From Bacteroidota bacterium (GTDB taxonomy: Bacteria; Bacteroidota; Bacteroidia; Chitinophagales; JADIYW01), in assembly GCA_028288625.1 (NCBI GenBank), contig JAQBNI010000102.1, positions 1 through 64,000 of the forward strand: 64,000 bases of DNA, read 5' to 3'. The notes beneath the pieces were generated by a model, which made no database searches, was not told the DNA's origin, and saw nothing but the letters and a program-made list of their open reading frames with translations. The first letter of the stretch is position 1; every line of letters starts with the position of its first letter. Made by a program: the position numbers and the translations under genes. Positions 1 through 64,000 of this stretch are shown here, one piece after another.

Positions 1-825
1 AACAGCAACTTTGATACGTGGTTCTCCACTGTTATTGAACGTCCGTTATCATGGTTTAATGTAAGGTACCTGGGATTAAATGCTGCACAACCGGATAGCA
101 ATCACATGGTGCATAAAGTATTTTTTAATGCGCCCGATGATTTTGCGGCGGAAATAAGTAATATATATTGGGGTACTCCGGGACCTGTATTCGGGGGTGA
201 ATTAAGCACCAAGTCTGGAGTGACTGATGACCAGGCGGGTGGCTTTCCGATAAGAGGAAGGCACGTTACTTTTAACGGCTATTATAAATTTTTTCCGTTT
301 GGAGGAGATACGCTGCAGATCAGCCTGGATTTAAAGAAAGCCGGTTCTGTTGTAGCCACCGCTTATACTTTGGTTTATGATCCCGTAACAGATTTTACGC
401 CTTTCAGTATCCCGATAAGCTACACCGATTCTGTAAATATACCGGACTCTGCAAGCATCGGTTTCCGTTTACACAATGTGAGTGGTCTTAATTCCGCAAG
501 CAAATTTGTAGTTGATAAATTGAGTTTTGACGGATTTGTTTCAGGAATAAAAAATATCAAAAATGATTTACTGGAATTAGATGGAATGAAAGTATATCCA
601 AATCCGGCAAGAGATCATCTAATGATAGAGAATTTATTTGCAGATAATAAAGCGTGTACACTTTCGTTGTTTTCTGTGAAAGGGGAAATGATCCGGGAAA
701 TAAAATTAGCCGCGGGTGAACGCCTTGCTCAAATACAAGTCGGAGATTTGTCACCGGGATTTTATGTATTAGTGATGAAGAAAGGAGACCGCTCATTCAG
801 CCATAAGATCATCATTCAGGATTAA
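1..825 (+). CDS. T9SS-exported surface/secreted protein, C-terminal part (5' end outside window)
   Basis: The frame is open from base 1, so only the last ~274 residues are visible. The internal Met at base 106 is not the start. The first ~190 residues form a carbohydrate-binding-like beta domain that matches residues ~920-1105 of the next gene closely (both have WFNxRY and SNHMVHKVFF). The last ~80 residues are a T9SS type A sorting domain, recognisable by MKVYPNPARDHL and the closing GFYVLVMKKGDRSF. Such domains direct transport through the type IX system and attachment to, or release from, the cell surface. It lies 72 bases upstream of its paralogue on the same strand, so the pair is a tandem duplication. 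The substrate is unknown. Confidence 0.85.
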   Translation, partial: NSNFDTWFSTVIERPLSWFNVRYLGLNAAQPDSNHMVHKVFFNAPDDFAAEISNIYWGTPGPVFGGELSTKSGVTDDQAGGFPIRGRHVTFNGYYKFFPFGGDTLQISLDLKKAGSVVATAYTLVYDPVTDFTPFSIPISYTDSVNIPDSASIGFRLHNVSGLNSASKFVVDKLSFDGFVSGIKNIKNDLLELDGMKVYPNPARDHLMIENLFADNKACTLSLFSVKGEMIREIKLAAGERLAQIQVGDLSPGFYVLVMKKGDRSFSHKIIIQD

Positions 826-897
826 CGGCATAATGATTTAGGAGATTAAATTATTACTTTTATAGTAAGAAAAATTTGATCACCAAAAATTGTAACG

Positions 898-3800
898 ATG
901 CCTGATTTCTATTCTTTTCGTAATGAAAAATTCCTGAGCTCAACAAATATATTTCCTATACCTTTTAAAGGAGTTGGAAAATTTCTCCTCATCCTCTTAT
1001 TTTTTTCAAGTGAGATAGCTTGCGCACAGCAGTGGTACTCATCGTTTATACCACGCGGAAGGCATGTCAATTCAATTAAAATTTTAGATACCTCCCATAT
1101 TGTTGCGGGCGGTGGATGGGAGTTTAATGATTCCTTGCAGGAGCTCTTTTTATCATCTGATAAAGGATTAACATGGGAAGGCTCGAGTACCAATTCCATA
1201 AAGCCCTGGATCAAATCGATGGATTTTTCTGACAGCATCCACGGATTGTCATGCGGCTATACCGGCACTATTTTAAGAACCGATAACGGCGCAAGATTAT
1301 GGTCGCCGGTTTCCACTCCCATCACAAGGCAATTTAATAAAGTAAAATTCGTAAATCCGCAACTCGTATTTATTGCCGGCGGAAGCGTGCCGCGCGAAGA
1401 TACTTTGCAAACGATTTTAAAAAGCACAGACAGTGGCAGAACATGGAGCGTTATGCTCGACAGAAAAGGTTACTGGCTGCGAAGTATTGATTTTATTGAT
1501 GCTAACAACGGTACTGCCGTAGGTGACAGCGGTGTAATTTTACGAACAACAAACGGCGGTGCAAACTGGAACACTATCACTTCTCCGTTAAGGAAAAACT
1601 TAAACTCTATAAAATTTATTTCATCAACAGTTGGATATATTGCCGGAGGCATCGGGGCGCCGGATTCGATCAGTACAATATTACGCACTGTTGACGGCGG
1701 TGCAACCTGGACAGTTTTACGAAATGATTCGCTCGGCATTCTCAACGACATTACTTTTTTAAATTCCTCAACAGGTTACATTGTCGGAGATCATGCAACT
1801 GTACTCAAAACAACAAACGCCGGATCAAACTGGTCGCGTGTCATCATTCCAAATACACAGCCTTACGATAATTTTAATTCAGTTGATTTTTACAGTAATA
1901 ACCTGGGAACTATCGGCGGGAAATATGGCTCTGTGTATACTTACACAACATCGGTTTTGCCTTCTGCGTTTACATTTGGCTCGCAGGCTATAGACACATT
2001 GAATGCTACACTAAGTGCGGGTATCAATACACATGGAGAAACAGCATCATACAGTTTTTATTATTCAACAGACTCCACTTTCTCATCATATGCAAACACC
2101 TACCCGGTGTCTGTTAAAAGCGATGCTATTGCATTGGTGAATGCTCCTGTTTATCCGCTCATGCCACATCAAACCTATTATTTTTATATCCAGGCGCAAA
2201 CCTTAGCAGGTATTGCAAAGGGCAATACATTAAGCTTCTTCACAGGTACGCCTGCTTATACCACACGCACATTGCCTGCAACAGGCGTAGGATCAACAAG
2301 TGCTTCATTGAACGGACTCGTGGATAAATTTCCTACTTCTTTAAATATTTCTTTCGAATATGGTACAACCCCTTCTTTCGGAAATACAATAGCGGGTGTA
2401 CCTTCAAATGTGAATGATACACTTTCTCATGGCGTTTCAGCAACTGTTTCCGGCTTGCAGCCGAATACTATTTATTATTTCAGATTAAAGGGAATGCATA
2501 ATACTCAGGCATACTACGGCGATGTGCTGACCTTCTTCACGGGTTCTCCTTTTTCAACTTTTCAAACACTTGCAGCATCCAATATATTTGACTCTGCAGC
2601 AACACTGAATGCAACGTTAGATAAATTCAGGCTGCCTGTAACTTTGAGTTTTCAATATAGTACCAATCCTTATTTCTTATCATCAGAAATAACGGCTTCC
2701 CCTCCGTCTATCAATGACACGCTTCAGCATAATGTATTTGTCAATTTAAATAATCTTACAGCGGGAACATTATATTATTTCAGGATAAAAGGTCAAACTC
2801 CATTCAGCGAATATTACGGAGATATATTGACCTTCAGTGCAGGTATCGGTTTTTCTTATTTTAATACACTGGATGCTTCTAATATTGGCAATACATCCGC
2901 GCAGTTAAATGCAAATGCCGTACATTTTGCGACCCCTGTTACTTTAAGTTTTGAATATGGTCCTACATCATCATTGGGAAGTACGATAGCTGCCAGCCCT
3001 TCATTCATTTCAGATACTGCGTACCATAATATTTCAGCAACCTTATTCGGGTTGGTTGCGGATAGTATTTATTTCTACCGGATAAAGGCAACCACAGGAG
3101 TAACCACTATTTACGGAGATACAAAACAATTTTTTGCAGGAGAACCGGAAATACCTAACTGGGATTTTCAATTCTGGCGAACAGATACAGTAAATATTCC
3201 GCAAGACTGGAATGTGATCCAGGAGAGCTTTGCAAGGGTGCCCGGTCATAACAGTAATTATGCTCTGAATCTTTCGGGTCAAACGATTGTACTGAACGGT
3301 TTTATCGCCGATCAAAAAGGATTTTACGGTGGCGTCCCAATTAATCCCATAGTAAGACCCGATTCGATTGTTTTCTTTGCAAATTATAATATAGCTCCCG
3401 GTGATACGGCTTTTTCCGTTATTATGTTGAAAAAACAAACGCATTTTATTGCAAATACTTTCCTGCCGCTCAGCGGCAATTCCGGGGGAATTTTTAAAAG
3501 GCTTGCATATAAAATTAATTATGATTCGATAGCTACACCGGATAGTATGATCTGCGGTTTTGTAACTACTAATGTAAACACGGGACCAAGTGCCGTAAAT
3601 AGCAATACCTTAACTGTAGATGATATTTCGCTTGAGCCGGGGAATGTTACTTTTGTAAACAGCAACTTCGAAGATTGGTTTTCATCAATTGTAGAGCGCC
3701 CATTATCCTGGTTTAATATCAGGTATATCGCACTGGATCCTGCACACACAGATAGTAACCACATGGTTCATAAAGTATTTTTTGATGCTCCAAATGATTA

Positions 3801-4467
3801 TGCGGCGGAAGCTCAAAATATTTTATGGAAAGAACAGGACATTGTAATAGGCGGTGAATTAACAGCAAAGTTAGGGGTAACAGATGATAACGGAGGATTT
3901 CCTGTCAGGGGAAGGCATTATACATTAAACGGATACTATAAATTTTTTCCGCAACCGGGAGATACGCTATCGTTCGGTGTAAGTATGTCAAAAAATCGCA
4001 TGCAAATCGGGCAAGGTTCTTTTTACACCGGCACTGCGGCACCTGATTTTACTCCATTCAGTATTCCAATCACTTACCCTAATACGAATGAGATCCCCGA
4101 TACAGCAGCACTTGGATTTAAGATAGTAAGTGTGAATTTAAAACAGGGATCGAAATTTGTACTCGACAAATTAAGCTTTGACGGTTTTGTAACAAAAGTA
4201 AAGAAACCGGATGTTATGGAATTGGATGGAATGAAAGTATATCCGAATCCCACCCGCGATCATCTTATCATAGAAAACTTATTAAGTTCTGATAAGGAAG
4301 GTTCTTTAACGCTGATGAATGTAAGCGGACAAATGATCAAGCAGGTAAAATTAATTCCGGGAGAACGAACTGCGCAAATGGAAGTAAGCGATCTTTCTCC
4401 CGGCTTTTATTTATTGATGATGAAGAAAGGTGATCAAACTTTCAGCAAAAAAATAGTGATCCAATAA
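898..4467 (+). CDS. Large secreted protein: Asp-box/YCF48-like repeats, FnIII-like repeats, T9SS type A sorting domain
   Basis: 1189 residues. A hydrophobic segment at ~27-43 ending in ACA-QQ looks like a signal peptide. The first Met leaves a long n-region, so a later start is possible. Residues ~45-345 carry repeated Asp-box (BNR) or YCF48-type motifs (SSDKGLTW, STDSGRTW, TTNGGANW, TVDGGATW, TTNAGSNW), which suggest a beta-propeller. Residues ~360-765 hold four fibronectin-III-like repeats of ~95 residues, each with an 'Y(Y)FRIKG...YYGD..TFF.G' core. Residues ~770-1100 form carbohydrate-binding-like beta domains, and the last ~80 residues are a T9SS sorting domain (MKVYPNPTRDHL). It is probably exported and surface-attached. 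Ligand or enzymatic role cannot be read from the sequence. Its stop codon directly abuts the stop codon of the convergent gene, with no intergenic base. Confidence 0.85.
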   Translation: MPDFYSFRNEKFLSSTNIFPIPFKGVGKFLLILLFFSSEIACAQQWYSSFIPRGRHVNSIKILDTSHIVAGGGWEFNDSLQELFLSSDKGLTWEGSSTNSIKPWIKSMDFSDSIHGLSCGYTGTILRTDNGARLWSPVSTPITRQFNKVKFVNPQLVFIAGGSVPREDTLQTILKSTDSGRTWSVMLDRKGYWLRSIDFIDANNGTAVGDSGVILRTTNGGANWNTITSPLRKNLNSIKFISSTVGYIAGGIGAPDSISTILRTVDGGATWTVLRNDSLGILNDITFLNSSTGYIVGDHATVLKTTNAGSNWSRVIIPNTQPYDNFNSVDFYSNNLGTIGGKYGSVYTYTTSVLPSAFTFGSQAIDTLNATLSAGINTHGETASYSFYYSTDSTFSSYANTYPVSVKSDAIALVNAPVYPLMPHQTYYFYIQAQTLAGIAKGNTLSFFTGTPAYTTRTLPATGVGSTSASLNGLVDKFPTSLNISFEYGTTPSFGNTIAGVPSNVNDTLSHGVSATVSGLQPNTIYYFRLKGMHNTQAYYGDVLTFFTGSPFSTFQTLAASNIFDSAATLNATLDKFRLPVTLSFQYSTNPYFLSSEITASPPSINDTLQHNVFVNLNNLTAGTLYYFRIKGQTPFSEYYGDILTFSAGIGFSYFNTLDASNIGNTSAQLNANAVHFATPVTLSFEYGPTSSLGSTIAASPSFISDTAYHNISATLFGLVADSIYFYRIKATTGVTTIYGDTKQFFAGEPEIPNWDFQFWRTDTVNIPQDWNVIQESFARVPGHNSNYALNLSGQTIVLNGFIADQKGFYGGVPINPIVRPDSIVFFANYNIAPGDTAFSVIMLKKQTHFIANTFLPLSGNSGGIFKRLAYKINYDSIATPDSMICGFVTTNVNTGPSAVNSNTLTVDDISLEPGNVTFVNSNFEDWFSSIVERPLSWFNIRYIALDPAHTDSNHMVHKVFFDAPNDYAAEAQNILWKEQDIVIGGELTAKLGVTDDNGGFPVRGRHYTLNGYYKFFPQPGDTLSFGVSMSKNRMQIGQGSFYTGTAAPDFTPFSIPITYPNTNEIPDTAALGFKIVSVNLKQGSKFVLDKLSFDGFVTKVKKPDVMELDGMKVYPNPTRDHLIIENLLSSDKEGSLTLMNVSGQMIKQVKLIPGERTAQMEVSDLSPGFYLLMMKKGDQTFSKKIVIQ

Positions 4468-7380
4468 TTACTTCACCATCGCATCGTAGATCACCTGCTG
4501 AATTTTCGGGCGGATATTTTGTTTTGCCAGCACATTGTTTTCCGCACTCGGATAAACGCGATTAGATAAAAAGATAAAAACAATATTGTATTTCGGATCT
4601 GCCCATGCGATAGTGCCTGTAAAACCTGTATGTCCGAACGATTCCGGTGAAGCGCTTTCACATGCCGGACCCTCCTGTCCGGGTGGTGTCGGCTTATCAA
4701 AACCAATTGCCCGCCTGTTTCCCGGATATTGTTTCGTCGTAAAAGTTTTGATCGTTTGTTCGCTGTAATAACGGTAGCCGCCATATACCCCGCCGTTCAG
4801 CAGCATCTGGAAATATTTCGCAAGATCATTTGAATTCGTAAAAATTCCTGCATGACCGGCAACGCCACCAAGCAATGCCGCACCCTGATCGTGCACCGTT
4901 CCGAGCAGTACTGATTTACGAAATGTTTTTTCATCTTCCGTTGGCATAATTTTATTCAAATCATAACCATTCCACTTTGGATTGTATTGCGTGTAGCTCA
5001 TGCCCAGCGGTGAATACAAATATCTTCGTGTAATATTTTGAAGAGAATCTTTGTAAATTTTTTCAATGATCTCTTTCAATAAATAATAACCGAGATCGCT
5101 GTATTTATATTCCTTTGCACCTAACGGGCAGTTGTAGATCATGTTGTAAATAGAATCGCGGAAAGATCTTTTCAGGTATAAGCTATCCAGAATTTTTATA
5201 GAAAAAATACTGTCGGGAATTTTTGCATACCATAAGCTGTCGGGAGTTCCTGTAGAATCAAGCGTGTTCTTGTAAAAAGGTATCCATGCGGGTAATCCTG
5301 CCTGGTGGCAAAGCATTTCTTTGATCACAATATCTTTTTTATTTGAATTTGGAGGATACGAAAAATAATCTCCTAAAGTTTTGTTGACATTTAATTTTCC
5401 CTGTTCCTGCATCTTCATAATAATCGGTAACGTAGCGGTTACCTTTGTGAGCGATGCGATGTCAAACAGATCCGTTGTTTTTGTTGGCAACGTATTGTCA
5501 TAAGTATGATAGCCAAAACCTTTTTCATAGATCACCTCTCCGTCTTTCGCAACAAGTATCTGGCAGCCCGGTGTAATGTGATCGTCAATTGCTTTTTGCG
5601 CAATGAGATCGATCTTGCTCAATATTTTTGAATTCATATTCACTTCAAGGGGACTGCCATATTTTAGACGCATACCGGCGTTGGTACAGGAACCATCGCC
5701 ATATTGAAATTTACCGACCGTAACCGGCAGTGTACCTTCCGCACCCCGCGCGCCAAAAATGACCTGTGCAGCGATAGATTGCGCATCCTCTTCTTCGTTA
5801 TAACTTACCATCACCGTATTAAAATCCTGAAAATATTTTAAACTGTATGGCGAGCCGAATATATTCAGGATAACTTTATTCTGTTTATTCAATTGTTTTA
5901 AAAAAGTCAGTGTGTTTTCCGTCAAACCAAAATTCTTTGCAGCAAACCTGCTCATATTCTGAATATCGACGATCACCAAATGATCGTCTTTTAAATTTGC
6001 CAGAACAGTATTAAATGTTGTGATGCTTTCATCTTTCGGAATAAAAAAGTGTTGCGTCTGAACATACTTATCCAGCATATTTGAAAAAACAGTGGGCTTG
6101 CTGCTGCCGATCTCTACGTGCGCAATTCGCTTTTGCAAATTCACAACAGGAATTAAAAGAGCAGAATCACGAACAACAGTGATCGCGTTTTCCATCAATT
6201 TAAATTTTAAAAATTTCGCCTGCTCATTATTGATGTCTGCATCGATACTGTCAAGCTTTATGGGATGATATTGATTTAATCCCAGCCAGTATTTAGCCAG
6301 CAATATTTTTCTCACCCTTGCTTCGATCATTTCTTCGGAGATATCTGAATCCTGTACGGCACAGCGCACGCCTGAGATTGCACTGTCTACATTATCCGGA
6401 AAAAGCAAAACATCACAGCCCGCTTTTATTGCCATCACTTCTGCAATACCGGAAGGATAAAATTTTGTGACGCCCTTCATGTTCATCGCATCGGTAAATA
6501 TCAGTCCTCTAAAACCTATAGAATCGATCAGCTTTTGCTGAACGATCTTTGGTGACAACGTTGCGGGAAAATTCGGTGCACCATCCAACGCGAGCACATT
6601 CAGATGCGCCACCATCATGCCGCCTGTTCCATAACGTATCAATTGCCGGAACGGGTAAAGCTCTACTGCTTCCAAACGCTCTTTGGGACGTGTAACGACA
6701 GGAAGATCCATATGCGAATCCACTTCAGTATCGCCATGACCCGGAAAATGTTTTCCGACAGCAAGAATTTTATTTTCCTGTAAGCCTTGCATATAAGCGA
6801 TGCCTTTTCGCGCAACAGCAAATTTATTATCTCCGAAAGAACGATCATTGATGACAGGATTATTTGGATTACTGTTGACATCAATATCCGGCGCAAAATT
6901 TATATGAACACCAAGGCGGTGCATCTGTCGCGCAATTTCTTTTCCCATGTCGTGTATCAGCGAAGCATCATCCAAAGCACCAAGCGTTAATTGCCGGGGA
7001 TAAGAAATAGTATTATCGAGCCGCATGCCCAATCCCCACTCTGCATCCATACCGATCCACAAAGGAAGCTTGCTTTCCGACTGGTATCGGTTGGTCAACT
7101 CTGCTTGTTTTTGAACCGTTCCCTGGAAAAAAATTAAACCGCCAACCTTATAATCCGAAATATATTTATCTATGGTGAGATAGCTGGCTTCATCTTTGTT
7201 TGAATATGCAGCAACCATAAATAATTGCCCGATCTTTTCATCCAGCGTCATATTTTTCATCACGGAATCTACCCAGTTAATATTTGGATTCTTCAAATAT
7301 GGAGGCAACTCCGCTTTACATATACTATGAAGTATGCAGCATGCAGCAAGAAACAGTATTCTATTTTTATATTTTGTCAT
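4468..7380 (-). CDS. Beta-N-acetylhexosaminidase (GH3) fused to a beta-lactamase-type serine hydrolase
   Basis: The start is placed at the Met (7378-7380) just before a good signal peptide (MTKYKNRILFLAACCILHSI); the longer frame begins 13 codons earlier without gain. About 970 residues. The N-terminal half is a glycoside hydrolase family 3 NagZ-like domain: KHFPGHGDT at ~210-218 and the catalytic Asp in FTDAMNMKGV (~297). The C-terminal half is a class-C beta-lactamase/DD-peptidase-like domain with SxxK as SLTK, a YSD motif and HTG near the C terminus. Fusions of this kind in Bacteroidota are thought to act on muropeptides or amino sugars in the periplasm. Both catalytic centres look intact. 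Substrate is inferred from family only. Confidence 0.88.
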   Translation of the reverse strand: MTKYKNRILFLAACCILHSICKAELPPYLKNPNINWVDSVMKNMTLDEKIGQLFMVAAYSNKDEASYLTIDKYISDYKVGGLIFFQGTVQKQAELTNRYQSESKLPLWIGMDAEWGLGMRLDNTISYPRQLTLGALDDASLIHDMGKEIARQMHRLGVHINFAPDIDVNSNPNNPVINDRSFGDNKFAVARKGIAYMQGLQENKILAVGKHFPGHGDTEVDSHMDLPVVTRPKERLEAVELYPFRQLIRYGTGGMMVAHLNVLALDGAPNFPATLSPKIVQQKLIDSIGFRGLIFTDAMNMKGVTKFYPSGIAEVMAIKAGCDVLLFPDNVDSAISGVRCAVQDSDISEEMIEARVRKILLAKYWLGLNQYHPIKLDSIDADINNEQAKFLKFKLMENAITVVRDSALLIPVVNLQKRIAHVEIGSSKPTVFSNMLDKYVQTQHFFIPKDESITTFNTVLANLKDDHLVIVDIQNMSRFAAKNFGLTENTLTFLKQLNKQNKVILNIFGSPYSLKYFQDFNTVMVSYNEEEDAQSIAAQVIFGARGAEGTLPVTVGKFQYGDGSCTNAGMRLKYGSPLEVNMNSKILSKIDLIAQKAIDDHITPGCQILVAKDGEVIYEKGFGYHTYDNTLPTKTTDLFDIASLTKVTATLPIIMKMQEQGKLNVNKTLGDYFSYPPNSNKKDIVIKEMLCHQAGLPAWIPFYKNTLDSTGTPDSLWYAKIPDSIFSIKILDSLYLKRSFRDSIYNMIYNCPLGAKEYKYSDLGYYLLKEIIEKIYKDSLQNITRRYLYSPLGMSYTQYNPKWNGYDLNKIMPTEDEKTFRKSVLLGTVHDQGAALLGGVAGHAGIFTNSNDLAKYFQMLLNGGVYGGYRYYSEQTIKTFTTKQYPGNRRAIGFDKPTPPGQEGPACESASPESFGHTGFTGTIAWADPKYNIVFIFLSNRVYPSAENNVLAKQNIRPKIQQVIYDAMVK

Positions 7381-7558
7381 TCCCTTTGTTACAGCAAAAA
7401 ATCCTCCATAATCGCCCAAACATACTAAAATTCCATACTGATTTATGCATGAAACTTTACACGTAAGTTAAAATCCGTTTTTCCATGTTTATTATAGAGG
7501 AAATAACAGTATTTAGTAAGTGGTAACGACAGCAATTTTGTAATATTGTATTGAATCT

Positions 7559-9424
7559 ATGTCCGATATTATCCGTTTATTACCCGATGCCATTGCCAAC
7601 CAGATCGCGGCGGGTGAAGTTATACAGCGCCCCTCTTCTGTTGTAAAAGAATTATTGGAAAATAGTGTTGATTCGGGTGCAAAAAATATCCAGTTAATTA
7701 TCAAGGATGCAGGTCGCGCGCTTATACAAGTTGTTGACGACGGATGCGGCATGAGCGAAACGGATGCGCGTATGTGTTTTGAGCGGCATGCCACTTCCAA
7801 GATCAAAAATATCGAAGACCTTTTCTCTTTATATACTTTCGGGTTCCGTGGTGAAGCAATGGCTTCTATTGCTGCTGTTGCGCAGGTGGAAATGAAAACA
7901 AAACCACATGATAAAGAGATCGGCACCATATTGATTGTTGAAGGCTCCAAAGTAATTTTGCAGGAACCATGTTCGCATAATCCGGGGACTTCCACATCTG
8001 TAAAAAATTTATTTTATAATGTTCCTGCCCGGAGAAATTTTCTGAAATCAAACCAGATCGAAACGAAGCATATTTTTGATGAGTTCATGCATGTGGCTTT
8101 ATCCAATCCTTCAGTCTTCTTTTCTTTGCATCATAATGGACTCGAAATATATCATTTGAAGGCAGGAAATATCCGCCAGCGCATCGTCAACATCTTCGGA
8201 AAAAATTATAATGAAAAACTGGTGCCGATAGAAGAGATCACAGATTATGTAAGCGTCCGTGGCTTTATCGGCAAACCTGAATTGAGCAAGAAAACACGCG
8301 GCGAACAATTTTTCTTTGTCAATAATCGCTTCATCAAAAATAATTTCCTGAATCATGCGGTTTCAAAAGCTTATGAAGGATTGATCACAGACAGGAATTT
8401 TCCATTCTATTGTTTGTTCATTGATATTCGCCCGAGCGCGATCGATATCAATGTTCATCCGACAAAACAGGAAATAAAATTCGAAGATGAAAAATCGATC
8501 TACTTATTATTGAATGCTGCTGCGAAACATGGTTTGTCGCAATACAGCGTAATGCCTACCATTGATTTTGAACATGAATCCACTTTTAACCAACTCGTAG
8601 ATGAACGCGTATATACGGAGCAGCCTTTCAAGCTTGTGCAATCAAAAATAAATTCTGAAGTGAATATCAAGGGATCTTATTATTCGCCTTTGGATAAAGA
8701 TATTCCATTGAACCAGAAAGATCATTTTGAGAACTGGAAAAAATTATATGATCTCGATGAGGAGACGGAAGAAAGAACGGTAACGATCCGCAGCAATATG
8801 GACCAGCTGCACGCGCTGGAAAATGAAAATGAAATTTCAAATAATCCTTTTAAAGATGAGCGGTTTGAGCCTATTCAATTGCACGAGCGCTATATTCTTA
8901 CACAAATAAAAAGCGGTTTTATTTTAGTAGATCAGCATAAAGCGCATCAGCGTATTTTATTTGAAAAGTACCTGAGAAATTTATCCAATCAACCTGCAGC
9001 TTCACAACAAACGTTATTTCCGAAAACTCTGGAACTGAACAACAGCGATACTGCGTTATTACAGGAATTGATCCCCGAATTACGGGTGCTTGGTTTTGAT
9101 ATCCAGTTTTTTGGGAATACTACTTTTGTGATCCATGGCATGCCGGCTGATCTGAAAGAAGAAAATGAAATTCAGTTAATAGAAAAATTGCTGGAAGATT
9201 TTAAGACCACAAATAAAACTGATGGTTTTGACAAACGTAAAAATGTAGCAAGGACGCTCGCTTATCAAACGGCAATAAAATCAGGACAAACTTTGGATAA
9301 GGTTTCGATGCAGCAAATTATAGATGAATTATTTGCGTGCGAGCAACCGACGATAAACCCTGCGGGACTTGCCACTTTCATTCAATATTCATTTGATGAG
9401 ATTGAAAGAAAATTTAATAGTTGA
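7559..9424 (+). CDS. mutL: DNA mismatch repair protein MutL
   Basis: 621 residues. The N-terminal GHKL ATPase is textbook: IANQIAAGEVIQRPSSVVKELLENSVDSG carries the N-box, DDGCGM the next ATP-lid motif, and TFGFRGEAMAS the glycine-rich loop. The ring-like transducer domain ends in DINVHPTKQEIKF. The C-terminal dimerisation domain contains DQHKAHQRILFE where endonuclease-type MutL has DQHAxxE. The first Glu of that metal-binding motif is Gln here, so nicking activity is doubtful. MutL couples MutS mismatch recognition to downstream repair. It is first in a plus-strand cluster with two rhomboid genes and an EEP hydrolase. Confidence 0.95.
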   Translation: MSDIIRLLPDAIANQIAAGEVIQRPSSVVKELLENSVDSGAKNIQLIIKDAGRALIQVVDDGCGMSETDARMCFERHATSKIKNIEDLFSLYTFGFRGEAMASIAAVAQVEMKTKPHDKEIGTILIVEGSKVILQEPCSHNPGTSTSVKNLFYNVPARRNFLKSNQIETKHIFDEFMHVALSNPSVFFSLHHNGLEIYHLKAGNIRQRIVNIFGKNYNEKLVPIEEITDYVSVRGFIGKPELSKKTRGEQFFFVNNRFIKNNFLNHAVSKAYEGLITDRNFPFYCLFIDIRPSAIDINVHPTKQEIKFEDEKSIYLLLNAAAKHGLSQYSVMPTIDFEHESTFNQLVDERVYTEQPFKLVQSKINSEVNIKGSYYSPLDKDIPLNQKDHFENWKKLYDLDEETEERTVTIRSNMDQLHALENENEISNNPFKDERFEPIQLHERYILTQIKSGFILVDQHKAHQRILFEKYLRNLSNQPAASQQTLFPKTLELNNSDTALLQELIPELRVLGFDIQFFGNTTFVIHGMPADLKEENEIQLIEKLLEDFKTTNKTDGFDKRKNVARTLAYQTAIKSGQTLDKVSMQQIIDELFACEQPTINPAGLATFIQYSFDEIERKFNS

Positions 9425-9438
9425 AAGAAACCCTAACC

Positions 9439-9457
9439 TCCGAAGGAGTCCTTCGGA
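9439..9457. repeat. Short perfect hairpin after mutL
   Basis: An 8-bp perfect stem (TCCGAAGG / CCTTCGGA) with a 3-base loop. No T tract follows, so this is not a clear intrinsic terminator. It may be a small intergenic repeat or an mRNA-stabilising hairpin between mutL and the first rhomboid gene. Confidence 0.6.
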
Positions 9458-9480
9458 TCTAAAGTAAATAAAATAAAAAG

Positions 9481-10194
9481 ATGAATGAGTTTAAAAGAAT
9501 AGGAGGATTACTGAATGAAACACCGGTGGTGAAAAATTTACTGCTGCTGAATGTCCTTGTATTTATTGCATGCCTGATCTATCCTTCTCTTACGGATCTG
9601 TTAGCGATGCATTATCCGAGCAACCCGGAATTTAAGCCATGGCAACTGATCACACACATGTTTACGCACGGAGGGTTCATGCACATATTGTTCAACATGT
9701 ATGCGCTGTATAATTTCGGCGCCATCCTCGAAAACGGCAGAGTACTGGGCAGCAAGCGTTTTGCGTTTCTCTATTTGTTTTCCGGATTCGGTGCTATATT
9801 TTTTCATTTAGCAATCAACGGTATCATGGCGTATCATTACACAGGTACTGTTTTTTTTAATAATGAAACCGTGCTCAGCGCGCAGCTTACGGATAAAGCA
9901 ATAAAAAATCTTTCGGCTATTTATTATTCAGGTGTTGTCGGTGCATCGGGTGCGATCTATGGCTTGCTTGCGGCATTCGGATATTTATTTCCAAATACGC
10001 CACTGATGTTCCTGTTCGTACCGATACCGATCAAAGCAAAATATATGATACCGCTGGTGATCATCGCTTACGATATTGCTTTTGCTCAATATGGACTGGA
10101 TAACGTGGCGCATTACGCACATATCGGCGGCGCGTTATTCGGATTTTTATTAGTTTTATTCTGGAACAAGACAAATAAAAAAACGTTTTACTAA
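9481..10194 (+). CDS. Rhomboid-family intramembrane serine protease
   Basis: 237 residues with about six hydrophobic segments. Rhomboid hallmarks are present: HILFNMYALYNFG in an early helix, the catalytic serine motif GASGAIYG (~residues 156-163), and the catalytic His in HYAHIGGALFGF in the last helix. The enzyme cleaves transmembrane segments of membrane proteins inside the inner membrane; its substrate is unknown. It sits 56 bases after mutL and 43 bases before a second rhomboid gene, probably co-transcribed. Confidence 0.92.
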   Translation: MNEFKRIGGLLNETPVVKNLLLLNVLVFIACLIYPSLTDLLAMHYPSNPEFKPWQLITHMFTHGGFMHILFNMYALYNFGAILENGRVLGSKRFAFLYLFSGFGAIFFHLAINGIMAYHYTGTVFFNNETVLSAQLTDKAIKNLSAIYYSGVVGASGAIYGLLAAFGYLFPNTPLMFLFVPIPIKAKYMIPLVIIAYDIAFAQYGLDNVAHYAHIGGALFGFLLVLFWNKTNKKTFY

Positions 10195-10202
10195 ACAGTA
10201 AT

Positions 10203-10234
10203 GACTTACGACTTACAACTTACGACTTACAACT
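10203..10234. repeat. 7-bp tandem repeat just upstream of the second rhomboid start
   Basis: About four and a half copies of a 7-bp unit, RACTTAC (GACTTAC, GACTTAC, AACTTAC, GACTTAC, AACT), end four bases before the ATG of the next gene. Similar direct repeats are common in Bacteroidota intergenic DNA. Here the array occupies the position where a ribosome-binding region would lie. Confidence 0.8.
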
Positions 10235-10237
10235 ATT

Positions 10238-11167
10238 ATGTACGGTAATTCTATCTGGGACGATATTAAATGGCAGTTCAAGTATGGAACTGATCTGATC
10301 AAATTGATATTGATCAACATTGCTGTTTTTTTAATTACGAATTTAATTACGCTTCCCTTCCTGCTTTTTAAAAAACAATTTCCAATCGATTTCAACCAAT
10401 GGCTTTCATTGTATGCTTCGCCAATAAAATTACTGCATCATCCGTGGGGAATTATCACGTACATGTTTGTGCATGAAAATTTCTGGCATATTTTGTGGAA
10501 TATGATCGGCTTGTATTGGTTTGGTCAGATCTTACAGGATATGATCGGAAGAGCAAAGATCGTTCCCTTATATTTAATAGGGGGAATTTGCGGCGGAGTG
10601 CTTTATATTTTAGCATATAATTTTTTACCGGTCTTTAGCAATGTAGTAGGAAGCGCTACTGCCATTGGAGCATCAGCCTCAGTAATGGCTATTGTTTTGG
10701 CGGCTGCAACAATTGCGCCAAACTATGAGCTTATCCTGTTCCTGATCGGTCCCGTAAAAATAAAATGGATCGCATTAGTGTATGTCATTCTCGATCTCAT
10801 CAATATACAAAACGGTAATGCCGGCGGGCACATCGCACATTTAGGCGGCGCATTATCGGGATTTATTTTTATCAAGCAATTGCAGCATGGAAACGATCTG
10901 TCTAAAATATTTTATGTGGTGTCCGATTTCTTTATCAATCTTTTTAAAAGAAAAAGTAAACTGAAAGTAAAATACAAAAAAGAATACGCTGCCACATTTA
11001 CAAAAAGCAAACAACAAAACGAGGGCAGAACCTCACAGCAGCGATCAGATTCCATGAATAAACAGGAAAAACTGGATGCTATCTTAGATAAGATCAACCG
11101 CTCCAGTTACGAAAGCCTTTCCAAAGAGGAAAAAGAATTTTTATTTAAAATCAGCCGGGAAGATTAA
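10238..11167 (+). CDS. Rhomboid-family intramembrane protease with C-terminal cytoplasmic tail
   Basis: 309 residues: a six-helix rhomboid core in the first ~215 residues and a basic, then charged, soluble tail. Motifs: HILWNMIGLYWFG, catalytic Ser in GASASV (~residue 147), and catalytic His in GGHIAHLGGALSGF. The tail ends in a conserved-looking segment (LDAILDKINRSSYESLSKEEKEF type) found at the end of many Bacteroidota rhomboids. It is a paralogue of the preceding gene and probably arose by duplication. Substrate unknown. Confidence 0.9.
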   Translation: MYGNSIWDDIKWQFKYGTDLIKLILINIAVFLITNLITLPFLLFKKQFPIDFNQWLSLYASPIKLLHHPWGIITYMFVHENFWHILWNMIGLYWFGQILQDMIGRAKIVPLYLIGGICGGVLYILAYNFLPVFSNVVGSATAIGASASVMAIVLAAATIAPNYELILFLIGPVKIKWIALVYVILDLINIQNGNAGGHIAHLGGALSGFIFIKQLQHGNDLSKIFYVVSDFFINLFKRKSKLKVKYKKEYAATFTKSKQQNEGRTSQQRSDSMNKQEKLDAILDKINRSSYESLSKEEKEFLFKISRED

Positions 11168-11215
11168 ATCTTATATTTGTAATGCTGCAACACGCATACG
11201 AATTAAAATAACCGG

Positions 11216-12340
11216 ATGAAATATTTAAAATGGCTGCTGTCTTTTACTTCACGTACCGCAAATATTGTATTTGTCGTGTTGTTGCTGACCAGTTTATCCG
11301 CCTCCTATGTCTCTCCGAATAAAATATGGTTCCTTGCTTTCTGGGGATTGTTATTGCCGGGATTAATCTTCATCAATTTAATATTCGTTTTCATCTGGAT
11401 TCTACGCAAAAGATATTTCGCCGTAGTTTCCCTGTTAGCTATCGGGACTTGTCTCCCCCAGTTATTTAAGCTTGGCGCAACCAATATCTCTAAACCAAAG
11501 ATCCATAGTCCGCAATCACAGGTCATAAAAGTGATGTCGTACAATGTACGCGATTTCGACCTGTACAACTGGAGCGATAATGCAAATTCTAAAGAAGGAA
11601 TTTTCCAAACTATAAAAGAAAAAAATCCGGATGTGATCTGCTTCCAGGAATTTTACAACGATACGTCCGAAGAATTTAATACCATAAAGCAGTTGCGCAA
11701 TCTCGGATATAAATATTATTTCTTTACCCGGGAGCTGGTTTTGCGACATACGGACGAATGGGGAATCGCGTTGTTTTCCAAACTGCCGATCAAAGAATCG
11801 GGAAACATTATGAAACAGACCTTCAAGACCGGCTATGGCAAGAAGCCATTTAAAGGATTGTATGCGGATATTAAATTCGGAGATTCATTGATCCGCTTTG
11901 TGGATGTTCATTTACAATCTATTTATTTTGGCACGGAAGATTATGAAACGATTGAAGAGTTTCGGGCTACGCAAAACCTGGATGAGCACGGCGTGAAAAG
12001 CATTATCATCAAATTAAAAAAAGCATTTGAACGAAGAGCGCAGCAGGCAGATCAGTTAAAAGAATTCCTGGATGCGCAAACGAAACCCATAATTTTATGC
12101 GGCGATTTTAACGACCTTCCAAATTCGTATGCGGCAAATACGATCTCAAAAAATATGAAGGATGCGTTTATCGATTATAGCTTTGGTATCGGGCATACGT
12201 ACAATGGGAAAATCCCTTTTTTGCGAATTGACTATATGCTGACTTCTCCTGCTTTTGAAATTCATTTATTCAAGATCGTCACAAATAAAATTTCCGACCA
12301 CTTCCCTATTTATATGGAATGTTCGTTGCCTGCAAAATAA
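11216..12340 (+). CDS. Membrane-anchored endonuclease/exonuclease/phosphatase (EEP) family hydrolase
   Basis: 374 residues. The first ~85 hold two or three transmembrane segments and the rest is an EEP-fold catalytic domain. Metal-binding and catalytic signatures in order: MSYNVRDFD, CFQEFYND (Glu metal ligand), VDVHLQS, CGDFNDLPNS, RIDYMLTS and SDHFPI (catalytic Asp-His). The family includes nucleases, phosphodiesterases and sphingomyelinases, so the substrate cannot be named. It is the last gene of the mutL-rhomboid-rhomboid-EEP cluster. It is followed by a repeat-rich hairpin region that separates it from a convergent gene. Confidence 0.88.
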   Translation: MKYLKWLLSFTSRTANIVFVVLLLTSLSASYVSPNKIWFLAFWGLLLPGLIFINLIFVFIWILRKRYFAVVSLLAIGTCLPQLFKLGATNISKPKIHSPQSQVIKVMSYNVRDFDLYNWSDNANSKEGIFQTIKEKNPDVICFQEFYNDTSEEFNTIKQLRNLGYKYYFFTRELVLRHTDEWGIALFSKLPIKESGNIMKQTFKTGYGKKPFKGLYADIKFGDSLIRFVDVHLQSIYFGTEDYETIEEFRATQNLDEHGVKSIIIKLKKAFERRAQQADQLKEFLDAQTKPIILCGDFNDLPNSYAANTISKNMKDAFIDYSFGIGHTYNGKIPFLRIDYMLTSPAFEIHLFKIVTNKISDHFPIYMECSLPAK

Positions 12341-12417
12341 TTTCACGCAAAGACGCAAAGTTTATTAAGGCGCAAAGACTTTAACGTCTTTGCTCTATTA
12401 GTATCTTTACGTGAAAT
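12340..12417. repeat. Intergenic inverted repeat between convergent genes (CACGCAAAGACGCAAAG type)
   Basis: Outer arms ATTTCACGCAAAGA (12340-12353) and its near-perfect complement (12404-12417, one mismatch) enclose copies of 'GCAAAG' and an inner perfect 8-bp hairpin GCAAAGAC/GTCTTTGC (12372-12393). The whole block can fold into a long stem. It lies exactly between two converging genes, so it may act as a bidirectional terminator. Similar sequences occur as dispersed intergenic repeats in Bacteroidota. Confidence 0.75.
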
Positions 12418-12429
12418 AAATTCTGAAAA

Positions 12430-13371
12430 TTAAATATTGATCTTTTCTCCGATGCTGTAGTGATTGCGGTCGGCGCCGTTGCGTGCGATGAGTTCACCGA
12501 GAAATCCGGCGACGAACAATTGCGTACCGACGATAATGGTGAGTATCCCTAAATAAAATACAGGGCGATCGGCAATTCCTACGGCGCCGAATATCGTTTT
12601 TGTGATTGTGAGGTAAATGAGTATCAACAAACCAAAGAAGAATGAAAGCACACCGAGGGTTCCGAAAATGTGCATCGGTCGCTTTCCGTAACGTCCAACA
12701 AAAGTGATGCTCATCAAATCTAAAAATCCGTTTACAAAACGCTCTACACCAAATTTCGTCGTCCCGTATTTCCGCTCCTGGTGCTGCACGGCTTTTTCCC
12801 CGATCTTATCAAACCCACTCCACTTCGCGATCACAGGTATATAACGGTGCATCTCGCCGTATACTTCAATAGACTTCACCACTTTATTTTCATATGCTTT
12901 CAACCCGCAGTTAAAATCATGCAGGTTATCAATATCGGAAACCCATCGTGTAACGGCATTAAATAATTTTGTCGGAAGCGTTTTTGTAAAAGGATCATAT
13001 CGCTTTTTCTTCCAGCCGGAAACCAGTTGAAAGCCATCAACAGTGATCATCTTATATAGATCAGGAATTTCATCGGGAGAATCTTGTAAGTCAGCATCCA
13101 TCGTGATCACTACAGCTCCTTTCGCTTGCTCAAAACCGACCTGCAATGCTGCTGATTTGCCATAGTTGCGCTGAAACCGTATGCCTTTTATGTGTGAATT
13201 TATCTCACTCCATTTCCTGATCACATTCCACGAATCGTCCTTACTGCCATCATCCACCGCGATCACCTCATACGAAAAATTATTTTCCTTCATCACTCTT
13301 TCGATCCAGGCAAATAATTCAGGCAACGATTCTTCTTCGTTATAAAGCGGTATGACTATGCTGATGTTCAA
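12430..13371 (-). CDS. Family 2 glycosyltransferase, DPM1/GtrB-like, with two C-terminal TM helices
   Basis: 313 residues. The GT-A domain has VIPLYNEEESLPEL at the N terminus, VDDGSKDDSW, the acidic metal site MDADLQDSPDEIP, and ERKYGTTKFG with FVNGFLDLMS. Two transmembrane helices follow at ~230-300. This layout matches polyprenyl-phosphate sugar synthases, which charge undecaprenyl phosphate with a sugar at the cytoplasmic face of the inner membrane. Donor and acceptor are not determinable. It lies just downstream of the DUF4199 gene on the same strand. Confidence 0.9.
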   Translation of the reverse strand: MNISIVIPLYNEEESLPELFAWIERVMKENNFSYEVIAVDDGSKDDSWNVIRKWSEINSHIKGIRFQRNYGKSAALQVGFEQAKGAVVITMDADLQDSPDEIPDLYKMITVDGFQLVSGWKKKRYDPFTKTLPTKLFNAVTRWVSDIDNLHDFNCGLKAYENKVVKSIEVYGEMHRYIPVIAKWSGFDKIGEKAVQHQERKYGTTKFGVERFVNGFLDLMSITFVGRYGKRPMHIFGTLGVLSFFFGLLILIYLTITKTIFGAVGIADRPVFYLGILTIIVGTQLFVAGFLGELIARNGADRNHYSIGEKINI

Positions 13372-13410
13372 TGATGAATGTTGAATGATAAATTAAAGTA
13401 TCCGCAAAAA

Positions 13411-13839
13411 TTAATTCTTTCTGAATACAAAAGCCAATATTAAAGAAATTATCAAGCCTAATAAGTTATAAAGTATTAACACCATTGCAAAACTCGCGCT
13501 GGGCAGCGCAATGCCTGATTTCTTTGAAAAGATATTATAAAAAAATGCGACAAAAATTCCGAGGATCAAACTTGACATCCAGCCTCCTAAAAAGCCCTGG
13601 CGATACAGTAACTTATTTCCCTGTATCTGGCGGAAAAGAAACTGGGTCATGCCTACTGTGACCAATACTGCAGTTAGCTGCAGGATCACCAGCTGTGGCG
13701 GACCGAGGTGCTTGCCCTTTGTGTAAGCCATGTAAAAGAATAAAATGAAAAAGGAAGCTGATACAACTGCTGATATCGTAGCAATAAATACGCCGCTTAA
13801 TGCACCTCTTGGATTATCCCGCTGTTCTTCGTTCATCAA
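13411..13839 (-). CDS. DUF4199-type four-helix membrane protein
   Basis: 142 residues with four predicted transmembrane segments (~residues 13-40, 48-70, 80-103, 112-138) and short charged ends. It resembles the DUF4199 family of Bacteroidota, which often sits immediately before a GT2 glycosyltransferase as it does here. Function is unknown. It is 9 bases after the dihydroorotase-like gene and is probably part of the same transcript. Confidence 0.75.
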   Translation of the reverse strand: MMNEEQRDNPRGALSGVFIATISAVVSASFFILFFYMAYTKGKHLGPPQLVILQLTAVLVTVGMTQFLFRQIQGNKLLYRQGFLGGWMSSLILGIFVAFFYNIFSKKSGIALPSASFAMVLILYNLLGLIISLILAFVFRKN

Positions 13840-13848
13840 ATTTTATAA

Positions 13849-15129
13849 TTATTGACCAACCGTTATTAATTTCCCTTTGACATACACCGCTTTTATTTTT
13901 CCTTTTAACGGTAGATTCAGATATGGTGTATTTTTTGATTTGGACCGGATATCTTTTTCTTTCAATTCCCATTCTTCGTCAAAATTTAAAATGACAAACT
14001 CGGGATCAGAATTTGCAGGATTTACAGAATTAGAAAAATTAATTATTTTTCTTGGATTTAAAGAGAGAAGCTGGAGTAATTTTTCTTTTGATAAAATATC
14101 TCCAAATTTTTTATTCAATAAGCCAAATGCGGTTTCCAAACCAATCATGCCGAAATCAGCATATTCAAACTCTACATTCTTGCTGTCGATATTTAACGGC
14201 GTATGCTGTGTTGAGATACAATCTATCGTTCCGTCCTGCAACGCTTTTATCAATGAATGCTGGTCATGGCGACTACGCAGCGGAGGAAATACTTTAAAAT
14301 TAGAATCAAAATCTTTTACTTCACTTTCATCGCTTACCAGATGATGCACAAAAACTGAACAGGTAATATTCAATCCTTCTTTTTTTGCTTTGCGTATCAA
14401 ATCAATACCTTCCTTCGTGGAAATTCCAACAAGATGTAACTTGCCTCCCGAATATTTCAGCAATTCTATATCTCTCTGTATGATGGAATACTCCGACAAA
14501 TTTGTAATTCCGGGCATGCCCATTTTTACGGAAACTTCACTTTCATTTACCAATCCGTTTCCCGCAAGCGTTTGGTCATACGGCATGGAAATGATTAGTC
14601 CGTTAAACGGCTGAACATATTGCAGTGCGCGTAACAATACGCCGCTGTCTTGTATGCTATGCGGAATATCTGAGAACGCAATTGCACCGGCATGATGCAT
14701 ATCATACATTTCGGTTGGCGTTTTTCCATCGAAATTTTCAGTAATAGCACCAACAGGAAGAATTCTTACAGGCGTACTTGCAGATTTATTCAGGATGTAT
14801 TCTATCTGCGCCTTTGTTTGCGTTACCGGATGATTATCTGCCGTAGCACAGATCACGGTAAACCCGCCTGCAATTGCTGCATTCGCAACAGAGGTAATAT
14901 CTTCGCGGTATTCAAAGCCCGGATCGCCAATGTTTACGTAGAGATCGCAGAATCCTGAGCTAATGAAGGAACCCTCAAAATCATGCACTTCGCCATCACT
15001 CTTTGATAAATTCAGGCTATCCGAAGAGATGCTTTCAATACTATTATCATTAAGGAGAATATCAACTTTCTTTCCGTGATACGGAGAGTCCGCATCAATC
15101 ACCTGTAAATTTTTCAGCAAATATTTCAT
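13849..15129 (-). CDS. Dihydroorotase-like amidohydrolase with lost metal ligands (probable pseudoenzyme)
   Basis: 426 residues, with the fold and length of class I dihydroorotase (COG0044 type). The conserved backbone is visible: CDLYVNIGDPG at 61-71, and STQHTPL...FGMIGLETAFG from 306. However, the HxH metal site of active enzymes (DxHxHxRDPG) reads Tyr64-Val-Asn66, the Arg is Gly68, and the catalytic Asp of the 'TDHAPH' motif is Gln308. These losses predict no dihydroorotase activity. Inactive PyrC-like partners of aspartate transcarbamoylase are known in other bacteria, so a structural role in pyrimidine synthesis is possible. Its ATG overlaps the stop of the BatA-like gene (ATGA), indicating translational coupling. 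Confidence 0.8.
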   Translation of the reverse strand: MKYLLKNLQVIDADSPYHGKKVDILLNDNSIESISSDSLNLSKSDGEVHDFEGSFISSGFCDLYVNIGDPGFEYREDITSVANAAIAGGFTVICATADNHPVTQTKAQIEYILNKSASTPVRILPVGAITENFDGKTPTEMYDMHHAGAIAFSDIPHSIQDSGVLLRALQYVQPFNGLIISMPYDQTLAGNGLVNESEVSVKMGMPGITNLSEYSIIQRDIELLKYSGGKLHLVGISTKEGIDLIRKAKKEGLNITCSVFVHHLVSDESEVKDFDSNFKVFPPLRSRHDQHSLIKALQDGTIDCISTQHTPLNIDSKNVEFEYADFGMIGLETAFGLLNKKFGDILSKEKLLQLLSLNPRKIINFSNSVNPANSDPEFVILNFDEEWELKEKDIRSKSKNTPYLNLPLKGKIKAVYVKGKLITVGQ

Positions 15130-17147
15130 CGATTAAAATATCGGATCAACAGTATTTCAGATAACAAAAATAATAATGACAAAATTACGCAAAGTTTCCA
15201 TAATAAAATGCCGTTCTTGATCTGCATAACTTCCGCAGATAAATTTGCCGTGGTATTATCGAGTACGAGTTGATTTTTTTGATTGTAAAGATTTTGAAGT
15301 GATGCTTTATCTGCAAATTTCAGATCGGATTCAGACCTGTCAAAATTGAACGCAGCAATACCCAAAGTCTTATCATTGATCGATATGTTGTAATGCCCGT
15401 CGGAAGGAAGCGTATTATTCACGCGCAGCAAAACCGTATTGCCTAGAGAGCGGTTTTCGGGAATAAATTCATTTTTGCCGTTTGATAATTTATAAACGCT
15501 TTCACCAGTTGCACTTTCATTTTTTAATTCGATGAGATTATCTCTACCGATCGTATAAAATAAAGGTTGATTGTTCTTTTTGTACACTGCACCGTTGTAC
15601 ACCATCGGTGCAAAAATGGCTTTTGCCTGGAGATCTGAAAAATCGGCATTTAACGGAACAGACTGCAGATAAATAAAACCCTTTCCAACATCGAATTTTG
15701 CGACCAGCGGCGAGCCGACATTCGTGATCAATATTTCTCTTTCGTTGTTACCGGAATTCGTTGCTATCGGATAAAACTTTTTTATTTTCGGCGTTTCTAC
15801 ATTTTTCGGCAACTGGTTGAATACACCTTTAAAGATATCCTCACTTAAATTGATCCTCGTCACTTCCCCTTGTTTTGTTTGTGGTTCGGAATAAGTCCCG
15901 GCATTATTATTTCCAAGAAAAGAATTGTATGAAGAAAGATTTGTATTGACTGATGGAATGATATAAATATTTCCTCCATTGTCTGTAAAATCTTTTAGTG
16001 AAGATGCTAAGCCTGAACTGATTTCTGTGAGCTGGTTTAATATGATCAGCGCATAATTTTTGAAAGAAGAATAATCGAGCTGACCTTTGTTGTTCTTATC
16101 GAAAATAAAATGCGGATCATTTGTAAAAACCGATGTGATGTTATTCGGAGTTTCCGCATCTTCGATCGACAAGACTTTTTCATTTGCCTCCACATTAAAA
16201 GCAAAATAAAAATTATCGTCAAACGTGATCGGATAATCGTTGAATGTGATCACACCTTTTTGCCATCCGGGCTGTGTGATGGAAAAATTAAAGGAATCGA
16301 TCACCGTACTTTCCGCGGGAATGGTCACATCATCTATCGATTTTACCGCGTCATTTATTTTTAAGGAAATACGGATCTTTTCCGCCTGTGTATTTCCTGC
16401 ATTACGGATCTTCACCGCTAACTTATTCGTCGCGTTGATCGTAAATACAGGCTGTTCGAACCAACAGGAATCAACAAAAACATTTTTCTCCGCATCCCCC
16501 TGCACTTGTAAGAAATGTGCAGTAAAACCGGTATCTGTGCTTTTCGTCACCATATTTTTCTGGAAATCAGAAATGAAAAAACCGAGCTTGTTTTTTGCAC
16601 CCAGCGATTGAAATAATGTTGCTTGCTTTTTGGAGATCTCATTCACCGTTCTTGTATCCGGACTTAATTCTATCTTATCTATAGCATCTATAAAATCCTG
16701 TTTCTGCATCCATCGCTGGTGCGTACCTTCAAAATCATTAGTAAGCAAGGAAAATTTATCGCCCGTGTTAAATGCATTTGCAATTTCCTTCGCCTTTGTT
16801 TTTGCGATGGATAATGCAGCTTCCCCGCCGGATTTTAATCCCATAGAATACGAATTATCAATGTATACACAAACTGCGGAGTTTCCCTGGTTGATCTTAT
16901 TTTTATTACCTCCAATGAACGGCTGGGCAAATGCAAGGATGAGAAAAAACAAAGCGAGTAAACGTGTTGCGAGGATAAGCCGTTTTTTAAGCTTCTCAAT
17001 AGTGGATTTTTCTTCCTGCACTTCCTTCAAAAAGCGGATGTCAGAAAAATAAACTTTCTTAAATCTGCGGAAATAAAACAAATGGATAATGATGGGAATG
17101 GCAAGTGTAAGCAGTGCGAGTAAAAACCAGGGAAATACGAATTGCAT
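15126..17147 (-). CDS. BatA/vWA-domain membrane protein
   Basis: 673 residues. Residues 1-80 are a BatA-type N-terminal region with two TM segments around a basic patch (FPWFLLALLTLAIPIIIHLF; RLLALFFLILAFAQPFIGG). A von Willebrand factor A domain follows with an intact MIDAS motif DNSYS (97-101). The long middle part resembles periplasmic beta-rich or GATase-like domains, and the C terminus has one TM helix followed by a short basic tail. Proteins of this kind are common in Bacteroidota and relate to the Bat aerotolerance cluster, though no bat neighbours are seen here. It heads a minus-strand operon with the dihydroorotase-like and DUF4199 genes. Confidence 0.82.
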   Translation of the reverse strand: MQFVFPWFLLALLTLAIPIIIHLFYFRRFKKVYFSDIRFLKEVQEEKSTIEKLKKRLILATRLLALFFLILAFAQPFIGGNKNKINQGNSAVCVYIDNSYSMGLKSGGEAALSIAKTKAKEIANAFNTGDKFSLLTNDFEGTHQRWMQKQDFIDAIDKIELSPDTRTVNEISKKQATLFQSLGAKNKLGFFISDFQKNMVTKSTDTGFTAHFLQVQGDAEKNVFVDSCWFEQPVFTINATNKLAVKIRNAGNTQAEKIRISLKINDAVKSIDDVTIPAESTVIDSFNFSITQPGWQKGVITFNDYPITFDDNFYFAFNVEANEKVLSIEDAETPNNITSVFTNDPHFIFDKNNKGQLDYSSFKNYALIILNQLTEISSGLASSLKDFTDNGGNIYIIPSVNTNLSSYNSFLGNNNAGTYSEPQTKQGEVTRINLSEDIFKGVFNQLPKNVETPKIKKFYPIATNSGNNEREILITNVGSPLVAKFDVGKGFIYLQSVPLNADFSDLQAKAIFAPMVYNGAVYKKNNQPLFYTIGRDNLIELKNESATGESVYKLSNGKNEFIPENRSLGNTVLLRVNNTLPSDGHYNISINDKTLGIAAFNFDRSESDLKFADKASLQNLYNQKNQLVLDNTTANLSAEVMQIKNGILLWKLCVILSLLFLLSEILLIRYFNR

Positions 17148-17430
17148 CTTGGTGCAAAGATAAAGAAGTTAGCCGTTATAAGTTATAGGTTAACAGTTTT
17201 TAATAGAGGATGTTCTGGTGATCATTCAGTACCCTGTCATTCCAAGGCGCGTCATACAATAGCTGAACTTTTCATCTGGAATACGCTCTGAGGAATCTCG
17301 TCTTATATTATTGATAATGTTTTATGAATCTTATTAAAGTTCAGATATTACAAAAAAGCGAGATCTACGCGACGCACAACAATCTTTTAAATTGTAACTT
17401 ATCATGGCGGCGCTCAGGATTACATTTGTA
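17148..17430. other. Intergenic region upstream of the BatA-like gene
   Basis: 283 bases with no convincing gene. A stretch near 17236-17310 (CCTGTCATTCC ... GGAATCTCGTCT) resembles a dispersed intergenic repeat seen in Bacteroidota. Otherwise nothing recognised. Confidence 0.4.
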
Positions 17431-18969
17431 TTATTCCGTCTTCTCAGGTCGCATTTGCGGGAAGAATAAAACCTCCTGGATAGATGCCTGGTTGGTCAGC
17501 AGCATTGCCAAACGGTCGATACCGAAACCGATGCCGGAAGTCGGCGGCATGCCATATTCCAGTGCACGCAGAAAATCCTGGTCGATAAACATTGCTTCAT
17601 CATCGCCGCGTTCCATCAATGTTACCTGCTCTTCAAACCGCTCGCGCTGATCGATCGGATCGTTTAATTCAGTATATGCATTTGCAATTTCCTTGCCGTT
17701 GATGATCAGCTCAAATCTTTCTACAAGACCTTCCTTGCTGCGGTGTTTCTTTGTCAGCGGCGACATCTCCACCGGATAATCGGTAATAAAAGTAGGCTGT
17801 ATATAATTGTATTCGCATCTCGCTCCAAAGATCGCATCGATCAATTTTCCCTTGCCCATTGATTTGTCTGCTTCAATATGCATCTGTCCGCACGCGTTTC
17901 GCAATTCTTCTTCGTTCATCGTACTCACATCAAATCCCGTATACGTTTTGATCGCATCGTAAATGGAAATGCGTTTGTATGGCGCTTTAAAATTGATCAT
18001 GTGCGTTCCGACTTCGATCGTAGATTTTCCGTTGCTGTCGACACATGCTTTTTCTAACAATTGCTCCGTCGTTTCCATCATCCAGAAATAATCTTTATAC
18101 GCCACATAAAATTCCAGCACGGTGAATTCAGGATTATGCGTTCTGTCCATTCCTTCGTTACGGAAATTTCTGCTAAACTCATATACCCAATCAAAACCGC
18201 CGACGATCAATCTTTTTAAATACAATTCATTCGCGATACGCAGGTACAAAGGCATATCCAGTGCGTTGTGATGCGTGGTGAATGGCTTAGCCGCTGCACC
18301 GCCGGGAATGCTTTGTAAAACAGGTGTATCCACTTCCAATGCACCTTTTGCATTTAAAAATTCGCGAATGGAATTCACCATTTTGGTACGCTTTACAAAT
18401 GTTTCGCGCACTTTTGGATTTACAACAAGATCAACATAACGCTGGCGGTATCTCAACTCAGGATCAGAAAAAGCATCGTGCACATTTCCTTCGGCATCCG
18501 TTTTTACACTCGGCAAAGGTCGCAAACATTTTGCAAGCAAGGTGAATTCTGTAGCATGTACAGTAGTCTCTCCCATCTTTGTAATGAATGCATAACCCTT
18601 GATACCGATGAAATCACCGAGGTCTAATAATTTTGAAAAAAGCGTATCGTAAAGTGTTTTGTCTTCATCCTTGCAAATATCATCGCGGCGCACATATATT
18701 TGTATCCTGCCGGAGCTATCCTGTAGCTCTGCAAATGTTGCCTTGCCTGCAGGGCGGCTCACCATTATTCTTCCTGCTAAACAAACTTCCTGGAAATTCA
18801 ATCTGTTCTTTGTGCCGTCTTCAAGCACTTCTTCTTTATAATTTTGTTTGATGTCGGCTGCACTCGCATTTACGGGATATAATGCGGCTGGATATGGATC
18901 GATTCCCAACGCCTTGATTTTTTCTAACTTTTCTCTCCGGACAATTTCCTGTTCACTCAAATTTTGCAT
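17431..18969 (-). CDS. lysS: Lysyl-tRNA synthetase (class II)
   Basis: About 512 residues from the Met chosen at 18969 ([18 protein letters not shown], the usual LysS start). The frame is open for 7 more codons to 18990. The OB-fold anticodon-binding domain is at ~55-150 ([23 protein letters not shown]). The class II catalytic core has motif 2 [15 protein letters not shown] and motif 3 [12 protein letters not shown]. It charges tRNA-Lys in the cytoplasm. It is monocistronic or the last gene of a unit, and separated from the upstream HAD gene by two palindromic repeat units. Confidence 0.95.
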
Positions 18970-19022
18970 ATCATATTTAATTGAATGCAAAAATACTTTT
19001 TTTAAGGTAAAACTCGAATGAA

Positions 19023-19054
19023 AAACCTATAAGGTTTGAAAACCTGCAAGGTTT
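19023..19054. repeat. Two tandem palindromic repeat units
   Basis: Two 15-base units, AAACCTATAAGGTTT and AAACCTGCAAGGTTT, separated by two bases. Each is a small inverted repeat (AAACCT/AGGTTT). They lie between the end of the HAD gene and the start of lysS. This looks like a dispersed intergenic repeat and may act as a weak terminator. Confidence 0.7.
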
Positions 19055-19055
19055 C

Positions 19056-19670
19056 CTAATAATCCGCCAGTAATTCTGTGACTTCCCTGTCAACTAATAA
19101 AGTGGTAATACCCATTGTGCTTGGCTCAACCAGGTTTTCCTGTTTATCATCTATGTACAAACAACTCTCCGGCTGGAGATTTTGTTTTTTGATGATGAGA
19201 TCAAAGAAATCTTTGTGCGGTTTTCGTATCCCTACTTCGTGGGAAAAATAACAGGCGTGAAAAATATTTTCGAGAATATCTTCGCCGAATTTTTCCTCCG
19301 TATATTTTTTGATCGCTTTCAGGTGAAAGTCATTGGTGTTGGAAGTAAGTATAAGCTGATAATTATTTTTCAGGCTTCGCAGCAATTCAACTCTTTCTTC
19401 CGGAATATCTTTCAGCTGTGCGTTCCAGTGGCGGATGATCTTTTCATTTGTAATCGTGTCGTCTATCGCAATTTCTTTTAACTGCCGCACAAATTCTGCC
19501 GGCGTAATTTTTCCGGCTTCGAAAAATTTAAAGAAATTCTGAAGATACAGTTCCTCTAATTTTTCACGATTAAAGTAAGGTAGTATATCCTGTTCCCACC
19601 ATAGCTTATCCTGCTTGACATTGATGATCACACCACCGAGGTCGAAAATTATAGTCTGAACTTTATTCAT
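19056..19670 (-). CDS. HAD-superfamily hydrolase (phosphatase)
   Basis: 204 residues. HAD motifs: FDLGGVIIN (motif I; the nucleophile Asp is present and the second Asp is Gly, as in the YihX-like subgroup), LTSNTNDFH (motif II), RKPHKDFF (motif III Lys) and YIDDKQENL (motif IV). The helical cap is of the IA type. Probably a sugar-phosphate or nucleotide phosphatase in the cytoplasm; substrate unknown. Confidence 0.85.
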   Translation of the reverse strand: MNKVQTIIFDLGGVIINVKQDKLWWEQDILPYFNREKLEELYLQNFFKFFEAGKITPAEFVRQLKEIAIDDTITNEKIIRHWNAQLKDIPEERVELLRSLKNNYQLILTSNTNDFHLKAIKKYTEEKFGEDILENIFHACYFSHEVGIRKPHKDFFDLIIKKQNLQPESCLYIDDKQENLVEPSTMGITTLLVDREVTELLADY

Positions 19671-19919
19671 ATGCTATTAACAAATTTAGAATGATATTGT
19701 TTGATTTAATTATATGATGCCGGGATGTGTTTATTTGAGATTCATCATCAATTTTGTTGAACGTTTAAGAAAAATAAAAAGATTTACTTCCACAAATCAT
19801 CTTTTCCATCTACAAAAAGCAGAAATCATCAAATTATTTTGAACTTAAGGTAATTTATTTGCTTATATGCAGTTCTAAATAAGTACCACTGCGAAAAATC
19901 TCTTTCATAAATTTAAATT

Positions 19920-21098
19920 ATGCTGATTAAAATTTCTATCCTCCTTGGAATATTTATATTCTCTGCTATTGCCTTTTTGTACGTCATGATATTTGTGAAA
20001 ACAAAAAAAAGAAAAAAGCCAATATTCGACCCTGAATATGAAAAGTTAAGAAGTGTAAATTATCCGCCCGCGTTTCCCAATGGATGGTTTAGCATCGGAC
20101 CATCATCAGAATTAAAAACCGGGCAAGTAAAAGAAATTGACGCGTTTGGTCAGAAACTCGCTGTGTTCCGGGGAGAAGATGGGCATGTTGGTGTTGTTGA
20201 TGTGTATTGTCCGCATTTAAATGCGAATCTTGCATATGGTACAGTAAAAGGCAATCACCTGGTTTGCCCTTTTCATGGCTGGGAGTTTAAAAGGAATGGC
20301 AAATGTGCGAATATTCCTTATTGCGATGAAGTACCGGAAAACGCTGCCACCCGCGCCTGGATAGTTAAAGAAAACTGGGGTTTGATACTGGTCTGGTATC
20401 ATAGTAAACATGAACTTCCCACGTGGGATACGGCAGGATATATTGAAGAGATAAAGGAATATAAATATCATGGTAAAACATCAGAGATATTAAGAATACA
20501 CTTACAGGATTTTGCAGAAAACGGTGCGGATTACGCACACTTTTCTCATGTTCATCAACTGCTTACAATTCCGCTAGCTAACCGTGTAATTGATGTAAAA
20601 CATACCGTTAGCATTCGTTTCGGAGAAGGAAGCGAAAAGCACATGGCTTTTTTTTCTGATAAAGCAGACCTGGTATGGAAGTCATCGCAAAAAGAAATAC
20701 CGCATGCCGGCGGAAACGCATTGGTTACGTATTATGGACCGGGATTTTTAGTATTCCAGTTTGTAACTGAAATCGGGAACCTGTTGCTGCTAAAAACATT
20801 TACACCTTTAGGCGTTTTAAAAGTGAAGATGGAAGACCATATTTATGCGCCCAGGGGGACTTCAAAACTCGCCATAAAATATTTACTGGCAGAAGCCTCA
20901 GCTCAATTTATAGATGACATAAATATCTGGGAGCGAAAAAATTTTGCTGCTCATCCTTTATTAGTAAAAGGTGATGGACCGATAATGAAGATGCGTTCAT
21001 GGTACAAGCAATTTTACACAGAGCAACATTTTAAGAATGCATTAAATGGTAGTGTTGTATCAAAATTATCATCTGACCTTCCAATAAATATCCAATAG
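19920..21098 (+). CDS. Membrane-anchored Rieske non-heme iron oxygenase (Neverland/DAF-36 or KshA-like)
   Basis: 392 residues. An N-terminal TM helix (~5-26) is followed by a Rieske [2Fe-2S] domain with ligands CPH (97-99) and CPFH (116-119). The mononuclear iron site is in ENGADYAHFSHVH (Asn201, Asp204, His207, His212). The N-terminal anchor, the order of domains and the spacing resemble cholesterol-7-desaturases of animals and 3-ketosteroid 9-alpha-hydroxylases of actinobacteria, so a lipid or sterol-like substrate is plausible. A partner reductase is not encoded nearby. It is preceded by ~250 bases of intergenic DNA and converges with the efflux operon. Confidence 0.85.
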   Translation: MLIKISILLGIFIFSAIAFLYVMIFVKTKKRKKPIFDPEYEKLRSVNYPPAFPNGWFSIGPSSELKTGQVKEIDAFGQKLAVFRGEDGHVGVVDVYCPHLNANLAYGTVKGNHLVCPFHGWEFKRNGKCANIPYCDEVPENAATRAWIVKENWGLILVWYHSKHELPTWDTAGYIEEIKEYKYHGKTSEILRIHLQDFAENGADYAHFSHVHQLLTIPLANRVIDVKHTVSIRFGEGSEKHMAFFSDKADLVWKSSQKEIPHAGGNALVTYYGPGFLVFQFVTEIGNLLLLKTFTPLGVLKVKMEDHIYAPRGTSKLAIKYLLAEASAQFIDDINIWERKNFAAHPLLVKGDGPIMKMRSWYKQFYTEQHFKNALNGSVVSKLSSDLPINIQ

Positions 21099-21131
21099 AT
21101 GAAGCTGCCATTATTGAACAGCATGGAATTA

Positions 21132-24100
21132 TTATGCGTCTGATTCATTCTCACCGGTTACTTTCAGTTTATTTCTGTTCGCAATTTTTGTGATCAATAC
21201 AAATAAAACAGGTACGACAAATATCGCTAATGTTGTTGCTGCGAGCATTCCGCCGAAAACCGTCCAGCCTATTGTTTTACGGGCTTCCGCGCCTGCACCT
21301 GTTGCAAATGCCAGTGGTAAAACACCGAAGATAAATGCCAGGGAAGTCATCACGATCGGGCGCAAACGAAGCTGCACCGCCTGCAATGTTGCCTTGATCA
21401 CATTCATGCCATTATCTACCCGGTCTTTCGCAAACTCCACAATTAAAATCGCATTTTTTGCAGCCAATCCAATCAAAGTGATTAACCCGATCTGTGCATA
21501 TACGTTGTTGCTCAATGTTGGAATAAATGTAAGCGTAAGTATAGAACCAAATGCGCCGATCGGTACTGCGAACAAAACAGAAAATGGGATTGCCCAGCTT
21601 TCATACAACGCTGCTAAAAATAAAAACACAAACGCAAGCGAGAGTAAGAAAATATACAGCGAGCTGCTGCCTGCAGTTTTTTCTTCGTGACTTAATCCTG
21701 AAAACTCGTAACCATAACCTGCTGGTAAATTAGTTTTTGCTACTTCTTCCAAGGCTTGCAATGCTTGTCCCGAACTATATCCTTTTGCAGGCTCTCCATT
21801 TATTTCCACAGTTGGAAAAATATTGTAATGCGCGATCATCGCAGGCTGTTCTATTACTTTCGTCGTGACTAATGCACTTAACGGGATCATACTGCCGGAT
21901 GAATTGCGGACATAGTATTTTTCCAGTGATGATAATGAACCCCTGTAACTCGTATCTGCCTGCGCCATCACCCTGAAATTCCTTCCATATAAATTAAAAT
22001 CGTTTACATAAGTGCTTCCCAATAAAGTGGACATAGTACTGTACACTTCTGTAAGGTTAACACCCAATTTCTTTGCCTTCACGCGGTCAACATCAATTTG
22101 ATAACCGGGTGTGCGCGCATTAAAGAAACTATAAGCCATGCCGATCTCAGGGCGCTTGCGCAATGCCATTAGAAAATCATTGCTGGCTTTTTCAAATCCT
22201 TTCATATCATCTGTGCTTTCCCGTTTCTGCAACTCGAAAGTAAAACCACCTGTACTGCCTAACCCGGAAATTGACGGCGGCGCAATCGCCATAATGTTTG
22301 CTTCCTTGATACGCGACATCCTCGCATTCACATCCGCCATGATCTCGTCAAGACTTCCGCCTTTTCCTTTTCGCTCTTCCCACGGCTTAAATAAAATAAA
22401 GATAGTGCCCACGTTGGATTTATTCGACTGACTTACTGCATTCAAGCCTGCAACAGCACCCGTATTTTTAATTGCTTTTATATCGCTTAACTGAGCAATG
22501 ATCTTATGCAGCGTTTCGATATTGCGTGTGATAGAGGTGGCTTCGGGCAATTCGTACGTCACGAACATATAACCCTGGTCTTCATTTGGAATGAAACCTG
22601 TTGGTTTCGCTTTGAATAGAAATGCCAGTCCAACAAATAAACATACTAATAAAACGATCACTAACGCAGAACGCTTTATCCATTTCGATACTGCATGTGT
22701 GTAAGAACGGGTTACCTTTTCAAACCATCGGTTAAACCTGCCAAAGAACTTGTCTAAGAAATTTTGTTTTTTATTGGAAGAACTTTTCTTCAATAAAATA
22801 GTGCATAAAGCAGGTGTTAACGATAACGCAACAAATGCAGAGATCAATACAGATATAGCGATTGTTACTGCAAACTGCTGGTATAACCTTCCGACAATTC
22901 CCGGAATAAAACCGACGGGAATAAATACTGCCGCCAAGATCAAGGCAATAGCAATTACTGGTCCGGAGATGTCTTTCATTGCCTTGTAAGTTGCTTGCCG
23001 CGGATTCATATGTTCATGGTCTATATTATGCTGCACCGCTTCCACAACCACGATCGCATCATCCACCACGATACCAATGGCGAGGATCATACCAAATAAG
23101 GTAAGCGTGTTAATGGAAAAACCTAACGGAATAAAAAACACGAATGTGCCGATCAGCGAAACAGGAATCGCAAGCACAGGAATAATCGTAGCTCGCCAGC
23201 TTTGCAGGAAAAGAAAGACCACGATGATCACTAATAACAAGGCTTCCATAAATGTATAGATCACTTCCTTTATAGAAGCACTCACAACAGAAACCGTTTC
23301 ATAAGGCACGGAATATTCTACATCCTTTGGAAATGATTTTTTCATTTCAACCATCGCTTTATTTACCGCGTCATAAGTTTGCAAAGCATTTGCACCCGGC
23401 GATTGAAAGATCAGCATAAACGCTGCCCGCTTGCCGTTTACAAATGCGTTGTTTGCATAAGTAAATTTGCCAAGCTCAACGCGTGCAACATCTTTTAAAA
23501 AGGTTACAGAACCACCATTGCTACGAACAACTATGTCTTCAAATTCTTCTTTCTTATTTATCCGGCTGTTTGTAAAAACATTGTATTCAAAAGCCTGCGC
23601 AGACTGTTGTGGTGCACCGCCTATTGATCCTGCCGCGACCTGTACATTCTGATCCTGCAGCGCAGCCAACACTTCGTTGGTGGTCATATTTAAAGATGCC
23701 AGCTTATCAGGATTCAGCCATATCCTCATTCCAAAATCATCACCAAAAGACAAAATATCACCGACACCTTTTACGCGCAACAAAGCATCTTTAATATAGA
23801 TGTTAGAATAGTTTCCAAGAAATGTTGCGTCATGTGTATTGTTTGGTGAGAACAAAGAGATCACCATCATAATTCCGGGGTTTCGTTTTCGCACCGTAAG
23901 TCCCAAACGCTTCACACCATCAGGTAATGTTGGCTCTGCCACGCTCACGCGGTTTTGTACATCCAATGCGGCGATATCAATATTCGTACCTACATTAAAA
24001 GTTACGTTCACACTGGAGCGACCATCACTTGTACTTGTACTGGAGAGATAAGACATGCCCGGTGTTCCGTTGATCTGTGTTTCTATCGCAGTGGTCGTAG

Positions 24101-24281
24101 TCTGTTCTACAGTTTGCGCGTCAGCACCTGTAAACGCACCTGATACGGAAACCTGCGGAGGCGAAATATCCGGGTATTGCGCAACCGGTAAATTAAATAA
24201 TGCTATTAACCCTACTGCAACGATCACGATGGAGATCACGATTGCTGTGACAGGTCTTTTTATAAAAGTATTGGCTATCAT
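21132..24281 (-). CDS. RND multidrug efflux permease (HAE1/AcrB family)
   Basis: 1049 residues, full length for AcrB/MexB. Twelve TM segments lie around two large periplasmic loops. The proton-relay pair is in TM4 (GIVVDDAIVVVEAV) and the starting MIANTFIKRPVTAIVISI is typical. With the adaptor and outer-membrane gene upstream it forms a tripartite pump across both membranes. It is the last gene of the operon tetR-tolC-adaptor-permease, 20 bases after the adaptor gene. Drug range unknown. Confidence 0.95.
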   Translation of the reverse strand: MIANTFIKRPVTAIVISIVIVAVGLIALFNLPVAQYPDISPPQVSVSGAFTGADAQTVEQTTTTAIETQINGTPGMSYLSSTSTSDGRSSVNVTFNVGTNIDIAALDVQNRVSVAEPTLPDGVKRLGLTVRKRNPGIMMVISLFSPNNTHDATFLGNYSNIYIKDALLRVKGVGDILSFGDDFGMRIWLNPDKLASLNMTTNEVLAALQDQNVQVAAGSIGGAPQQSAQAFEYNVFTNSRINKKEEFEDIVVRSNGGSVTFLKDVARVELGKFTYANNAFVNGKRAAFMLIFQSPGANALQTYDAVNKAMVEMKKSFPKDVEYSVPYETVSVVSASIKEVIYTFMEALLLVIIVVFLFLQSWRATIIPVLAIPVSLIGTFVFFIPLGFSINTLTLFGMILAIGIVVDDAIVVVEAVQHNIDHEHMNPRQATYKAMKDISGPVIAIALILAAVFIPVGFIPGIVGRLYQQFAVTIAISVLISAFVALSLTPALCTILLKKSSSNKKQNFLDKFFGRFNRWFEKVTRSYTHAVSKWIKRSALVIVLLVCLFVGLAFLFKAKPTGFIPNEDQGYMFVTYELPEATSITRNIETLHKIIAQLSDIKAIKNTGAVAGLNAVSQSNKSNVGTIFILFKPWEERKGKGGSLDEIMADVNARMSRIKEANIMAIAPPSISGLGSTGGFTFELQKRESTDDMKGFEKASNDFLMALRKRPEIGMAYSFFNARTPGYQIDVDRVKAKKLGVNLTEVYSTMSTLLGSTYVNDFNLYGRNFRVMAQADTSYRGSLSSLEKYYVRNSSGSMIPLSALVTTKVIEQPAMIAHYNIFPTVEINGEPAKGYSSGQALQALEEVAKTNLPAGYGYEFSGLSHEEKTAGSSSLYIFLLSLAFVFLFLAALYESWAIPFSVLFAVPIGAFGSILTLTFIPTLSNNVYAQIGLITLIGLAAKNAILIVEFAKDRVDNGMNVIKATLQAVQLRLRPIVMTSLAFIFGVLPLAFATGAGAEARKTIGWTVFGGMLAATTLAIFVVPVLFVLITKIANRNKLKVTGENESDA

Positions 24282-24301
24282 TTTTCTTTTTGTTTTATGT
24301 T

Positions 24302-25441
24302 TTATTTTTTCGCGGGTGCAGCTGCATTGCCGGTTTTAATCACCGAACCTTCGTGTAATTTTTGCACGCCTTCTATTACGATCAGTTCATTTTCTTTCAA
24401 ACCTTCTTTGATAATAATATTTTCACCAATTGCAGTTCCCGGAATTACTTTGCGCTGAGAAACTTTATTGCCTGATGCAACATAGATGAAGAATTCACCG
24501 AGCTGTTCTGTTACTGCCTTATGCGGAACCAGGATCACCGGTGAGTGATCGCTATTCAATACACGCACATTACACGTCATTCCTGAACGCAATAAATTTT
24601 GTTTGTTGGAAAATTTTAATCGCACCTTCAACGTGCCTGTTTGCGGATCAACTGCACGGTCTAATAAATCGATCTGCCCGGGATATGGATATACTTCGTT
24701 CTCATTAAATGCAATCCTGAAAGTGGAATCTGAGCCTTTTGCATTTTGCTGCAATTTACTGAATCGATAAATTTCTTTCTGATCTACAGAAAAATCAACT
24801 GCCATCGGATCATCCGTAGAAACTGTATTTAAAATGGTTTGTCCCGCAGTTACTGCGGTTCCCGTTTTTACCTGCGAGATGCCGATGGTTCCGCTAAAAG
24901 GCGCTGTGATGGTTGTATACTTTACACCTGTCTGCAAGCTTCTCACATTTGCTTTTGCTGCCTCCACCTGTTTCTGTGCTACATCCCGCGCTGAATTTGC
25001 ATAATCGACTTGTTGTTTTGCCACGGCATCTTTTTTTTCCAGCTCGTGATAACGGTCTGCATCTTTTTGCGCTTTATCGAGATTGCTTTCCTGGACCTGC
25101 AGGTTTGCAATTGCCTGCTCGTAATTTGCCGAATACAATTGCGCATCGATGCTGTATAACTTTTGTCCTTTTGCAACGCGGTCGCCGTCACTAAAATAAA
25201 CAGCCGTGATATAACCGCTTACCTGCGGACGAAGATCTACCTGGTTAAGCGCCGTTATCGTTCCGGGATACTGATCGAAATATGAAACCACTTGCGCGGT
25301 GACCGGCTGTACAACAACATCAACTGCAGCATTCGGATCATAGTGCGGAGCGCTTGTATTATTGTTATGGCAGGATGACAAAAGAACTAAACTTGTCGTG
25401 ACTGCTAAAAATGTTTTTTTCGATAAAGAATGTATCATCAT
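24302..25441 (-). CDS. RND efflux periplasmic adaptor lipoprotein (MFP)
   Basis: 379 residues. A lipoprotein signal ends in LLSSC (~Cys24). The body has the biotinyl-lipoyl-like halves (VDLRPQVSGYITAVYFSDGDRVAKGQ and TTITAPFSGTIG), an alpha-hairpin coiled coil (~90-150) and beta-barrel domains. It links the inner-membrane permease with the TolC-like channel. It lies 15 bases after the tolC-like gene in the same operon. Confidence 0.94.
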   Translation of the reverse strand: MMIHSLSKKTFLAVTTSLVLLSSCHNNNTSAPHYDPNAAVDVVVQPVTAQVVSYFDQYPGTITALNQVDLRPQVSGYITAVYFSDGDRVAKGQKLYSIDAQLYSANYEQAIANLQVQESNLDKAQKDADRYHELEKKDAVAKQQVDYANSARDVAQKQVEAAKANVRSLQTGVKYTTITAPFSGTIGISQVKTGTAVTAGQTILNTVSTDDPMAVDFSVDQKEIYRFSKLQQNAKGSDSTFRIAFNENEVYPYPGQIDLLDRAVDPQTGTLKVRLKFSNKQNLLRSGMTCNVRVLNSDHSPVILVPHKAVTEQLGEFFIYVASGNKVSQRKVIPGTAIGENIIIKEGLKENELIVIEGVQKLHEGSVIKTGNAAAPAKK

Positions 25442-25456
25442 GTTTTGGTTTAAGAA

Positions 25457-26773
25457 TTAATATTTTATTTGTCCCAGTGATTTTTGCAGATCAATCTTTG
25501 CTGCAAGCACCTGGTACAATGCGTTGAAATAATTGATTTGTGAAGTGCGAAGATCTGATTGTGCGATCACCACTTCCAGATATGTTTTGATGCCTGCGCG
25601 GTATTGCAGATCGATGATGGAATACACTTCATTTGCCATCGACATATTTTCTTTTAAAGATTGATAGTTGGCGAGATTGCTGTTATAACTTGCAATTGCC
25701 TGTGCATATTCCGCATCGATATTATTTTGCAGATCTGTAATATCCAGATCTGTTTTCTTGATCTGATACTTTGCGGCTTTAATATTCATCAAGCGTTTCC
25801 CGCCGCGTGAAAGCGGTATAACCATACCGATACCTGCATAAGAATTCGGATAGTTTTTCGAGTATAATTGCAAGCCATCGTTGTTTAAGAAATTCATGTT
25901 GTAAGCGCCAAAGCCATTTAACGAAGGCATGAAGGAATACTTCGCATAATTGAGATCTTCCGCTTTTAATTTTTTTTGTGTTTCCAGGATTTGATATTCT
26001 ATTCTTCCATTATAGTTGATGGTGGGTGAAATGTTGAACGCTGTTTCATTTTCCATTTGCGTACTGTCGTATTTAATTTCCAATGCAGCTTTATCAGGAT
26101 ATCCCATCAAAAACTTTAAGTAAGCATACTTTGCTTTCAGCATTTCTTCGCCGCTTGTTTTTAAAGCCTTCGCATTGTTGAGCGAAATTGTTGCGCGCTT
26201 GTAATCTATTTTGTCGACAATCCCACTTTCATAGCGCGCCGTTGCATCTTTTAAGCTGCGTTCCAAACGTGTAATATCTTCAGCCGCTACTTTAATTTGT
26301 TGTTGTGTCAGAAGCACATCATAAAAAGCCTTGCTCACATTTACAACCGCATCTATTTTAATATCATTGGTAATTTGAGTGGATAATAACTTTGTACTCT
26401 TTGCGGTTTTAACTGCCAATAAAAGATTTGGATTGATCAGGCTTTGCGTAAGCGCCAGCTGTGATAGCGAAGTATTTTTATTTCCAAGCTGTATAATATT
26501 TCCACCAAAATTTGCAGTCTGTAACTGGAAGTTGTGCTGAATATTATAATTAAAATCCAGCTGCGGATACCAGTCGGCGATCTTACTTTTTACCTGGATC
26601 TTTGTAAGAATTTCATCTATGATGGATTTCTGAATTGCCGGTAAATGTTTGATCGTGTAATCTATTACTGTTGACAAGGAAGCTTCCTGCAAACTGTCAG
26701 CTGTTGCTTGCGCCTTAACCTTATGTGTGAGTATAAAGAAGGAAAGTATAAGCAAGTGTATTTTCAATTTCAT
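25457..26773 (-). CDS. TolC-family outer membrane efflux channel
   Basis: 438 residues with a signal peptide (MKLKIHLLILSFFILTHKVKA). Two repeats of long amphipathic helices with short beta segments are typical of TolC/OprM (e.g. ATARYESGIVDKIDYKRA and the C-terminal DLQYRAGIKTYLEVVIAQSDL). It forms the outer-membrane duct of the RND pump. It is the first structural gene of the operon; a palindromic operator lies 34 bases upstream of its ATG. Confidence 0.93.
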   Translation of the reverse strand: MKLKIHLLILSFFILTHKVKAQATADSLQEASLSTVIDYTIKHLPAIQKSIIDEILTKIQVKSKIADWYPQLDFNYNIQHNFQLQTANFGGNIIQLGNKNTSLSQLALTQSLINPNLLLAVKTAKSTKLLSTQITNDIKIDAVVNVSKAFYDVLLTQQQIKVAAEDITRLERSLKDATARYESGIVDKIDYKRATISLNNAKALKTSGEEMLKAKYAYLKFLMGYPDKAALEIKYDSTQMENETAFNISPTINYNGRIEYQILETQKKLKAEDLNYAKYSFMPSLNGFGAYNMNFLNNDGLQLYSKNYPNSYAGIGMVIPLSRGGKRLMNIKAAKYQIKKTDLDITDLQNNIDAEYAQAIASYNSNLANYQSLKENMSMANEVYSIIDLQYRAGIKTYLEVVIAQSDLRTSQINYFNALYQVLAAKIDLQKSLGQIKY

Positions 26774-26806
26774 ATGTTTATTTTCGATGATATAATTGTT
26801 ATTGAA

Positions 26807-26821
26807 TGATTAATCAGTCAT
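26807..26821. promoter_or_regulatory. Probable TetR operator upstream of the efflux operon
   Basis: The perfect 10-bp palindrome TGATTAATCA lies in the 66-base gap between tetR and the tolC-like gene. Read on the minus strand the site is ATGACTGATTAATCA, which matches the site upstream of tetR (ATGACTGACTAATTA) at 13 of 15 positions. Two matching sites flanking a TetR gene strongly suggest its binding sites. Confidence 0.7.
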
Positions 26822-26839
26822 GTTTTTAGACAAAAAAAA

Positions 26840-27409
26840 TCAATGGATACCGCGCCAGATATAATCAAACGCTTCTTCCTTCCATTTGTTGAAATTTTTG
26901 TGGCTGCTGTTTTCCATTAAAAACAATGCCGCAGTATGAAAATAACCGGCAAGCATGGCTGACAATAATTCTGCATCAGATGCGGATATTTCCTTGCTGA
27001 TCATACCGTCCTTAACCACTTGATTTAATAGCTGCAGCCTCGTCAATGCTTTCTCCTTCGTATGCTTTGTTATATAGGGCGATGAACAGAACTGCATCAT
27101 AAACTTGAGCTTATCCGGGTTGTTTATGCGCCATTCCAAGCCTTTTTCCCAGATATGTTTGAGCTTGGTTTTAAAAGACCGTAGTTCCGAAATATCTTTT
27201 TCAAGATAGCTTGCGTAATCTTCCTTGCACTCTAAATAAAGCTCGTTGACCAATGCTTCCTTGCTTTCAAAATATAAAAACAAAGTGCCTGTCGCAACAT
27301 TTGCCTGTTGGGAGATACTTGCAGTAGAAGTATCCTGGAAACATTTATTACAAAAAAGCTTCAGGGATGCATCCAGTATCGCTTTTCGCTTATCGGAGCT
27401 TTTATCCAT
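26840..27409 (-). CDS. TetR/AcrR-family transcriptional regulator
   Basis: About 189 residues from the Met at 27409 (MDKSSDKRKAILDAS); six more codons are open upstream. The N-terminal HTH is clear (TASISQQANVATGTLFLYFESKEALVNELY). The C-terminal ligand domain is all-helical. It is the first gene in line with the tolC-adaptor-permease operon. Palindromic sites lie upstream of both itself and the operon, so it most likely represses both and is released by a pump substrate. Confidence 0.92.
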   Translation of the reverse strand: MDKSSDKRKAILDASLKLFCNKCFQDTSTASISQQANVATGTLFLYFESKEALVNELYLECKEDYASYLEKDISELRSFKTKLKHIWEKGLEWRINNPDKLKFMMQFCSSPYITKHTKEKALTRLQLLNQVVKDGMISKEISASDAELLSAMLAGYFHTAALFLMENSSHKNFNKWKEEAFDYIWRGIH

Positions 27410-27430
27410 TGTTTTTGTAGTGATCATATA

Positions 27431-27450
27431 ATGACTGACTAATTAGTCAT
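27431..27450. promoter_or_regulatory. Probable TetR operator upstream of tetR
   Basis: The perfect 14-bp palindrome TGACTAATTAGTCA (27436-27449) sits 26 bases upstream of the tetR ATG. It shares ATGACTGAYTAATYA with the site before the efflux genes, which supports autoregulation. Confidence 0.75.
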
Positions 27451-27547
27451 CAAAGGTAACTAAATATTTTAATTGCGTGGAATTATTTTTTGAAAAAATA
27501 TCTGCAATACTTTCTCGTCAGTTGGGGTCCCACCTGGAGGCTCTGGG

Positions 27548-28603
27548 TTATAACAGATTCTTTAAAGCTGTATACCTATCTGTATTATAGTTTCCTTTAT
27601 TATCAAAAGCAGTTTTATTATAAATGCGATTAAGATTACGGTCATGACCTATTCTTTCTCTAATAGTCTCATCATTATTTATCAATTGGAGCTCAGAAAG
27701 TAGGTTCCATGAGGATAAAGTATCTTTATAATTTTGCGAATTACGATTACTATTTTCATTTAAATATTGGAATATATGCAAAAATTCTACAGTTGAAATT
27801 GAATTTATAATTTCAATGATTTGCTCCATAGTCGAAATTTGTCCAGATAATAAATCCCACAAATCACTTGAAATTAGTATTTCATCAGGTGCGAAATATT
27901 TATTCATATTTATACAAGAAATTGTAAATCTTGGCTTATTTGAGGTATAAGGAGACTCTGCATTTGGATTGACGGTAGGATCAAACGGGAAACCTAAAAA
28001 GAATTTAATTTCTTTTTCGGGGAATTTATGCCATAATGCTGCTTTACCCTCTAATATTTTTTGCTTTTCTCCTCTCATCTCTCCTGAATTGGGCTTTACA
28101 GATTTTAATTCAATTGCCGTTATTACATTTTCATCTTCTATGAATACATCTGCAGAAAAATCTAAAGCACTTACCAAAGCTGTATCAGAATTTATAAATA
28201 ATAAAGCATTCTCACTATCACGATTTGGAGTCGCACTACTATTGCTTAAGTTGGTAATTATATTAGAAATATTATCTTTCTGTTGTTGGGTAATATCAAT
28301 GTTGCCTAATTTTTATGAGGTATATTCTCTTTTTTCACCATTGGATAAATGATGTGCCACTTTCTCAAAGAAAACTTGTCCTAATGTAGTGTTTAAGCCA
28401 TGAAGCCAACTACTCATGCTTATAAAAAAAGGTGTATCTGGTACTTTTCCATCTAATTTATCTGCAAATGCATTTAGAAAAGCTGCATGGAATGGAGCAT
28501 TTCTATTTCCTGATGCATCTTCAGGAAAACTCTCGAACCGTGTAACTAAAACTTTTATAACTTCGATGGAAATTTTTTCTTTTATTATATCTAGTATTGG
28601 CAT
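27548..28603 (-). pseudogene. TdeIII-family type II restriction endonuclease interrupted by one in-frame stop codon
   Basis: Two open stretches, 28603-28316 (96 codons) and 28177-27548 (209 codons), are in the same frame. They are separated by a single TAA at 28313-28315 and a short open stretch (KLGNIDITQQQ...). Reading through that stop gives one protein of ~351 residues. The N-terminal part has the family signature (NRNAPFHAAFLNAF, FISMSSWLHGLNTTLGQ, GEKREYTS). The central part has the likely PD-(D/E)XK core (SADVFIEDENVITAIELKS). TdeIII itself recognises GGNCC; the specificity here is unknown. One nonsense codon, natural or a sequencing error, is the only visible defect. The cognate methyltransferase gene is upstream and intact. 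Confidence 0.78.
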
Positions 28604-28749
28604 TTATATTTAATTAAATAATTCTATAATTTTTTGCCTTAGGCGTCGAATAAAACCTCTTTTTTTCAAAAAGACAAACTTGGTCATTTCTGTTCTAGCT
28701 ATATGTCAAATTTATCGAAAATTCATTTATTTTTGAATTAAGACCGATA

Positions 28750-30351
28750 TCAATCTTTTGTTCTCCTTTCTTTCTTTTTAAGATGAAAAATAGTTTCTGA
28801 ATAAGCTCTTTTATCTTTTTCTGTTCTGTTTAATACTGGCCTCTTAAACTGATTTACAATTTGCATGCCCGAATTTTCTGCAATAGTGGGATACATATTG
28901 TATTTATCGTTTGCAACTAAAAAAATATCATAATCATTTGCTAAATATTTCTTACAATTATTTAGTACCTCAGAAATTCCTTTTATATAGCTTTCTTTTG
29001 CTTCTTTTCTCTGTCCTTTATACAGTGGTCCAATTTCTAAATCGTCCTTTCTTGGCAAATTGAATAAATCATATGCATAAGCATGTTGTTCGTGATAATC
29101 AATTATACCGACATAAGGAGGCGATAATATTATCCCTTTTATTTTTTTTTCTTTCGTTAATTCATAAAGTTTGTTACTCACTTTCGATAATTCATCTATA
29201 ATATTTAAATGTCTACTGTCTCCGTTTAGACATACTTGATATGTATCCGTACGAATCTTGTTAAATTCAACTAAACGTTTTATAGTATCCTTTGAATAAG
29301 TTGACCACCATTTTAAAATTGAAAAAATTGGCTTACAAATTTTACCATGCTTACTACAGTAATATGTTGTGGTCACTGGATTTATCAATGTCGCCAAATC
29401 AGAATGGGTTGTCGCACGGCAGCTCCGAATTGTTCTACTTAAAATGATACATAATATATCTTTAAGTTCCCTTTCTTCTATTTTCTTTATTTCGTCATAC
29501 ACTACATTGATTTCATCAATTACATGCCGCATATACCATTTATTAAGGAAATTACCGGTGTTATTAGATTCTATGTGAATTTTATATTGTTCAACTAAGT
29601 CTGTATAAATTGGAAGGAAAAGATTTTCTTTTTCAATACCATTCTTTAATTCATCCTCAATAATTCCATGATGTAAATCATATTTATAGTTTGGCACTTT
29701 AAAATGAATATTATTAAATTCATTTAATTTTTTTAATAAAATATCTTCGAACTCTGTTGTATTAGTATTGGAAAGGAATTCTTTTAATTTCTTAGAAATA
29801 TCATTTATATAGTGTTGTAACTTTACTAAGTCATATTCTAAGATTTTAGAATTACTAATTAATGTATTAAAAATAGATATGTCTATCCCAATCGCGTTAA
29901 TACCCTGTTCATTTGCTTCAACCATTGTAGTTCCACTTCCGGAAAATGGATCAAGTATAATATCATTCTTTTTGAAATATTGTTGAGATTTAAATTCATC
30001 AGTGTGTGAATCAATAAAATATTCAACCAATTGCGGTATAAATTTCCCTTTATATGGGTGTAGTCGATGAACATGCTTTGTAGTTTCTACCTCTCTATAT
30101 TGATCAAATGAAAGAGCCCAGTTTAAGTCATCCCCTAATTGATTCTTCCATGAGGCTTCCTTATTTTTTCCTAAATAATAATTAATTAAATCCTGTTTTA
30201 AAATTTGGGTAGATCCGTTGTCTCCAATTTTTTTTATTCTACCATATTGGATAAGATAGGAAATATTGGCAGGGCTAATAGCCTTACCTAAAAAATGTGT
30301 GGCCCATTCGCTTGCCTCCTTAACAGTTAATAAATCGTCTCTTTTGGTCAT
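28750..30351 (-). CDS. DNA methyltransferase (N4-cytosine/N6-adenine type) of a restriction-modification pair
   Basis: 533 residues. Residues ~1-60 look like a helix-turn-helix (LTVKEASEWATHFLGK...ISYLIQYGRIKKIG). The SAM-binding motif is DPFSGSGTT (134-142) and the catalytic motif is SPPY (410-413), in the motif I before motif IV order. The region between them is long and helical. HRLHPYKGKFIPQLVEYF before motif I is typical of this methyltransferase group. It would protect the host DNA from the adjacent TdeIII-like endonuclease, which is now broken. It is upstream of the endonuclease gene on the same strand with a 146-base gap. AT-rich codon use contrasts with the efflux operon next door. 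Confidence 0.85.
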   Translation of the reverse strand: MTKRDDLLTVKEASEWATHFLGKAISPANISYLIQYGRIKKIGDNGSTQILKQDLINYYLGKNKEASWKNQLGDDLNWALSFDQYREVETTKHVHRLHPYKGKFIPQLVEYFIDSHTDEFKSQQYFKKNDIILDPFSGSGTTMVEANEQGINAIGIDISIFNTLISNSKILEYDLVKLQHYINDISKKLKEFLSNTNTTEFEDILLKKLNEFNNIHFKVPNYKYDLHHGIIEDELKNGIEKENLFLPIYTDLVEQYKIHIESNNTGNFLNKWYMRHVIDEINVVYDEIKKIEERELKDILCIILSRTIRSCRATTHSDLATLINPVTTTYYCSKHGKICKPIFSILKWWSTYSKDTIKRLVEFNKIRTDTYQVCLNGDSRHLNIIDELSKVSNKLYELTKEKKIKGIILSPPYVGIIDYHEQHAYAYDLFNLPRKDDLEIGPLYKGQRKEAKESYIKGISEVLNNCKKYLANDYDIFLVANDKYNMYPTIAENSGMQIVNQFKRPVLNRTEKDKRAYSETIFHLKKKERRTKD

Positions 30352-30470
30352 TTTAGAAAAAAATTAGGAATATATTCAAAGGTAGGATTTATAAAAGTGT
30401 TATAAAAGAATTTAAAGAATCCAATTATTCACAAATAAACTACGCAATTATAATACTTTCGAAATCAAAA

Positions 30471-30499
30471 AAGCAGCTAAGATATCTTCTTAACTGCTT
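30471..30499 (-). terminator. Orphan tRNA terminator left of the attachment site
   Basis: On the minus strand, AAGCAGTTAAG pairs with CTTAGCTGCTT (one mismatch in 11) and is followed by TTTTTT. It lies directly downstream of the displaced tRNA end at 30511-30556. It is very similar to the terminator behind the intact tRNA at the other end of the element, as expected if it is the original chromosomal terminator. Confidence 0.75.
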
Positions 30500-30510
30500 T
30501 AATTTATTTG

Positions 30511-30556
30511 TGGTCCCGCATGGGCTCGAACCATGGACCCCCTGATTATGAGTCAG
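30511..30556. repeat. attL: displaced 3' half of a CAU tRNA gene
   Basis: Matches the tRNA at 63094-63167 (minus strand) over its anticodon loop, T arm and acceptor 3' strand, then stops at base 30556. It differs at three bases: two compensate each other within the T stem (CATGG/CCATG against CTTGG/CCAAG) and one is in the acceptor stem. The last 22 bases (30535-30556) are identical to 63118-63139 and contain the crossover region. Confidence 0.85.
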
Positions 30557-30658
30557 AAATTTGACGCTTTTCTCCCATTATCGTAATTTTAAATCGCTTG
30601 ATTATCAATCAATTTAGTGTAATATGGATTTATATAATTCCATATAAACTATAGATAT

Positions 30659-30678
30659 GTTTGTGCAACGTTTGCGCA
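30659..30678 (+). repeat. Left subterminal repeat (candidate integrase arm site)
   Basis: GTTTGTGCAACGTTTGCGCA matches the right subterminal copy at 63026-63045 at 17 of 20 bases and in the same orientation. A 10-base TATCAATCAA also occurs near each end (30603-30612 and 62977-62986). Such paired sites inside both ends are typical arm-type binding sites for tyrosine integrases. Confidence 0.6.
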
Positions 30679-30708
30679 GAATTTTATGTTCATTTAAAAC
30701 CGAATACT

Positions 30709-31971
30709 ATGACTACAAGCGTTACTCTTCTTTTAGACAATCGCCGGGCAAAAGCTGACGGCACATATCCACTCATTGTGCGGATTATTCACAACCGGAG
30801 CATTGCTCAAATTACACTCGGTACTTACCTTTTGGAAAAAGATTGGAATGAAGAAAAACGTGTCATCAAAACATCTTTTAAAGGTACAGAATCTGTTACC
30901 CGTTTGAATAATTATATTCAAAAGAAAAAAACTCAAGTATCAGATTTTGTTACCAAACTTGATGAAATCAAAGTACTTCATACGATTAAAACTGCAAACC
31001 AAATTAAAGAACTGTTTGAAAAGAAATCAGATAATCTTTCCTTCTTTAAATATACACAAAAATTGATAGCCGAGTTGAAAGCAGCTAATAGGATTGGCAA
31101 TGCTCGTTCCTATAGTTTTGTGCTCAGTGTTTTGAAAAAGTATTGTAATGACAAAGAGTTGTCATTTAGTGATTTAAACTATACTTTTCTGGTAAAATTT
31201 GAAGCATCCCATTTGGGCAAGGGAAACAAGATAAATAGCCTTGCGGTCTATATGCGGACTATTCGGGCAGTCTATAATCGGGCAATTAAAGATGGACTTG
31301 TAGAACGAGAGTTATATCCATTTACCAATTACAAGATTAAAACTAAGAAAACGCAAAAGCGAGCCATTAGCATGGATGCTATAGAGAAAATCGTAGAGTT
31401 ACCTCTTGAACCTAATGATCCCCTGTATCACCCTCGTAATTACTTTCTAATGAGTTTCTATATGCGAGGTATACCCTTTGCTGATTTAGCCCAATTAAAA
31501 CTGTCTAACGTCATTAGTGGCAGAATCTACTATCAACGAAAAAAGACTGACAAGCCCTATAATATTAAAATTACCGACGAAATTGAAGGGATATTAAATA
31601 TCTATGCTAAGGACAAACAAAAAGACGACTATATCTTCCCTATTATCAAACGTACTGAACCGGCAGAGCAATATAAGGATGTTGAATGGGCTCGTAATCG
31701 CTATAACAAAAAACTCACTAAACTTGCAGAACGTTGTGATATTGAAGAAAATCTAACCAGTTATGTTTCCCGACATAGTTTTGCTACCCAAGCCAAAAAT
31801 CTGGGCATTCCGATTGCGGCTATTTCAGATATGCTAGGACATGAAAGCACCAAAACAACTGAAATATATTTAGATTCATTACCAAGCGAAATTATGGATC
31901 AGTATCATGAACAGGTTATTACTACTAATATAAAGAAGAAATTTAAAAAGCACACAAACAGTACTGCTTGA
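30709..31971 (+). CDS. Tyrosine recombinase / integrase of the mobile element
   Basis: 420 residues from the Met of MTTSVTLLLDNRRAKADGTYP, the normal start of this family; the frame is open 16 codons further upstream. An N-terminal arm-DNA-binding domain (~1-85) is followed by a SAM-like core-binding domain (~95-195) and a catalytic domain with FYMRGIPFADLAQLKLSNV (catalytic Arg), YVSRHSFATQAKNLG (Arg/His) and LGHESTKTTEIYLDSL (His and nucleophile Tyr). It recombines attP with the tRNA attB at 30.5/63.1 kb. It lies inside the element next to attL. Confidence 0.95.
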   Translation: MTTSVTLLLDNRRAKADGTYPLIVRIIHNRSIAQITLGTYLLEKDWNEEKRVIKTSFKGTESVTRLNNYIQKKKTQVSDFVTKLDEIKVLHTIKTANQIKELFEKKSDNLSFFKYTQKLIAELKAANRIGNARSYSFVLSVLKKYCNDKELSFSDLNYTFLVKFEASHLGKGNKINSLAVYMRTIRAVYNRAIKDGLVERELYPFTNYKIKTKKTQKRAISMDAIEKIVELPLEPNDPLYHPRNYFLMSFYMRGIPFADLAQLKLSNVISGRIYYQRKKTDKPYNIKITDEIEGILNIYAKDKQKDDYIFPIIKRTEPAEQYKDVEWARNRYNKKLTKLAERCDIEENLTSYVSRHSFATQAKNLGIPIAAISDMLGHESTKTTEIYLDSLPSEIMDQYHEQVITTNIKKKFKKHTNSTA

Positions 31972-31990
31972 ATTAGTAGTACTGTTTTTT
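31956..31990 (+). terminator. Intrinsic terminator of the integrase gene
   Basis: Perfect 10-bp stem AAACAGTACT/AGTACTGTTT (31956-31965 / 31978-31987) spanning the integrase stop codon, followed by T residues. An A tract on the other side lets it also serve the converging minus-strand gene. Confidence 0.85.
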
Positions 31991-32010
31991 TAATAAATAT
32001 TTAAATTAAA

Positions 32011-33867
32011 TTACTCTGCAAAATCATGAAGTTCTGCAATTCTTGAAAGATGTTGATAATACCTATCCAATAGATTTCTTGATTTAGGTTGTCTTAGTCT
32101 AGCGATTCTTTTTAATCCAAAAATAAATTTGTCAGAATTATAATTTACCTGAATTCCAAGTTTATTGATGAAGCTGAATAAATAATTAAACTTAGCTTGC
32201 ATAGCTGTTTTAAGATTAGCATCGCCTAAACCTGCTATTGCAGCATACTGCTTTTCAATAATTTGTTTTTCGATAATAAATTCATTACTAATCAATTTAT
32301 ATCTTTCTTTCCACGCTTTATTATATAAATTCTCATCATAACTGTTCGCTGTCAAATCTAACAACGCTTCTCCAGAATCATTAAAAACAATTAAATCACA
32401 AACATTTAAATCTACTACAACGGTTTTTGAAAAATAAACTAAGCCCGCTTTATTTGTTCCAGATTCAAAATACTCCAATTTATACCTGTCCGCAAAAAAG
32501 TGATTATTAAATTTCCCTTTTTTAATTTCCTTTTCGTATTTGTCACTTATTTCTTTGTGAAGTTGCTTTTCTGTAAATGTTTCTATTTCACAAAGGATGG
32601 CAGTTCTTGTACCGCGTTTTCCATCCTCTCTTACCATTAAATCGCACTCTTGAGCGACTAAAATAAACTTCTTTCCTTTCTTCTCTCCTTCAGTCATGGT
32701 GAAAATATCTCCATTATCAATCGGTTTTCTTAAGCCATTGAGAAGTTCTCCGGCTTCATATATTTCTTGATGTCTTAGCTTGAATCGTTCATTATAAGGA
32801 TTAACTGAGTCATCAATCTTAAACTCTACTTTCGATAATTCATTTGCAGCACAAATAGCCGGATTAGTAGAGGTGAGATAATTATTACTAATCATTAACT
32901 TGCGAACTTCATCTTTGAAAATTACATCAGTAATCCTTAACAACGTTTCCGGCTCCCAAACACCTTCTGTTTGGGACGATTTAAATATTGTATGATCAAA
33001 GTCATAAGTGTCGAATTGTTCTAATCGTCTTATGGTTTCTTTTTGTGCGTCCCTTAATATACCAATAGTTTGAGTTTTGATATTCTCACAATACGTATTT
33101 AAACAAACCTTTTTCAAACCATCAGCAAACATTGCAGACTTTTCAAGTCTAACTTTTGCTAAAACAAAAAAATCAGAAGGATTCAATGTGTTGATTCTTC
33201 CACAAATCTCTGACCTCTTCGGAAGCTCTTGCTCACATGTTGTTGTTGTATGAGTAAGAAGCGCAATAATAACTTTATCAGCAGCTTTCTGGTTTAATTC
33301 CAAGATTAACTGTTCGCCTTGAACTAATTGCTCTGAGTATCTACCTGTTGCTAATTTTAAATCTTGGTCAAATATCACAAGGATCTTGGTTCCCTTTTGA
33401 ACTTCAGCTAATATTTGATCATGTTTTTCGTCCCAATCATTAGGTGTTAAAAACTCAATCTGTCCATTATTGAAGAAGTCTTTTAAATTATTTGAAACGT
33501 TTAAATCATTTATCGCCTGTGGAGTACCTGCAATAGTATAAGCTTTTTCAAAATATCGCAATTGTTTTGCATGTTTTAAAGTGTCCCAAACTTGATCAAT
33601 ATGTTCAGATAGAACAGCTTCGTCAGTGTTAAAGTCAATTCCGGTGATTTGAATTTCACGCAATTCAGCAATCTTGCCAGTTGCAATGATTCCTTGAACA
33701 ATTCCTTTAAAAGTTTCTTTTCCGGTATCTTGGTTTATAGCATCATCAACAAAATATACTTTGGTTATTTTTAATTGTGCCAATAATGCCTGGATATTTT
33801 CTAAAATAACCGGTTTAATTTCATCCTGTTCCTGATCGTTACCAGGCTGTACTATTTCTTCATCCAT
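32011..33867 (-). CDS. Receiver-like domain protein with large unknown C-terminal region (third gene of MTase-GHKL-receiver operon)
   Basis: 618 residues. The first ~250 form a divergent, insertion-bearing response-regulator receiver. The acidic pair is Asp41-Asp42 after KITKVYFV. The likely phosphoacceptor is Asp167 in ILVIFDQDL. Thr205 is in IIALLTHT and the conserved Lys is Lys238 (FFVLAKV). All key positions are retained. Residues ~255-618 are mixed alpha/beta with no recognised domain; they contain GEKKGKKFILVAQECDLMVRE and may be an effector or DNA-binding part. The gene starts 3 bases after the kinase-like gene stops, so the two are translated together. The kinase-like partner upstream would be the phosphodonor. 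No output domain such as HTH or GGDEF is recognised. Confidence 0.7.
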   Translation of the reverse strand: MDEEIVQPGNDQEQDEIKPVILENIQALLAQLKITKVYFVDDAINQDTGKETFKGIVQGIIATGKIAELREIQITGIDFNTDEAVLSEHIDQVWDTLKHAKQLRYFEKAYTIAGTPQAINDLNVSNNLKDFFNNGQIEFLTPNDWDEKHDQILAEVQKGTKILVIFDQDLKLATGRYSEQLVQGEQLILELNQKAADKVIIALLTHTTTTCEQELPKRSEICGRINTLNPSDFFVLAKVRLEKSAMFADGLKKVCLNTYCENIKTQTIGILRDAQKETIRRLEQFDTYDFDHTIFKSSQTEGVWEPETLLRITDVIFKDEVRKLMISNNYLTSTNPAICAANELSKVEFKIDDSVNPYNERFKLRHQEIYEAGELLNGLRKPIDNGDIFTMTEGEKKGKKFILVAQECDLMVREDGKRGTRTAILCEIETFTEKQLHKEISDKYEKEIKKGKFNNHFFADRYKLEYFESGTNKAGLVYFSKTVVVDLNVCDLIVFNDSGEALLDLTANSYDENLYNKAWKERYKLISNEFIIEKQIIEKQYAAIAGLGDANLKTAMQAKFNYLFSFINKLGIQVNYNSDKFIFGLKRIARLRQPKSRNLLDRYYQHLSRIAELHDFAE

Positions 33868-33870
33868 TAC

Positions 33871-36369
33871 CTATTTAATTAGGAGATTTTCAAGGTTAAT
33901 TTGGAATATATATCTTCTGTTATGCTCGTTTCGTTTTTGCAAAAGAATGGCGGTTGAATCAACCGAATCCAATAATTGTTGGACAATAAATAATCCCAAT
34001 CCTCGACCTTCTCCTATTGGTTTTGATGTTACAAATGGTTGAAAGATAGTGTTTTCAAAATCAGGTAAAACACCATATCCGTTATCAGAAATAAATATTG
34101 AAGGTGACTTAACCTCTATGTCAATAACAGGTCTAAATTTCTTATCTGTTTTCGATATTTGCTTTAGCCAATATTCAGCATTTAGTATAATGTTGTCGAG
34201 AATCTGCGTTAATTTCCCTCTATTAATTTGAATCGAGAAATCAGAGTTTACTTTGATATTAATTAATATACTTTCCCCAAATCGAGTAGCATAATAGTTT
34301 TTTAGTTCTTCCGAAAATTTAGAGATTTGAATATTTTGTTTTGTTTCCCTGTTAAACTTTAAAGAAGGCGCCAAATGATTTAATTGAATGCGAATAGAAT
34401 GTAAAAAGGACTTAATATGTTCAACATATACAAAAAAGGTTGTGTTGCTAGTATTTTCCTTTTTGTTTTGTTTAGCGACTTGCTCGGTCTGGGCTGATAT
34501 TCTATCAATAATATTATACATCTCATGGGTAAAGGCTTCCGCCGTTATACCAAGCCCTGCCAATTCTGAAAATTGTATAATTTGCCTTTCGAGTTCATTA
34601 ATTTTCGGCTCTAAGTAGTTCGCATCATTTTCTAATTTTTTAGCATTCTGCAGTATCGTATTTATTTTTTCAAAAAGTTGGTTAGAGGCATTTAGTATTT
34701 TGTCAACATCTTCTAAAATTTGTAACGCCTTATTTTCTTCATGAGTAGAAAACAAGGGTTCGTTTTTTATTCTTTTTACTGCCGCGGTTACCTTAGCAGA
34801 CGTGGCCTTTAATTCAGCATGTACTGCTTTGGTTTCATTCTCGATTGCTGCAGATTGTTTGGCCGTACTAACAAGTCTGTCTTTAGTATCTTTAAACGAC
34901 CTTATGTTTCCTCTTTCTTCTGCATCTTGACTCTTTAACCCGTCATAACTTCTTCGAGTCTTTTCTAATACATCATTTACATTTTGAATAGTTAGATTTA
35001 TGATATTAAAGAAAGCTTTTGAGTAAGGTGTGTCAATAAAACCTTCCCTGTCAGTTTTTTCTATAAGGAATCTATTATCCTTAGCTGTAATAGATACAAA
35101 TCCAATTACGTTATCTGGTCGTAATAAGTAAAACGATCCTCCTGATGTTTGACTTTTCCGGAGTTGAAGCCAATCATCATTTCCCATTCCATACGGCTTA
35201 ATTCCAAAACCATCTCTAAAAATTCTAACTCCAATTTGATTTTTTACCAACTGCTTATATTCTGAAAGTTTATCATAAGCAGATTCTATTTCTTCAGTTC
35301 CACTAATATTAAACTCATCAATTTCACCAATAAATTTGCCAGGGTTAGCCAATATGGGTTTTTGAGTTTTATCATCAATGACTATTTCTTTCTTAATGTC
35401 TTTCTCAAAATCAAACACTCTTTTGAAAGTAATGAATATCCCATTCTTACCGGAATATTTTACATCAGGAATGAAGTATTTTTTATTATCAGTGGCATTA
35501 GTTAAAAAGTGAAAGAAATTAGCGCCGTTATCAGATTGAATTATACGCGAAAATATTTCACGCTTCTCGGTGCTATTCCCTTGTAATTTAGACAGCTTTA
35601 AAGTGCCATTAACAGTTAGTTTATTACCGTCAAATTCAAACGTATAACTACTTATCGCTTGCTGTCTTAGCTTTTCATTTATGGCATCCAAGTCGTTAGG
35701 CTGACCATTAATATTTAAGTAGATGTTAAATGGTCTACTTTCTTTAAATGGAAAGATCAACTTGGATAATTGACCTCTAAATTTATCACCAGCTTCGGCA
35801 GTCCATATATCAGGATTTCTTAGATCAGATATAACTAATTTAGTACCGTGCTTTTTAGTGGATTTTTGCACCTCCTTGTAATTTGTATCTACTGCTTCTA
35901 GGGAACTATTTTCTGTAAAGTGCCGCCAATCAAAAGCAACATGATGTAATTTACTTTCATTGTTTATACAGCTATACATTTCAAGAATATGACCAAGCCG
36001 TTGAGTACTCAGCCTTCCCAACCCTTTATCTCCCAAAGGAGTGCGCTTCTTTTTCGTTACCTCACCTTTTTCTTTCATCTCTCTTTTGTGAGATACAGAT
36101 ATAAACAACCAACGGGAAATAATATCATTATAATTCATTCCGTGGCCGTTATCTTCAATAATGATATATCCCTTACTATTCTGAAAGGTTAATCCTTCTT
36201 CCTCAGGAGATTCAGTTGTATTAATTGATATTTTAACCCAATCTGCATCTGCATCATAAGAGTTCTTCACTAACTCCATGATTGCTGTTAATTCATCGGA
36301 AACCAACTCTTCTCCCAATTGCTTAACAACGGCAGCACTTATTCTAAATTTTGCATCGTTATTTGCCAC
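33871..36369 (-). CDS. Dual-GHKL protein: MORC/HSP90-like N-terminal ATPase plus histidine-kinase-like C-terminal domain
   Basis: 832 residues with a GTG start that overlaps the methyltransferase gene by 11 bases. The N-terminal GHKL ATPase has MELVKNSYDADAD (Asn36), IEDNGHGM (71-78) and TPLGDKGLGRLSTQRLG (110-126). An S5-like domain follows, including VRIFRDGFGIKPYG (~381-394), a combination typical of MORC/MutL-like ATPases linked to restriction systems. A long coiled coil (~460-600) leads to an H-box-like segment with His615 (EAFTHEMYNI). The second GHKL domain near the C terminus has NIILNAEYW, SDNGYGVLP and GRGLGLFIVQQL. Predicted to bind ATP twice and possibly phosphorylate the receiver protein encoded 3 bases downstream. 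Cytoplasmic; no TM segments. Confidence 0.8.
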   Translation of the reverse strand: MANNDAKFRISAAVVKQLGEELVSDELTAIMELVKNSYDADADWVKISINTTESPEEEGLTFQNSKGYIIIEDNGHGMNYNDIISRWLFISVSHKREMKEKGEVTKKKRTPLGDKGLGRLSTQRLGHILEMYSCINNESKLHHVAFDWRHFTENSSLEAVDTNYKEVQKSTKKHGTKLVISDLRNPDIWTAEAGDKFRGQLSKLIFPFKESRPFNIYLNINGQPNDLDAINEKLRQQAISSYTFEFDGNKLTVNGTLKLSKLQGNSTEKREIFSRIIQSDNGANFFHFLTNATDNKKYFIPDVKYSGKNGIFITFKRVFDFEKDIKKEIVIDDKTQKPILANPGKFIGEIDEFNISGTEEIESAYDKLSEYKQLVKNQIGVRIFRDGFGIKPYGMGNDDWLQLRKSQTSGGSFYLLRPDNVIGFVSITAKDNRFLIEKTDREGFIDTPYSKAFFNIINLTIQNVNDVLEKTRRSYDGLKSQDAEERGNIRSFKDTKDRLVSTAKQSAAIENETKAVHAELKATSAKVTAAVKRIKNEPLFSTHEENKALQILEDVDKILNASNQLFEKINTILQNAKKLENDANYLEPKINELERQIIQFSELAGLGITAEAFTHEMYNIIDRISAQTEQVAKQNKKENTSNTTFFVYVEHIKSFLHSIRIQLNHLAPSLKFNRETKQNIQISKFSEELKNYYATRFGESILINIKVNSDFSIQINRGKLTQILDNIILNAEYWLKQISKTDKKFRPVIDIEVKSPSIFISDNGYGVLPDFENTIFQPFVTSKPIGEGRGLGLFIVQQLLDSVDSTAILLQKRNEHNRRYIFQINLENLLIK

Positions 36370-37780
36370 CCTTTCTAAATATTAAAATATCTTCAGTAGT
36401 CATTAATACTGAACTATTATTTTTTTTTGCCATTCTTTTATTAATAATCTCACGTTCAATTTTAGTTACTAATATTCCACCCTTAGATAAAATAAAATCT
36501 TTTAGTATCTCATTATTAGGAATCTCTATTCCTCCTACTGTTCTATTTCCTATAGTCCATACTTGATATGAATTAGGTTTCATCACCTCAAAAACTTTTT
36601 CAACTACTTGAAATAAATCTTTTAAAAAGACTACTACTTTATCAGCCTTATCGGGCACAATAGACTTTAACTTTTCGTGAACATCTTTGAATGATTGAGA
36701 TTTGTTATACAAAGAATTTAATTCGTCAAAATTCAGTTTTTTTACTTTCCCTCCTAATGAACGACTATCAATTTCTGAAGTTGTTCTTAATGAATCATTA
36801 TTAGCTTTTATGTCTATATCACACAAATCAATCCATTGTAATGGTAGATACGAATACTGGCCATAGGTCACCGTTGTTTTATTATCTCCATATGGTGGTG
36901 ATGTAACTAACAGATCATAAAAATTATTTGAATTATTACGGGTAATAATTTTTTTGCTTGAATCCTGTAAACTAAATTGAATCTCACCTTTATAACTTCC
37001 TTTTGAAAGTTGATTTGATTTCAATAATAATTGTCTATATAATTCTAAATCTTCAATACTTTGCAGTAAATGAGTCTTGAATTCAACTATAGGAGATAAA
37101 TTTCTTTTTTCAATTTCATCTAATGCTCTTGCATGCATCTTAAAAGTTGAAGTTCTATCATTAGAAGTTATACGAACAATTTCTGCGAGATTAACCCAGT
37201 AGAATCTTCTAATAGCTAATCGTGGTTCTTGTCTTATTGCTCTTACAATTCTTGATAGCTCAATAGATACGTTATTTTTAAACCATTTATTACGAGACTT
37301 AAATTTGGCTTCAATAACACGAGACTTATCATTTTCAATATCTGAAATAAGTTCTTTATATTTCTCACGTATTGCTTTCACATAATATGGTCCAGTTCTT
37401 GTTTTCCCGATCAGTAGAGATAACGGATTAATGTCTTGTCCATAACAATTTAATCCATTTTGCATACAAGCGACCAAACTTGTTGCGGAACCCATAAAGG
37501 GATCAATTACTTTTTGGATAGTAGGATTTATTTGTTTTATTATATCAATCACATTTTTTTGAACAATGGGAACCATCATTGCAGGGTATTGAAAAAATCT
37601 ATGCGCATATTCCCTTCTATTTCGATCAGGAGAAGTCCATACAGTACTATTTTCGGAAGTAAGTCTTTCTATTCGCCTTTTAATAAGTACATCTACATAT
37701 TCAGGCGTACGCTTATTCTGAGCCTTAAGAGACAAATTAACATTTGCTCTAGATATATATGAATTACCTGTTATAGTCAT
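36359..37780 (-). CDS. SPPY-type DNA methyltransferase (first gene of MTase-GHKL-receiver operon)
   Basis: 473 residues. SAM motif DPFMGSATS (93-101) and catalytic SPPY (294-297), the same gamma-like order as the methyltransferase at 28.75-30.35 kb. REYAHRFFQYPAMMVP before motif I is the equivalent of that protein's HRLHPYKGKF segment, so the two are related. Predicted to methylate an exocyclic amino group of cytosine or adenine in DNA. It is the first gene of a three-gene minus-strand operon with a dual-GHKL kinase-like protein and a receiver protein. No nuclease gene is recognisable, so the restriction step, if any, must be in the unknown C-terminal region of the receiver protein or be of another kind. 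Confidence 0.85.
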   Translation of the reverse strand: MTITGNSYISRANVNLSLKAQNKRTPEYVDVLIKRRIERLTSENSTVWTSPDRNRREYAHRFFQYPAMMVPIVQKNVIDIIKQINPTIQKVIDPFMGSATSLVACMQNGLNCYGQDINPLSLLIGKTRTGPYYVKAIREKYKELISDIENDKSRVIEAKFKSRNKWFKNNVSIELSRIVRAIRQEPRLAIRRFYWVNLAEIVRITSNDRTSTFKMHARALDEIEKRNLSPIVEFKTHLLQSIEDLELYRQLLLKSNQLSKGSYKGEIQFSLQDSSKKIITRNNSNNFYDLLVTSPPYGDNKTTVTYGQYSYLPLQWIDLCDIDIKANNDSLRTTSEIDSRSLGGKVKKLNFDELNSLYNKSQSFKDVHEKLKSIVPDKADKVVVFLKDLFQVVEKVFEVMKPNSYQVWTIGNRTVGGIEIPNNEILKDFILSKGGILVTKIEREIINKRMAKKNNSSVLMTTEDILIFRKGGK

Positions 37781-37814
37781 GCAATAGTTTACATATAAAA
37801 CTTCTCTAATTTAG

Positions 37815-37822
37815 CAAATATA
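37815..37822 (-). promoter_or_regulatory. Candidate Bacteroidota -7 promoter element
   Basis: TATATTTG on the minus strand fits the -7 consensus TAnnTTTG and lies 35 bases before the methyltransferase ATG. No convincing -33 TTTG is seen at the expected distance, so this is tentative. Confidence 0.4.
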
Positions 37823-38051
37823 GGGAATAATATAGAGCTATTGGCTTCTCACCGTAAATGAAAATGCTTTGAATAAGTGGCTAATAGACCATGGTCCACT
37901 TGCTTTTATTTTATATTCTGATATACTATGGCCAACATAGCAACGATTCATCTGGAATAGTTTGAATATAGTTTTCTATTTGCTTGATGTTTCAAGCATT
38001 GTTTCATTTCTCCTTAGTAAATTCTTTTTCATCACCAATAAAATATGTAAA

Positions 38052-38984
38052 ATGGAAACAAGTAAAGTAAACGTGATTAACGAAGTCACCGTAAAGCTCG
38101 TTGCCCTACTCGACAAAGTAAGTAACGGCGATATTGAATATTGGATACCGCTTTCAGGGTTAGCGTATAATCCGGTCACGAAACACACGTACAATAGTTT
38201 AAATCAACTATTATTATCATTTGCCTTGCAAAAAATGCATTATAATCATAATAACTGGCTTTCGTTTAAGCAGATTAATGAGGCGGGTGGCACAGTCAAT
38301 AAGGGTGAAAAATCTACCTTGATTACCTTTACCGATGTGCTGTATTTTGATAAAGATAATAACAAGCTTTCTGCACAGGAAGCAATTAAGAAAGCGCAGA
38401 TCGAAAATGCGGGTATAAGAAAGTATAAAGATATTGCCATTTCTACCAAACGCTTTTTGAAGTATTACTATGTGTTCAATGTAGCGCAAACAAATGGACT
38501 TCCTGCTGAAATTATCGCGCCTGATTTGGTAAAATTACTGGATAAAGATAGGTTTGATATGGCAGACGAGATTGCACATGAAAATGGTGTTCTTATTAAA
38601 CACGTTTCAGGTAATTCTGCACACTATGAAGTTACCAATGATATTATACAAATGCCATTCTTGAAGCAATTTAAATCAACTGAAAATTACTACGCCACAC
38701 GCTTTCATGAAATAACACATTGGACAGGAAACGAAAAGAGATTAAATAGATCTTTTAGGAAAAAAGGTAGCCCTGAATATGCATTTGAAGAATTGATTGC
38801 GGAATTAGGCAGTACGTTTATGTGTGCGCATCTTCAAATTAAAGCTCCTCTTACTTCATCGGCTGCGTATGTTAAATCATGGTTGTCTGCTTTGGAGAAT
38901 GATAGAACATATATTCTAAAGGCGGTATCTCATGCAGAACGAGCAGTTCAATTCCTCTTAAAAAAACAAACCATCAGTGTTTAA
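38052..38984 (+). CDS. ArdC-like antirestriction protein with zincin metallopeptidase domain
   Basis: 310 residues from the Met of METSKVNVINEV; an upstream in-frame Met adds an unlikely hydrophobic leader. The N-terminal ArdC-type ssDNA-binding domain (~10-140) has WLSFKQINEAGGTVNKGEKSTLITF. The C-terminal metallopeptidase has HEITHWTGNEKR (HExxH) with a downstream EELIAELGS. ArdC proteins protect incoming plasmid or conjugative DNA from host restriction. Its presence fits a transferred element and it may also protect the element against the neighbouring methylation-based systems. It has its own terminator. Confidence 0.85.
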   Translation: METSKVNVINEVTVKLVALLDKVSNGDIEYWIPLSGLAYNPVTKHTYNSLNQLLLSFALQKMHYNHNNWLSFKQINEAGGTVNKGEKSTLITFTDVLYFDKDNNKLSAQEAIKKAQIENAGIRKYKDIAISTKRFLKYYYVFNVAQTNGLPAEIIAPDLVKLLDKDRFDMADEIAHENGVLIKHVSGNSAHYEVTNDIIQMPFLKQFKSTENYYATRFHEITHWTGNEKRLNRSFRKKGSPEYAFEELIAELGSTFMCAHLQIKAPLTSSAAYVKSWLSALENDRTYILKAVSHAERAVQFLLKKQTISV

Positions 38985-38996
38985 CTGGTGGTTTTT
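38970..38996 (+). terminator. Intrinsic terminator of the ArdC-like gene
   Basis: Stem ACCATCAG/CTGGTGGT (one G-T pair) spanning the stop codon, followed by five T residues. Confidence 0.8.
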
Positions 38997-39152
38997 ATGT
39001 TTTGCTTATTATTACTATCTCATTGATAATCTTAGACTAATCTATTGATAGTTTGATTACACACATTTAAATTTAAAAAAAAATCGTATTATTGAATTAT
39101 AAAATTTAGTAATAGAATCAATTATACATATTGATTAAACCATTATATAAAT

Positions 39153-40286
39153 ATGTCTAAAAAATATTGTTTTATAGTATCGCAGATAGGGATTGATGGA
39201 ACCCTAATAAGAGAAGTTGCTAATGCTGTCAAAAATAATATTATCAAACCTGCGATTGAATCAAATTACGATTTTGATAGATCGGATAGTCAATCATATC
39301 CGGGAGACATCGGAAAACAAATTGCAAATAGCATAATTACCGCAGATTTAGTTGTGGCAGATGTTACGCCTAATATTATAAAAAGAAGATTTTCCAAACC
39401 TATTATACAATTTAATGCAAATGTCATCTATGAGGTGGGCTTAAGACATGCATTAAACTTACCTATTATTACAATTTGTTCAAAAGATTATTTGGATAAC
39501 TATCAATTACCTTTTGATTTATCAAAATCAAGAACAATTCCTTTTAATTTAAATGCGACGAATGATGCTATTGATAGCATTAAAAGAATGCTAACTGAAA
39601 TTGAAAAACCAAACACATTCAAAATATACTCAGATTTTGCTGATGTACTTTATAATGAAAAGGGTATTTCAATTGATCACTTGCTTTCAGGAAAGTTTAG
39701 TCATTTGATCTCATGGGAATTATCATCAGAGCTAGAAGTAAATGCAAAAAATGTACTTGCTATTACACACAATCTAAATTGGGCTTCTCAACAGATTGAT
39801 AAACTCATTATAGATGTACAAAATCATCCATCACAATCAAATTATCATTGTTATATTTTAGTAGATAAAGACCCTTCTTCTAACCAGAACCTAGATATTA
39901 TGACTAAAAAAATTTCTAATGTTCCCGGAATGGAAAAACATTTTGAAATAAGAATAATTTCAACTGCTGAATATGAACAGATAAGAATAGATCCCTTTGT
40001 AAAAGAAATTATTCCTTTGCATAGTGATTTTGTAATTTATGAAAAGACAACTCATCCCAAAATTACAAATGGTATTGAGCACACATTTTTAGTAATCAGT
40101 ACATCTGCTGTACCGCCGCCCGCATTTATTTCCGCTACAAGTAAAAAAATCAACTATGATGTGATTATTGAAAATGCCTCTCAGGTTAACACGGTATATT
40201 ATTGGTTTAAGAATATGTGGAATAAAATTGGCGATTCTAGAAAAACACATACTCCACCCTTATCTACTTTTATAGATTTAATATGA
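39153..40286 (+). CDS. Nucleoside 2-deoxyribosyltransferase-like protein with C-terminal domain shared with the next gene
   Basis: 377 residues. Residues ~5-150 resemble the nucleoside 2-deoxyribosyltransferase/DRHyd fold: YCFIVSQIG, ADLVVADVT (64-72) and NVIYEVGLRHALNLPII, with Glu94 at the position of the catalytic Glu. Such domains cleave or transfer N-glycosidic bonds of (deoxy)nucleosides or nucleotides, and some serve in phage defence. Residues ~185-355 (LISWELSSELEVNAKNVLAI ... VIYEKTTHP ... YYWFKNMWNKIG) align with residues ~147-320 of the following protein. This C-terminal alpha/beta module is unrecognised. First gene of a six-gene plus-strand operon that ends in an ABC importer. Confidence 0.72.
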   Translation: MSKKYCFIVSQIGIDGTLIREVANAVKNNIIKPAIESNYDFDRSDSQSYPGDIGKQIANSIITADLVVADVTPNIIKRRFSKPIIQFNANVIYEVGLRHALNLPIITICSKDYLDNYQLPFDLSKSRTIPFNLNATNDAIDSIKRMLTEIEKPNTFKIYSDFADVLYNEKGISIDHLLSGKFSHLISWELSSELEVNAKNVLAITHNLNWASQQIDKLIIDVQNHPSQSNYHCYILVDKDPSSNQNLDIMTKKISNVPGMEKHFEIRIISTAEYEQIRIDPFVKEIIPLHSDFVIYEKTTHPKITNGIEHTFLVISTSAVPPPAFISATSKKINYDVIIENASQVNTVYYWFKNMWNKIGDSRKTHTPPLSTFIDLI

Positions 40287-40307
40287 CAATAAATTAAATA
40301 ATAATAG

Positions 40308-41300
40308 ATGGCTGATTCAAAAATAAAAGACTTACTGCAAAAAATAAATGATGGTTCAAAACATGACGAAGTAAAATTGGACCTTCATAAGGCGCAACTA
40401 GATTATTGGGCAAAATCAGTTGGTCTAGCAGTTGCTGTAATAGGTATAGTTCTCACAATAATAAGCTTAACAGGTATTAATAAATTACCAGAAGAAAAAA
40501 CCTTCATTTATTTGTATTTAGGTACAGCTGCATTTGTATTCTTCATTATATTTGCGACTGTTTTATATTTTCAAATTACTCGAATAACCGATCAATTAGC
40601 AAAAAATTATGCAGATTTTAAAACTGTTTTAGAAACATTCATATATTTGGAAGACACGTATAATTTGAAAATTATAAACTTAGGAAAACAAATTTCCATT
40701 GCAGAAGCAACAGCAAAAAACATAGCTAACGCACCCTTGTCGAACTTAATTTCATGGAACCAATCTGGAAAACTTGAATTAGAAGCCTCTAGAGTCTTTG
40801 CTATATCAATTGACTTATCATGGGTTAACAATCAAGACAAACTAGAAGAAATATTTATGGATTTAAGAGCAAATCCTGATGACAAATATTTCTATATAGT
40901 AACCTCAAATTCTGAAACAGCACTAAAGAATATTAATGATATTAATACTTTCTTAGCAAAAGAAATTCAAAATAATCCCGAGATAAAATATAAAGAAAGA
41001 TTTAAAATAATCAAGTTAATTGATTTAGAAAAAGACGGGTGTAAGATATTTCCTGATGGTAATTTCACATTGCCTATTCCTAACGATATCGTAATCTATA
41101 AGAAAATTACAGCTGGAAGAGTTGAAAAAACTGCTGTTATTAGTACACAAACTATTACAAAGACAAACCAAAGGTCTGCTGATGAACTTGATAATAATTA
41201 TGATGTAAAATTTACTGATCACAATGCAGTAAGTAGAATTGAGCTGTGGTTCAAAAGGACTTGGGAAGAAATTACAACGGAAAACATAAGTAATGAGTAA
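40308..41300 (+). CDS. Two-TM protein sharing a C-terminal domain with the upstream deoxyribosyltransferase-like protein
   Basis: 330 residues. Two TM helices (~38-56 and ~67-90) follow a short soluble N terminus, and a helical stretch (~91-140) links to a C-terminal domain at ~147-320. This domain has LISWNQSGKLELEASRVFAI, DIVIYKKITAG, AVISTQ and RIELWFKRTWEEI in the same order as its neighbour. The protein therefore looks like a membrane-bound partner carrying the same module. The 2-TM layout recalls sensor or SLATT-like conflict proteins, but no family can be named. It overlaps the next gene by 8 bases. Confidence 0.65.
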   Translation: MADSKIKDLLQKINDGSKHDEVKLDLHKAQLDYWAKSVGLAVAVIGIVLTIISLTGINKLPEEKTFIYLYLGTAAFVFFIIFATVLYFQITRITDQLAKNYADFKTVLETFIYLEDTYNLKIINLGKQISIAEATAKNIANAPLSNLISWNQSGKLELEASRVFAISIDLSWVNNQDKLEEIFMDLRANPDDKYFYIVTSNSETALKNINDINTFLAKEIQNNPEIKYKERFKIIKLIDLEKDGCKIFPDGNFTLPIPNDIVIYKKITAGRVEKTAVISTQTITKTNQRSADELDNNYDVKFTDHNAVSRIELWFKRTWEEITTENISNE

Positions 41301-42129
41301 TATAAAAACATGGTCGGATACTTTAACGCAGTTTCTTAAGTCTTCTAACGAAGATGAAAAAATACTAAGTCTATTTAGAAAGAATATTTTACCGAAAATA
41401 AATAATACTGTTAGAGGAGAAACCTTGAGTTGGTTAGAGATCGGTGTCGGTAACGGAAACAAGACCCAAATGATTGCACATGCAATAGCCAGTTTACATC
41501 AATTCAAAAGAATAAAACTCACTATTTGTGAGCCGAGCATTAATTGGCTTAATGACTTAAAATATTCTAGTTTTTCCGAAGATTTGCCCACGTTAGTTCA
41601 ATTAGATTTTAGGAATAACAGTATTGAGCAATTTATTAGTTTGCAGAAGGAAATGAGTTTTGATTTCATTTCTTTAGTTCAAGTAATGTATTCAATAAAT
41701 ATTAAGAACGCTATATTAGAATACATTGATAGAAGACCTAAGGATAAACCATGCTTACTTTGGATAGACGTAGAAGATAAATCTGGTGATTTTTATAAAA
41801 TACGCAAACTCCTCTATCAAAAAGCAAAAGATATAATTCCTTCATTATTGGATGAATTGTTGTATGATCTAGAAATTAGAAATATCTCGTATGAAACCTT
41901 TCTTACCTCAGATAAAATTTGCACTATAAATGTAAAAGAAGTTTTGACTAATGAAAACCATTGGCTATTTCCATTTATTTTAGGCTATAACATTAATGAT
42001 TTTAATACAATGCCATCTAATAATAAAAATCTAGTCATAAACATCATAAGAGATTATATTTCAGGGCTTGGAAGAAATGAATTAAATATTCCAGATATTT
42101 CTGTTCTGATACATTTAGATAACGAATGA
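41293..42129 (+). CDS. SAM-dependent class I methyltransferase-like protein
   Basis: 278 residues. The SAM-binding glycine motif is LEIGVGNGNKTQMI (~48-61), followed by an acidic end of strand 2 (LTICEPSINWL) and FDFISLVQVMYSI as motif IV. The fold resembles small-molecule methyltransferases (histamine-N-methyltransferase type), not DNA methyltransferases; no DPPY/SPPY motif is seen. Substrate unknown. It overlaps the previous gene by 8 bases and the ABC ATPase gene by 4 (ATGA), so all are translationally coupled. Confidence 0.7.
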   Translation: MSNIKTWSDTLTQFLKSSNEDEKILSLFRKNILPKINNTVRGETLSWLEIGVGNGNKTQMIAHAIASLHQFKRIKLTICEPSINWLNDLKYSSFSEDLPTLVQLDFRNNSIEQFISLQKEMSFDFISLVQVMYSINIKNAILEYIDRRPKDKPCLLWIDVEDKSGDFYKIRKLLYQKAKDIIPSLLDELLYDLEIRNISYETFLTSDKICTINVKEVLTNENHWLFPFILGYNINDFNTMPSNNKNLVINIIRDYISGLGRNELNIPDISVLIHLDNE

Positions 42130-42911
42130 ATAAAACAGTAATAGAAAATATAAGACACGCTTTTGTAAATAAAAGAGACTCTCTAGAAGTGATTAGGAAG
42201 TTTTCAATATCTGTAAATGAAGGCGAAACAATTGCCATTTTAGGCCCTTCAGGCTGCGGAAAATCTACAATTTTACGATGCATAGCAAGTTTGATTAAAC
42301 CCTTAAGTGGTTCAATTACTATAAATAATATACCTTCAACTATTGCAATAAAGAAAAAAATGATTGGTTTTGCTTTCCAGGAAGCAGCTTTATTGGAGTG
42401 GGAAACGGTTGTTAATAATATACTATTACCAGGCAAAATAGGACTTCACACAAAAACCATTGCAGAATTGGAAAAAAAATCCGAAGAATTGATAAGTTTA
42501 ATGGGATTAACTGGATTTGAATGCTTCTACCCATCACAGCTATCGGGTGGGATGAAACAACGAGTCGCATTGGCAAGAGCACTGCTATTGGAGCCATCTC
42601 TTTTATTGCTGGACGAACCTTTCGGTTCATTAGATTTACTAACAAGATCAAATCTAATTGTAGAATTTAGTAAAATAATGTCAGTAAACAAAATTCCTAC
42701 CATTATAGTCACCCATAGTGTTGAAGAGGCGGTTTTTTTAGCAGACAAAGTATTAATACTCTCTCCGAGGCCTTGTAGTATAATTGCAGAAATAAGTCCT
42801 GAATTAGTTGAAGAGAAATCGTTTAAAATGTTTGACGACGCCGCTTTTATTACTAAAGTTGCTGAATGCAGGAAAATACTTTTAGAAAGTTGGAACAATG
42901 ACAAAAATTAA
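42126..42911 (+). CDS. ABC importer ATPase (SsuB/TauB/ThiZ-like)
   Basis: 261 residues. Walker A GPSGCGKST (~40-48), Q-loop FAFQEAALLEW, signature LSGGMKQR, Walker B LLLLDEPFGSLD, and the H-loop His in VTHSVEEA. This is the nitrate/sulfonate/taurine/pyrimidine importer class. It energises uptake with the permease that overlaps it by 14 bases and the lipoprotein binding protein downstream. Confidence 0.93.
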   Translation: MNKTVIENIRHAFVNKRDSLEVIRKFSISVNEGETIAILGPSGCGKSTILRCIASLIKPLSGSITINNIPSTIAIKKKMIGFAFQEAALLEWETVVNNILLPGKIGLHTKTIAELEKKSEELISLMGLTGFECFYPSQLSGGMKQRVALARALLLEPSLLLLDEPFGSLDLLTRSNLIVEFSKIMSVNKIPTIIVTHSVEEAVFLADKVLILSPRPCSIIAEISPELVEEKSFKMFDDAAFITKVAECRKILLESWNNDKN

Positions 42912-43665
42912 ATATCATATTAACTACACAATTCCATTAACAGTTTTTATTCTGTTATTAATATCATGGGAATTCTTGCCTAAGACATTTAATATCCCTA
43001 CTTATATTTTTCCAAGACTATCACAAATATATAATGCGATAGTTTTAAACAAAGCCAATATTGTTGTTCATTTTAAAACTACACTTTTAGAAGCAACTAT
43101 AGGTTTTATTCTAGGGTCTCTTATTGGTTTCTTAGTTGGGGTTGCTATGGCTCAATCAAAATTATTTTCCAACGTTGCGCTGCCATATGTAATTGCCTCA
43201 AATGCTATCCCTGTAATTGCTATTGCACCAATTATCATTTTGTGGTTTGGTCAAGGTATTGTCGCAAAAGCCATTGTATCCGCTTTCTTATGTTTCTTTC
43301 CCTTAGTGATAAATACTTATAAAGGATTAAATGAATATAATTTAATTTATAAAGAACTATTTCAGCTTTATGGAGCGTCCCACAGTGATTTTTTATTAAA
43401 ATTTAAATTGTCAAATGCCGTTCCATATATAATTTCAGGTTTAAAATTAAATGCCACTTTTGCCGTTGTCGGTGCCGTTGTCGGTGAATTTATAGGAGCG
43501 AATGCCGGGTTAGGATTTGGTATGCTCCAAGCATCATATAGTCTAAATACACCACGTCTGTGGGGCTATATTCTGATTTCATGCTTACTTGGAGTGACAA
43601 TGTACTTATTAATGTATTTACTTGAATTGTACTTATTGAGGCACAGAATAAATGATAATAATTAA
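42898..43665 (+). CDS. ABC importer permease (SsuC/ThiX/RibX-like)
   Basis: 255 residues with six predicted TM helices. The inner-membrane permease EAA-like loop is at ~150-180 (YKELFQLYGASHSDFLLKFKLSNAVPYIISGLKL). VGAVVGEFIGANAGLGF is characteristic of the nitrate/sulfonate/thiamine-precursor permease class. It pairs with the ATPase of the preceding gene. Confidence 0.92.
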   Translation: MTKIKYHINYTIPLTVFILLLISWEFLPKTFNIPTYIFPRLSQIYNAIVLNKANIVVHFKTTLLEATIGFILGSLIGFLVGVAMAQSKLFSNVALPYVIASNAIPVIAIAPIIILWFGQGIVAKAIVSAFLCFFPLVINTYKGLNEYNLIYKELFQLYGASHSDFLLKFKLSNAVPYIISGLKLNATFAVVGAVVGEFIGANAGLGFGMLQASYSLNTPRLWGYILISCLLGVTMYLLMYLLELYLLRHRINDNN

Positions 43666-43676
43666 AAACAAACTTT

Positions 43677-44684
43677 ATGAAATATCTATTAGTGTTACTT
43701 ATTCCAATTGGAATGTTTCTTTCAGGTTGTAACTCTTGCAGTAAACCTAAAGACACAACAATTAACTTACGACTGCAGTGGATACCTCAAACGCAATTTG
43801 CAGGATATATTGTGGCTAAACAAAAAGGATTTTATGAAGCGGAAGGATTAAAAGTAAACCTTAATCCAGCGGGTCCTGATTTAAAACCTCAGGTAACAGT
43901 TGCAAATGGTTCGGATCAAATTGGTATTGGTGTACCGAATCAAGTTATTTCAGCAAGAACTAATGGAGTGCCATTAGTAACTATTGCTCAAATTTTTCAA
44001 GATTCTCCTAATAGATATGTACTGAAAAGTCAAAATAAAATTGACAGCTTAAAACAATTAAAAGGGAAAAAGATAGGATTATGGCTTGGAGGGGACGAAG
44101 CAGAATTTGTATCAATGCTTAAGACGGCAAATATGACTTTAAACGATGTAACAGTGGTTGCACAAGAATATTCAGTAGCGCCTTTTTTACAAGACCAATA
44201 TGTTTTATCAATGGTTACGGTATACAATGAATTAAACCTAATTCAAAAGGAAGGTTACCAAGGGGACAGATTGCAAATATTATCTCCTAAGGATTATCAT
44301 TCGGCTATTTTGGGTGATATGATATTTACTACTGACAAATATATTAAAGATAACCCAGGAACAGTTCAAAAATTTCTGACTGCCTCAATCAAGGGATGGA
44401 AGTATTGTATAGATCATCCTGAAGAAGCATTAGATATTGTAATGAAATACAATCCTGAATTGAACAGAGATGAACAAAAATATATGTTAACCGCATGTAT
44501 TGGTTTGATAAAGACTGGTAGTAGTCTCACAAATGGCATCGGGTATATTAATGAAGATGATTATAGTAATGCTCAAAGAATTTTAAAAATTTCTAAGCAG
44601 ATTGATAAGGAAGTTGATATCAAAACTACGTTCAATCTTTCCATCTGGAACGAAGTTCCAGATAGTGTTAAAGTTTTAAAATAA
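43677..44684 (+). CDS. NMT1/THI5-like (ThiY/RibY-type) substrate-binding lipoprotein
   Basis: 335 residues. The lipoprotein signal ends in MFLSGC (Cys18). The mature part has the NMT1/THI5 pattern: LRLQWIPQTQFAGYIVAKQKGFYEAEGLKV, then SDQIGIGVPNQVISART, LKGKKIGLW and the helical ATIKGW-like segment (ASIKGWKYCIDHPEEALDIV). In related importers the ligand is a pyrimidine (thiamine precursor), riboflavin, sulfonate or nitrate. Here the deoxyribosyltransferase-like gene upstream favours a nucleobase-like ligand, but that is inference. Last gene of the six-gene operon. Confidence 0.88.
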   Translation: MKYLLVLLIPIGMFLSGCNSCSKPKDTTINLRLQWIPQTQFAGYIVAKQKGFYEAEGLKVNLNPAGPDLKPQVTVANGSDQIGIGVPNQVISARTNGVPLVTIAQIFQDSPNRYVLKSQNKIDSLKQLKGKKIGLWLGGDEAEFVSMLKTANMTLNDVTVVAQEYSVAPFLQDQYVLSMVTVYNELNLIQKEGYQGDRLQILSPKDYHSAILGDMIFTTDKYIKDNPGTVQKFLTASIKGWKYCIDHPEEALDIVMKYNPELNRDEQKYMLTACIGLIKTGSSLTNGIGYINEDDYSNAQRILKISKQIDKEVDIKTTFNLSIWNEVPDSVKVLK

Positions 44685-44704
44685 TTAAAGATAATTGATA
44701 TAAG

Positions 44705-44740
44705 AGAAGCCGCCTCAAATTGAAGCGGCTTCTTTATTTT
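44705..44740 (+). terminator. Strong intrinsic terminator of the six-gene operon
   Basis: Perfect 9-bp GC-rich stem AGAAGCCGC/GCGGCTTCT (44705-44713 / 44725-44733) followed by a T-rich stretch (TTATTTT). It closes the deoxyribosyltransferase-methyltransferase-ABC operon. Confidence 0.9.
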
Positions 44741-44997
44741 GCTGTATGGGATCTTCCCATGCTTTCAGAATGAAAACCTGATGTCCTAATTAGACTAACA
44801 ACATAATCTTAAAATTAATATAAAATTTGGGAAAAACAAATTTTACTTATTCTAAACTTATTATTAACTCTAAAAAGGTAGTCCTTCTAACCATATAAAC
44901 CAACCTTCTTAAAGAAATTTAAGTCGAATTGATTTACTTACTCAAACAAATATGCGTGCGATTTCGTACTTTCAATGATATAAACCATGCTTCTATT
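44741..44997. other. Intergenic region before the Rhs-like remnant
   Basis: About 257 AT-rich bases with no gene and no recognised element. Confidence 0.5.
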
Positions 44998-45564
44998 ATG
45001 GGGTCATTGAACAATATTCTATGTGCTTTTTTAGCAATATCCCCTATTTTCTATTTAAACGCTCAACAGTCGTATGATCCCTTCCAATATGGAAACTCTC
45101 CCAACCCGATTCAACCACCCTATGTCCCAAGTCTTGAGCAATTGCGCAATAACTCTCAGACGCAAATAAATTCTACCAATTATGAGGCGATGAAAAAAAC
45201 AGGATATGTTAGTCCACCCACCCAAGCTGATATTATTGCCAATCAACAAAGGCAGTTGCAAGGAAAACCACCTAAACTTTCAAAACAGCAAGAGTTGGAA
45301 AAAGAGATGACAAGTTTACTACAAGAATTAACCAAAAATAATCAGTTAGCACATGAGGAAGATTATTATCATTCATCAAAATACTTAAATGATTTACCTA
45401 ATTATGTAAAAGCAAAAAGTCGTATCAAAGATATGCTTGATGGTAAAATTCCTCTATCGGTAAAAGATGCTTATTACCTTGCCGAATCTGCTTATGGAAA
45501 TGTACCGCTCACGTACGAAGAATACAATAAACTCATCGCATCCGTTTACAAGCATACATCCTAA
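44998..45564 (+). CDS. Secreted hypothetical protein, probably C-terminally truncated
   Basis: 189 residues from the Met of MGSLNNILCAFLAISPIFYLNA, which gives a good signal peptide ending before QQ. The frame is open 23 codons further upstream from a TTG without benefit. The rest is Pro/Gln/Asn-rich, then helical and charged, ending in AYYLAESAYGNVPLTYEEYNKLI. I do not recognise a family with certainty, but this ending looks like the middle of longer Bacteroidota proteins. It is cut short where the Rhs-core frame begins (98-base overlap in another frame). Possibly a gene truncated by recombination. Confidence 0.5.
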   Translation: MGSLNNILCAFLAISPIFYLNAQQSYDPFQYGNSPNPIQPPYVPSLEQLRNNSQTQINSTNYEAMKKTGYVSPPTQADIIANQQRQLQGKPPKLSKQQELEKEMTSLLQELTKNNQLAHEEDYYHSSKYLNDLPNYVKAKSRIKDMLDGKIPLSVKDAYYLAESAYGNVPLTYEEYNKLIASVYKHTS

Positions 45565-46543
45565 AGATGACAAATCTTCGAAGTATAAATCGCTTTCAGG
45601 AGGTTTGTTTCAGGAGGTGTTTGAACAAAAGAAATATGAACCATATGGACATTTCATATTCAATACGACAACCCTAAACATATCAAAAATAGACAGCAAA
45701 GCCGAAGATAATCTTTTAATAGATCCTGTTGCATTTGCCTATGATTTTGGAGCGAGAATATATGATGCGAGACTTGGTAGATTTTTGAGTACTGACCCAT
45801 CGACTTCCAAATTTCCTGGGATGAGCCCTTACAACTCATTTAATGACAATCCTGTATTATATGTTGACAAGAATGGCAGAGAGCCTGACCGCAACCAAGC
45901 AGGTACAATCTCTGAAGCAGTTGCACAGTGGAAAAACCTTAAAAATCCGTCATCTTGGACAATTATGAAATACATCCAGACTGATCCTAATGCCGTAAGA
46001 TACGTCTATACAGAGAAAGGTGGATGGATAGATTTACAGCATTATTGGGGAGCAATTAACTATGGTAAAGCGGCGATGGACGCATTAGAGCCAGCAAGTG
46101 GAAATAAATTCTTACAAAATCATGTTTTAGGAAAAGGATCAAATGAAAGCTATTATTCTTATGAGGATTTACCCTCCAATAAATTTGGCTCAGAAGCTCC
46201 TATTTGGAAAAAAGAGCATGTTGTAGTTAATAGGTATGGAACCACTGTTGAAAGTATGAAACAAGGTGCTGAATTATTTAGTGCTGTACAAAAACAATTC
46301 ACTGATGCAAAAGCAACAGAACCTGAACAAGCACCAAATTGGAGAGGTATACCATTTCAAGATCATACACAATTAAGAAATAGGTTGCCAGATGATTGCA
46401 GTGATAATAATTGTGAAGAAATAAAAACGGGAGATTTTATACCTCAAAATCACACGAGTGAACCATATAATTTAAAAGATTTTGCGCCAGCAGCAAGTAG
46501 TATAAACAAAGGAAATACAGTAGTTGGAAATACAGGACACTAA
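45467..46543 (+). CDS. Truncated Rhs protein: core boundary plus C-terminal toxin tip
   Basis: At most 358 residues; the true start is unclear and the long N-terminal YD-repeat shell is missing. Residues ~85-142 are the Rhs core end (YDFGARIYDARLGRFLSTDP ... MSPYNSFNDNPVLYVDKNG). The variable tip follows, about 215 residues with GWIDLQHYWGAINYG and SYYSYEDLPSNKFGSEA, resembling polymorphic-toxin tips. Its activity is unknown. As it stands it is an orphan tip. It could be a silent cassette that is recombined onto a full Rhs gene elsewhere, or a degraded remnant. A candidate immunity gene follows directly. Confidence 0.65.
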   Translation: MLITLPNLLMEMYRSRTKNTINSSHPFTSIHPKDDKSSKYKSLSGGLFQEVFEQKKYEPYGHFIFNTTTLNISKIDSKAEDNLLIDPVAFAYDFGARIYDARLGRFLSTDPSTSKFPGMSPYNSFNDNPVLYVDKNGREPDRNQAGTISEAVAQWKNLKNPSSWTIMKYIQTDPNAVRYVYTEKGGWIDLQHYWGAINYGKAAMDALEPASGNKFLQNHVLGKGSNESYYSYEDLPSNKFGSEAPIWKKEHVVVNRYGTTVESMKQGAELFSAVQKQFTDAKATEPEQAPNWRGIPFQDHTQLRNRLPDDCSDNNCEEIKTGDFIPQNHTSEPYNLKDFAPAASSINKGNTVVGNTGH

Positions 46544-46550
46544 ATATTTT

Positions 46551-47006
46551 ATGAAAAACACGTATTGGTTAACTATAGTTATCATAATTATATTTCTTTC
46601 TTCTTGTACAAGAAAATTAGATTATGAAAAAAACAAATCAGAATATGATCTAATTGTTAATTGTCTTTTAAAAAACTATCCAAAATTATATGATTCAATA
46701 ATAAATACACCTCTAAAAGGTTCTATTTATACCGATGATTTAAAACTAATTTGTAAAAAATGTAATTTTAAAGTAGATAATGTAATGGATGATATAGAAT
46801 CTATTAATTTGTATGAAGATACAACCATAGCATTTTATCCAAAGTGTAGTGGTAACAATATCATTTTACTTATTTATTCATCTAATCCATCCTCTCTTGA
46901 CATTAGAGATATAGTATTAGCCAAATATGACAATAGATACAAAGCCTATAAGCAGATTAACAGCCATTGGTTATACATTAAAGGAAATATTGGCATGGCT
47001 AATTGA
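46551..47006 (+). CDS. Small lipoprotein, candidate immunity protein for the Rhs tip
   Basis: 151 residues from the Met of MKNTYWLTIVIIIIFLSSC; nine more codons are open upstream and overlap the toxin gene. The lipobox LSSC marks it as a lipoprotein. The mature part is acidic and mixed alpha/beta with a CKKC pair, and no family is recognised. It sits 7 bases after the Rhs-tip stop, which is the usual place for an immunity gene; a lipoprotein would match a toxin acting in the cell envelope. Confidence 0.55.
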   Translation: MKNTYWLTIVIIIIFLSSCTRKLDYEKNKSEYDLIVNCLLKNYPKLYDSIINTPLKGSIYTDDLKLICKKCNFKVDNVMDDIESINLYEDTTIAFYPKCSGNNIILLIYSSNPSSLDIRDIVLAKYDNRYKAYKQINSHWLYIKGNIGMAN

Positions 47007-47064
47007 GTATAAAGTGATTCCTGATGATAAGATTTTATCTAAACCGAAAGTAGACCAAAACTAA

Positions 47065-47676
47065 ATGCTTGGTGATTTTATTGATAAGAATCTTGATATT
47101 TATTTGGAGAAAAACTATTCCGAGTATATAGAAAATTGGCTCAAAGTAAGGGATGGTATTATCGATCAGGAAGATACTAGTAAGATTTATTGGCAAACAA
47201 TACAATCGATCGCCTATTCATATTTCGAACTAGGAGATAAGATAATGGCGTCCATATATTATAAGATGCTAATAGACCATTATACATCCAATAAAATGAC
47301 CGAGAATAAAGACTATTTCCAGTCTTTAGCATTCTATTATGTTTGTAACAAACACCAGAATATTTTCTTTAAGCACCGAATACTAAGTATACTGTCTAAG
47401 TTTGACAATCTTTATCAAATTGAAAAGAATAAATTGGAAGCACAATTAACTATGTATTACATGAAGGGAATTATCTTTTTTACATTTATTCTTTGTGGAA
47501 TAACTGCAATCAAGATTCTTTTACAAGAAGTGTATAATTGGAAATGGGGTATAGTTTATTCTATAGCCATAAGTGCTTTATTAATCTATTGCCTTATTTC
47601 AATATTTTTTAGCACAATAAATAAGAAATTAATTGGCTTTTTGTTGAATAGTATTACTGACAGGGTTTCTTTGTAA
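47065..47676 (+). CDS. Hypothetical helical-repeat membrane protein
   Basis: 203 residues. The N-terminal ~130 are helical and TPR-like (SIAYSYFELGDKIMASIYYKMLIDHY). Two TM helices follow at ~135-155 and ~162-185. Family not recognised. It is 58 bases after the lipoprotein gene on the same strand and may be a second immunity-type gene of the Rhs region. Confidence 0.5.
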   Translation: MLGDFIDKNLDIYLEKNYSEYIENWLKVRDGIIDQEDTSKIYWQTIQSIAYSYFELGDKIMASIYYKMLIDHYTSNKMTENKDYFQSLAFYYVCNKHQNIFFKHRILSILSKFDNLYQIEKNKLEAQLTMYYMKGIIFFTFILCGITAIKILLQEVYNWKWGIVYSIAISALLIYCLISIFFSTINKKLIGFLLNSITDRVSL

Positions 47677-47692
47677 GAATAATTCATTAGGT

Positions 47693-47980
47693 GTGAAATT
47701 GTCAAGATTATTTTATAAAAGAAAAGTCATACTATCCATTTATACTATTACCCTTATTTTAATGTGGTTTTGTGTTCAATATAGGAAAAATGACTACATA
47801 ACTGGAACATATCTTCTTGTATACATTTTCGTACCAATACTTTTAATTCAAGGGTTATTATTAGGAATCTCTGAGATGGCTCACAATAGACTATTTACAA
47901 AAGTAACTTACACCATAATCAATATTGTTTTTCTTTGTACCCTCATTTTTACGATCGATTACATTATGAGAGGAAGATGA
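47693..47980 (+). CDS. Small three-TM hypothetical protein
   Basis: 95 residues from a GTG start (MKLSRLFYKRKVILSI) with three hydrophobic segments (~13-30, 39-60, 72-92). No family recognised. It lies 16 bases after the preceding membrane-protein gene, so probably the same transcript. Confidence 0.45.
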   Translation: MKLSRLFYKRKVILSIYTITLILMWFCVQYRKNDYITGTYLLVYIFVPILLIQGLLLGISEMAHNRLFTKVTYTIINIVFLCTLIFTIDYIMRGR

Positions 47981-48024
47981 TTAACGATTTTATTAATAAA
48001 AATTCAAATAAAGGTCCGAAAATA

Positions 48025-48888
48025 TTATTCCTTAATCACCTTATAAATATTAGCATTCACATCATAAAAGGATGATCTGAGCAATTGACCATTTTGAACA
48101 CCTACAATATGCCCAAGACGGAAATCGCCATCATTGGGAAACTTCGCAGCATCTGCTTTAAAATTTACCGACCCCATAAACTCTCCTCCAATACCTACAC
48201 TGCCTATTATATTCTCGGTTGAAAGCATAAATATTACACAAGACCCTCCGATCATTTTGCAAATTAATTCATATACGCCTGTCATTCCTTTGTCCTTTTC
48301 TTGAACAGGATGGAATTTGTCAACTATCCGTATCGGCAAATTTCTTAAAGATTCTTTTGTTTCGGTTAAATTAAGATTCATCAATTTCCTTAAACTTTCA
48401 TGGTCTGCATATTCTCTAAAGGTTTCTCCATAAATGAAGTAACCTGCCGCCAATATAACTTTTGCTGTAAAACAAATCCTTAAAAATCGATCAAATTGAA
48501 ACGTGGATGTAATAGTTAAACCTTTAATTTCATCTTCTGTAAGAATTCTTTTTTCTATCGGGTTGAAGATCTCAATTCTCTCCTTTGAGAAAGTTACTTG
48601 CGCAGGAATATCAGGATCTTTTTTATTCCCAATTTTCGATTTCTTAATGACTGGCTTCACGGGCTTTTTACTATGTCCCCTAAAATCATGGTGGCGCCTA
48701 ATTAAGCTGATTAAAAAATCATTTGCTAACTTTCCATCAACTGCAGTTCCTAGATCAGCATTCTTTTGTGCATCCACCTGAATCGTAAATTCATCACATC
48801 CTCCAAGCGACAACGGAATAATATGTTCAGGATTGGCTTTTTCGTCCTCTATTAGCTTATCAGTATAGATACAGTATATCTGTCCCAT
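48025..48888 (-). CDS. HNH-endonuclease-like protein
   Basis: 287 residues. The N terminus has CIYT...ANPEHIIPLSLGG, an HNH-type motif (EHIIPLSLGG), followed by DAQKNADLGTAVDGKLAN. The C-terminal ~180 residues are mixed and unrecognised. HNH proteins of this length often sit in defence islands as nucleases. Metal ligands on the N-terminal side are not the usual CxxC pair, so activity is unsure. It is the last gene of a minus-strand series with the receiver-TM, PLD-like and KAP genes. Confidence 0.6.
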   Translation of the reverse strand: MGQIYCIYTDKLIEDEKANPEHIIPLSLGGCDEFTIQVDAQKNADLGTAVDGKLANDFLISLIRRHHDFRGHSKKPVKPVIKKSKIGNKKDPDIPAQVTFSKERIEIFNPIEKRILTEDEIKGLTITSTFQFDRFLRICFTAKVILAAGYFIYGETFREYADHESLRKLMNLNLTETKESLRNLPIRIVDKFHPVQEKDKGMTGVYELICKMIGGSCVIFMLSTENIIGSVGIGGEFMGSVNFKADAAKFPNDGDFRLGHIVGVQNGQLLRSSFYDVNANIYKVIKE

Positions 48889-48938
48889 TTAAGATAGTAA
48901 TTGTGTTCAATACGACAACAGGGTTATAAAAATAATTG

Positions 48939-49820
48939 TTATTGTTCTTCAATGTCTATAATCAAGGATGGTTTTAGATATAATATTGCAATGGGGAGTA
49001 ATAACCCAAATAATAATGCAACCACTCCTATTAATATCTTACTTTCCTTAAATAAAAAGGTAAATATTGCATTCGCACCTACGCTTATAGAAATAAAAAT
49101 TAAATATAAAATCAAAAGTCTGCAGAGCATAAAAACTCTCTTTTCCTTAATAAAATTTATACTTCTCAAACTTATCATCTGTATTGCCTTATGATATAGT
49201 AATTCTCCAACAAAAATACCATACAACAAAAAATCGTTCTTTTTCCCAAGCTTAATTATTCCTGCGCCACTATAGCCTTCATATAAATCCACGTTAGCTA
49301 TTTTGTAGATATCGCTATATGCTAATAAGACATCTATTTTACATTTCGCTGGTAATATTATTTTTACTGAATCCAATATTTCCTCTTTAATTACTTCTCC
49401 TTGTTTGTCTACTTCTCTGTAATCATCATAAGTATATATGATAACACCTTTAATTTTCGATAAGGAGCTATTCTTTAATTGCTTTAAACTTAATAAGAGT
49501 TCTTCTATATGGTAACCTGCTTGATTATTGTCCTTGTAAACGTAGTGTACATCTAGATTTTCGGAGTTATTTATAATGGGTTCAATTATTTTCCCAAAAC
49601 CTCTGTCCAAAAGTAAATATCTAATATTATTCTCTCTAATGTAATCATTCACACTAACAGCTGCTTTTTGATAATCATTATTATCAACCTCTAAATAATG
49701 TGGAAATAATTCTATTAAGGATTCATGTTTATATGTTTTATCTGCATTGAAAAATCTTTTTTTTACCATTTTGGCTATGATAAAATTATCATCGAGTATA
49801 AGAATATCGACCCTTTTCAT
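48939..49820 (-). CDS. Membrane-anchored receiver-like protein
   Basis: 293 residues. The first ~165 read as a response-regulator-type receiver: VDILILDD (Asp10, Asp11), IRYLLLDRGFG (Asp72), GVIIYTYDD (Thr130) and KIILPAK (Lys159). Two C-terminal TM helices (~228-250 and ~258-280) anchor it in the inner membrane, which is unusual for a receiver. No histidine kinase is adjacent; the closest is in the minus-strand operon at 33.9-36.4 kb of the same element. It lies 51 bases downstream of the PLD-like gene. No named family recognised. Confidence 0.6.
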   Translation of the reverse strand: MKRVDILILDDNFIIAKMVKKRFFNADKTYKHESLIELFPHYLEVDNNDYQKAAVSVNDYIRENNIRYLLLDRGFGKIIEPIINNSENLDVHYVYKDNNQAGYHIEELLLSLKQLKNSSLSKIKGVIIYTYDDYREVDKQGEVIKEEILDSVKIILPAKCKIDVLLAYSDIYKIANVDLYEGYSGAGIIKLGKKNDFLLYGIFVGELLYHKAIQMISLRSINFIKEKRVFMLCRLLILYLIFISISVGANAIFTFLFKESKILIGVVALLFGLLLPIAILYLKPSLIIDIEEQ

Positions 49821-49871
49821 TTTGAGATTATTTATTCAAAAATAATTTTTGCAGCCTTCTATCCGATGCAA

Positions 49872-51635
49872 TTATTTAAACAACATCCTGTCCACAAAAT
49901 GCAAATCCTTAGGATTATAATAGCTTAATGCCCATTTATTATTTTCATATAAGGTAAGTGATTTTTTCACCTTCGATGTTTTCGCCTTTTCCATATTTGC
50001 ATTCCTGAAATGGAAATGATCAACAAGTGCCATACCCTCAAGTGCAAATACGGTGGCAATATCAGTATCATGTATCTCTAAAAGGTTGTCACCGTTTTGC
50101 TGCTCACCTAAAAGTGCAAGATTACTTGATCCGCCCCATACGACAGCATCCGGAGTGTTAAAACCACAGACAATAAATTTATGGTGAATCTGATGCCCCA
50201 AACCAATACTTGCTTCTTCATTAAAAGGCGGAGGCAACAATACTTTGGATGATTTACCTGTAACTTTTATACCTGTTTTAGAATTTGGTTTATATAGGAA
50301 GAGATCCGTAGTCGAATCAGAGATGCCCATACTAAAGACCTTATTGTTTTTATGTAATGCCTTTAAAGCAGGAACAACCGGGCCGCCGGATTTATCCAAT
50401 TCCATCACAGCAAAAATTACGCTGCTTTTTTCCTGTTTTACCCTAGCTACTAAAGCGTTAAGAGTGGTATTGGCAAATGGCTCGTTGTGGGGTGCGAATG
50501 TAATCCTCATATCTGGTAATCCGCCTCCATTAAAGGGATATACTTTATCCGCAACATCAGAAGATTTAAACTTGTTGGAATTCATTTTATCCTGCCACGC
50601 TTCGTTAAAGATATCGCTGTAAATTCCCGCAACTTTTGCATTGTCAAAAACAAATACGTGGTTTGAGTTTACATATATACCTGTTATTGAAAAATTAGTA
50701 GACCCCATTAATACCTTTATTGCTTTATCCTTACTCTTAACAATACACACTTTATTGTGTTGGAATCGTGTAAATTTACCTCGCTGTATTTGCGCAGGTT
50801 TCTTTGCTACCTTATTAAATTCCTTTTCAAAAAGATCTTCAGGCTTTGGAGTACTTGTACTGTGGTGGAGAGTAGCGTTGTCTAATAACACACGCACACG
50901 CCCTTGTTTTGCTAAGCTTAGAAGCGCTTGCACTATATCCGGCTCATTAAGGTCATAGGCAAATACATCCAAGCTCAAACCCTTTGTTTTGCTTACTTCT
51001 TTTAATATGGAAAATATTTGCTCTCTAGCGGTAAAACCCGACCATGTAAATTCATCTTTAAATGAATATTCATCCCCATCATTATTCTTGCCCGCTATTA
51101 GATTTGTATCAAATACCAAATCTTTATTCTTCGCTGGTCTCAAAATTGCTTTCTTACCAAAATGACTTTCAAAAGCTTGTGATTGTACAAAACCTCTCGT
51201 AAAGCCAAGTGAAAGTTTCCCCTTCACAAAAGGCTTCACATCAATCATTATATCCACTCCCAATTTCGGATCAATAATATCAAGCTTGTTATTTTCATCA
51301 AAATATCTCGGCGTTATCGTATAGGTATATCTCCCAAAGAATACAGAATCACCTTGGTGAAAAGCTCCAGGCACATGCAACCATCTGAATTTCTGGATTG
51401 GCGCATTAATGCTTGAGTAAGCAGGTTCGTTTTTATTCTGTGCATGATCTTCCGGATTGGCAAACTGCAGCTTATTATATAAATAATAAGCAGAAGTACT
51501 GCCTGGCTTACATGCAATGGTAAAGCCGGCGAATTTATCAAGATTCGTTTTATTAAGATCAAATGCCAGAAGCGTTTTGGCATCTCCTTGATAAGCTTTT
51601 ACACCTAGAGTATCATTTTTTTCAGAAACAAACAT
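49872..51635 (-). CDS. Phospholipase-D-family protein with two HKD motifs
   Basis: 587 residues from the Met of MFVSEKNDTLG. After a beta-rich N-terminal part (~1-185) there are two PLD half-sites: QHNKVCIV followed by GSTNFS (His/Lys near 293/295), and HHKFIVCG followed by WGGSSNLA (His/Lys near 484/486). Both keep HxK and the downstream GS(S/T)N. The family includes nucleases, lipases and phosphatidyl transferases. In this setting, between a KAP NTPase gene and a receiver-TM gene, a nuclease or lipase effector is plausible. No signal peptide, so it acts in the cytoplasm. Confidence 0.75.
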   Translation of the reverse strand: MFVSEKNDTLGVKAYQGDAKTLLAFDLNKTNLDKFAGFTIACKPGSTSAYYLYNKLQFANPEDHAQNKNEPAYSSINAPIQKFRWLHVPGAFHQGDSVFFGRYTYTITPRYFDENNKLDIIDPKLGVDIMIDVKPFVKGKLSLGFTRGFVQSQAFESHFGKKAILRPAKNKDLVFDTNLIAGKNNDGDEYSFKDEFTWSGFTAREQIFSILKEVSKTKGLSLDVFAYDLNEPDIVQALLSLAKQGRVRVLLDNATLHHSTSTPKPEDLFEKEFNKVAKKPAQIQRGKFTRFQHNKVCIVKSKDKAIKVLMGSTNFSITGIYVNSNHVFVFDNAKVAGIYSDIFNEAWQDKMNSNKFKSSDVADKVYPFNGGGLPDMRITFAPHNEPFANTTLNALVARVKQEKSSVIFAVMELDKSGGPVVPALKALHKNNKVFSMGISDSTTDLFLYKPNSKTGIKVTGKSSKVLLPPPFNEEASIGLGHQIHHKFIVCGFNTPDAVVWGGSSNLALLGEQQNGDNLLEIHDTDIATVFALEGMALVDHFHFRNANMEKAKTSKVKKSLTLYENNKWALSYYNPKDLHFVDRMLFK

Positions 51636-51801
51636 AATAATCAAGTTTTATAGTTAGAAATTAGATTAACACATGTGATACTGCAATAAGTATAATCGTA
51701 TCCTAAAAAATAGCTTAAAGATCATTTTGGAGAGTATTTGAATGAGTGAACGGTCATAATACTGAGTAAGCGGTTCTATTTTTACATATGTATCTAAAAT
51801 T

Positions 51802-54800
51802 TCATTTTTCTTTTTCTGTGTTAAACGAGAAGCGTTTAATAAAAGATAAGTGTCTTATTATATCATTCCCACTATATTCTTTTATTCTTTCGATTACGGG
51901 TGCATGATTTATCAATTCGTTATAAAACTCAGTTCCTGAACTAGAAGAATACAGTTTAAATATATCTTCAAGTAGTGATGTTTTATTTGATTTTATTAGA
52001 TCGAAGAATTCATGCGAATCTGCTCTATACTTACCAATATTTAATGCGAGATTAAACAAAGTGCAAATAATCTCCTTTTCACTTTTATTATTTCCCAAAC
52101 CTTCATACGCCTTAATTAATCTGTACATATTAATATAACGCTTAATCGTACGTGGTGAAGAACCCACTAAATGGGACATCTCTTTAATATAAATTAATTC
52201 TTGTTCTGTTATTTTTAAATCATCTGGCCCTATGTCTTTTTTTGATAATACTTCCTTTTTTGAAATCACGCTGCTTCCCACTGACAATTGCTCTTCTTTG
52301 TCTGATTGTGTTTTTTCATGTGTTATAATAGTCTTGTTAATATCAGGATTATAAATTATATCTTTAGCTAGCAAGCTTTCAATCATATTATCTACTACTT
52401 CTTTTGACGCTTCTTTTAATTGGAATGGAATTTGAAAAATCTTCTCAAGATATTCATTGGGCTCAATGGGTTGAATTTTATGACTAATAATTTCCCCTTC
52501 CGTATGCAGTTTATAATACTTAGATCGTTCACTTTGGAATAGCGCATTAGTTACACACCTTTTATCAACTCCGACTACTACAATAAACAACGGGAATGCC
52601 ATTAATAAATGTACAGCCTGCAATACTTCAAGTACTTTCTCGTCCGAGCAACGATCTAGATCATCTATATACAGAATGATTCTTTCTATTGGTTCTCCAT
52701 TAAATTCAGCTTTTATTTTTTGAAGCTTATTTTTTCGTTCTTCTAATTGCTTCTTTTCTATTTCAGGTAGGGATGGATTAATCTTTTGGTCTACAAAAAG
52801 TTCACTTAGAGTTTCAAGGTCTTTTCTTATTACCGAAACAATTCCAAGCTTATCGGTATAATCCTTACTAATAGAACGTTTCTTTATGAAATCAGCCAAA
52901 ACAATTTTCTCCAATGCGTGTGTTAAAGAATAATCAATTCCTTCTATTTCATTGTCTAACTTTTTAATCTCAAGTTGGAGCTTGTCTATTTCATTTGATG
53001 TAGTTTCTTTTTCTATCTGTGCCTTAGTTATCTTATCCTGATGGATTCTTTCTGTTTCTTTCAACTTTTGATTAAAAACTAACTGAACATTTAGTGCTTT
53101 ATCGACATACGGTTTAAAAAAACTGTAGGCGGCACGAATCTTTATAATTACAGCTGACAAACCAAACACTACTGTAACTATAATGGAAGTTGAGCGACTC
53201 ACTAATTTATTAAACCATCCAGAATCTGCAACAAGAAATAAGTTCAGTAGAAACAAAATAAATATAATTGTGCCAATTAGCTGGAAGCCACTTAAAGATC
53301 TAAATTGATTCATGTAGTTTTTGAATGAATAAACCTTCTTTTGAATATCTTCACGCGCAGTTTTTTGAAGTATTTCAGGCGTAAGCCCTAATCTTTCTAA
53401 TTGTTCTGCATACTTGTCTTTAATTTTTAATTCATTCCAAATTAAATCTACCCTATCAATCCAACTTTCGACAATTAACTTCTTAATTGTCTCATCTAAT
53501 TTTTGTTTTTCTTTCTCAATATCATTTTCAAGCGCTTTCTTCTTCTGTTCTAGTCCATGTTTTTTATTAAGAATATTCGTTTTTTGTCCTTTAATAAATT
53601 CTAATTCATTAGACAATTTTTCTTTAATCTCACTTTTTACAGCATTACCTTTTGAAAGACCTGAGATATATTCATCTATTTTTTCAAAGATGCAGGTCAT
53701 AAAACCTACCCATAAGTTAGCATCTAGATAAGCCCACGCATTAAATGAGATGTGAAGTATATTTTTGCAATAATAAAGTTCATCTTCATTGTCTTTTCTT
53801 ACAATACGTGATTCAGAAAGTTGCTTTATTCTTAACTGTAGATGATTAATGAAAAAACTCTTGCCAGACCCCCAATCACCAAATAGGGCAATTGCTAATG
53901 GGGGGCTTAAATTACGCTGAGCTAGTAGTCTGGCAAAAACCTCAATTTCATTAGAAATATCTAATAAATCATCTGGAGAGAAAGCCGTGTCATTATCTAA
54001 TTTAATATTTTCAGAAGATCTACCCCATATTTCAATATCAAGCAACCCTGCATTATAAATTGTTTCACGGCCGATAATATGTAATATTGTATTTAAATCT
54101 TTTTCAGTAAGGCGATCTATCGTATTCCTATAATACCCTAAATTTGGTATATCAACTTTAATATTTTTAACCTTCCAATCGACTTTAAAACTTTGTCCAT
54201 CATTTATATTATCAATAATGCGGCCTATTGCCTTTATGCGAAGCGTACTAATATTATCACGTGCAAATGTTGATTTAATAAATATTACATCATCCTTTTT
54301 TACTAAATTGATAATATCTGCATATTTATCTTCGTAACCAGTTTTCCATATGCTTTGATCATAAAATACTTCTGCCTGTTCTTCTCCATTCCAATTAGTA
54401 CCTACCAAATAAAAATTTCCTTTATAGTTCTTAAAAGCTTTGTCAACTGCCTCATGTTCGGTCACATTAGTGAGATTAATCTTATCCAACAATTGTTTTC
54501 CATTATCATCATCAGGTAATGAAAGTATAAATGTTACACTTGTGGGATACTCCGCAAGGAATTTATTAATTGTTTTGACAGTAATGGAATAGCTTTCTTC
54601 TAAAGTTAATCCCCCATCTCCCGAACCCATCAATGGCAGCCAAAGAATTTTATTATGAAACCAAGTGTGAAACTCAGTTAGTGTATTGTATAAGTTCTTT
54701 TTAAGATTGTCTGAAGTATTGCCGGCACCAAGGGTAACAACAAATAAAATTGACCTCTTCCCCGTTTTAGACAATGCACTAAAACCCGCAATCAATTGAT

Positions 54801-54960
54801 CTTGCTTAGGTAATTCTTTTTCAGAATACCCAAACTCTTTTAGTACATATTGATTTAAACGCCCTGGAGAACCATCTGAGTCAATAGAGGTAAAAGCGAT
54901 ATCAGATTCTTTAGGAGAAGCTCCCATTCTGACTTTATAATTACCGTTAATTCTTTCCAT
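51802..54960 (-). CDS. KAP-family P-loop NTPase with macro-like and EVE-like N-terminal domains
   Basis: 1052 residues. Residues ~10-160 look macro-domain-like (ILWLPLMGSGDGGLTLEES). Residues ~183-265 resemble the EVE/PUA-type module of McrB-like proteins (IWKTGYEDKYADIINLVKKDD; FIKSTFARDN). The KAP NTPase has Walker A LFGDWGSGKSFF (359-370) and Walker B ILYIDDLDRCSDEKVLEVLQ, followed by VVVGVDKR. Its internal insertion carries a coiled coil and two TM helices (~570-615), as expected for KAP proteins. KAP NTPases are membrane-linked and often plasmid- or phage-exclusion related. The EVE-like part could read modified bases. It heads a minus-strand series with the PLD-like gene. Confidence 0.78.
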   Translation of the reverse strand: MERINGNYKVRMGASPKESDIAFTSIDSDGSPGRLNQYVLKEFGYSEKELPKQDQLIAGFSALSKTGKRSILFVVTLGAGNTSDNLKKNLYNTLTEFHTWFHNKILWLPLMGSGDGGLTLEESYSITVKTINKFLAEYPTSVTFILSLPDDDNGKQLLDKINLTNVTEHEAVDKAFKNYKGNFYLVGTNWNGEEQAEVFYDQSIWKTGYEDKYADIINLVKKDDVIFIKSTFARDNISTLRIKAIGRIIDNINDGQSFKVDWKVKNIKVDIPNLGYYRNTIDRLTEKDLNTILHIIGRETIYNAGLLDIEIWGRSSENIKLDNDTAFSPDDLLDISNEIEVFARLLAQRNLSPPLAIALFGDWGSGKSFFINHLQLRIKQLSESRIVRKDNEDELYYCKNILHISFNAWAYLDANLWVGFMTCIFEKIDEYISGLSKGNAVKSEIKEKLSNELEFIKGQKTNILNKKHGLEQKKKALENDIEKEKQKLDETIKKLIVESWIDRVDLIWNELKIKDKYAEQLERLGLTPEILQKTAREDIQKKVYSFKNYMNQFRSLSGFQLIGTIIFILFLLNLFLVADSGWFNKLVSRSTSIIVTVVFGLSAVIIKIRAAYSFFKPYVDKALNVQLVFNQKLKETERIHQDKITKAQIEKETTSNEIDKLQLEIKKLDNEIEGIDYSLTHALEKIVLADFIKKRSISKDYTDKLGIVSVIRKDLETLSELFVDQKINPSLPEIEKKQLEERKNKLQKIKAEFNGEPIERIILYIDDLDRCSDEKVLEVLQAVHLLMAFPLFIVVVGVDKRCVTNALFQSERSKYYKLHTEGEIISHKIQPIEPNEYLEKIFQIPFQLKEASKEVVDNMIESLLAKDIIYNPDINKTIITHEKTQSDKEEQLSVGSSVISKKEVLSKKDIGPDDLKITEQELIYIKEMSHLVGSSPRTIKRYINMYRLIKAYEGLGNNKSEKEIICTLFNLALNIGKYRADSHEFFDLIKSNKTSLLEDIFKLYSSSSGTEFYNELINHAPVIERIKEYSGNDIIRHLSFIKRFSFNTEKEK

Positions 54961-55146
54961 TAAGTTCCTAATAATACTTTATATTATTTAATAGATTTTC
55001 TAAACTTCTTGAAGCATATGAAAAAATTTAAGAAAATATTATTCTGTGTACTTCGCCTTGTCTTAGAAAAATACAAAAAAAATGTCTAAATGCGATATAG
55101 CGTTATCAAGAATCAAATAAACTCTATTAGCTCTTCTATCCTTACC

Positions 55147-56025
55147 TTAATTGTCTATAGATATATTGTTATCCAATTCTTCATCGGCGTGATAGTCATA
55201 TTCCTTGTCATTGTTTTTCAGATCGGCATCTCTTAATTGTCTAAATTCAATCGTGGTATCCAAAGCGTCTATTTTTCTATCGTCAAAACCAAATGTGTTA
55301 AATCGCATCCTCCTATCACCTTCGATGCCGTATTTCTTACCTCCTCGATCGTATATCTTCAATCCTTTATCTTGAATACGTTTATAAAAATCTTTCTTAG
55401 AAGTAGACTGTTTATAAATCTTAGTCAGGAGTTCTTTTGTACGTTCTTTCTCACTTAGTTGTTTGGTACGTTTTGTAAATTGGTATTCACTTTCACTTAC
55501 AAACTCCTTTTTCTTACTCGTATCGTGATTGACAATACTATTGGATAATTCCGAATATTTTTCAATTTGGTATTGTTGTATTTCTTTTTTGATATTCTTG
55601 AATTCATCTCTTGAAATTCGAGAGGCTAAACCCGTTTCGATTTTCGTTCCGCTGATACAGAAATGTACATGCCAATGAGTTTTATCTCTATGTGGCACCG
55701 CTACAAACATTGAATTCTCACCCCTTAATTCTATATACTTCTTTGCCATATCTTGCATCTTGCCAACCGTCATATTTTTAGTGTCTTTATTACTCCAACT
55801 TAATACCTCATGATACATTCTAACTGAATTAGAACGATGATGGAGCCTGTTCTCTTCATTTTTCTCAAACTGTTTTGTCATTGATCTTATCGTTCTTCCT
55901 GTTACATTATGTTTCAATACAAAAGAATCGCCATATTCATCTTGATAGCGGTCTTTATCGTGCATCATATAATTCAATAATTGCTCCCACGTTTTTGTTT
56001 TTCTGCTAAGGCTTTTGACGATCAT
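55147..56025 (-). CDS. Relaxase / mobilization nuclease (MOBP-like)
   Basis: 292 residues. N-terminal relaxase domain with a candidate catalytic Tyr in WEQLLNYMMHD (~18) and the metal-binding His triad in KTHWHVHFCISG (~115-125). It nicks oriT and leads the strand into the recipient cell. The C-terminal ~130 residues are charged. Its start overlaps the accessory gene by 20 bases. The coupling-protein gene lies just upstream, making a compact mobilization operon. Confidence 0.85.
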   Translation of the reverse strand: MIVKSLSRKTKTWEQLLNYMMHDKDRYQDEYGDSFVLKHNVTGRTIRSMTKQFEKNEENRLHHRSNSVRMYHEVLSWSNKDTKNMTVGKMQDMAKKYIELRGENSMFVAVPHRDKTHWHVHFCISGTKIETGLASRISRDEFKNIKKEIQQYQIEKYSELSNSIVNHDTSKKKEFVSESEYQFTKRTKQLSEKERTKELLTKIYKQSTSKKDFYKRIQDKGLKIYDRGGKKYGIEGDRRMRFNTFGFDDRKIDALDTTIEFRQLRDADLKNNDKEYDYHADEELDNNISIDN

Positions 56026-56572
56026 TATAGTGGTTAATAATAGTGTGTAATTCTTGTATATATTCAGGATTCTTTTCTATTTGCTCCTCTATAAGTGTGC
56101 TTATTTTCGGTGCTTGTGTAAACGATGTTGTAATTGTTTTTCCCAATTGGTCAATAATAGTAAGAGTAGCATCATAGTTTTTATTTATTCCAAGCCAATT
56201 TTTTGCATCTTTATCGGCAATGGTTTTAAGTTGTTGTTTACAGTTGATAAGCAATTGTTGAATGTGTCTTAGAATATGAGCATGTGGAATGACATAGGTA
56301 TTTGATATATCGGCTTTCACGGCTTGTTTAATATACTCCGGAATATTGATGCCGTTATACTTTGCCTGGCTTCGTAATCTGTCTAATTCCTGGATTTGAA
56401 ACGATACAGTAAATGTTCGTTTGGCATTACGTTTACTGCGTTTTAATTGTTTATCATATTCTCGCCAATATTGTTGTTTTGCTTTTTTGATAATAGTTTC
56501 ATCTCTGGTTTCTAAGGCACCTGTTTGAAATAGATAATTTCTAATTTTACTATTCCTTTTTAGTGTACGCAT
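56006..56572 (-). CDS. Relaxosome accessory protein (MobC-like)
   Basis: 188 residues, very basic. The central part (RTFTVSFQIQELDRLRSQAKYNGINIPEYIKQAVKAD) is a ribbon-helix-helix type DNA-binding segment as in MobC/MbeC proteins. It likely binds oriT and loads the relaxase. It overlaps the relaxase gene by 20 bases and abuts the coupling-protein stop. Confidence 0.75.
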   Translation of the reverse strand: MRTLKRNSKIRNYLFQTGALETRDETIIKKAKQQYWREYDKQLKRSKRNAKRTFTVSFQIQELDRLRSQAKYNGINIPEYIKQAVKADISNTYVIPHAHILRHIQQLLINCKQQLKTIADKDAKNWLGINKNYDATLTIIDQLGKTITTSFTQAPKISTLIEEQIEKNPEYIQELHTIINHYNDRQKP

Positions 56573-58035
56573 TATTGATATTCAGTTATTAATTCGACCT
56601 CTTCATCATCCAGTTTCCCTTTGATATTTGGAGTGGGTATTTGAGTTCGCAACTTTAAAAATGGATTGTTGTAAAACGGTGTTAATTGTAGCTTCATGGG
56701 ATTATGGTTACCACAAATAAGTATTGCTCTATCACGTGGCATCATTCGTATCTCATCAGGTGTTGCAAGCTCACGAATCTGCTTTTTACCTGTTTCTTCT
56801 AAATAATGATACTTGCGCAAAGTCCTGGATAATTCCTCTGAGGTAATATGATCTAAACCTGCAAAGTAGAGTTTAGCAAAGCAGTTCATACGGATAGCAT
56901 TTGCTTGTTCTTTTCCGTAAATATTAATCAACTGTTGAAACGATTGTAGTATGCAAAGAAGCGAACCTTTATACTTTCTTATGTTTGCAATTATGATTTC
57001 AAGTGAGGGTAGGTATAAGCTACTTAGCTCATCTAAAATAAAGAAAACGTACTGATCATCTTTTTCAGGTAATTTAGACATTAATACTTTAGTAGTCTGC
57101 TCAAAGAAGATACTGATGAGAGTTGAATAATACTTGAGATCACTTGTACTGGAGTGTAAATAAATTACTGTTTTCTTTTTCCGTAACGATTCTAAATCTA
57201 ATGTATCGGCACCGGTAACTTTAGCTACAATGGGATCTGCAAAGATTTGTAAAGCGCTTATAGCTGTTGCAATAATAGATGTCCTTAGTTTGGTATCTTG
57301 TGCAATAAAACTCTTATAATCTGAAATGATATCGTTTGCATTTGTCTGAGCCACTAACTTATCTACCTCTTTCGGTTCAAAGCTTAATAGCTGTATGATG
57401 TGGCGAATATTCGCAAAATTTTGATACTTTACTTCATGGTGTAAGAGTATGCGAATAGTAAGTGCGATTAAGTTACTTGCGCTCAAATTCCAAAACGGAT
57501 CGTTAGGATTCTGTAATACATTCCTTACTAACATCCCTGCTACCTTTTGTGCATCTGCTGTTCCATAGATTCGAGCAATAGGATTATAAAATGTATTATT
57601 GATTTTTGAAAAGTTAATCACATGGATATCGTACCCTTGTGAAGCCAAATACCCTGCTGTTTTTAAATATTGTTCACCACTTGGGTCGTTGCAAATAATT
57701 GAACCTTCAATTTTCAAAAGTGATGGTATACTAACTACCGTACTTTTTCCCGCTCCGCTTGGGGCACATACCAAAACATTTGGCTGTGAGCGAGCTAATG
57801 AACGCCTACCGTCAAGACAAAACCCTTTATTATACTTTGATAACACCTCATAATAGGTGATAAATTCTGCTTGATAAGAATGGTCTTTTTTCGTTAGTAA
57901 ATCTATAAGCGAGTCTATAAAATTTGAGAATCCTTGTAGAAATTCTTGAAATATTGGCACAAAGTAGTTTCTTGTATAATAGACTAGCTTGTTAACTGCG
58001 TCCTCTAATGCTCGTTTAATATTTGTTCCATCCAT
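56572..58035 (-). CDS. VirD4/TraG-like coupling protein (conjugation ATPase)
   Basis: 487 residues. Walker A CAPSGAGKSTVVS (~90-102), Walker B FFILDELSSLYLP (~330-342), plus RMNCFAKLYFAGLD and the Q-motif CILQSFQQL typical of TraG/VirD4. It brings the relaxosome to a type IV secretion channel. Unusually it has no clear N-terminal TM helices. A 51-residue single-TM protein is encoded just before and overlaps its start. No channel genes are in the window, so a helper element would supply the pore. Confidence 0.85.
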   Translation of the reverse strand: MDGTNIKRALEDAVNKLVYYTRNYFVPIFQEFLQGFSNFIDSLIDLLTKKDHSYQAEFITYYEVLSKYNKGFCLDGRRSLARSQPNVLVCAPSGAGKSTVVSIPSLLKIEGSIICNDPSGEQYLKTAGYLASQGYDIHVINFSKINNTFYNPIARIYGTADAQKVAGMLVRNVLQNPNDPFWNLSASNLIALTIRILLHHEVKYQNFANIRHIIQLLSFEPKEVDKLVAQTNANDIISDYKSFIAQDTKLRTSIIATAISALQIFADPIVAKVTGADTLDLESLRKKKTVIYLHSSTSDLKYYSTLISIFFEQTTKVLMSKLPEKDDQYVFFILDELSSLYLPSLEIIIANIRKYKGSLLCILQSFQQLINIYGKEQANAIRMNCFAKLYFAGLDHITSEELSRTLRKYHYLEETGKKQIRELATPDEIRMMPRDRAILICGNHNPMKLQLTPFYNNPFLKLRTQIPTPNIKGKLDDEEVELITEYQ

Positions 58036-58160
58036 GTGTTTAATGTTTTGATGAGTAATTCAATAATCCGACCTGTTAAATAGAGTACGAGAATACAGGC
58101 TCTTCCAATAATTTTGAGTAGTTGAAAAAGCAAGTCTAAAAAGATACTATCTGACTTCAT
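58005..58160 (-). CDS. Small single-TM protein overlapping the coupling-protein start
   Basis: 51 residues (MKSDSIFLDLLFQLLKIIG ... ILNEH) with one hydrophobic segment (~residues 10-39). It begins 12 bases after the stop of the upstream gene and overlaps the coupling-protein gene by 31 bases in another frame, a spacing typical of real operon genes. No family recognised. It might supply a membrane anchor to the coupling protein, which lacks one; this is inference. Confidence 0.5.
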   Translation of the reverse strand: MKSDSIFLDLLFQLLKIIGRACILVLYLTGRIIELLIKTLNTWMEQILNEH

Positions 58161-58172
58161 GGCTATAAATTT

Positions 58173-58907
58173 TTAAATAACTATGTTTGATGCTATATGA
58201 ACGGTATAATGATGTCTTTCAAAAATATCTTTGAATAAGTTAGACATCATGTAAAAACGGCTATCCTCTTCATCTGATTTTGCTTGATAAATAAAGTATA
58301 TCTCGACACCTTGTCCATCTTCTAATTGTATTTGTTTCTCTAAGCGTTCTATTACCTTTTGAGGCTCTTTTTCTAATTGTATAAAATCACTATCTCGATA
58401 TACCGAAAATATTTTGTTTTCATTTAAATCGGACTGCACAACAATTATTTTCTTATACGCTTTTGAATGCGCAAGTTTGTTTGCTGATTTTACCAAAGGC
58501 TCATAGATGGAAGAACGAGTTCGTCCACTATCTTCTTTATATAGCAACTGTAAAGTATTATCAATATTACTTTTAAATGTTGTTATATCTTTCTCTCGCT
58601 TCTTTGGATTTGAAAATAATATGAATGTATAAGGCAATTGTACTGTTAACTCTTTATTGTACTCAAGATTTGTTATTGTATTAAAGCGTACAATATTCTT
58701 TTGCCAGAGATGTGTATCAATGTCTAATAACTGTGTAATGTCTTTAGTTTGTATTAATTCTTCTTGGGCTTCTTCGGTTTTATCTATTAATACAAGTACT
58801 TCGTTGCCATGAACACTTTTTGTAAGCATAGGATAGAGATGCATAATACCCAAAGAAAATATCAAAAGTGCAATGAATATACTAAGAAGAATGATTTTAG
58901 TTTTCAT
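58173..58907 (-). CDS. Membrane-anchored vWA-like protein of the mobilization region
   Basis: 244 residues with an N-terminal TM helix (~4-27). The rest has a vWA-like order: a first strand with acidic site NEVLVLIDKTEE, a middle strand KKIIVVQSDLNEN and a late strand GVEIYFIYQ. The metal site is imperfect. The protein would face the periplasm. Overlaps the upstream gene by 11 bases. Role in transfer or entry control is unknown. Confidence 0.55.
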   Translation of the reverse strand: MKTKIILLSIFIALLIFSLGIMHLYPMLTKSVHGNEVLVLIDKTEEAQEELIQTKDITQLLDIDTHLWQKNIVRFNTITNLEYNKELTVQLPYTFILFSNPKKREKDITTFKSNIDNTLQLLYKEDSGRTRSSIYEPLVKSANKLAHSKAYKKIIVVQSDLNENKIFSVYRDSDFIQLEKEPQKVIERLEKQIQLEDGQGVEIYFIYQAKSDEEDSRFYMMSNLFKDIFERHHYTVHIASNIVI

Positions 58908-59523
58908 TGTTATTGTGTTTTAAAAAGTTAGAAACTTTTTCATCTTCGTTATTAATATCAAGCGGTGGAATGGGTTGATTAAATGCTAATGGGAATACAT
59001 GATCTGTCCTCATTTTCGTATTAATTTCGAAGAAATTTGCAATACTTTCTTGGTACATTGCTTCAATTCTCTGAAGCAGTATCGCTTGGTAATGTCGCAT
59101 CTGAAGCCTGTATCGCGCTACTGCATTTTTACTTTCTTTAAGAGCTTCAAGCTCTTGTTCTTTGGCCTTTACTTCAATATTTTTTTTACTTAAATCATCT
59201 TTCATCTTTTTATAATCCTCACAATATTTTATTTCTTCCATACTCGGATAGTATAAAAAGATGTAGTAGGCGCTTGAACAAATTAGCACTATGTTTATGA
59301 CTATATATACCAACGGATTTGAAAAAAGTGTTGCATTTTGAGTAGGGTTATCAGTAGTTACACCGGCATAACGGAGACCACCAAGTATTACTGCAACAAT
59401 AAATAATAAAGCACCAACTATCCACAATTTCAACTTTGATTTATTTTTATTATCTCTGTAATCAAGTACTGTAGCTTTAATAAGAAATAGGGTTCCAATC
59501 CCACGCTTAAACCAAGCACACAA
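58897..59523 (-). CDS. Two-TM coiled-coil protein, probably the second part of a frameshifted gene
   Basis: Up to 208 residues, but the only start in this frame is a TTG at 59523 inside the previous gene. Two TM helices (LWIVGALLFIVAVILGGLRYAG; PLVYIVINIVLICSSAYYIFLYY) are followed by a long coiled coil (~100-160). The first ~30 residues are probably not translated as such: the natural reading would join the upstream frame near 59440-59460 at an A-rich run. The combined protein would be ~370 residues with four TM helices. Family not recognised. Confidence 0.5.
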   Translation of the reverse strand: MCAWFKRGIGTLFLIKATVLDYRDNKNKSKLKLWIVGALLFIVAVILGGLRYAGVTTDNPTQNATLFSNPLVYIVINIVLICSSAYYIFLYYPSMEEIKYCEDYKKMKDDLSKKNIEVKAKEQELEALKESKNAVARYRLQMRHYQAILLQRIEAMYQESIANFFEINTKMRTDHVFPLAFNQPIPPLDINNEDEKVSNFLKHNNNEN

Positions 59524-60020
59524 GCGAAGACATAGTTATCATTCATTACATTGATAAAAGACGCCGTATATCCAACAACATCTATTGCCCCTATTATCCA
59601 TAGGCTCAATTTTTTCCATTTTAAACTATCTAAGTTAATTGGGTTACTTGCTCGTTTAAATGCATTATCCAATTGCCACCTCTCTTTTTCTAAAGCAGTC
59701 TTTTCTTCTTCGCATTTTTTTATATGCTCATCAAGCTTTCCTATTTCAAGAGATCCGTTCAAAAGTTGTAGTTGTCCGCTAATACGTAAAGGAACCTCTG
59801 ACTTGAGCTTAAGATAAAAGGCGCGAATCTTGCTTAGGAACGGCAACATACTATCCATTTCTTTAGGATAATTTTTTTGTGCATATCCTGTTGCTATGCT
59901 CTTTACTTCTGTATGTAAGAACTCATTATGTTCATTGTTGAGTTCATTTTTTATCAACTGTATTTTTTCTTCTAATTCAGTTGATGTAAAAGTTTCTACA
60001 TTATTTGTTATAGTATTCAT
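59430..60020 (-). CDS. Coiled-coil, two-TM protein, probably the first part of a frameshifted gene
   Basis: 196 residues: a coiled coil (~10-125), then KWKKLSLWIIGAIDVVGYTASF and NDNYVFACVLGLSVGLEPYFLLKL as TM helices, ending soon after in ITEIIKINQS. The following frame continues with KSKLKLWIVGALLF, very like this protein's own KWKKLSLWIIGAI. This suggests one longer gene broken, or read through, by a -1 frameshift near the A-rich run at 59433-59452. Mobilization-operon member of unknown role. Confidence 0.55.
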   Translation of the reverse strand: MNTITNNVETFTSTELEEKIQLIKNELNNEHNEFLHTEVKSIATGYAQKNYPKEMDSMLPFLSKIRAFYLKLKSEVPLRISGQLQLLNGSLEIGKLDEHIKKCEEEKTALEKERWQLDNAFKRASNPINLDSLKWKKLSLWIIGAIDVVGYTASFINVMNDNYVFACVLGLSVGLEPYFLLKLQYLITEIIKINQS

Positions 60021-60167
60021 TGCATTATTTTTAAGTTGTTTAAAAAGAACTATAAAAGGAGATTTTATGCATCTATATACAATAGGAACACTAGTAATTT
60101 GAGTATATCATGAAGTGTCTTGTAAATCAATGATTATTATATAGCTTCTGATCTTCATACTCTGTAT

Positions 60168-60545
60168 TTATAGTTGGTTGATGATTATGATGCCTTCTGA
60201 AAATTCAACATACGCATTAGTATTCTTGCCAAATTCATGTTGAAGTAATACTAGGAGTTCGTTTACTAAAACCTGTTGAAGGCTTCTAAGTATTTGTTTT
60301 GAATCAAAATACCTTTTGCCTAAGAGTAAAGACAAATCATTAGTAGTTACAAAGTCATTTATCACAATCGACTTGTATTGTGTTAGATGGTCTTTTATCT
60401 TATTTAAGTGGCTAAAGAAGCGACCAGTAGTCATAGCAACTACTCTATCGCAAAAGGCAGTCTCATAACTATTACCGGCTATGTTATAGAGATTTGTTAG
60501 AAGAGAGGTTTTTAAGAACTTGATAGTGTTGATTTGTTCTTCCAT
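60168..60545 (-). CDS. Hypothetical small helical protein
   Basis: 125 residues, largely helical, ending in a beta hairpin (AYVEFSEGIIIINQL). No TM segment and no recognised family. First gene after the candidate oriT in the direction of the mobilization genes. Confidence 0.5.
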   Translation of the reverse strand: MEEQINTIKFLKTSLLTNLYNIAGNSYETAFCDRVVAMTTGRFFSHLNKIKDHLTQYKSIVINDFVTTNDLSLLLGKRYFDSKQILRSLQQVLVNELLVLLQHEFGKNTNAYVEFSEGIIIINQL

Positions 60546-60691
60546 AGGTATTCATTTTTAATTTGTTAAAAATGAAGTTTGGAGAAAACTAGCACCTGTG
60601 GAAAATGCATAGACAATAGAAAAGAAATATGTTAATGTCTATACAAAGACTTTCTTTTTTATGTCATTAAATCATATTTTTGTGATGCGTT

Positions 60692-60767
60692 GTTGGCTCA
60701 AACTTCCAACGTCTTGACTTAGTTAAGTCTCCCCCCATTGAGTGCCTAGCTCTTTGAGGGGGTTTTT
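60692..60767. other. Hairpin cluster, candidate oriT or control region
   Basis: Three inverted repeats in ~75 bases: GTTGG/CCAAC (60692-60696 and 60706-60710), GACTTA/TAAGTC with a 2-base loop (60716-60729), and CCCCC/GGGGG (60731-60736 and 60758-60762) followed by TTTTT. It lies in a 220-base gap directly upstream of the mobilization operon, where an origin of transfer is expected. The last hairpin with its T tract could also be a plus-strand terminator. Confidence 0.35.
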
Positions 60768-60999
60768 ACTTCTCTAAATCTTTTTCTTGATCATAATTTC
60801 TTAGTTTTTTAAATGATTCTAATATTGTTTTTTCCTTGTTCGGTTCAATTAATCCTCTGCTAAATCCTGACCAGTATTCATCCGTTACTTTGTCGAATCT
60901 ACTTTTCAATTCTTCAGTCAACATTTGATCATACGAACTAATTATGTAGCCATCATTGAATCCTTTTGTAAAATTTATATCGTCAATTTGATTTCCCAC
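60766..60999 (-). CDS. Small hypothetical protein next to the HTH regulator
   Basis: 77 residues, acidic and helical, with KGFNDGYIISSY and YWSGFSRGLIE. Small proteins with such GFNxGY motifs are frequent beside HTH genes in Bacteroidota mobile elements. No function known. It begins one base after the HTH gene stops, so the two are co-translated. Confidence 0.5.
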   Translation of the reverse strand: MGNQIDDINFTKGFNDGYIISSYDQMLTEELKSRFDKVTDEYWSGFSRGLIEPNKEKTILESFKKLRNYDQEKDLEK

Positions 61000-61000
61000 C

Positions 61001-61321
61001 TTAGAAAGTATTTTTGGAATGATTTTCTAAATATTCTAATATCGAATCTCTATCATAGAGTACATTTTTTTTCATGGGCTGCGTAAATCGTATTTTCCCC
61101 TGGTCTCTTAATTTTTGCAATGTTGTTTTGCTTGTTATATTTAATTGGCACATTGCTTGGTCAGTGGTGATCCACTTATTCTCATAAATAGAATGCTGCT
61201 CCTTAAGATAATTCACTACTCTGTCAACTAACATTTGTAATGCCAAACTTTCAATACATATGACTTCTGAATCTTTCAAACTTAAAGCCTTTATTTCTAT
61301 TAAAGGTTGTAAGAAAAACAC
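61001..61321 (-). CDS. Excisionase-like helix-turn-helix protein
   Basis: 106 residues. The C-terminal half is a MerR/HTH_17-type winged helix (KWITTDQAMCQLNITSKTTLQKLRDQGKIRFTQP...VLYDRDSILEYLEN), as in excisionases and small regulators of Bacteroidota mobile elements. It probably helps excision or controls the mobilization genes that follow on the same strand. Confidence 0.75.
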   Translation of the reverse strand: MFFLQPLIEIKALSLKDSEVICIESLALQMLVDRVVNYLKEQHSIYENKWITTDQAMCQLNITSKTTLQKLRDQGKIRFTQPMKKNVLYDRDSILEYLENHSKNTF

Positions 61322-61457
61322 ATATTGTCAAGGGGCACCCAGAAATTTTATAGCTATAACTTATTGATTCATAATTAACTGTAAGTTAAGCTTAAAATAA
61401 ACTGAATTTTATAGGTAAAATTTCATTAAATTCATTAGATAATTCTAAACTTCAACT

Positions 61458-62957
61458 ATGGCCAGAATAAGCTATTTACATCCCGGAATAATTCCGCTAA
61501 AAGGCCTTATACTTCTATATCTTCGGAAGAATAATCTGCCTACCATAGATCTTATTCTCAGAGACAAAAAACTAATTGCTAAGCTTGGTATTAAACTTAA
61601 ACATGATAAAATTATCTCCCGTGCTAGTGAGAATTTGGTTAAGAAAATACTGGGTTCTCCATTACAAAGAAATCAAGAAGAAAGTGTCGGTATTGATACT
61701 ACAAGATTAAATTATTTAGCCAAAAGTGTATTTATTAACTATGGACTTACAGAAACTAAAGAATATCAAGTAGAAAATAATGATTATTGGAAAATATTTG
61801 AGAATAAGATTCTTAGTGTCCCAGAATATTTGAAAGATATAAATTCTAAGAAATACTATCGGTATTTATCTGATAAGGAAAAAAGATTAGTAGATGATTA
61901 CATAGCAAGAAAGATAGGTGAGTTTATTAATAGTGATGATATTAATAACTACTGTGTATATTACTGGAATGATGAAAAGAGAAGTATAGAAACTGCAACT
62001 GTACAAATAAATAATTCTGAAAAAAGTGCAATCATAAAATATTATAGGTTTAATGGCAATAAATGGGAAACGAAATCCGTACAAAGGTCTGGCATTAAAT
62101 TTTATAGCTCTAGTAGCACAATATTCTTAAACTTTACAGATGAAAATAGTGATAGTCACCATAGGACTGATATATGTTTATCCGTACATGGAGATTATAA
62201 GCAAATGCAATACTTAAAGGGGAGTTATTCAACATCTAGAAATAATGCGGATATGCCAGTGGCTGGCATTATATTATTTGAAAAGAAGGGCTCCTTTATA
62301 GATGCATATAATGCTGCGACAAAAACTATTATTGGAGATAAAATTGAAGTTCCTCCATACATATATTTTGATTTGATGGGTTATCGGTTTAATGTTGCCG
62401 AAACTACAAATATAACAGACTCTTCAAGATTAAGTACTCATGAAATTTATCAAATATTAAATGAAATTAAAGGTACCTACGTTTTTGGTTATTTAGAAGA
62501 ATCATTAAAAAAAATACATAAGGGAATATGCTATATCGCTGAAAATGGGAGAGTAATAACACGTATACATTATGAGAAGAAAAAAGAAATTGAGGGATAT
62601 GTAATTAATAGGATAAATTTTAATTCAGACATTATTCGTATTAGTAATTTTTATGACCATGCATTAGATCATAGTAAATTTGAATATACATTGAAGATAG
62701 TTAAAGATGATAACAAGAGAGTTACATATTTAGAAGGGATTTACTCAGGCGTACACGATTTTAAGCCCAAGTCAGGAGAAATTTACTTCATAAAAAAGGA
62801 ATTTGAAACTTATGAACAATTAGAAAAAAATACCATCCCATCCAAATTTCATATAATAAATGATAAGGAGTATGCAGAAAATTCAGATGAATTTAAACTT
62901 ATTAAGTATTTGACAACTAAAAATAACGATAGAAAATATCTTTTGTTCCCGAGATAG
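61458..62957 (+). CDS. Unrecognised cargo protein with internal duplication
   Basis: 499 residues, no signal peptide or TM helix. A helical N-terminal part (~1-80) is followed by two similar beta-rich segments. The first ends in LKGSYSTSRNNADMPVAGIILFEKK (~245-270). The second ends in LEGIYSGVHDFKPKSGEIYFIKKE (~435-458). The shared pattern, L(K/E)GxYS...P..G.I.F.KK, points to a duplicated ligand-binding-like domain. I cannot name a family. It is the last gene before the right attachment site, a common place for recently captured cargo, and is alone on the plus strand. Confidence 0.6.
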   Translation: MARISYLHPGIIPLKGLILLYLRKNNLPTIDLILRDKKLIAKLGIKLKHDKIISRASENLVKKILGSPLQRNQEESVGIDTTRLNYLAKSVFINYGLTETKEYQVENNDYWKIFENKILSVPEYLKDINSKKYYRYLSDKEKRLVDDYIARKIGEFINSDDINNYCVYYWNDEKRSIETATVQINNSEKSAIIKYYRFNGNKWETKSVQRSGIKFYSSSSTIFLNFTDENSDSHHRTDICLSVHGDYKQMQYLKGSYSTSRNNADMPVAGIILFEKKGSFIDAYNAATKTIIGDKIEVPPYIYFDLMGYRFNVAETTNITDSSRLSTHEIYQILNEIKGTYVFGYLEESLKKIHKGICYIAENGRVITRIHYEKKKEIEGYVINRINFNSDIIRISNFYDHALDHSKFEYTLKIVKDDNKRVTYLEGIYSGVHDFKPKSGEIYFIKKEFETYEQLEKNTIPSKFHIINDKEYAENSDEFKLIKYLTTKNNDRKYLLFPR

Positions 62958-63025
62958 AATGTAAAACGATGCAATATATCAATCAAATCAAATAATACCA
63001 AAATAATACAAATAAATGGAAGTTT

Positions 63026-63045
63026 GTTTGTGTGAGGTTTGCGCA
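63026..63045 (+). repeat. Right subterminal repeat (candidate integrase arm site)
   Basis: GTTTGTGTGAGGTTTGCGCA, 17 of 20 identical to the copy at 30659-30678 and in the same orientation. It lies 48 bases inside the right attachment site. Confidence 0.6.
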
Positions 63046-63053
63046 AAAAAAAT

Positions 63054-63083
63054 AAGCAGTTAGTTTTTTATCGCTAACTGCTT
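63054..63083 (-). terminator. Intrinsic terminator of the CAU tRNA gene
   Basis: On the minus strand AAGCAGTTAG pairs perfectly with CTAACTGCTT over a 10-base loop, followed by A and eight T residues. It lies 10 bases after the tRNA 3' end and is carried by the element. Confidence 0.88.
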
Positions 63084-63093
63084 ATTTTATTAG

Positions 63094-63139
63094 TGGTCCC
63101 ACTTGGGCTCGAACCAAGGACCCCCTGATTATGAGTCAG
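63094..63139. repeat. attR: element-supplied 3' half of the tRNA
   Basis: Direct-repeat partner of 30511-30556 (43 of 46 identical, last 22 bases identical). It marks the right end of the mobile element. Confidence 0.85.
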
Positions 63140-63167
63140 GTGCTCTAACCAGCTGAGCTACAGGACC
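63094..63167 (-). tRNA. tRNA with CAU anticodon (tRNA-Met, possibly tRNA-Ile2), rebuilt by integration
   Basis: 74 bases with full cloverleaf: acceptor GGTCCTG/TGGGACC, D arm GCTC...GAGC, anticodon stem CCTGA/TCAGG with loop CTCATAA, and T arm CTTGG/CCAAG with TTCGAGC. Discriminator A; CCA is not encoded. The 5' half is chromosomal and the 3' half comes from the element. The acceptor stem therefore has two adjacent wobble pairs (T-G and G-T). With the displaced chromosomal 3' half at 30511-30556 only one would remain. Confidence 0.93.
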
Positions 63168-63242
63168 AATGAATCTTACGATTCATAAATTGAAGTGCAA
63201 ATTTACACTTTTGCGCTGAATATTAAAATGATATTTTAAATC

Positions 63243-64000
63243 TCAGAAATCATATATCGTCGCTAGTAGTGTTTCGCCAACCGCCTGCAGCGTGAGCTTG
63301 TCTATAATGTGCATGTCGTCCTTATGCGTATGCCAGTGCGCCGGGAAACCACTCTTCGTCGTATACGTCCTGCTGATAATATCTATCGTCGGGATCTTCG
63401 TCATCGTGTTAATGTAATAATGGTCATCGATAATCTTATCTGTTAGTTCTTTCTGGAAAAAATTTGAATAACCCAGCGCATCCGCCGTCCTCCATACGCG
63501 CTTCATAAAATCCGGCGCATATTCCATCGATACACCTTCATATGTGAACGTCGCATTCTTCGCTCCCACCATATCCAGTAAAATTCCATTATCCGCTTTG
63601 TAACCCGGCACATGCGGATTCACACTCCAGTATTGTGTCCCCAAACAATAATAATCTCCCTGCTTTTGCTGCGGCTCATCATCAGGCTGACCGTAATCCT
63701 CCACATCCAGCATCAGAATATCTACACCGATCTCCGGATCTTTTTTCTGTAATTGTCGTGCAACTTCTAATAACACCGCGACACCGCTGCCGCCGTCATC
63801 CGCCGCAATAATTGGTTTTAATTTTGCAGAATCACCCTGGTCTGCAAACGGACGTGAATCCCAGTGCGTGCACAACAGCAGCCTTCTTTTTACTGCAGGA
63901 TTATAAGAACCGATAACATTGATACATGGCACACTCTTTCCGTTATATAATATCACATTTGTTTTTTGCGTGATGACTGTTGCGCCAAATTGCTTCAGTT
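63243..64000 (-). CDS. M28-family zinc peptidase / glutaminyl-cyclase-like protein (5' end outside window)
   Basis: The frame is open through base 64000, so the N terminus is missing; the GTG at 63956 is internal. About 252 residues are visible. M28 zinc ligands in order: LLCTHWDSRPF (His), AADDGGSG (Asp), DVEDYG (Glu-Asp), DMVGA (Asp) and HWHTHKDD (His). The sequence resembles the Bacteroidota M28 proteins related to glutaminyl-peptide cyclotransferase, usually periplasmic or lipoproteins. It is chromosomal and lies just outside the mobile element. Confidence 0.88.
   Translation of the reverse strand, partial: LKQFGATVITQKTNVILYNGKSVPCINVIGSYNPAVKRRLLLCTHWDSRPFADQGDSAKLKPIIAADDGGSGVAVLLEVARQLQKKDPEIGVDILMLDVEDYGQPDDEPQQKQGDYYCLGTQYWSVNPHVPGYKADNGILLDMVGAKNATFTYEGVSMEYAPDFMKRVWRTADALGYSNFFQKELTDKIIDDHYYINTMTKIPTIDIISRTYTTKSGFPAHWHTHKDDMHIIDKLTLQAVGETLLATIYDF

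What the first reader, a model, noticed from the sequence alone, without database searches (positions are those of the whole stretch)
39153..44684. Six-gene operon joining a deoxyribosyltransferase-like enzyme, a 2-TM partner with a shared domain, a SAM methyltransferase and a ThiY-type ABC importer
Six plus-strand genes have gaps of 21 bases or less, or overlaps of 4-14 bases, and end in a strong terminator. The first carries a nucleoside-deoxyribosyltransferase-like domain (ADLVVADVT, NVIYEVG). The second has two TM helices and a C-terminal domain clearly homologous to that of the first (LISW..., VIYxK..., WFKxxW). A class I methyltransferase and a full NMT1/THI5-type importer follow. I know no described pathway or defence system with this set. 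It could import and modify a pyrimidine-like compound, or form a nucleotide-based conflict system whose membrane part and soluble enzyme recognise the same partner through the shared module.
Basis: partly seen in the sequence, partly recalled or inferred. Interest (0 to 1): 0.85.

Follow-up and report, generated by a model that had tools for sequence, protein, structure and literature searches.

The report
DrHyd enzyme, 2TM partner, importer operon
A mobile DNA element in a Bacteroidota-type genome carries a one-transcript set of six genes in which a nucleotide-cutting enzyme and a small membrane protein share the same new domain, as infection-defence pairs often do, followed by a methyltransferase and a nutrient-type importer; the pair looks like a new variant of a known defence design, and the link to the importer is unexplained.

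Summary
Six plus-strand ORFs at 39153-44684 are 21 bases or less apart, or overlap, and end in a strong hairpin terminator. Proteins 1 and 2 share a C-terminal domain (28% identity, E 4e-18). Residues 1-150 of protein 1 have the nucleoside-deoxyribosyltransferase/DNPH1/TIR fold with the catalytic-type Glu kept. In other genomes this domain is fused to Macro or TPR-S domains, lies beside TIR proteins, and rides in temperate phages and plasmids: a nucleotide-signal conflict context, not pyrimidine salvage. Protein 2 is a 2TM hairpin with the shared domain. The operon is cargo of a 32.6-kb element integrated in tRNA-Met (36-bp att repeat, integrase, relaxase, coupling protein). The shared domain and protein 2 were found nowhere else in the samples and scans run; the methyltransferase has only weak, generic class-I relatives. 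The six-gene set is so far a single occurrence. The importer is NMT1/THI5 (ThiY-like) family; no TPP riboswitch was found and its ligand is unknown. Best reading: genes 1-2 are a new variant of the 'TIR/DrHyd enzyme + 2TM effector' abortive-infection pair; whether genes 3-6 supply or modify the signal, or are separate cargo, is open. No activity was tested.

The parts
39153..40286 (+). Gene 1: 377 aa, N-terminal DrHyd/NDT/TIR-type domain + shared C-terminal domain
39153..39602 (+). Residues 1-150 of gene 1: Rossmann-like domain; D70, N88, N90, E94, R98, P120, F121 conserved
   Evidence: AF2 pLDDT about 90; Foldseek to DNPH1, NDT, MilB, TIR; conservation
39678..40232 (+). Residues 176-360 of gene 1: shared C-terminal domain (LISW, VIYxK, WFKxxW)
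   Evidence: BLASTP to gene 2, E 4e-18; alignment A1
40308..41300 (+). Gene 2: 330 aa, 2TM hairpin + shared C-terminal domain
40404..40589 (+). Residues 33-94 of gene 2: two hydrophobic segments 33-61 and 64-94 with a very short turn
   Evidence: hydropathy; no SLATT or other family above cut-off
40728..41282 (+). Residues 141-325 of gene 2: copy of the shared C-terminal domain
41293..42129 (+). Gene 3: 278 aa, probable class I SAM methyltransferase
   Evidence: motif I LEIGVGNG; weak Pfam matches below cut-off; 27% over 128 aa to an ordinary class I methyltransferase
42126..42911 (+). Gene 4: ABC importer ATPase (nitrate/taurine/sulfonate class)
   Evidence: PF00005 1.9e-32; NCBIfam neighbours below equivalog cut-offs
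42898..43665 (+). Gene 5: ABC importer permease
   Evidence: PF00528 1.6e-27
43677..44684 (+). Gene 6: NMT1/THI5-type solute-binding lipoprotein
   Evidence: PF09084 2.3e-50; PDB 4nmy 8.5e-25, ThiY 3ix1 9e-15
44703..44735 (+). Intrinsic terminator of the operon
   Evidence: dG -19.8, z -5.25
30521..30556 (.). Left att repeat of the mobile element that carries the operon
   Evidence: 36-bp repeat, 1 mismatch, partner 63104-63139
63104..63139 (.). Right att repeat inside tRNA-Met (63093-63167, minus)
30661..31971 (+). Tyrosine integrase of the element
   Evidence: PF00589 1.1e-17

Best explanation
Genes 1 and 2 are a two-part defence (abortive-infection) pair carried as cargo on a mobile element. 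Protein 1 cuts the N-glycosidic bond of a nucleotide (NAD+ or a (deoxy)nucleoside monophosphate) with its N-terminal DrHyd/TIR-type domain, so making a signal or draining a pool. Protein 2 is a membrane hairpin with the N-terminus and the shared domain on the cytoplasmic side; when its shared domain binds the same trigger, or binds protein 1, the hairpins cluster and disturb the membrane. The shared domain is the sensor or assembly module common to both. Genes 3-6 are on the same transcript and may supply or alter the ligand, but are not needed for this reading. Shown: gene order, shared domain, fold of the enzyme domain, conserved catalytic-type residues, mobile context. Inferred: substrate, activation, topology, membrane damage, role of genes 3-6.
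For: Shared domain E 4e-18. Enzyme domain: AF2 pLDDT about 90; Foldseek best hits include Cap12 TIR-STING, DNPH1, NDT, MilB/BcmB CMP hydrolases and SARM1 TIR, prob 1.00 for these; profile hits DNPH1/Rcl at 1.7e-5 and Cap12 at 0.03; E94 14/14 and D70 13/14 conserved. Relatives of the domain: fused to Macro and to TPR-S, next to ThsB-type or other TIR genes, next to a PDC-M50A 2TM protein and a TIR in L060, lone cargo genes in Streptococcus/Staphylococcus phages and plasmids; 6 of 6 relatives tested match PADLOC 'Effector TIR' PDLC00733. Literature: TIR/DrHyd/SLOG enzymes and phage-borne TIR + 2TM SLATT pairs (PMC9503650); 2TM sensors that cluster on nucleotide binding in Thoeris (PMC11204291). 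Low-GC mobile element.
Against: Neither protein matches any PADLOC, NCBIfam or SLATT model above threshold. No second genome holds the pair, so co-evolution could not be tested. No model of the shared domain: AF2 of protein 2 failed (pLDDT 38) and much of the region in protein 1 is below 50. Protein 1 has an insertion after D70 that the relatives lack. The positive-inside rule is not decisive for protein 2. No activity data.
Confidence: 0.5

Rival explanations
1. Two unrelated cargo modules share one transcript: a DrHyd + 2TM defence pair (genes 1-2, perhaps 3) and an ordinary NMT1-type nutrient importer (genes 4-6) that came together by chance on the element.
For: No other locus combines the two: of 122 loci compared, 37 with the enzyme domain and 41 with the SBP, none has both; the three loci with the enzyme domain and any importer-gene match have only a distant generic ABC ATPase. 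SBP relatives stand with other metabolism or histidine kinases.
Against: Gene 3 and gene 4 overlap by 4 bases (ATGA), genes 4 and 5 by 14, with one terminator at the end, which favours co-expression. Composition is similar over all six genes (GC 29-34%, GC3 20-26%).
Confidence: 0.3
2. A salvage pathway: the importer takes up a pyrimidine or thiamine-like compound, protein 1 moves the base between nucleosides or cleaves it, and gene 3 methylates the product.
For: SBP resembles ThiY (FAMP-binding) and THI5; its closest plasmid relatives in rhizobia stand near a nucleoside hydrolase, phosphopentomutase or a pyrimidine nucleotidase; protein 1 has the nucleoside-deoxyribosyltransferase fold.
Against: No TPP riboswitch in 36000-46000; no salvage enzymes in the operon; the domain family occurs with TIR, Macro and TPR-S partners and in prophages; gene 2 has no place in salvage.
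Confidence: 0.12
3. Protein 1 is an inactive sensor: the DrHyd/TIR-type domain binds a nucleotide without cleaving it, and with gene 2 forms a receptor.
For: PMC9503650 describes members of this clade that bind nucleotides as sensors; the substrate side carries an insertion in gene 1.
Against: The catalytic-type Glu and Asp are kept.
Confidence: 0.08

Closest known systems
TIR + 2TM SLATT pairs of Firmicute phages; TIR-DrHyd-SLOG conflict systems (PMC9503650)
   Same: A nucleotide-cleaving Rossmann-like enzyme encoded next to a 2TM protein on a mobile element
   Different: Here both proteins carry the same extra domain; 2TM part not matched by SLATT models; genes 3-6 added
Thoeris with TM-macro ThsA (PMC11204291)
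   Same: TM part joined to a cytoplasmic sensor domain, partnered with a TIR-type enzyme
   Different: No Macro or SLOG domain; sensor is an undescribed domain; enzyme is nearer DNPH1/NDT/Cap12 TIR than ThsB
DNPH1/Rcl, MilB/BcmB and nucleoside 2-deoxyribosyltransferases
   Same: Fold and catalytic-type Glu of protein 1
   Different: Domain context is conflict-like; Pfam score below cut-off
PDC-M50 (candidate defence system of PADLOC, 2TM + TIR)
   Same: Found beside a relative of protein 1 in a Lokiarchaeota contig (L060)
   Different: Genes 1 and 2 do not match its models
ThiXYZ / NMT1-type importers
   Same: One ATPase, one permease, one NMT1/THI5 lipoprotein
   Different: No TPP riboswitch or thiamine genes; ligand unknown

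Membership tests
Nucleoside deoxyribosyltransferase / DrHyd superfamily (protein 1, residues 1-150) | Rossmann-like NDT/TIR fold | tested here: met
   AF2 pLDDT about 90; Foldseek prob 1.00 to DNPH1, NDT, MilB; profile to DNPH1 E 1.7e-5
Nucleoside deoxyribosyltransferase / DrHyd superfamily (protein 1, residues 1-150) | Catalytic-type Glu (YE.G) and Asp (VADVT) | tested here: met
   E94 14/14, D70 13/14; the Glu column aligns with the YELG of DNPH1
Nucleoside deoxyribosyltransferase / DrHyd superfamily (protein 1, residues 1-150) | Pfam PF05014 gathering score | tested here: not met
   13.4 bits v 28.8
Nucleoside deoxyribosyltransferase / DrHyd superfamily (protein 1, residues 1-150) | N-glycosidic bond cleavage or transfer | not testable with these tools
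   needs enzyme assay
SLATT 2TM effectors (protein 2) | Two TM helices in a short hairpin | tested here: met
   hydropathy 33-61, 64-94
SLATT 2TM effectors (protein 2) | Match to a SLATT profile | tested here: not met
   no SLATT family up to E 1
Thoeris | ThsA with SIR2-SLOG or TM-macro, ThsB TIR | tested here: not met
   no Macro, SLOG, SIR2 or ThsB match in genes 1-2
PDC-M50 | Match to PDC-M50A (2TM) and PDC-M50B (TIR) | tested here: not met
   genes 1-2 have no PADLOC match
ThiY-type (NMT1/THI5) importer (genes 4-6) | NMT1 SBP + permease + ATPase | tested here: met
   PF09084, PF00528, PF00005; 3ix1 9e-15
ThiY-type (NMT1/THI5) importer (genes 4-6) | TPP control or thiamine genes nearby | tested here: not met
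   no riboswitch; no thiamine gene recognised among the neighbours
ThiY-type (NMT1/THI5) importer (genes 4-6) | Binds a pyrimidine or thiamine precursor | not testable with these tools
   needs ligand assay
Class I SAM methyltransferase (gene 3) | Motif I and Pfam match | tested here: inconclusive
   motif LEIGVGNG present; 16.4 bits v cut-off 30
PLD-like fold for the shared domain (own idea) | Profile similarity to PLDc_2 | tested here: not met
   hhalign probability 0.8%, shuffled controls up to 0.6%

The most novel reading that the evidence does not exclude
All six genes are one system in which the importer takes up a heterocyclic base, protein 1 puts it on an NAD+-derived or nucleotide scaffold by base exchange, gene 3 methylates it, and the resulting signal is read by the shared domain of proteins 1 and 2. 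This would be an immune signal whose chemistry depends on a scavenged compound.
Probability: 0.06. Interest if true: 0.9.

Novelty: new variant of a known kind. Interest (0 to 1): 0.5.

Why it matters
It would add a third kind of sensor module, besides Macro and SLOG, to the enzyme + membrane-effector design, and one that is present on both partners, which makes the question of what the two proteins share (a ligand or each other) directly testable. If the importer belongs, it would tie nucleotide-signal defence to uptake of an outside compound.

Tried and rejected
Gene 3 as a histamine-methyltransferase relative (seen by eye; no such PDB match up to E 10). Shared domain as a degenerate PLD fold (little better than shuffles). 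A weak gene 3 match in L008 (25%, with a stop) is taken as chance. Weak CTD hits in G534, G606 and others are short, at near-chance E-values, several with stops. AF2 of protein 2 with two sequences failed, so no fold search was made with it. Scans of viral and genome contigs with the shared domain found nothing. Neighbourhoods of the SBP relatives in other genomes of the phylum gave no substrate clue.
Full report
Observation. The six ORFs are present as described: gene 1 39153-40286 (377 aa), gene 2 40308-41300 (330 aa), gene 3 41293-42129 (278 aa), gene 4 42126-42911 (261 aa), gene 5 42898-43665 (255 aa), gene 6 43677-44684 (335 aa). Gaps and overlaps are 21, -8, -4, -14 and 11 bases. A hairpin at 44703-44735 followed by T-rich sequence folds at -19.8 kcal/mol, z -5.25 against shuffles. 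A terminator-like hairpin at 38968-38994 separates the operon from the upstream ArdC-type gene.

Shared domain. BLASTP of proteins 1 and 2 gives 28% identity over 231 residues, E 4e-18; MAFFT keeps LISW, VIYxK, KITxG, VIST, NYDV and WFKxxW. It is present in no other gene of the own genome at the thresholds used. No family library matches it above cut-off. I could not assign a fold: AF2 confidence is below 50 over much of the region, and a profile comparison with PLD-like domains was little better than shuffled controls.

Protein 1, residues 1-150. Pfam Nuc_deoxyrib_tr is only 13.4 bits, but PHROG 3634, a phage family of unknown function, matches at 1.1e-29. A profile of 14 relatives hits DNPH1/Rcl at 1.7e-5 and the Cap12 TIR-STING at 0.03. 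AF2 gives pLDDT about 90 for this part, and Foldseek finds TIR-STING Cap12, DNPH1, trypanosomatid NDT, MilB and BcmB CMP glycosidases and SARM1 TIR, with probability 1.00 for these. E94, N88, N90, R98, P120 and F121 are invariant, D70 13/14.

Context of that domain elsewhere. It is found in 38 phage records, mostly Streptococcus and Staphylococcus phages; in the two regions opened it is a lone gene antisense to most neighbours. It is also in 17 plasmid records and in 30 loci of the genome collection. Fusions: Macro (L058, L075) and TPR-S (L003, L056). Neighbours: ThsB-type TIR genes (L003, L056), TIR genes (L055, L057, L074, L075), and in L060 a 2TM protein of candidate system PDC-M50 plus a TIR. 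All six relatives tested match PADLOC's TIR 'Effector' PDLC00733; gene 1 itself does not. This is the context described for the TIR-DrHyd-SLOG clade in PMC9503650, which also reports TIR + 2TM SLATT pairs in Firmicute phages. TM-macro ThsA of Thoeris (PMC11204291) shows how a TM-sensor protein can act: nucleotide binding makes the sensor oligomerise and cluster the TM parts.

Protein 2. Two hydrophobic segments at 33-61 and 64-94 and no family match above cut-off. The hairpin with a cytoplasmic C-terminal domain is inferred; flanking charges are not decisive.

Genes 3-6. Gene 3 has a class I motif I but scores below all Pfam cut-offs; in 249 genomes of the order two weak matches appear, one an ordinary methyltransferase. 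Genes 4-6 are an importer of the nitrate/taurine/sulfonate class with an NMT1/THI5 SBP; nearest solved relatives are 4nmy (8.5e-25) and ThiY 3ix1 (9e-15). The own genome has no other such SBP at E 1e-10. Rhizobial and Tistrella relatives at about 33-37% stand by class II aldolase, nucleoside hydrolase, phosphopentomutase or nucleotidase genes, which hints at nucleoside-like ligands but at too low identity to assign one. There is no TPP riboswitch.

Mobile context. A 36-bp repeat with one mismatch, 30521-30556 and 63104-63139, the right copy inside tRNA-Met, bounds a 32.6-kb element with the integrase next to the left copy, relaxase and type IV coupling protein. GC is 29-36% inside against 38-42% on the left flank up to 26 kb.

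Distribution. Gene 2, gene 3 or the shared domain were sought in 295 genomes of the class, 395 and 345 of the phylum, 249 and 249 of the order, in plasmids, phages, viral contigs and the genome collection. No relative of gene 2 or of the shared domain was found, and no second six-gene set. The contig scans need near-exact peptide matches and the genome samples are partial, so absence is not proven.

Verdict. Genes 1-2: a new variant of the enzyme + 2TM effector kind of conflict pair (confidence 0.5). Genes 3-6 in the same system: open; two separate modules on one transcript remains a serious rival. All biochemical steps are inferred.

Noticed in passing
window 30521-63139: Integrated mobilizable element of 32.6 kb in tRNA-Met with 36-bp att repeat, integrase, relaxase (55147) and coupling protein (56572).
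   Followed up: yes
window 44738-44804 (minus): Rfam finds a tRNA (35.4 bits, E 1.7e-4) directly after the operon terminator that ARAGORN does not call; by eye a degenerate Glu(TTC)-like tRNA.
   Followed up: partly
window 32011-37780 (minus): Three-gene set: MTase_II-like methyltransferase (36359), a protein with two HATPase domains (33871, weak REase_II match) and an unassigned 618-aa partner (32011); looks like a restriction or defence module.
   Followed up: partly
window 27548-30351 (minus): Type II restriction-modification pair just outside the element; the REase ORF covers only the C-terminal part (142-359 of 370) of its model.
   Followed up: partly
window 51802-54960 (minus): KAP P-loop NTPase (PF07693) with an N-terminal region that by eye looks macro-like (not confirmed by Pfam).
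   Followed up: partly
window 49872-51644 (minus): PLD-like protein with a weak DrmC match.
   Followed up: partly
window 45467-47006: RHS-core-like fragment without the long N-terminal part, followed by a small lipoprotein gene; possibly a displaced RHS tip with a partner.
   Followed up: no
L060 6932-8520: Lokiarchaeota contig with a relative of the gene 1 enzyme domain, a PDC-M50A 2TM protein and a TIR protein side by side.
   Followed up: yes
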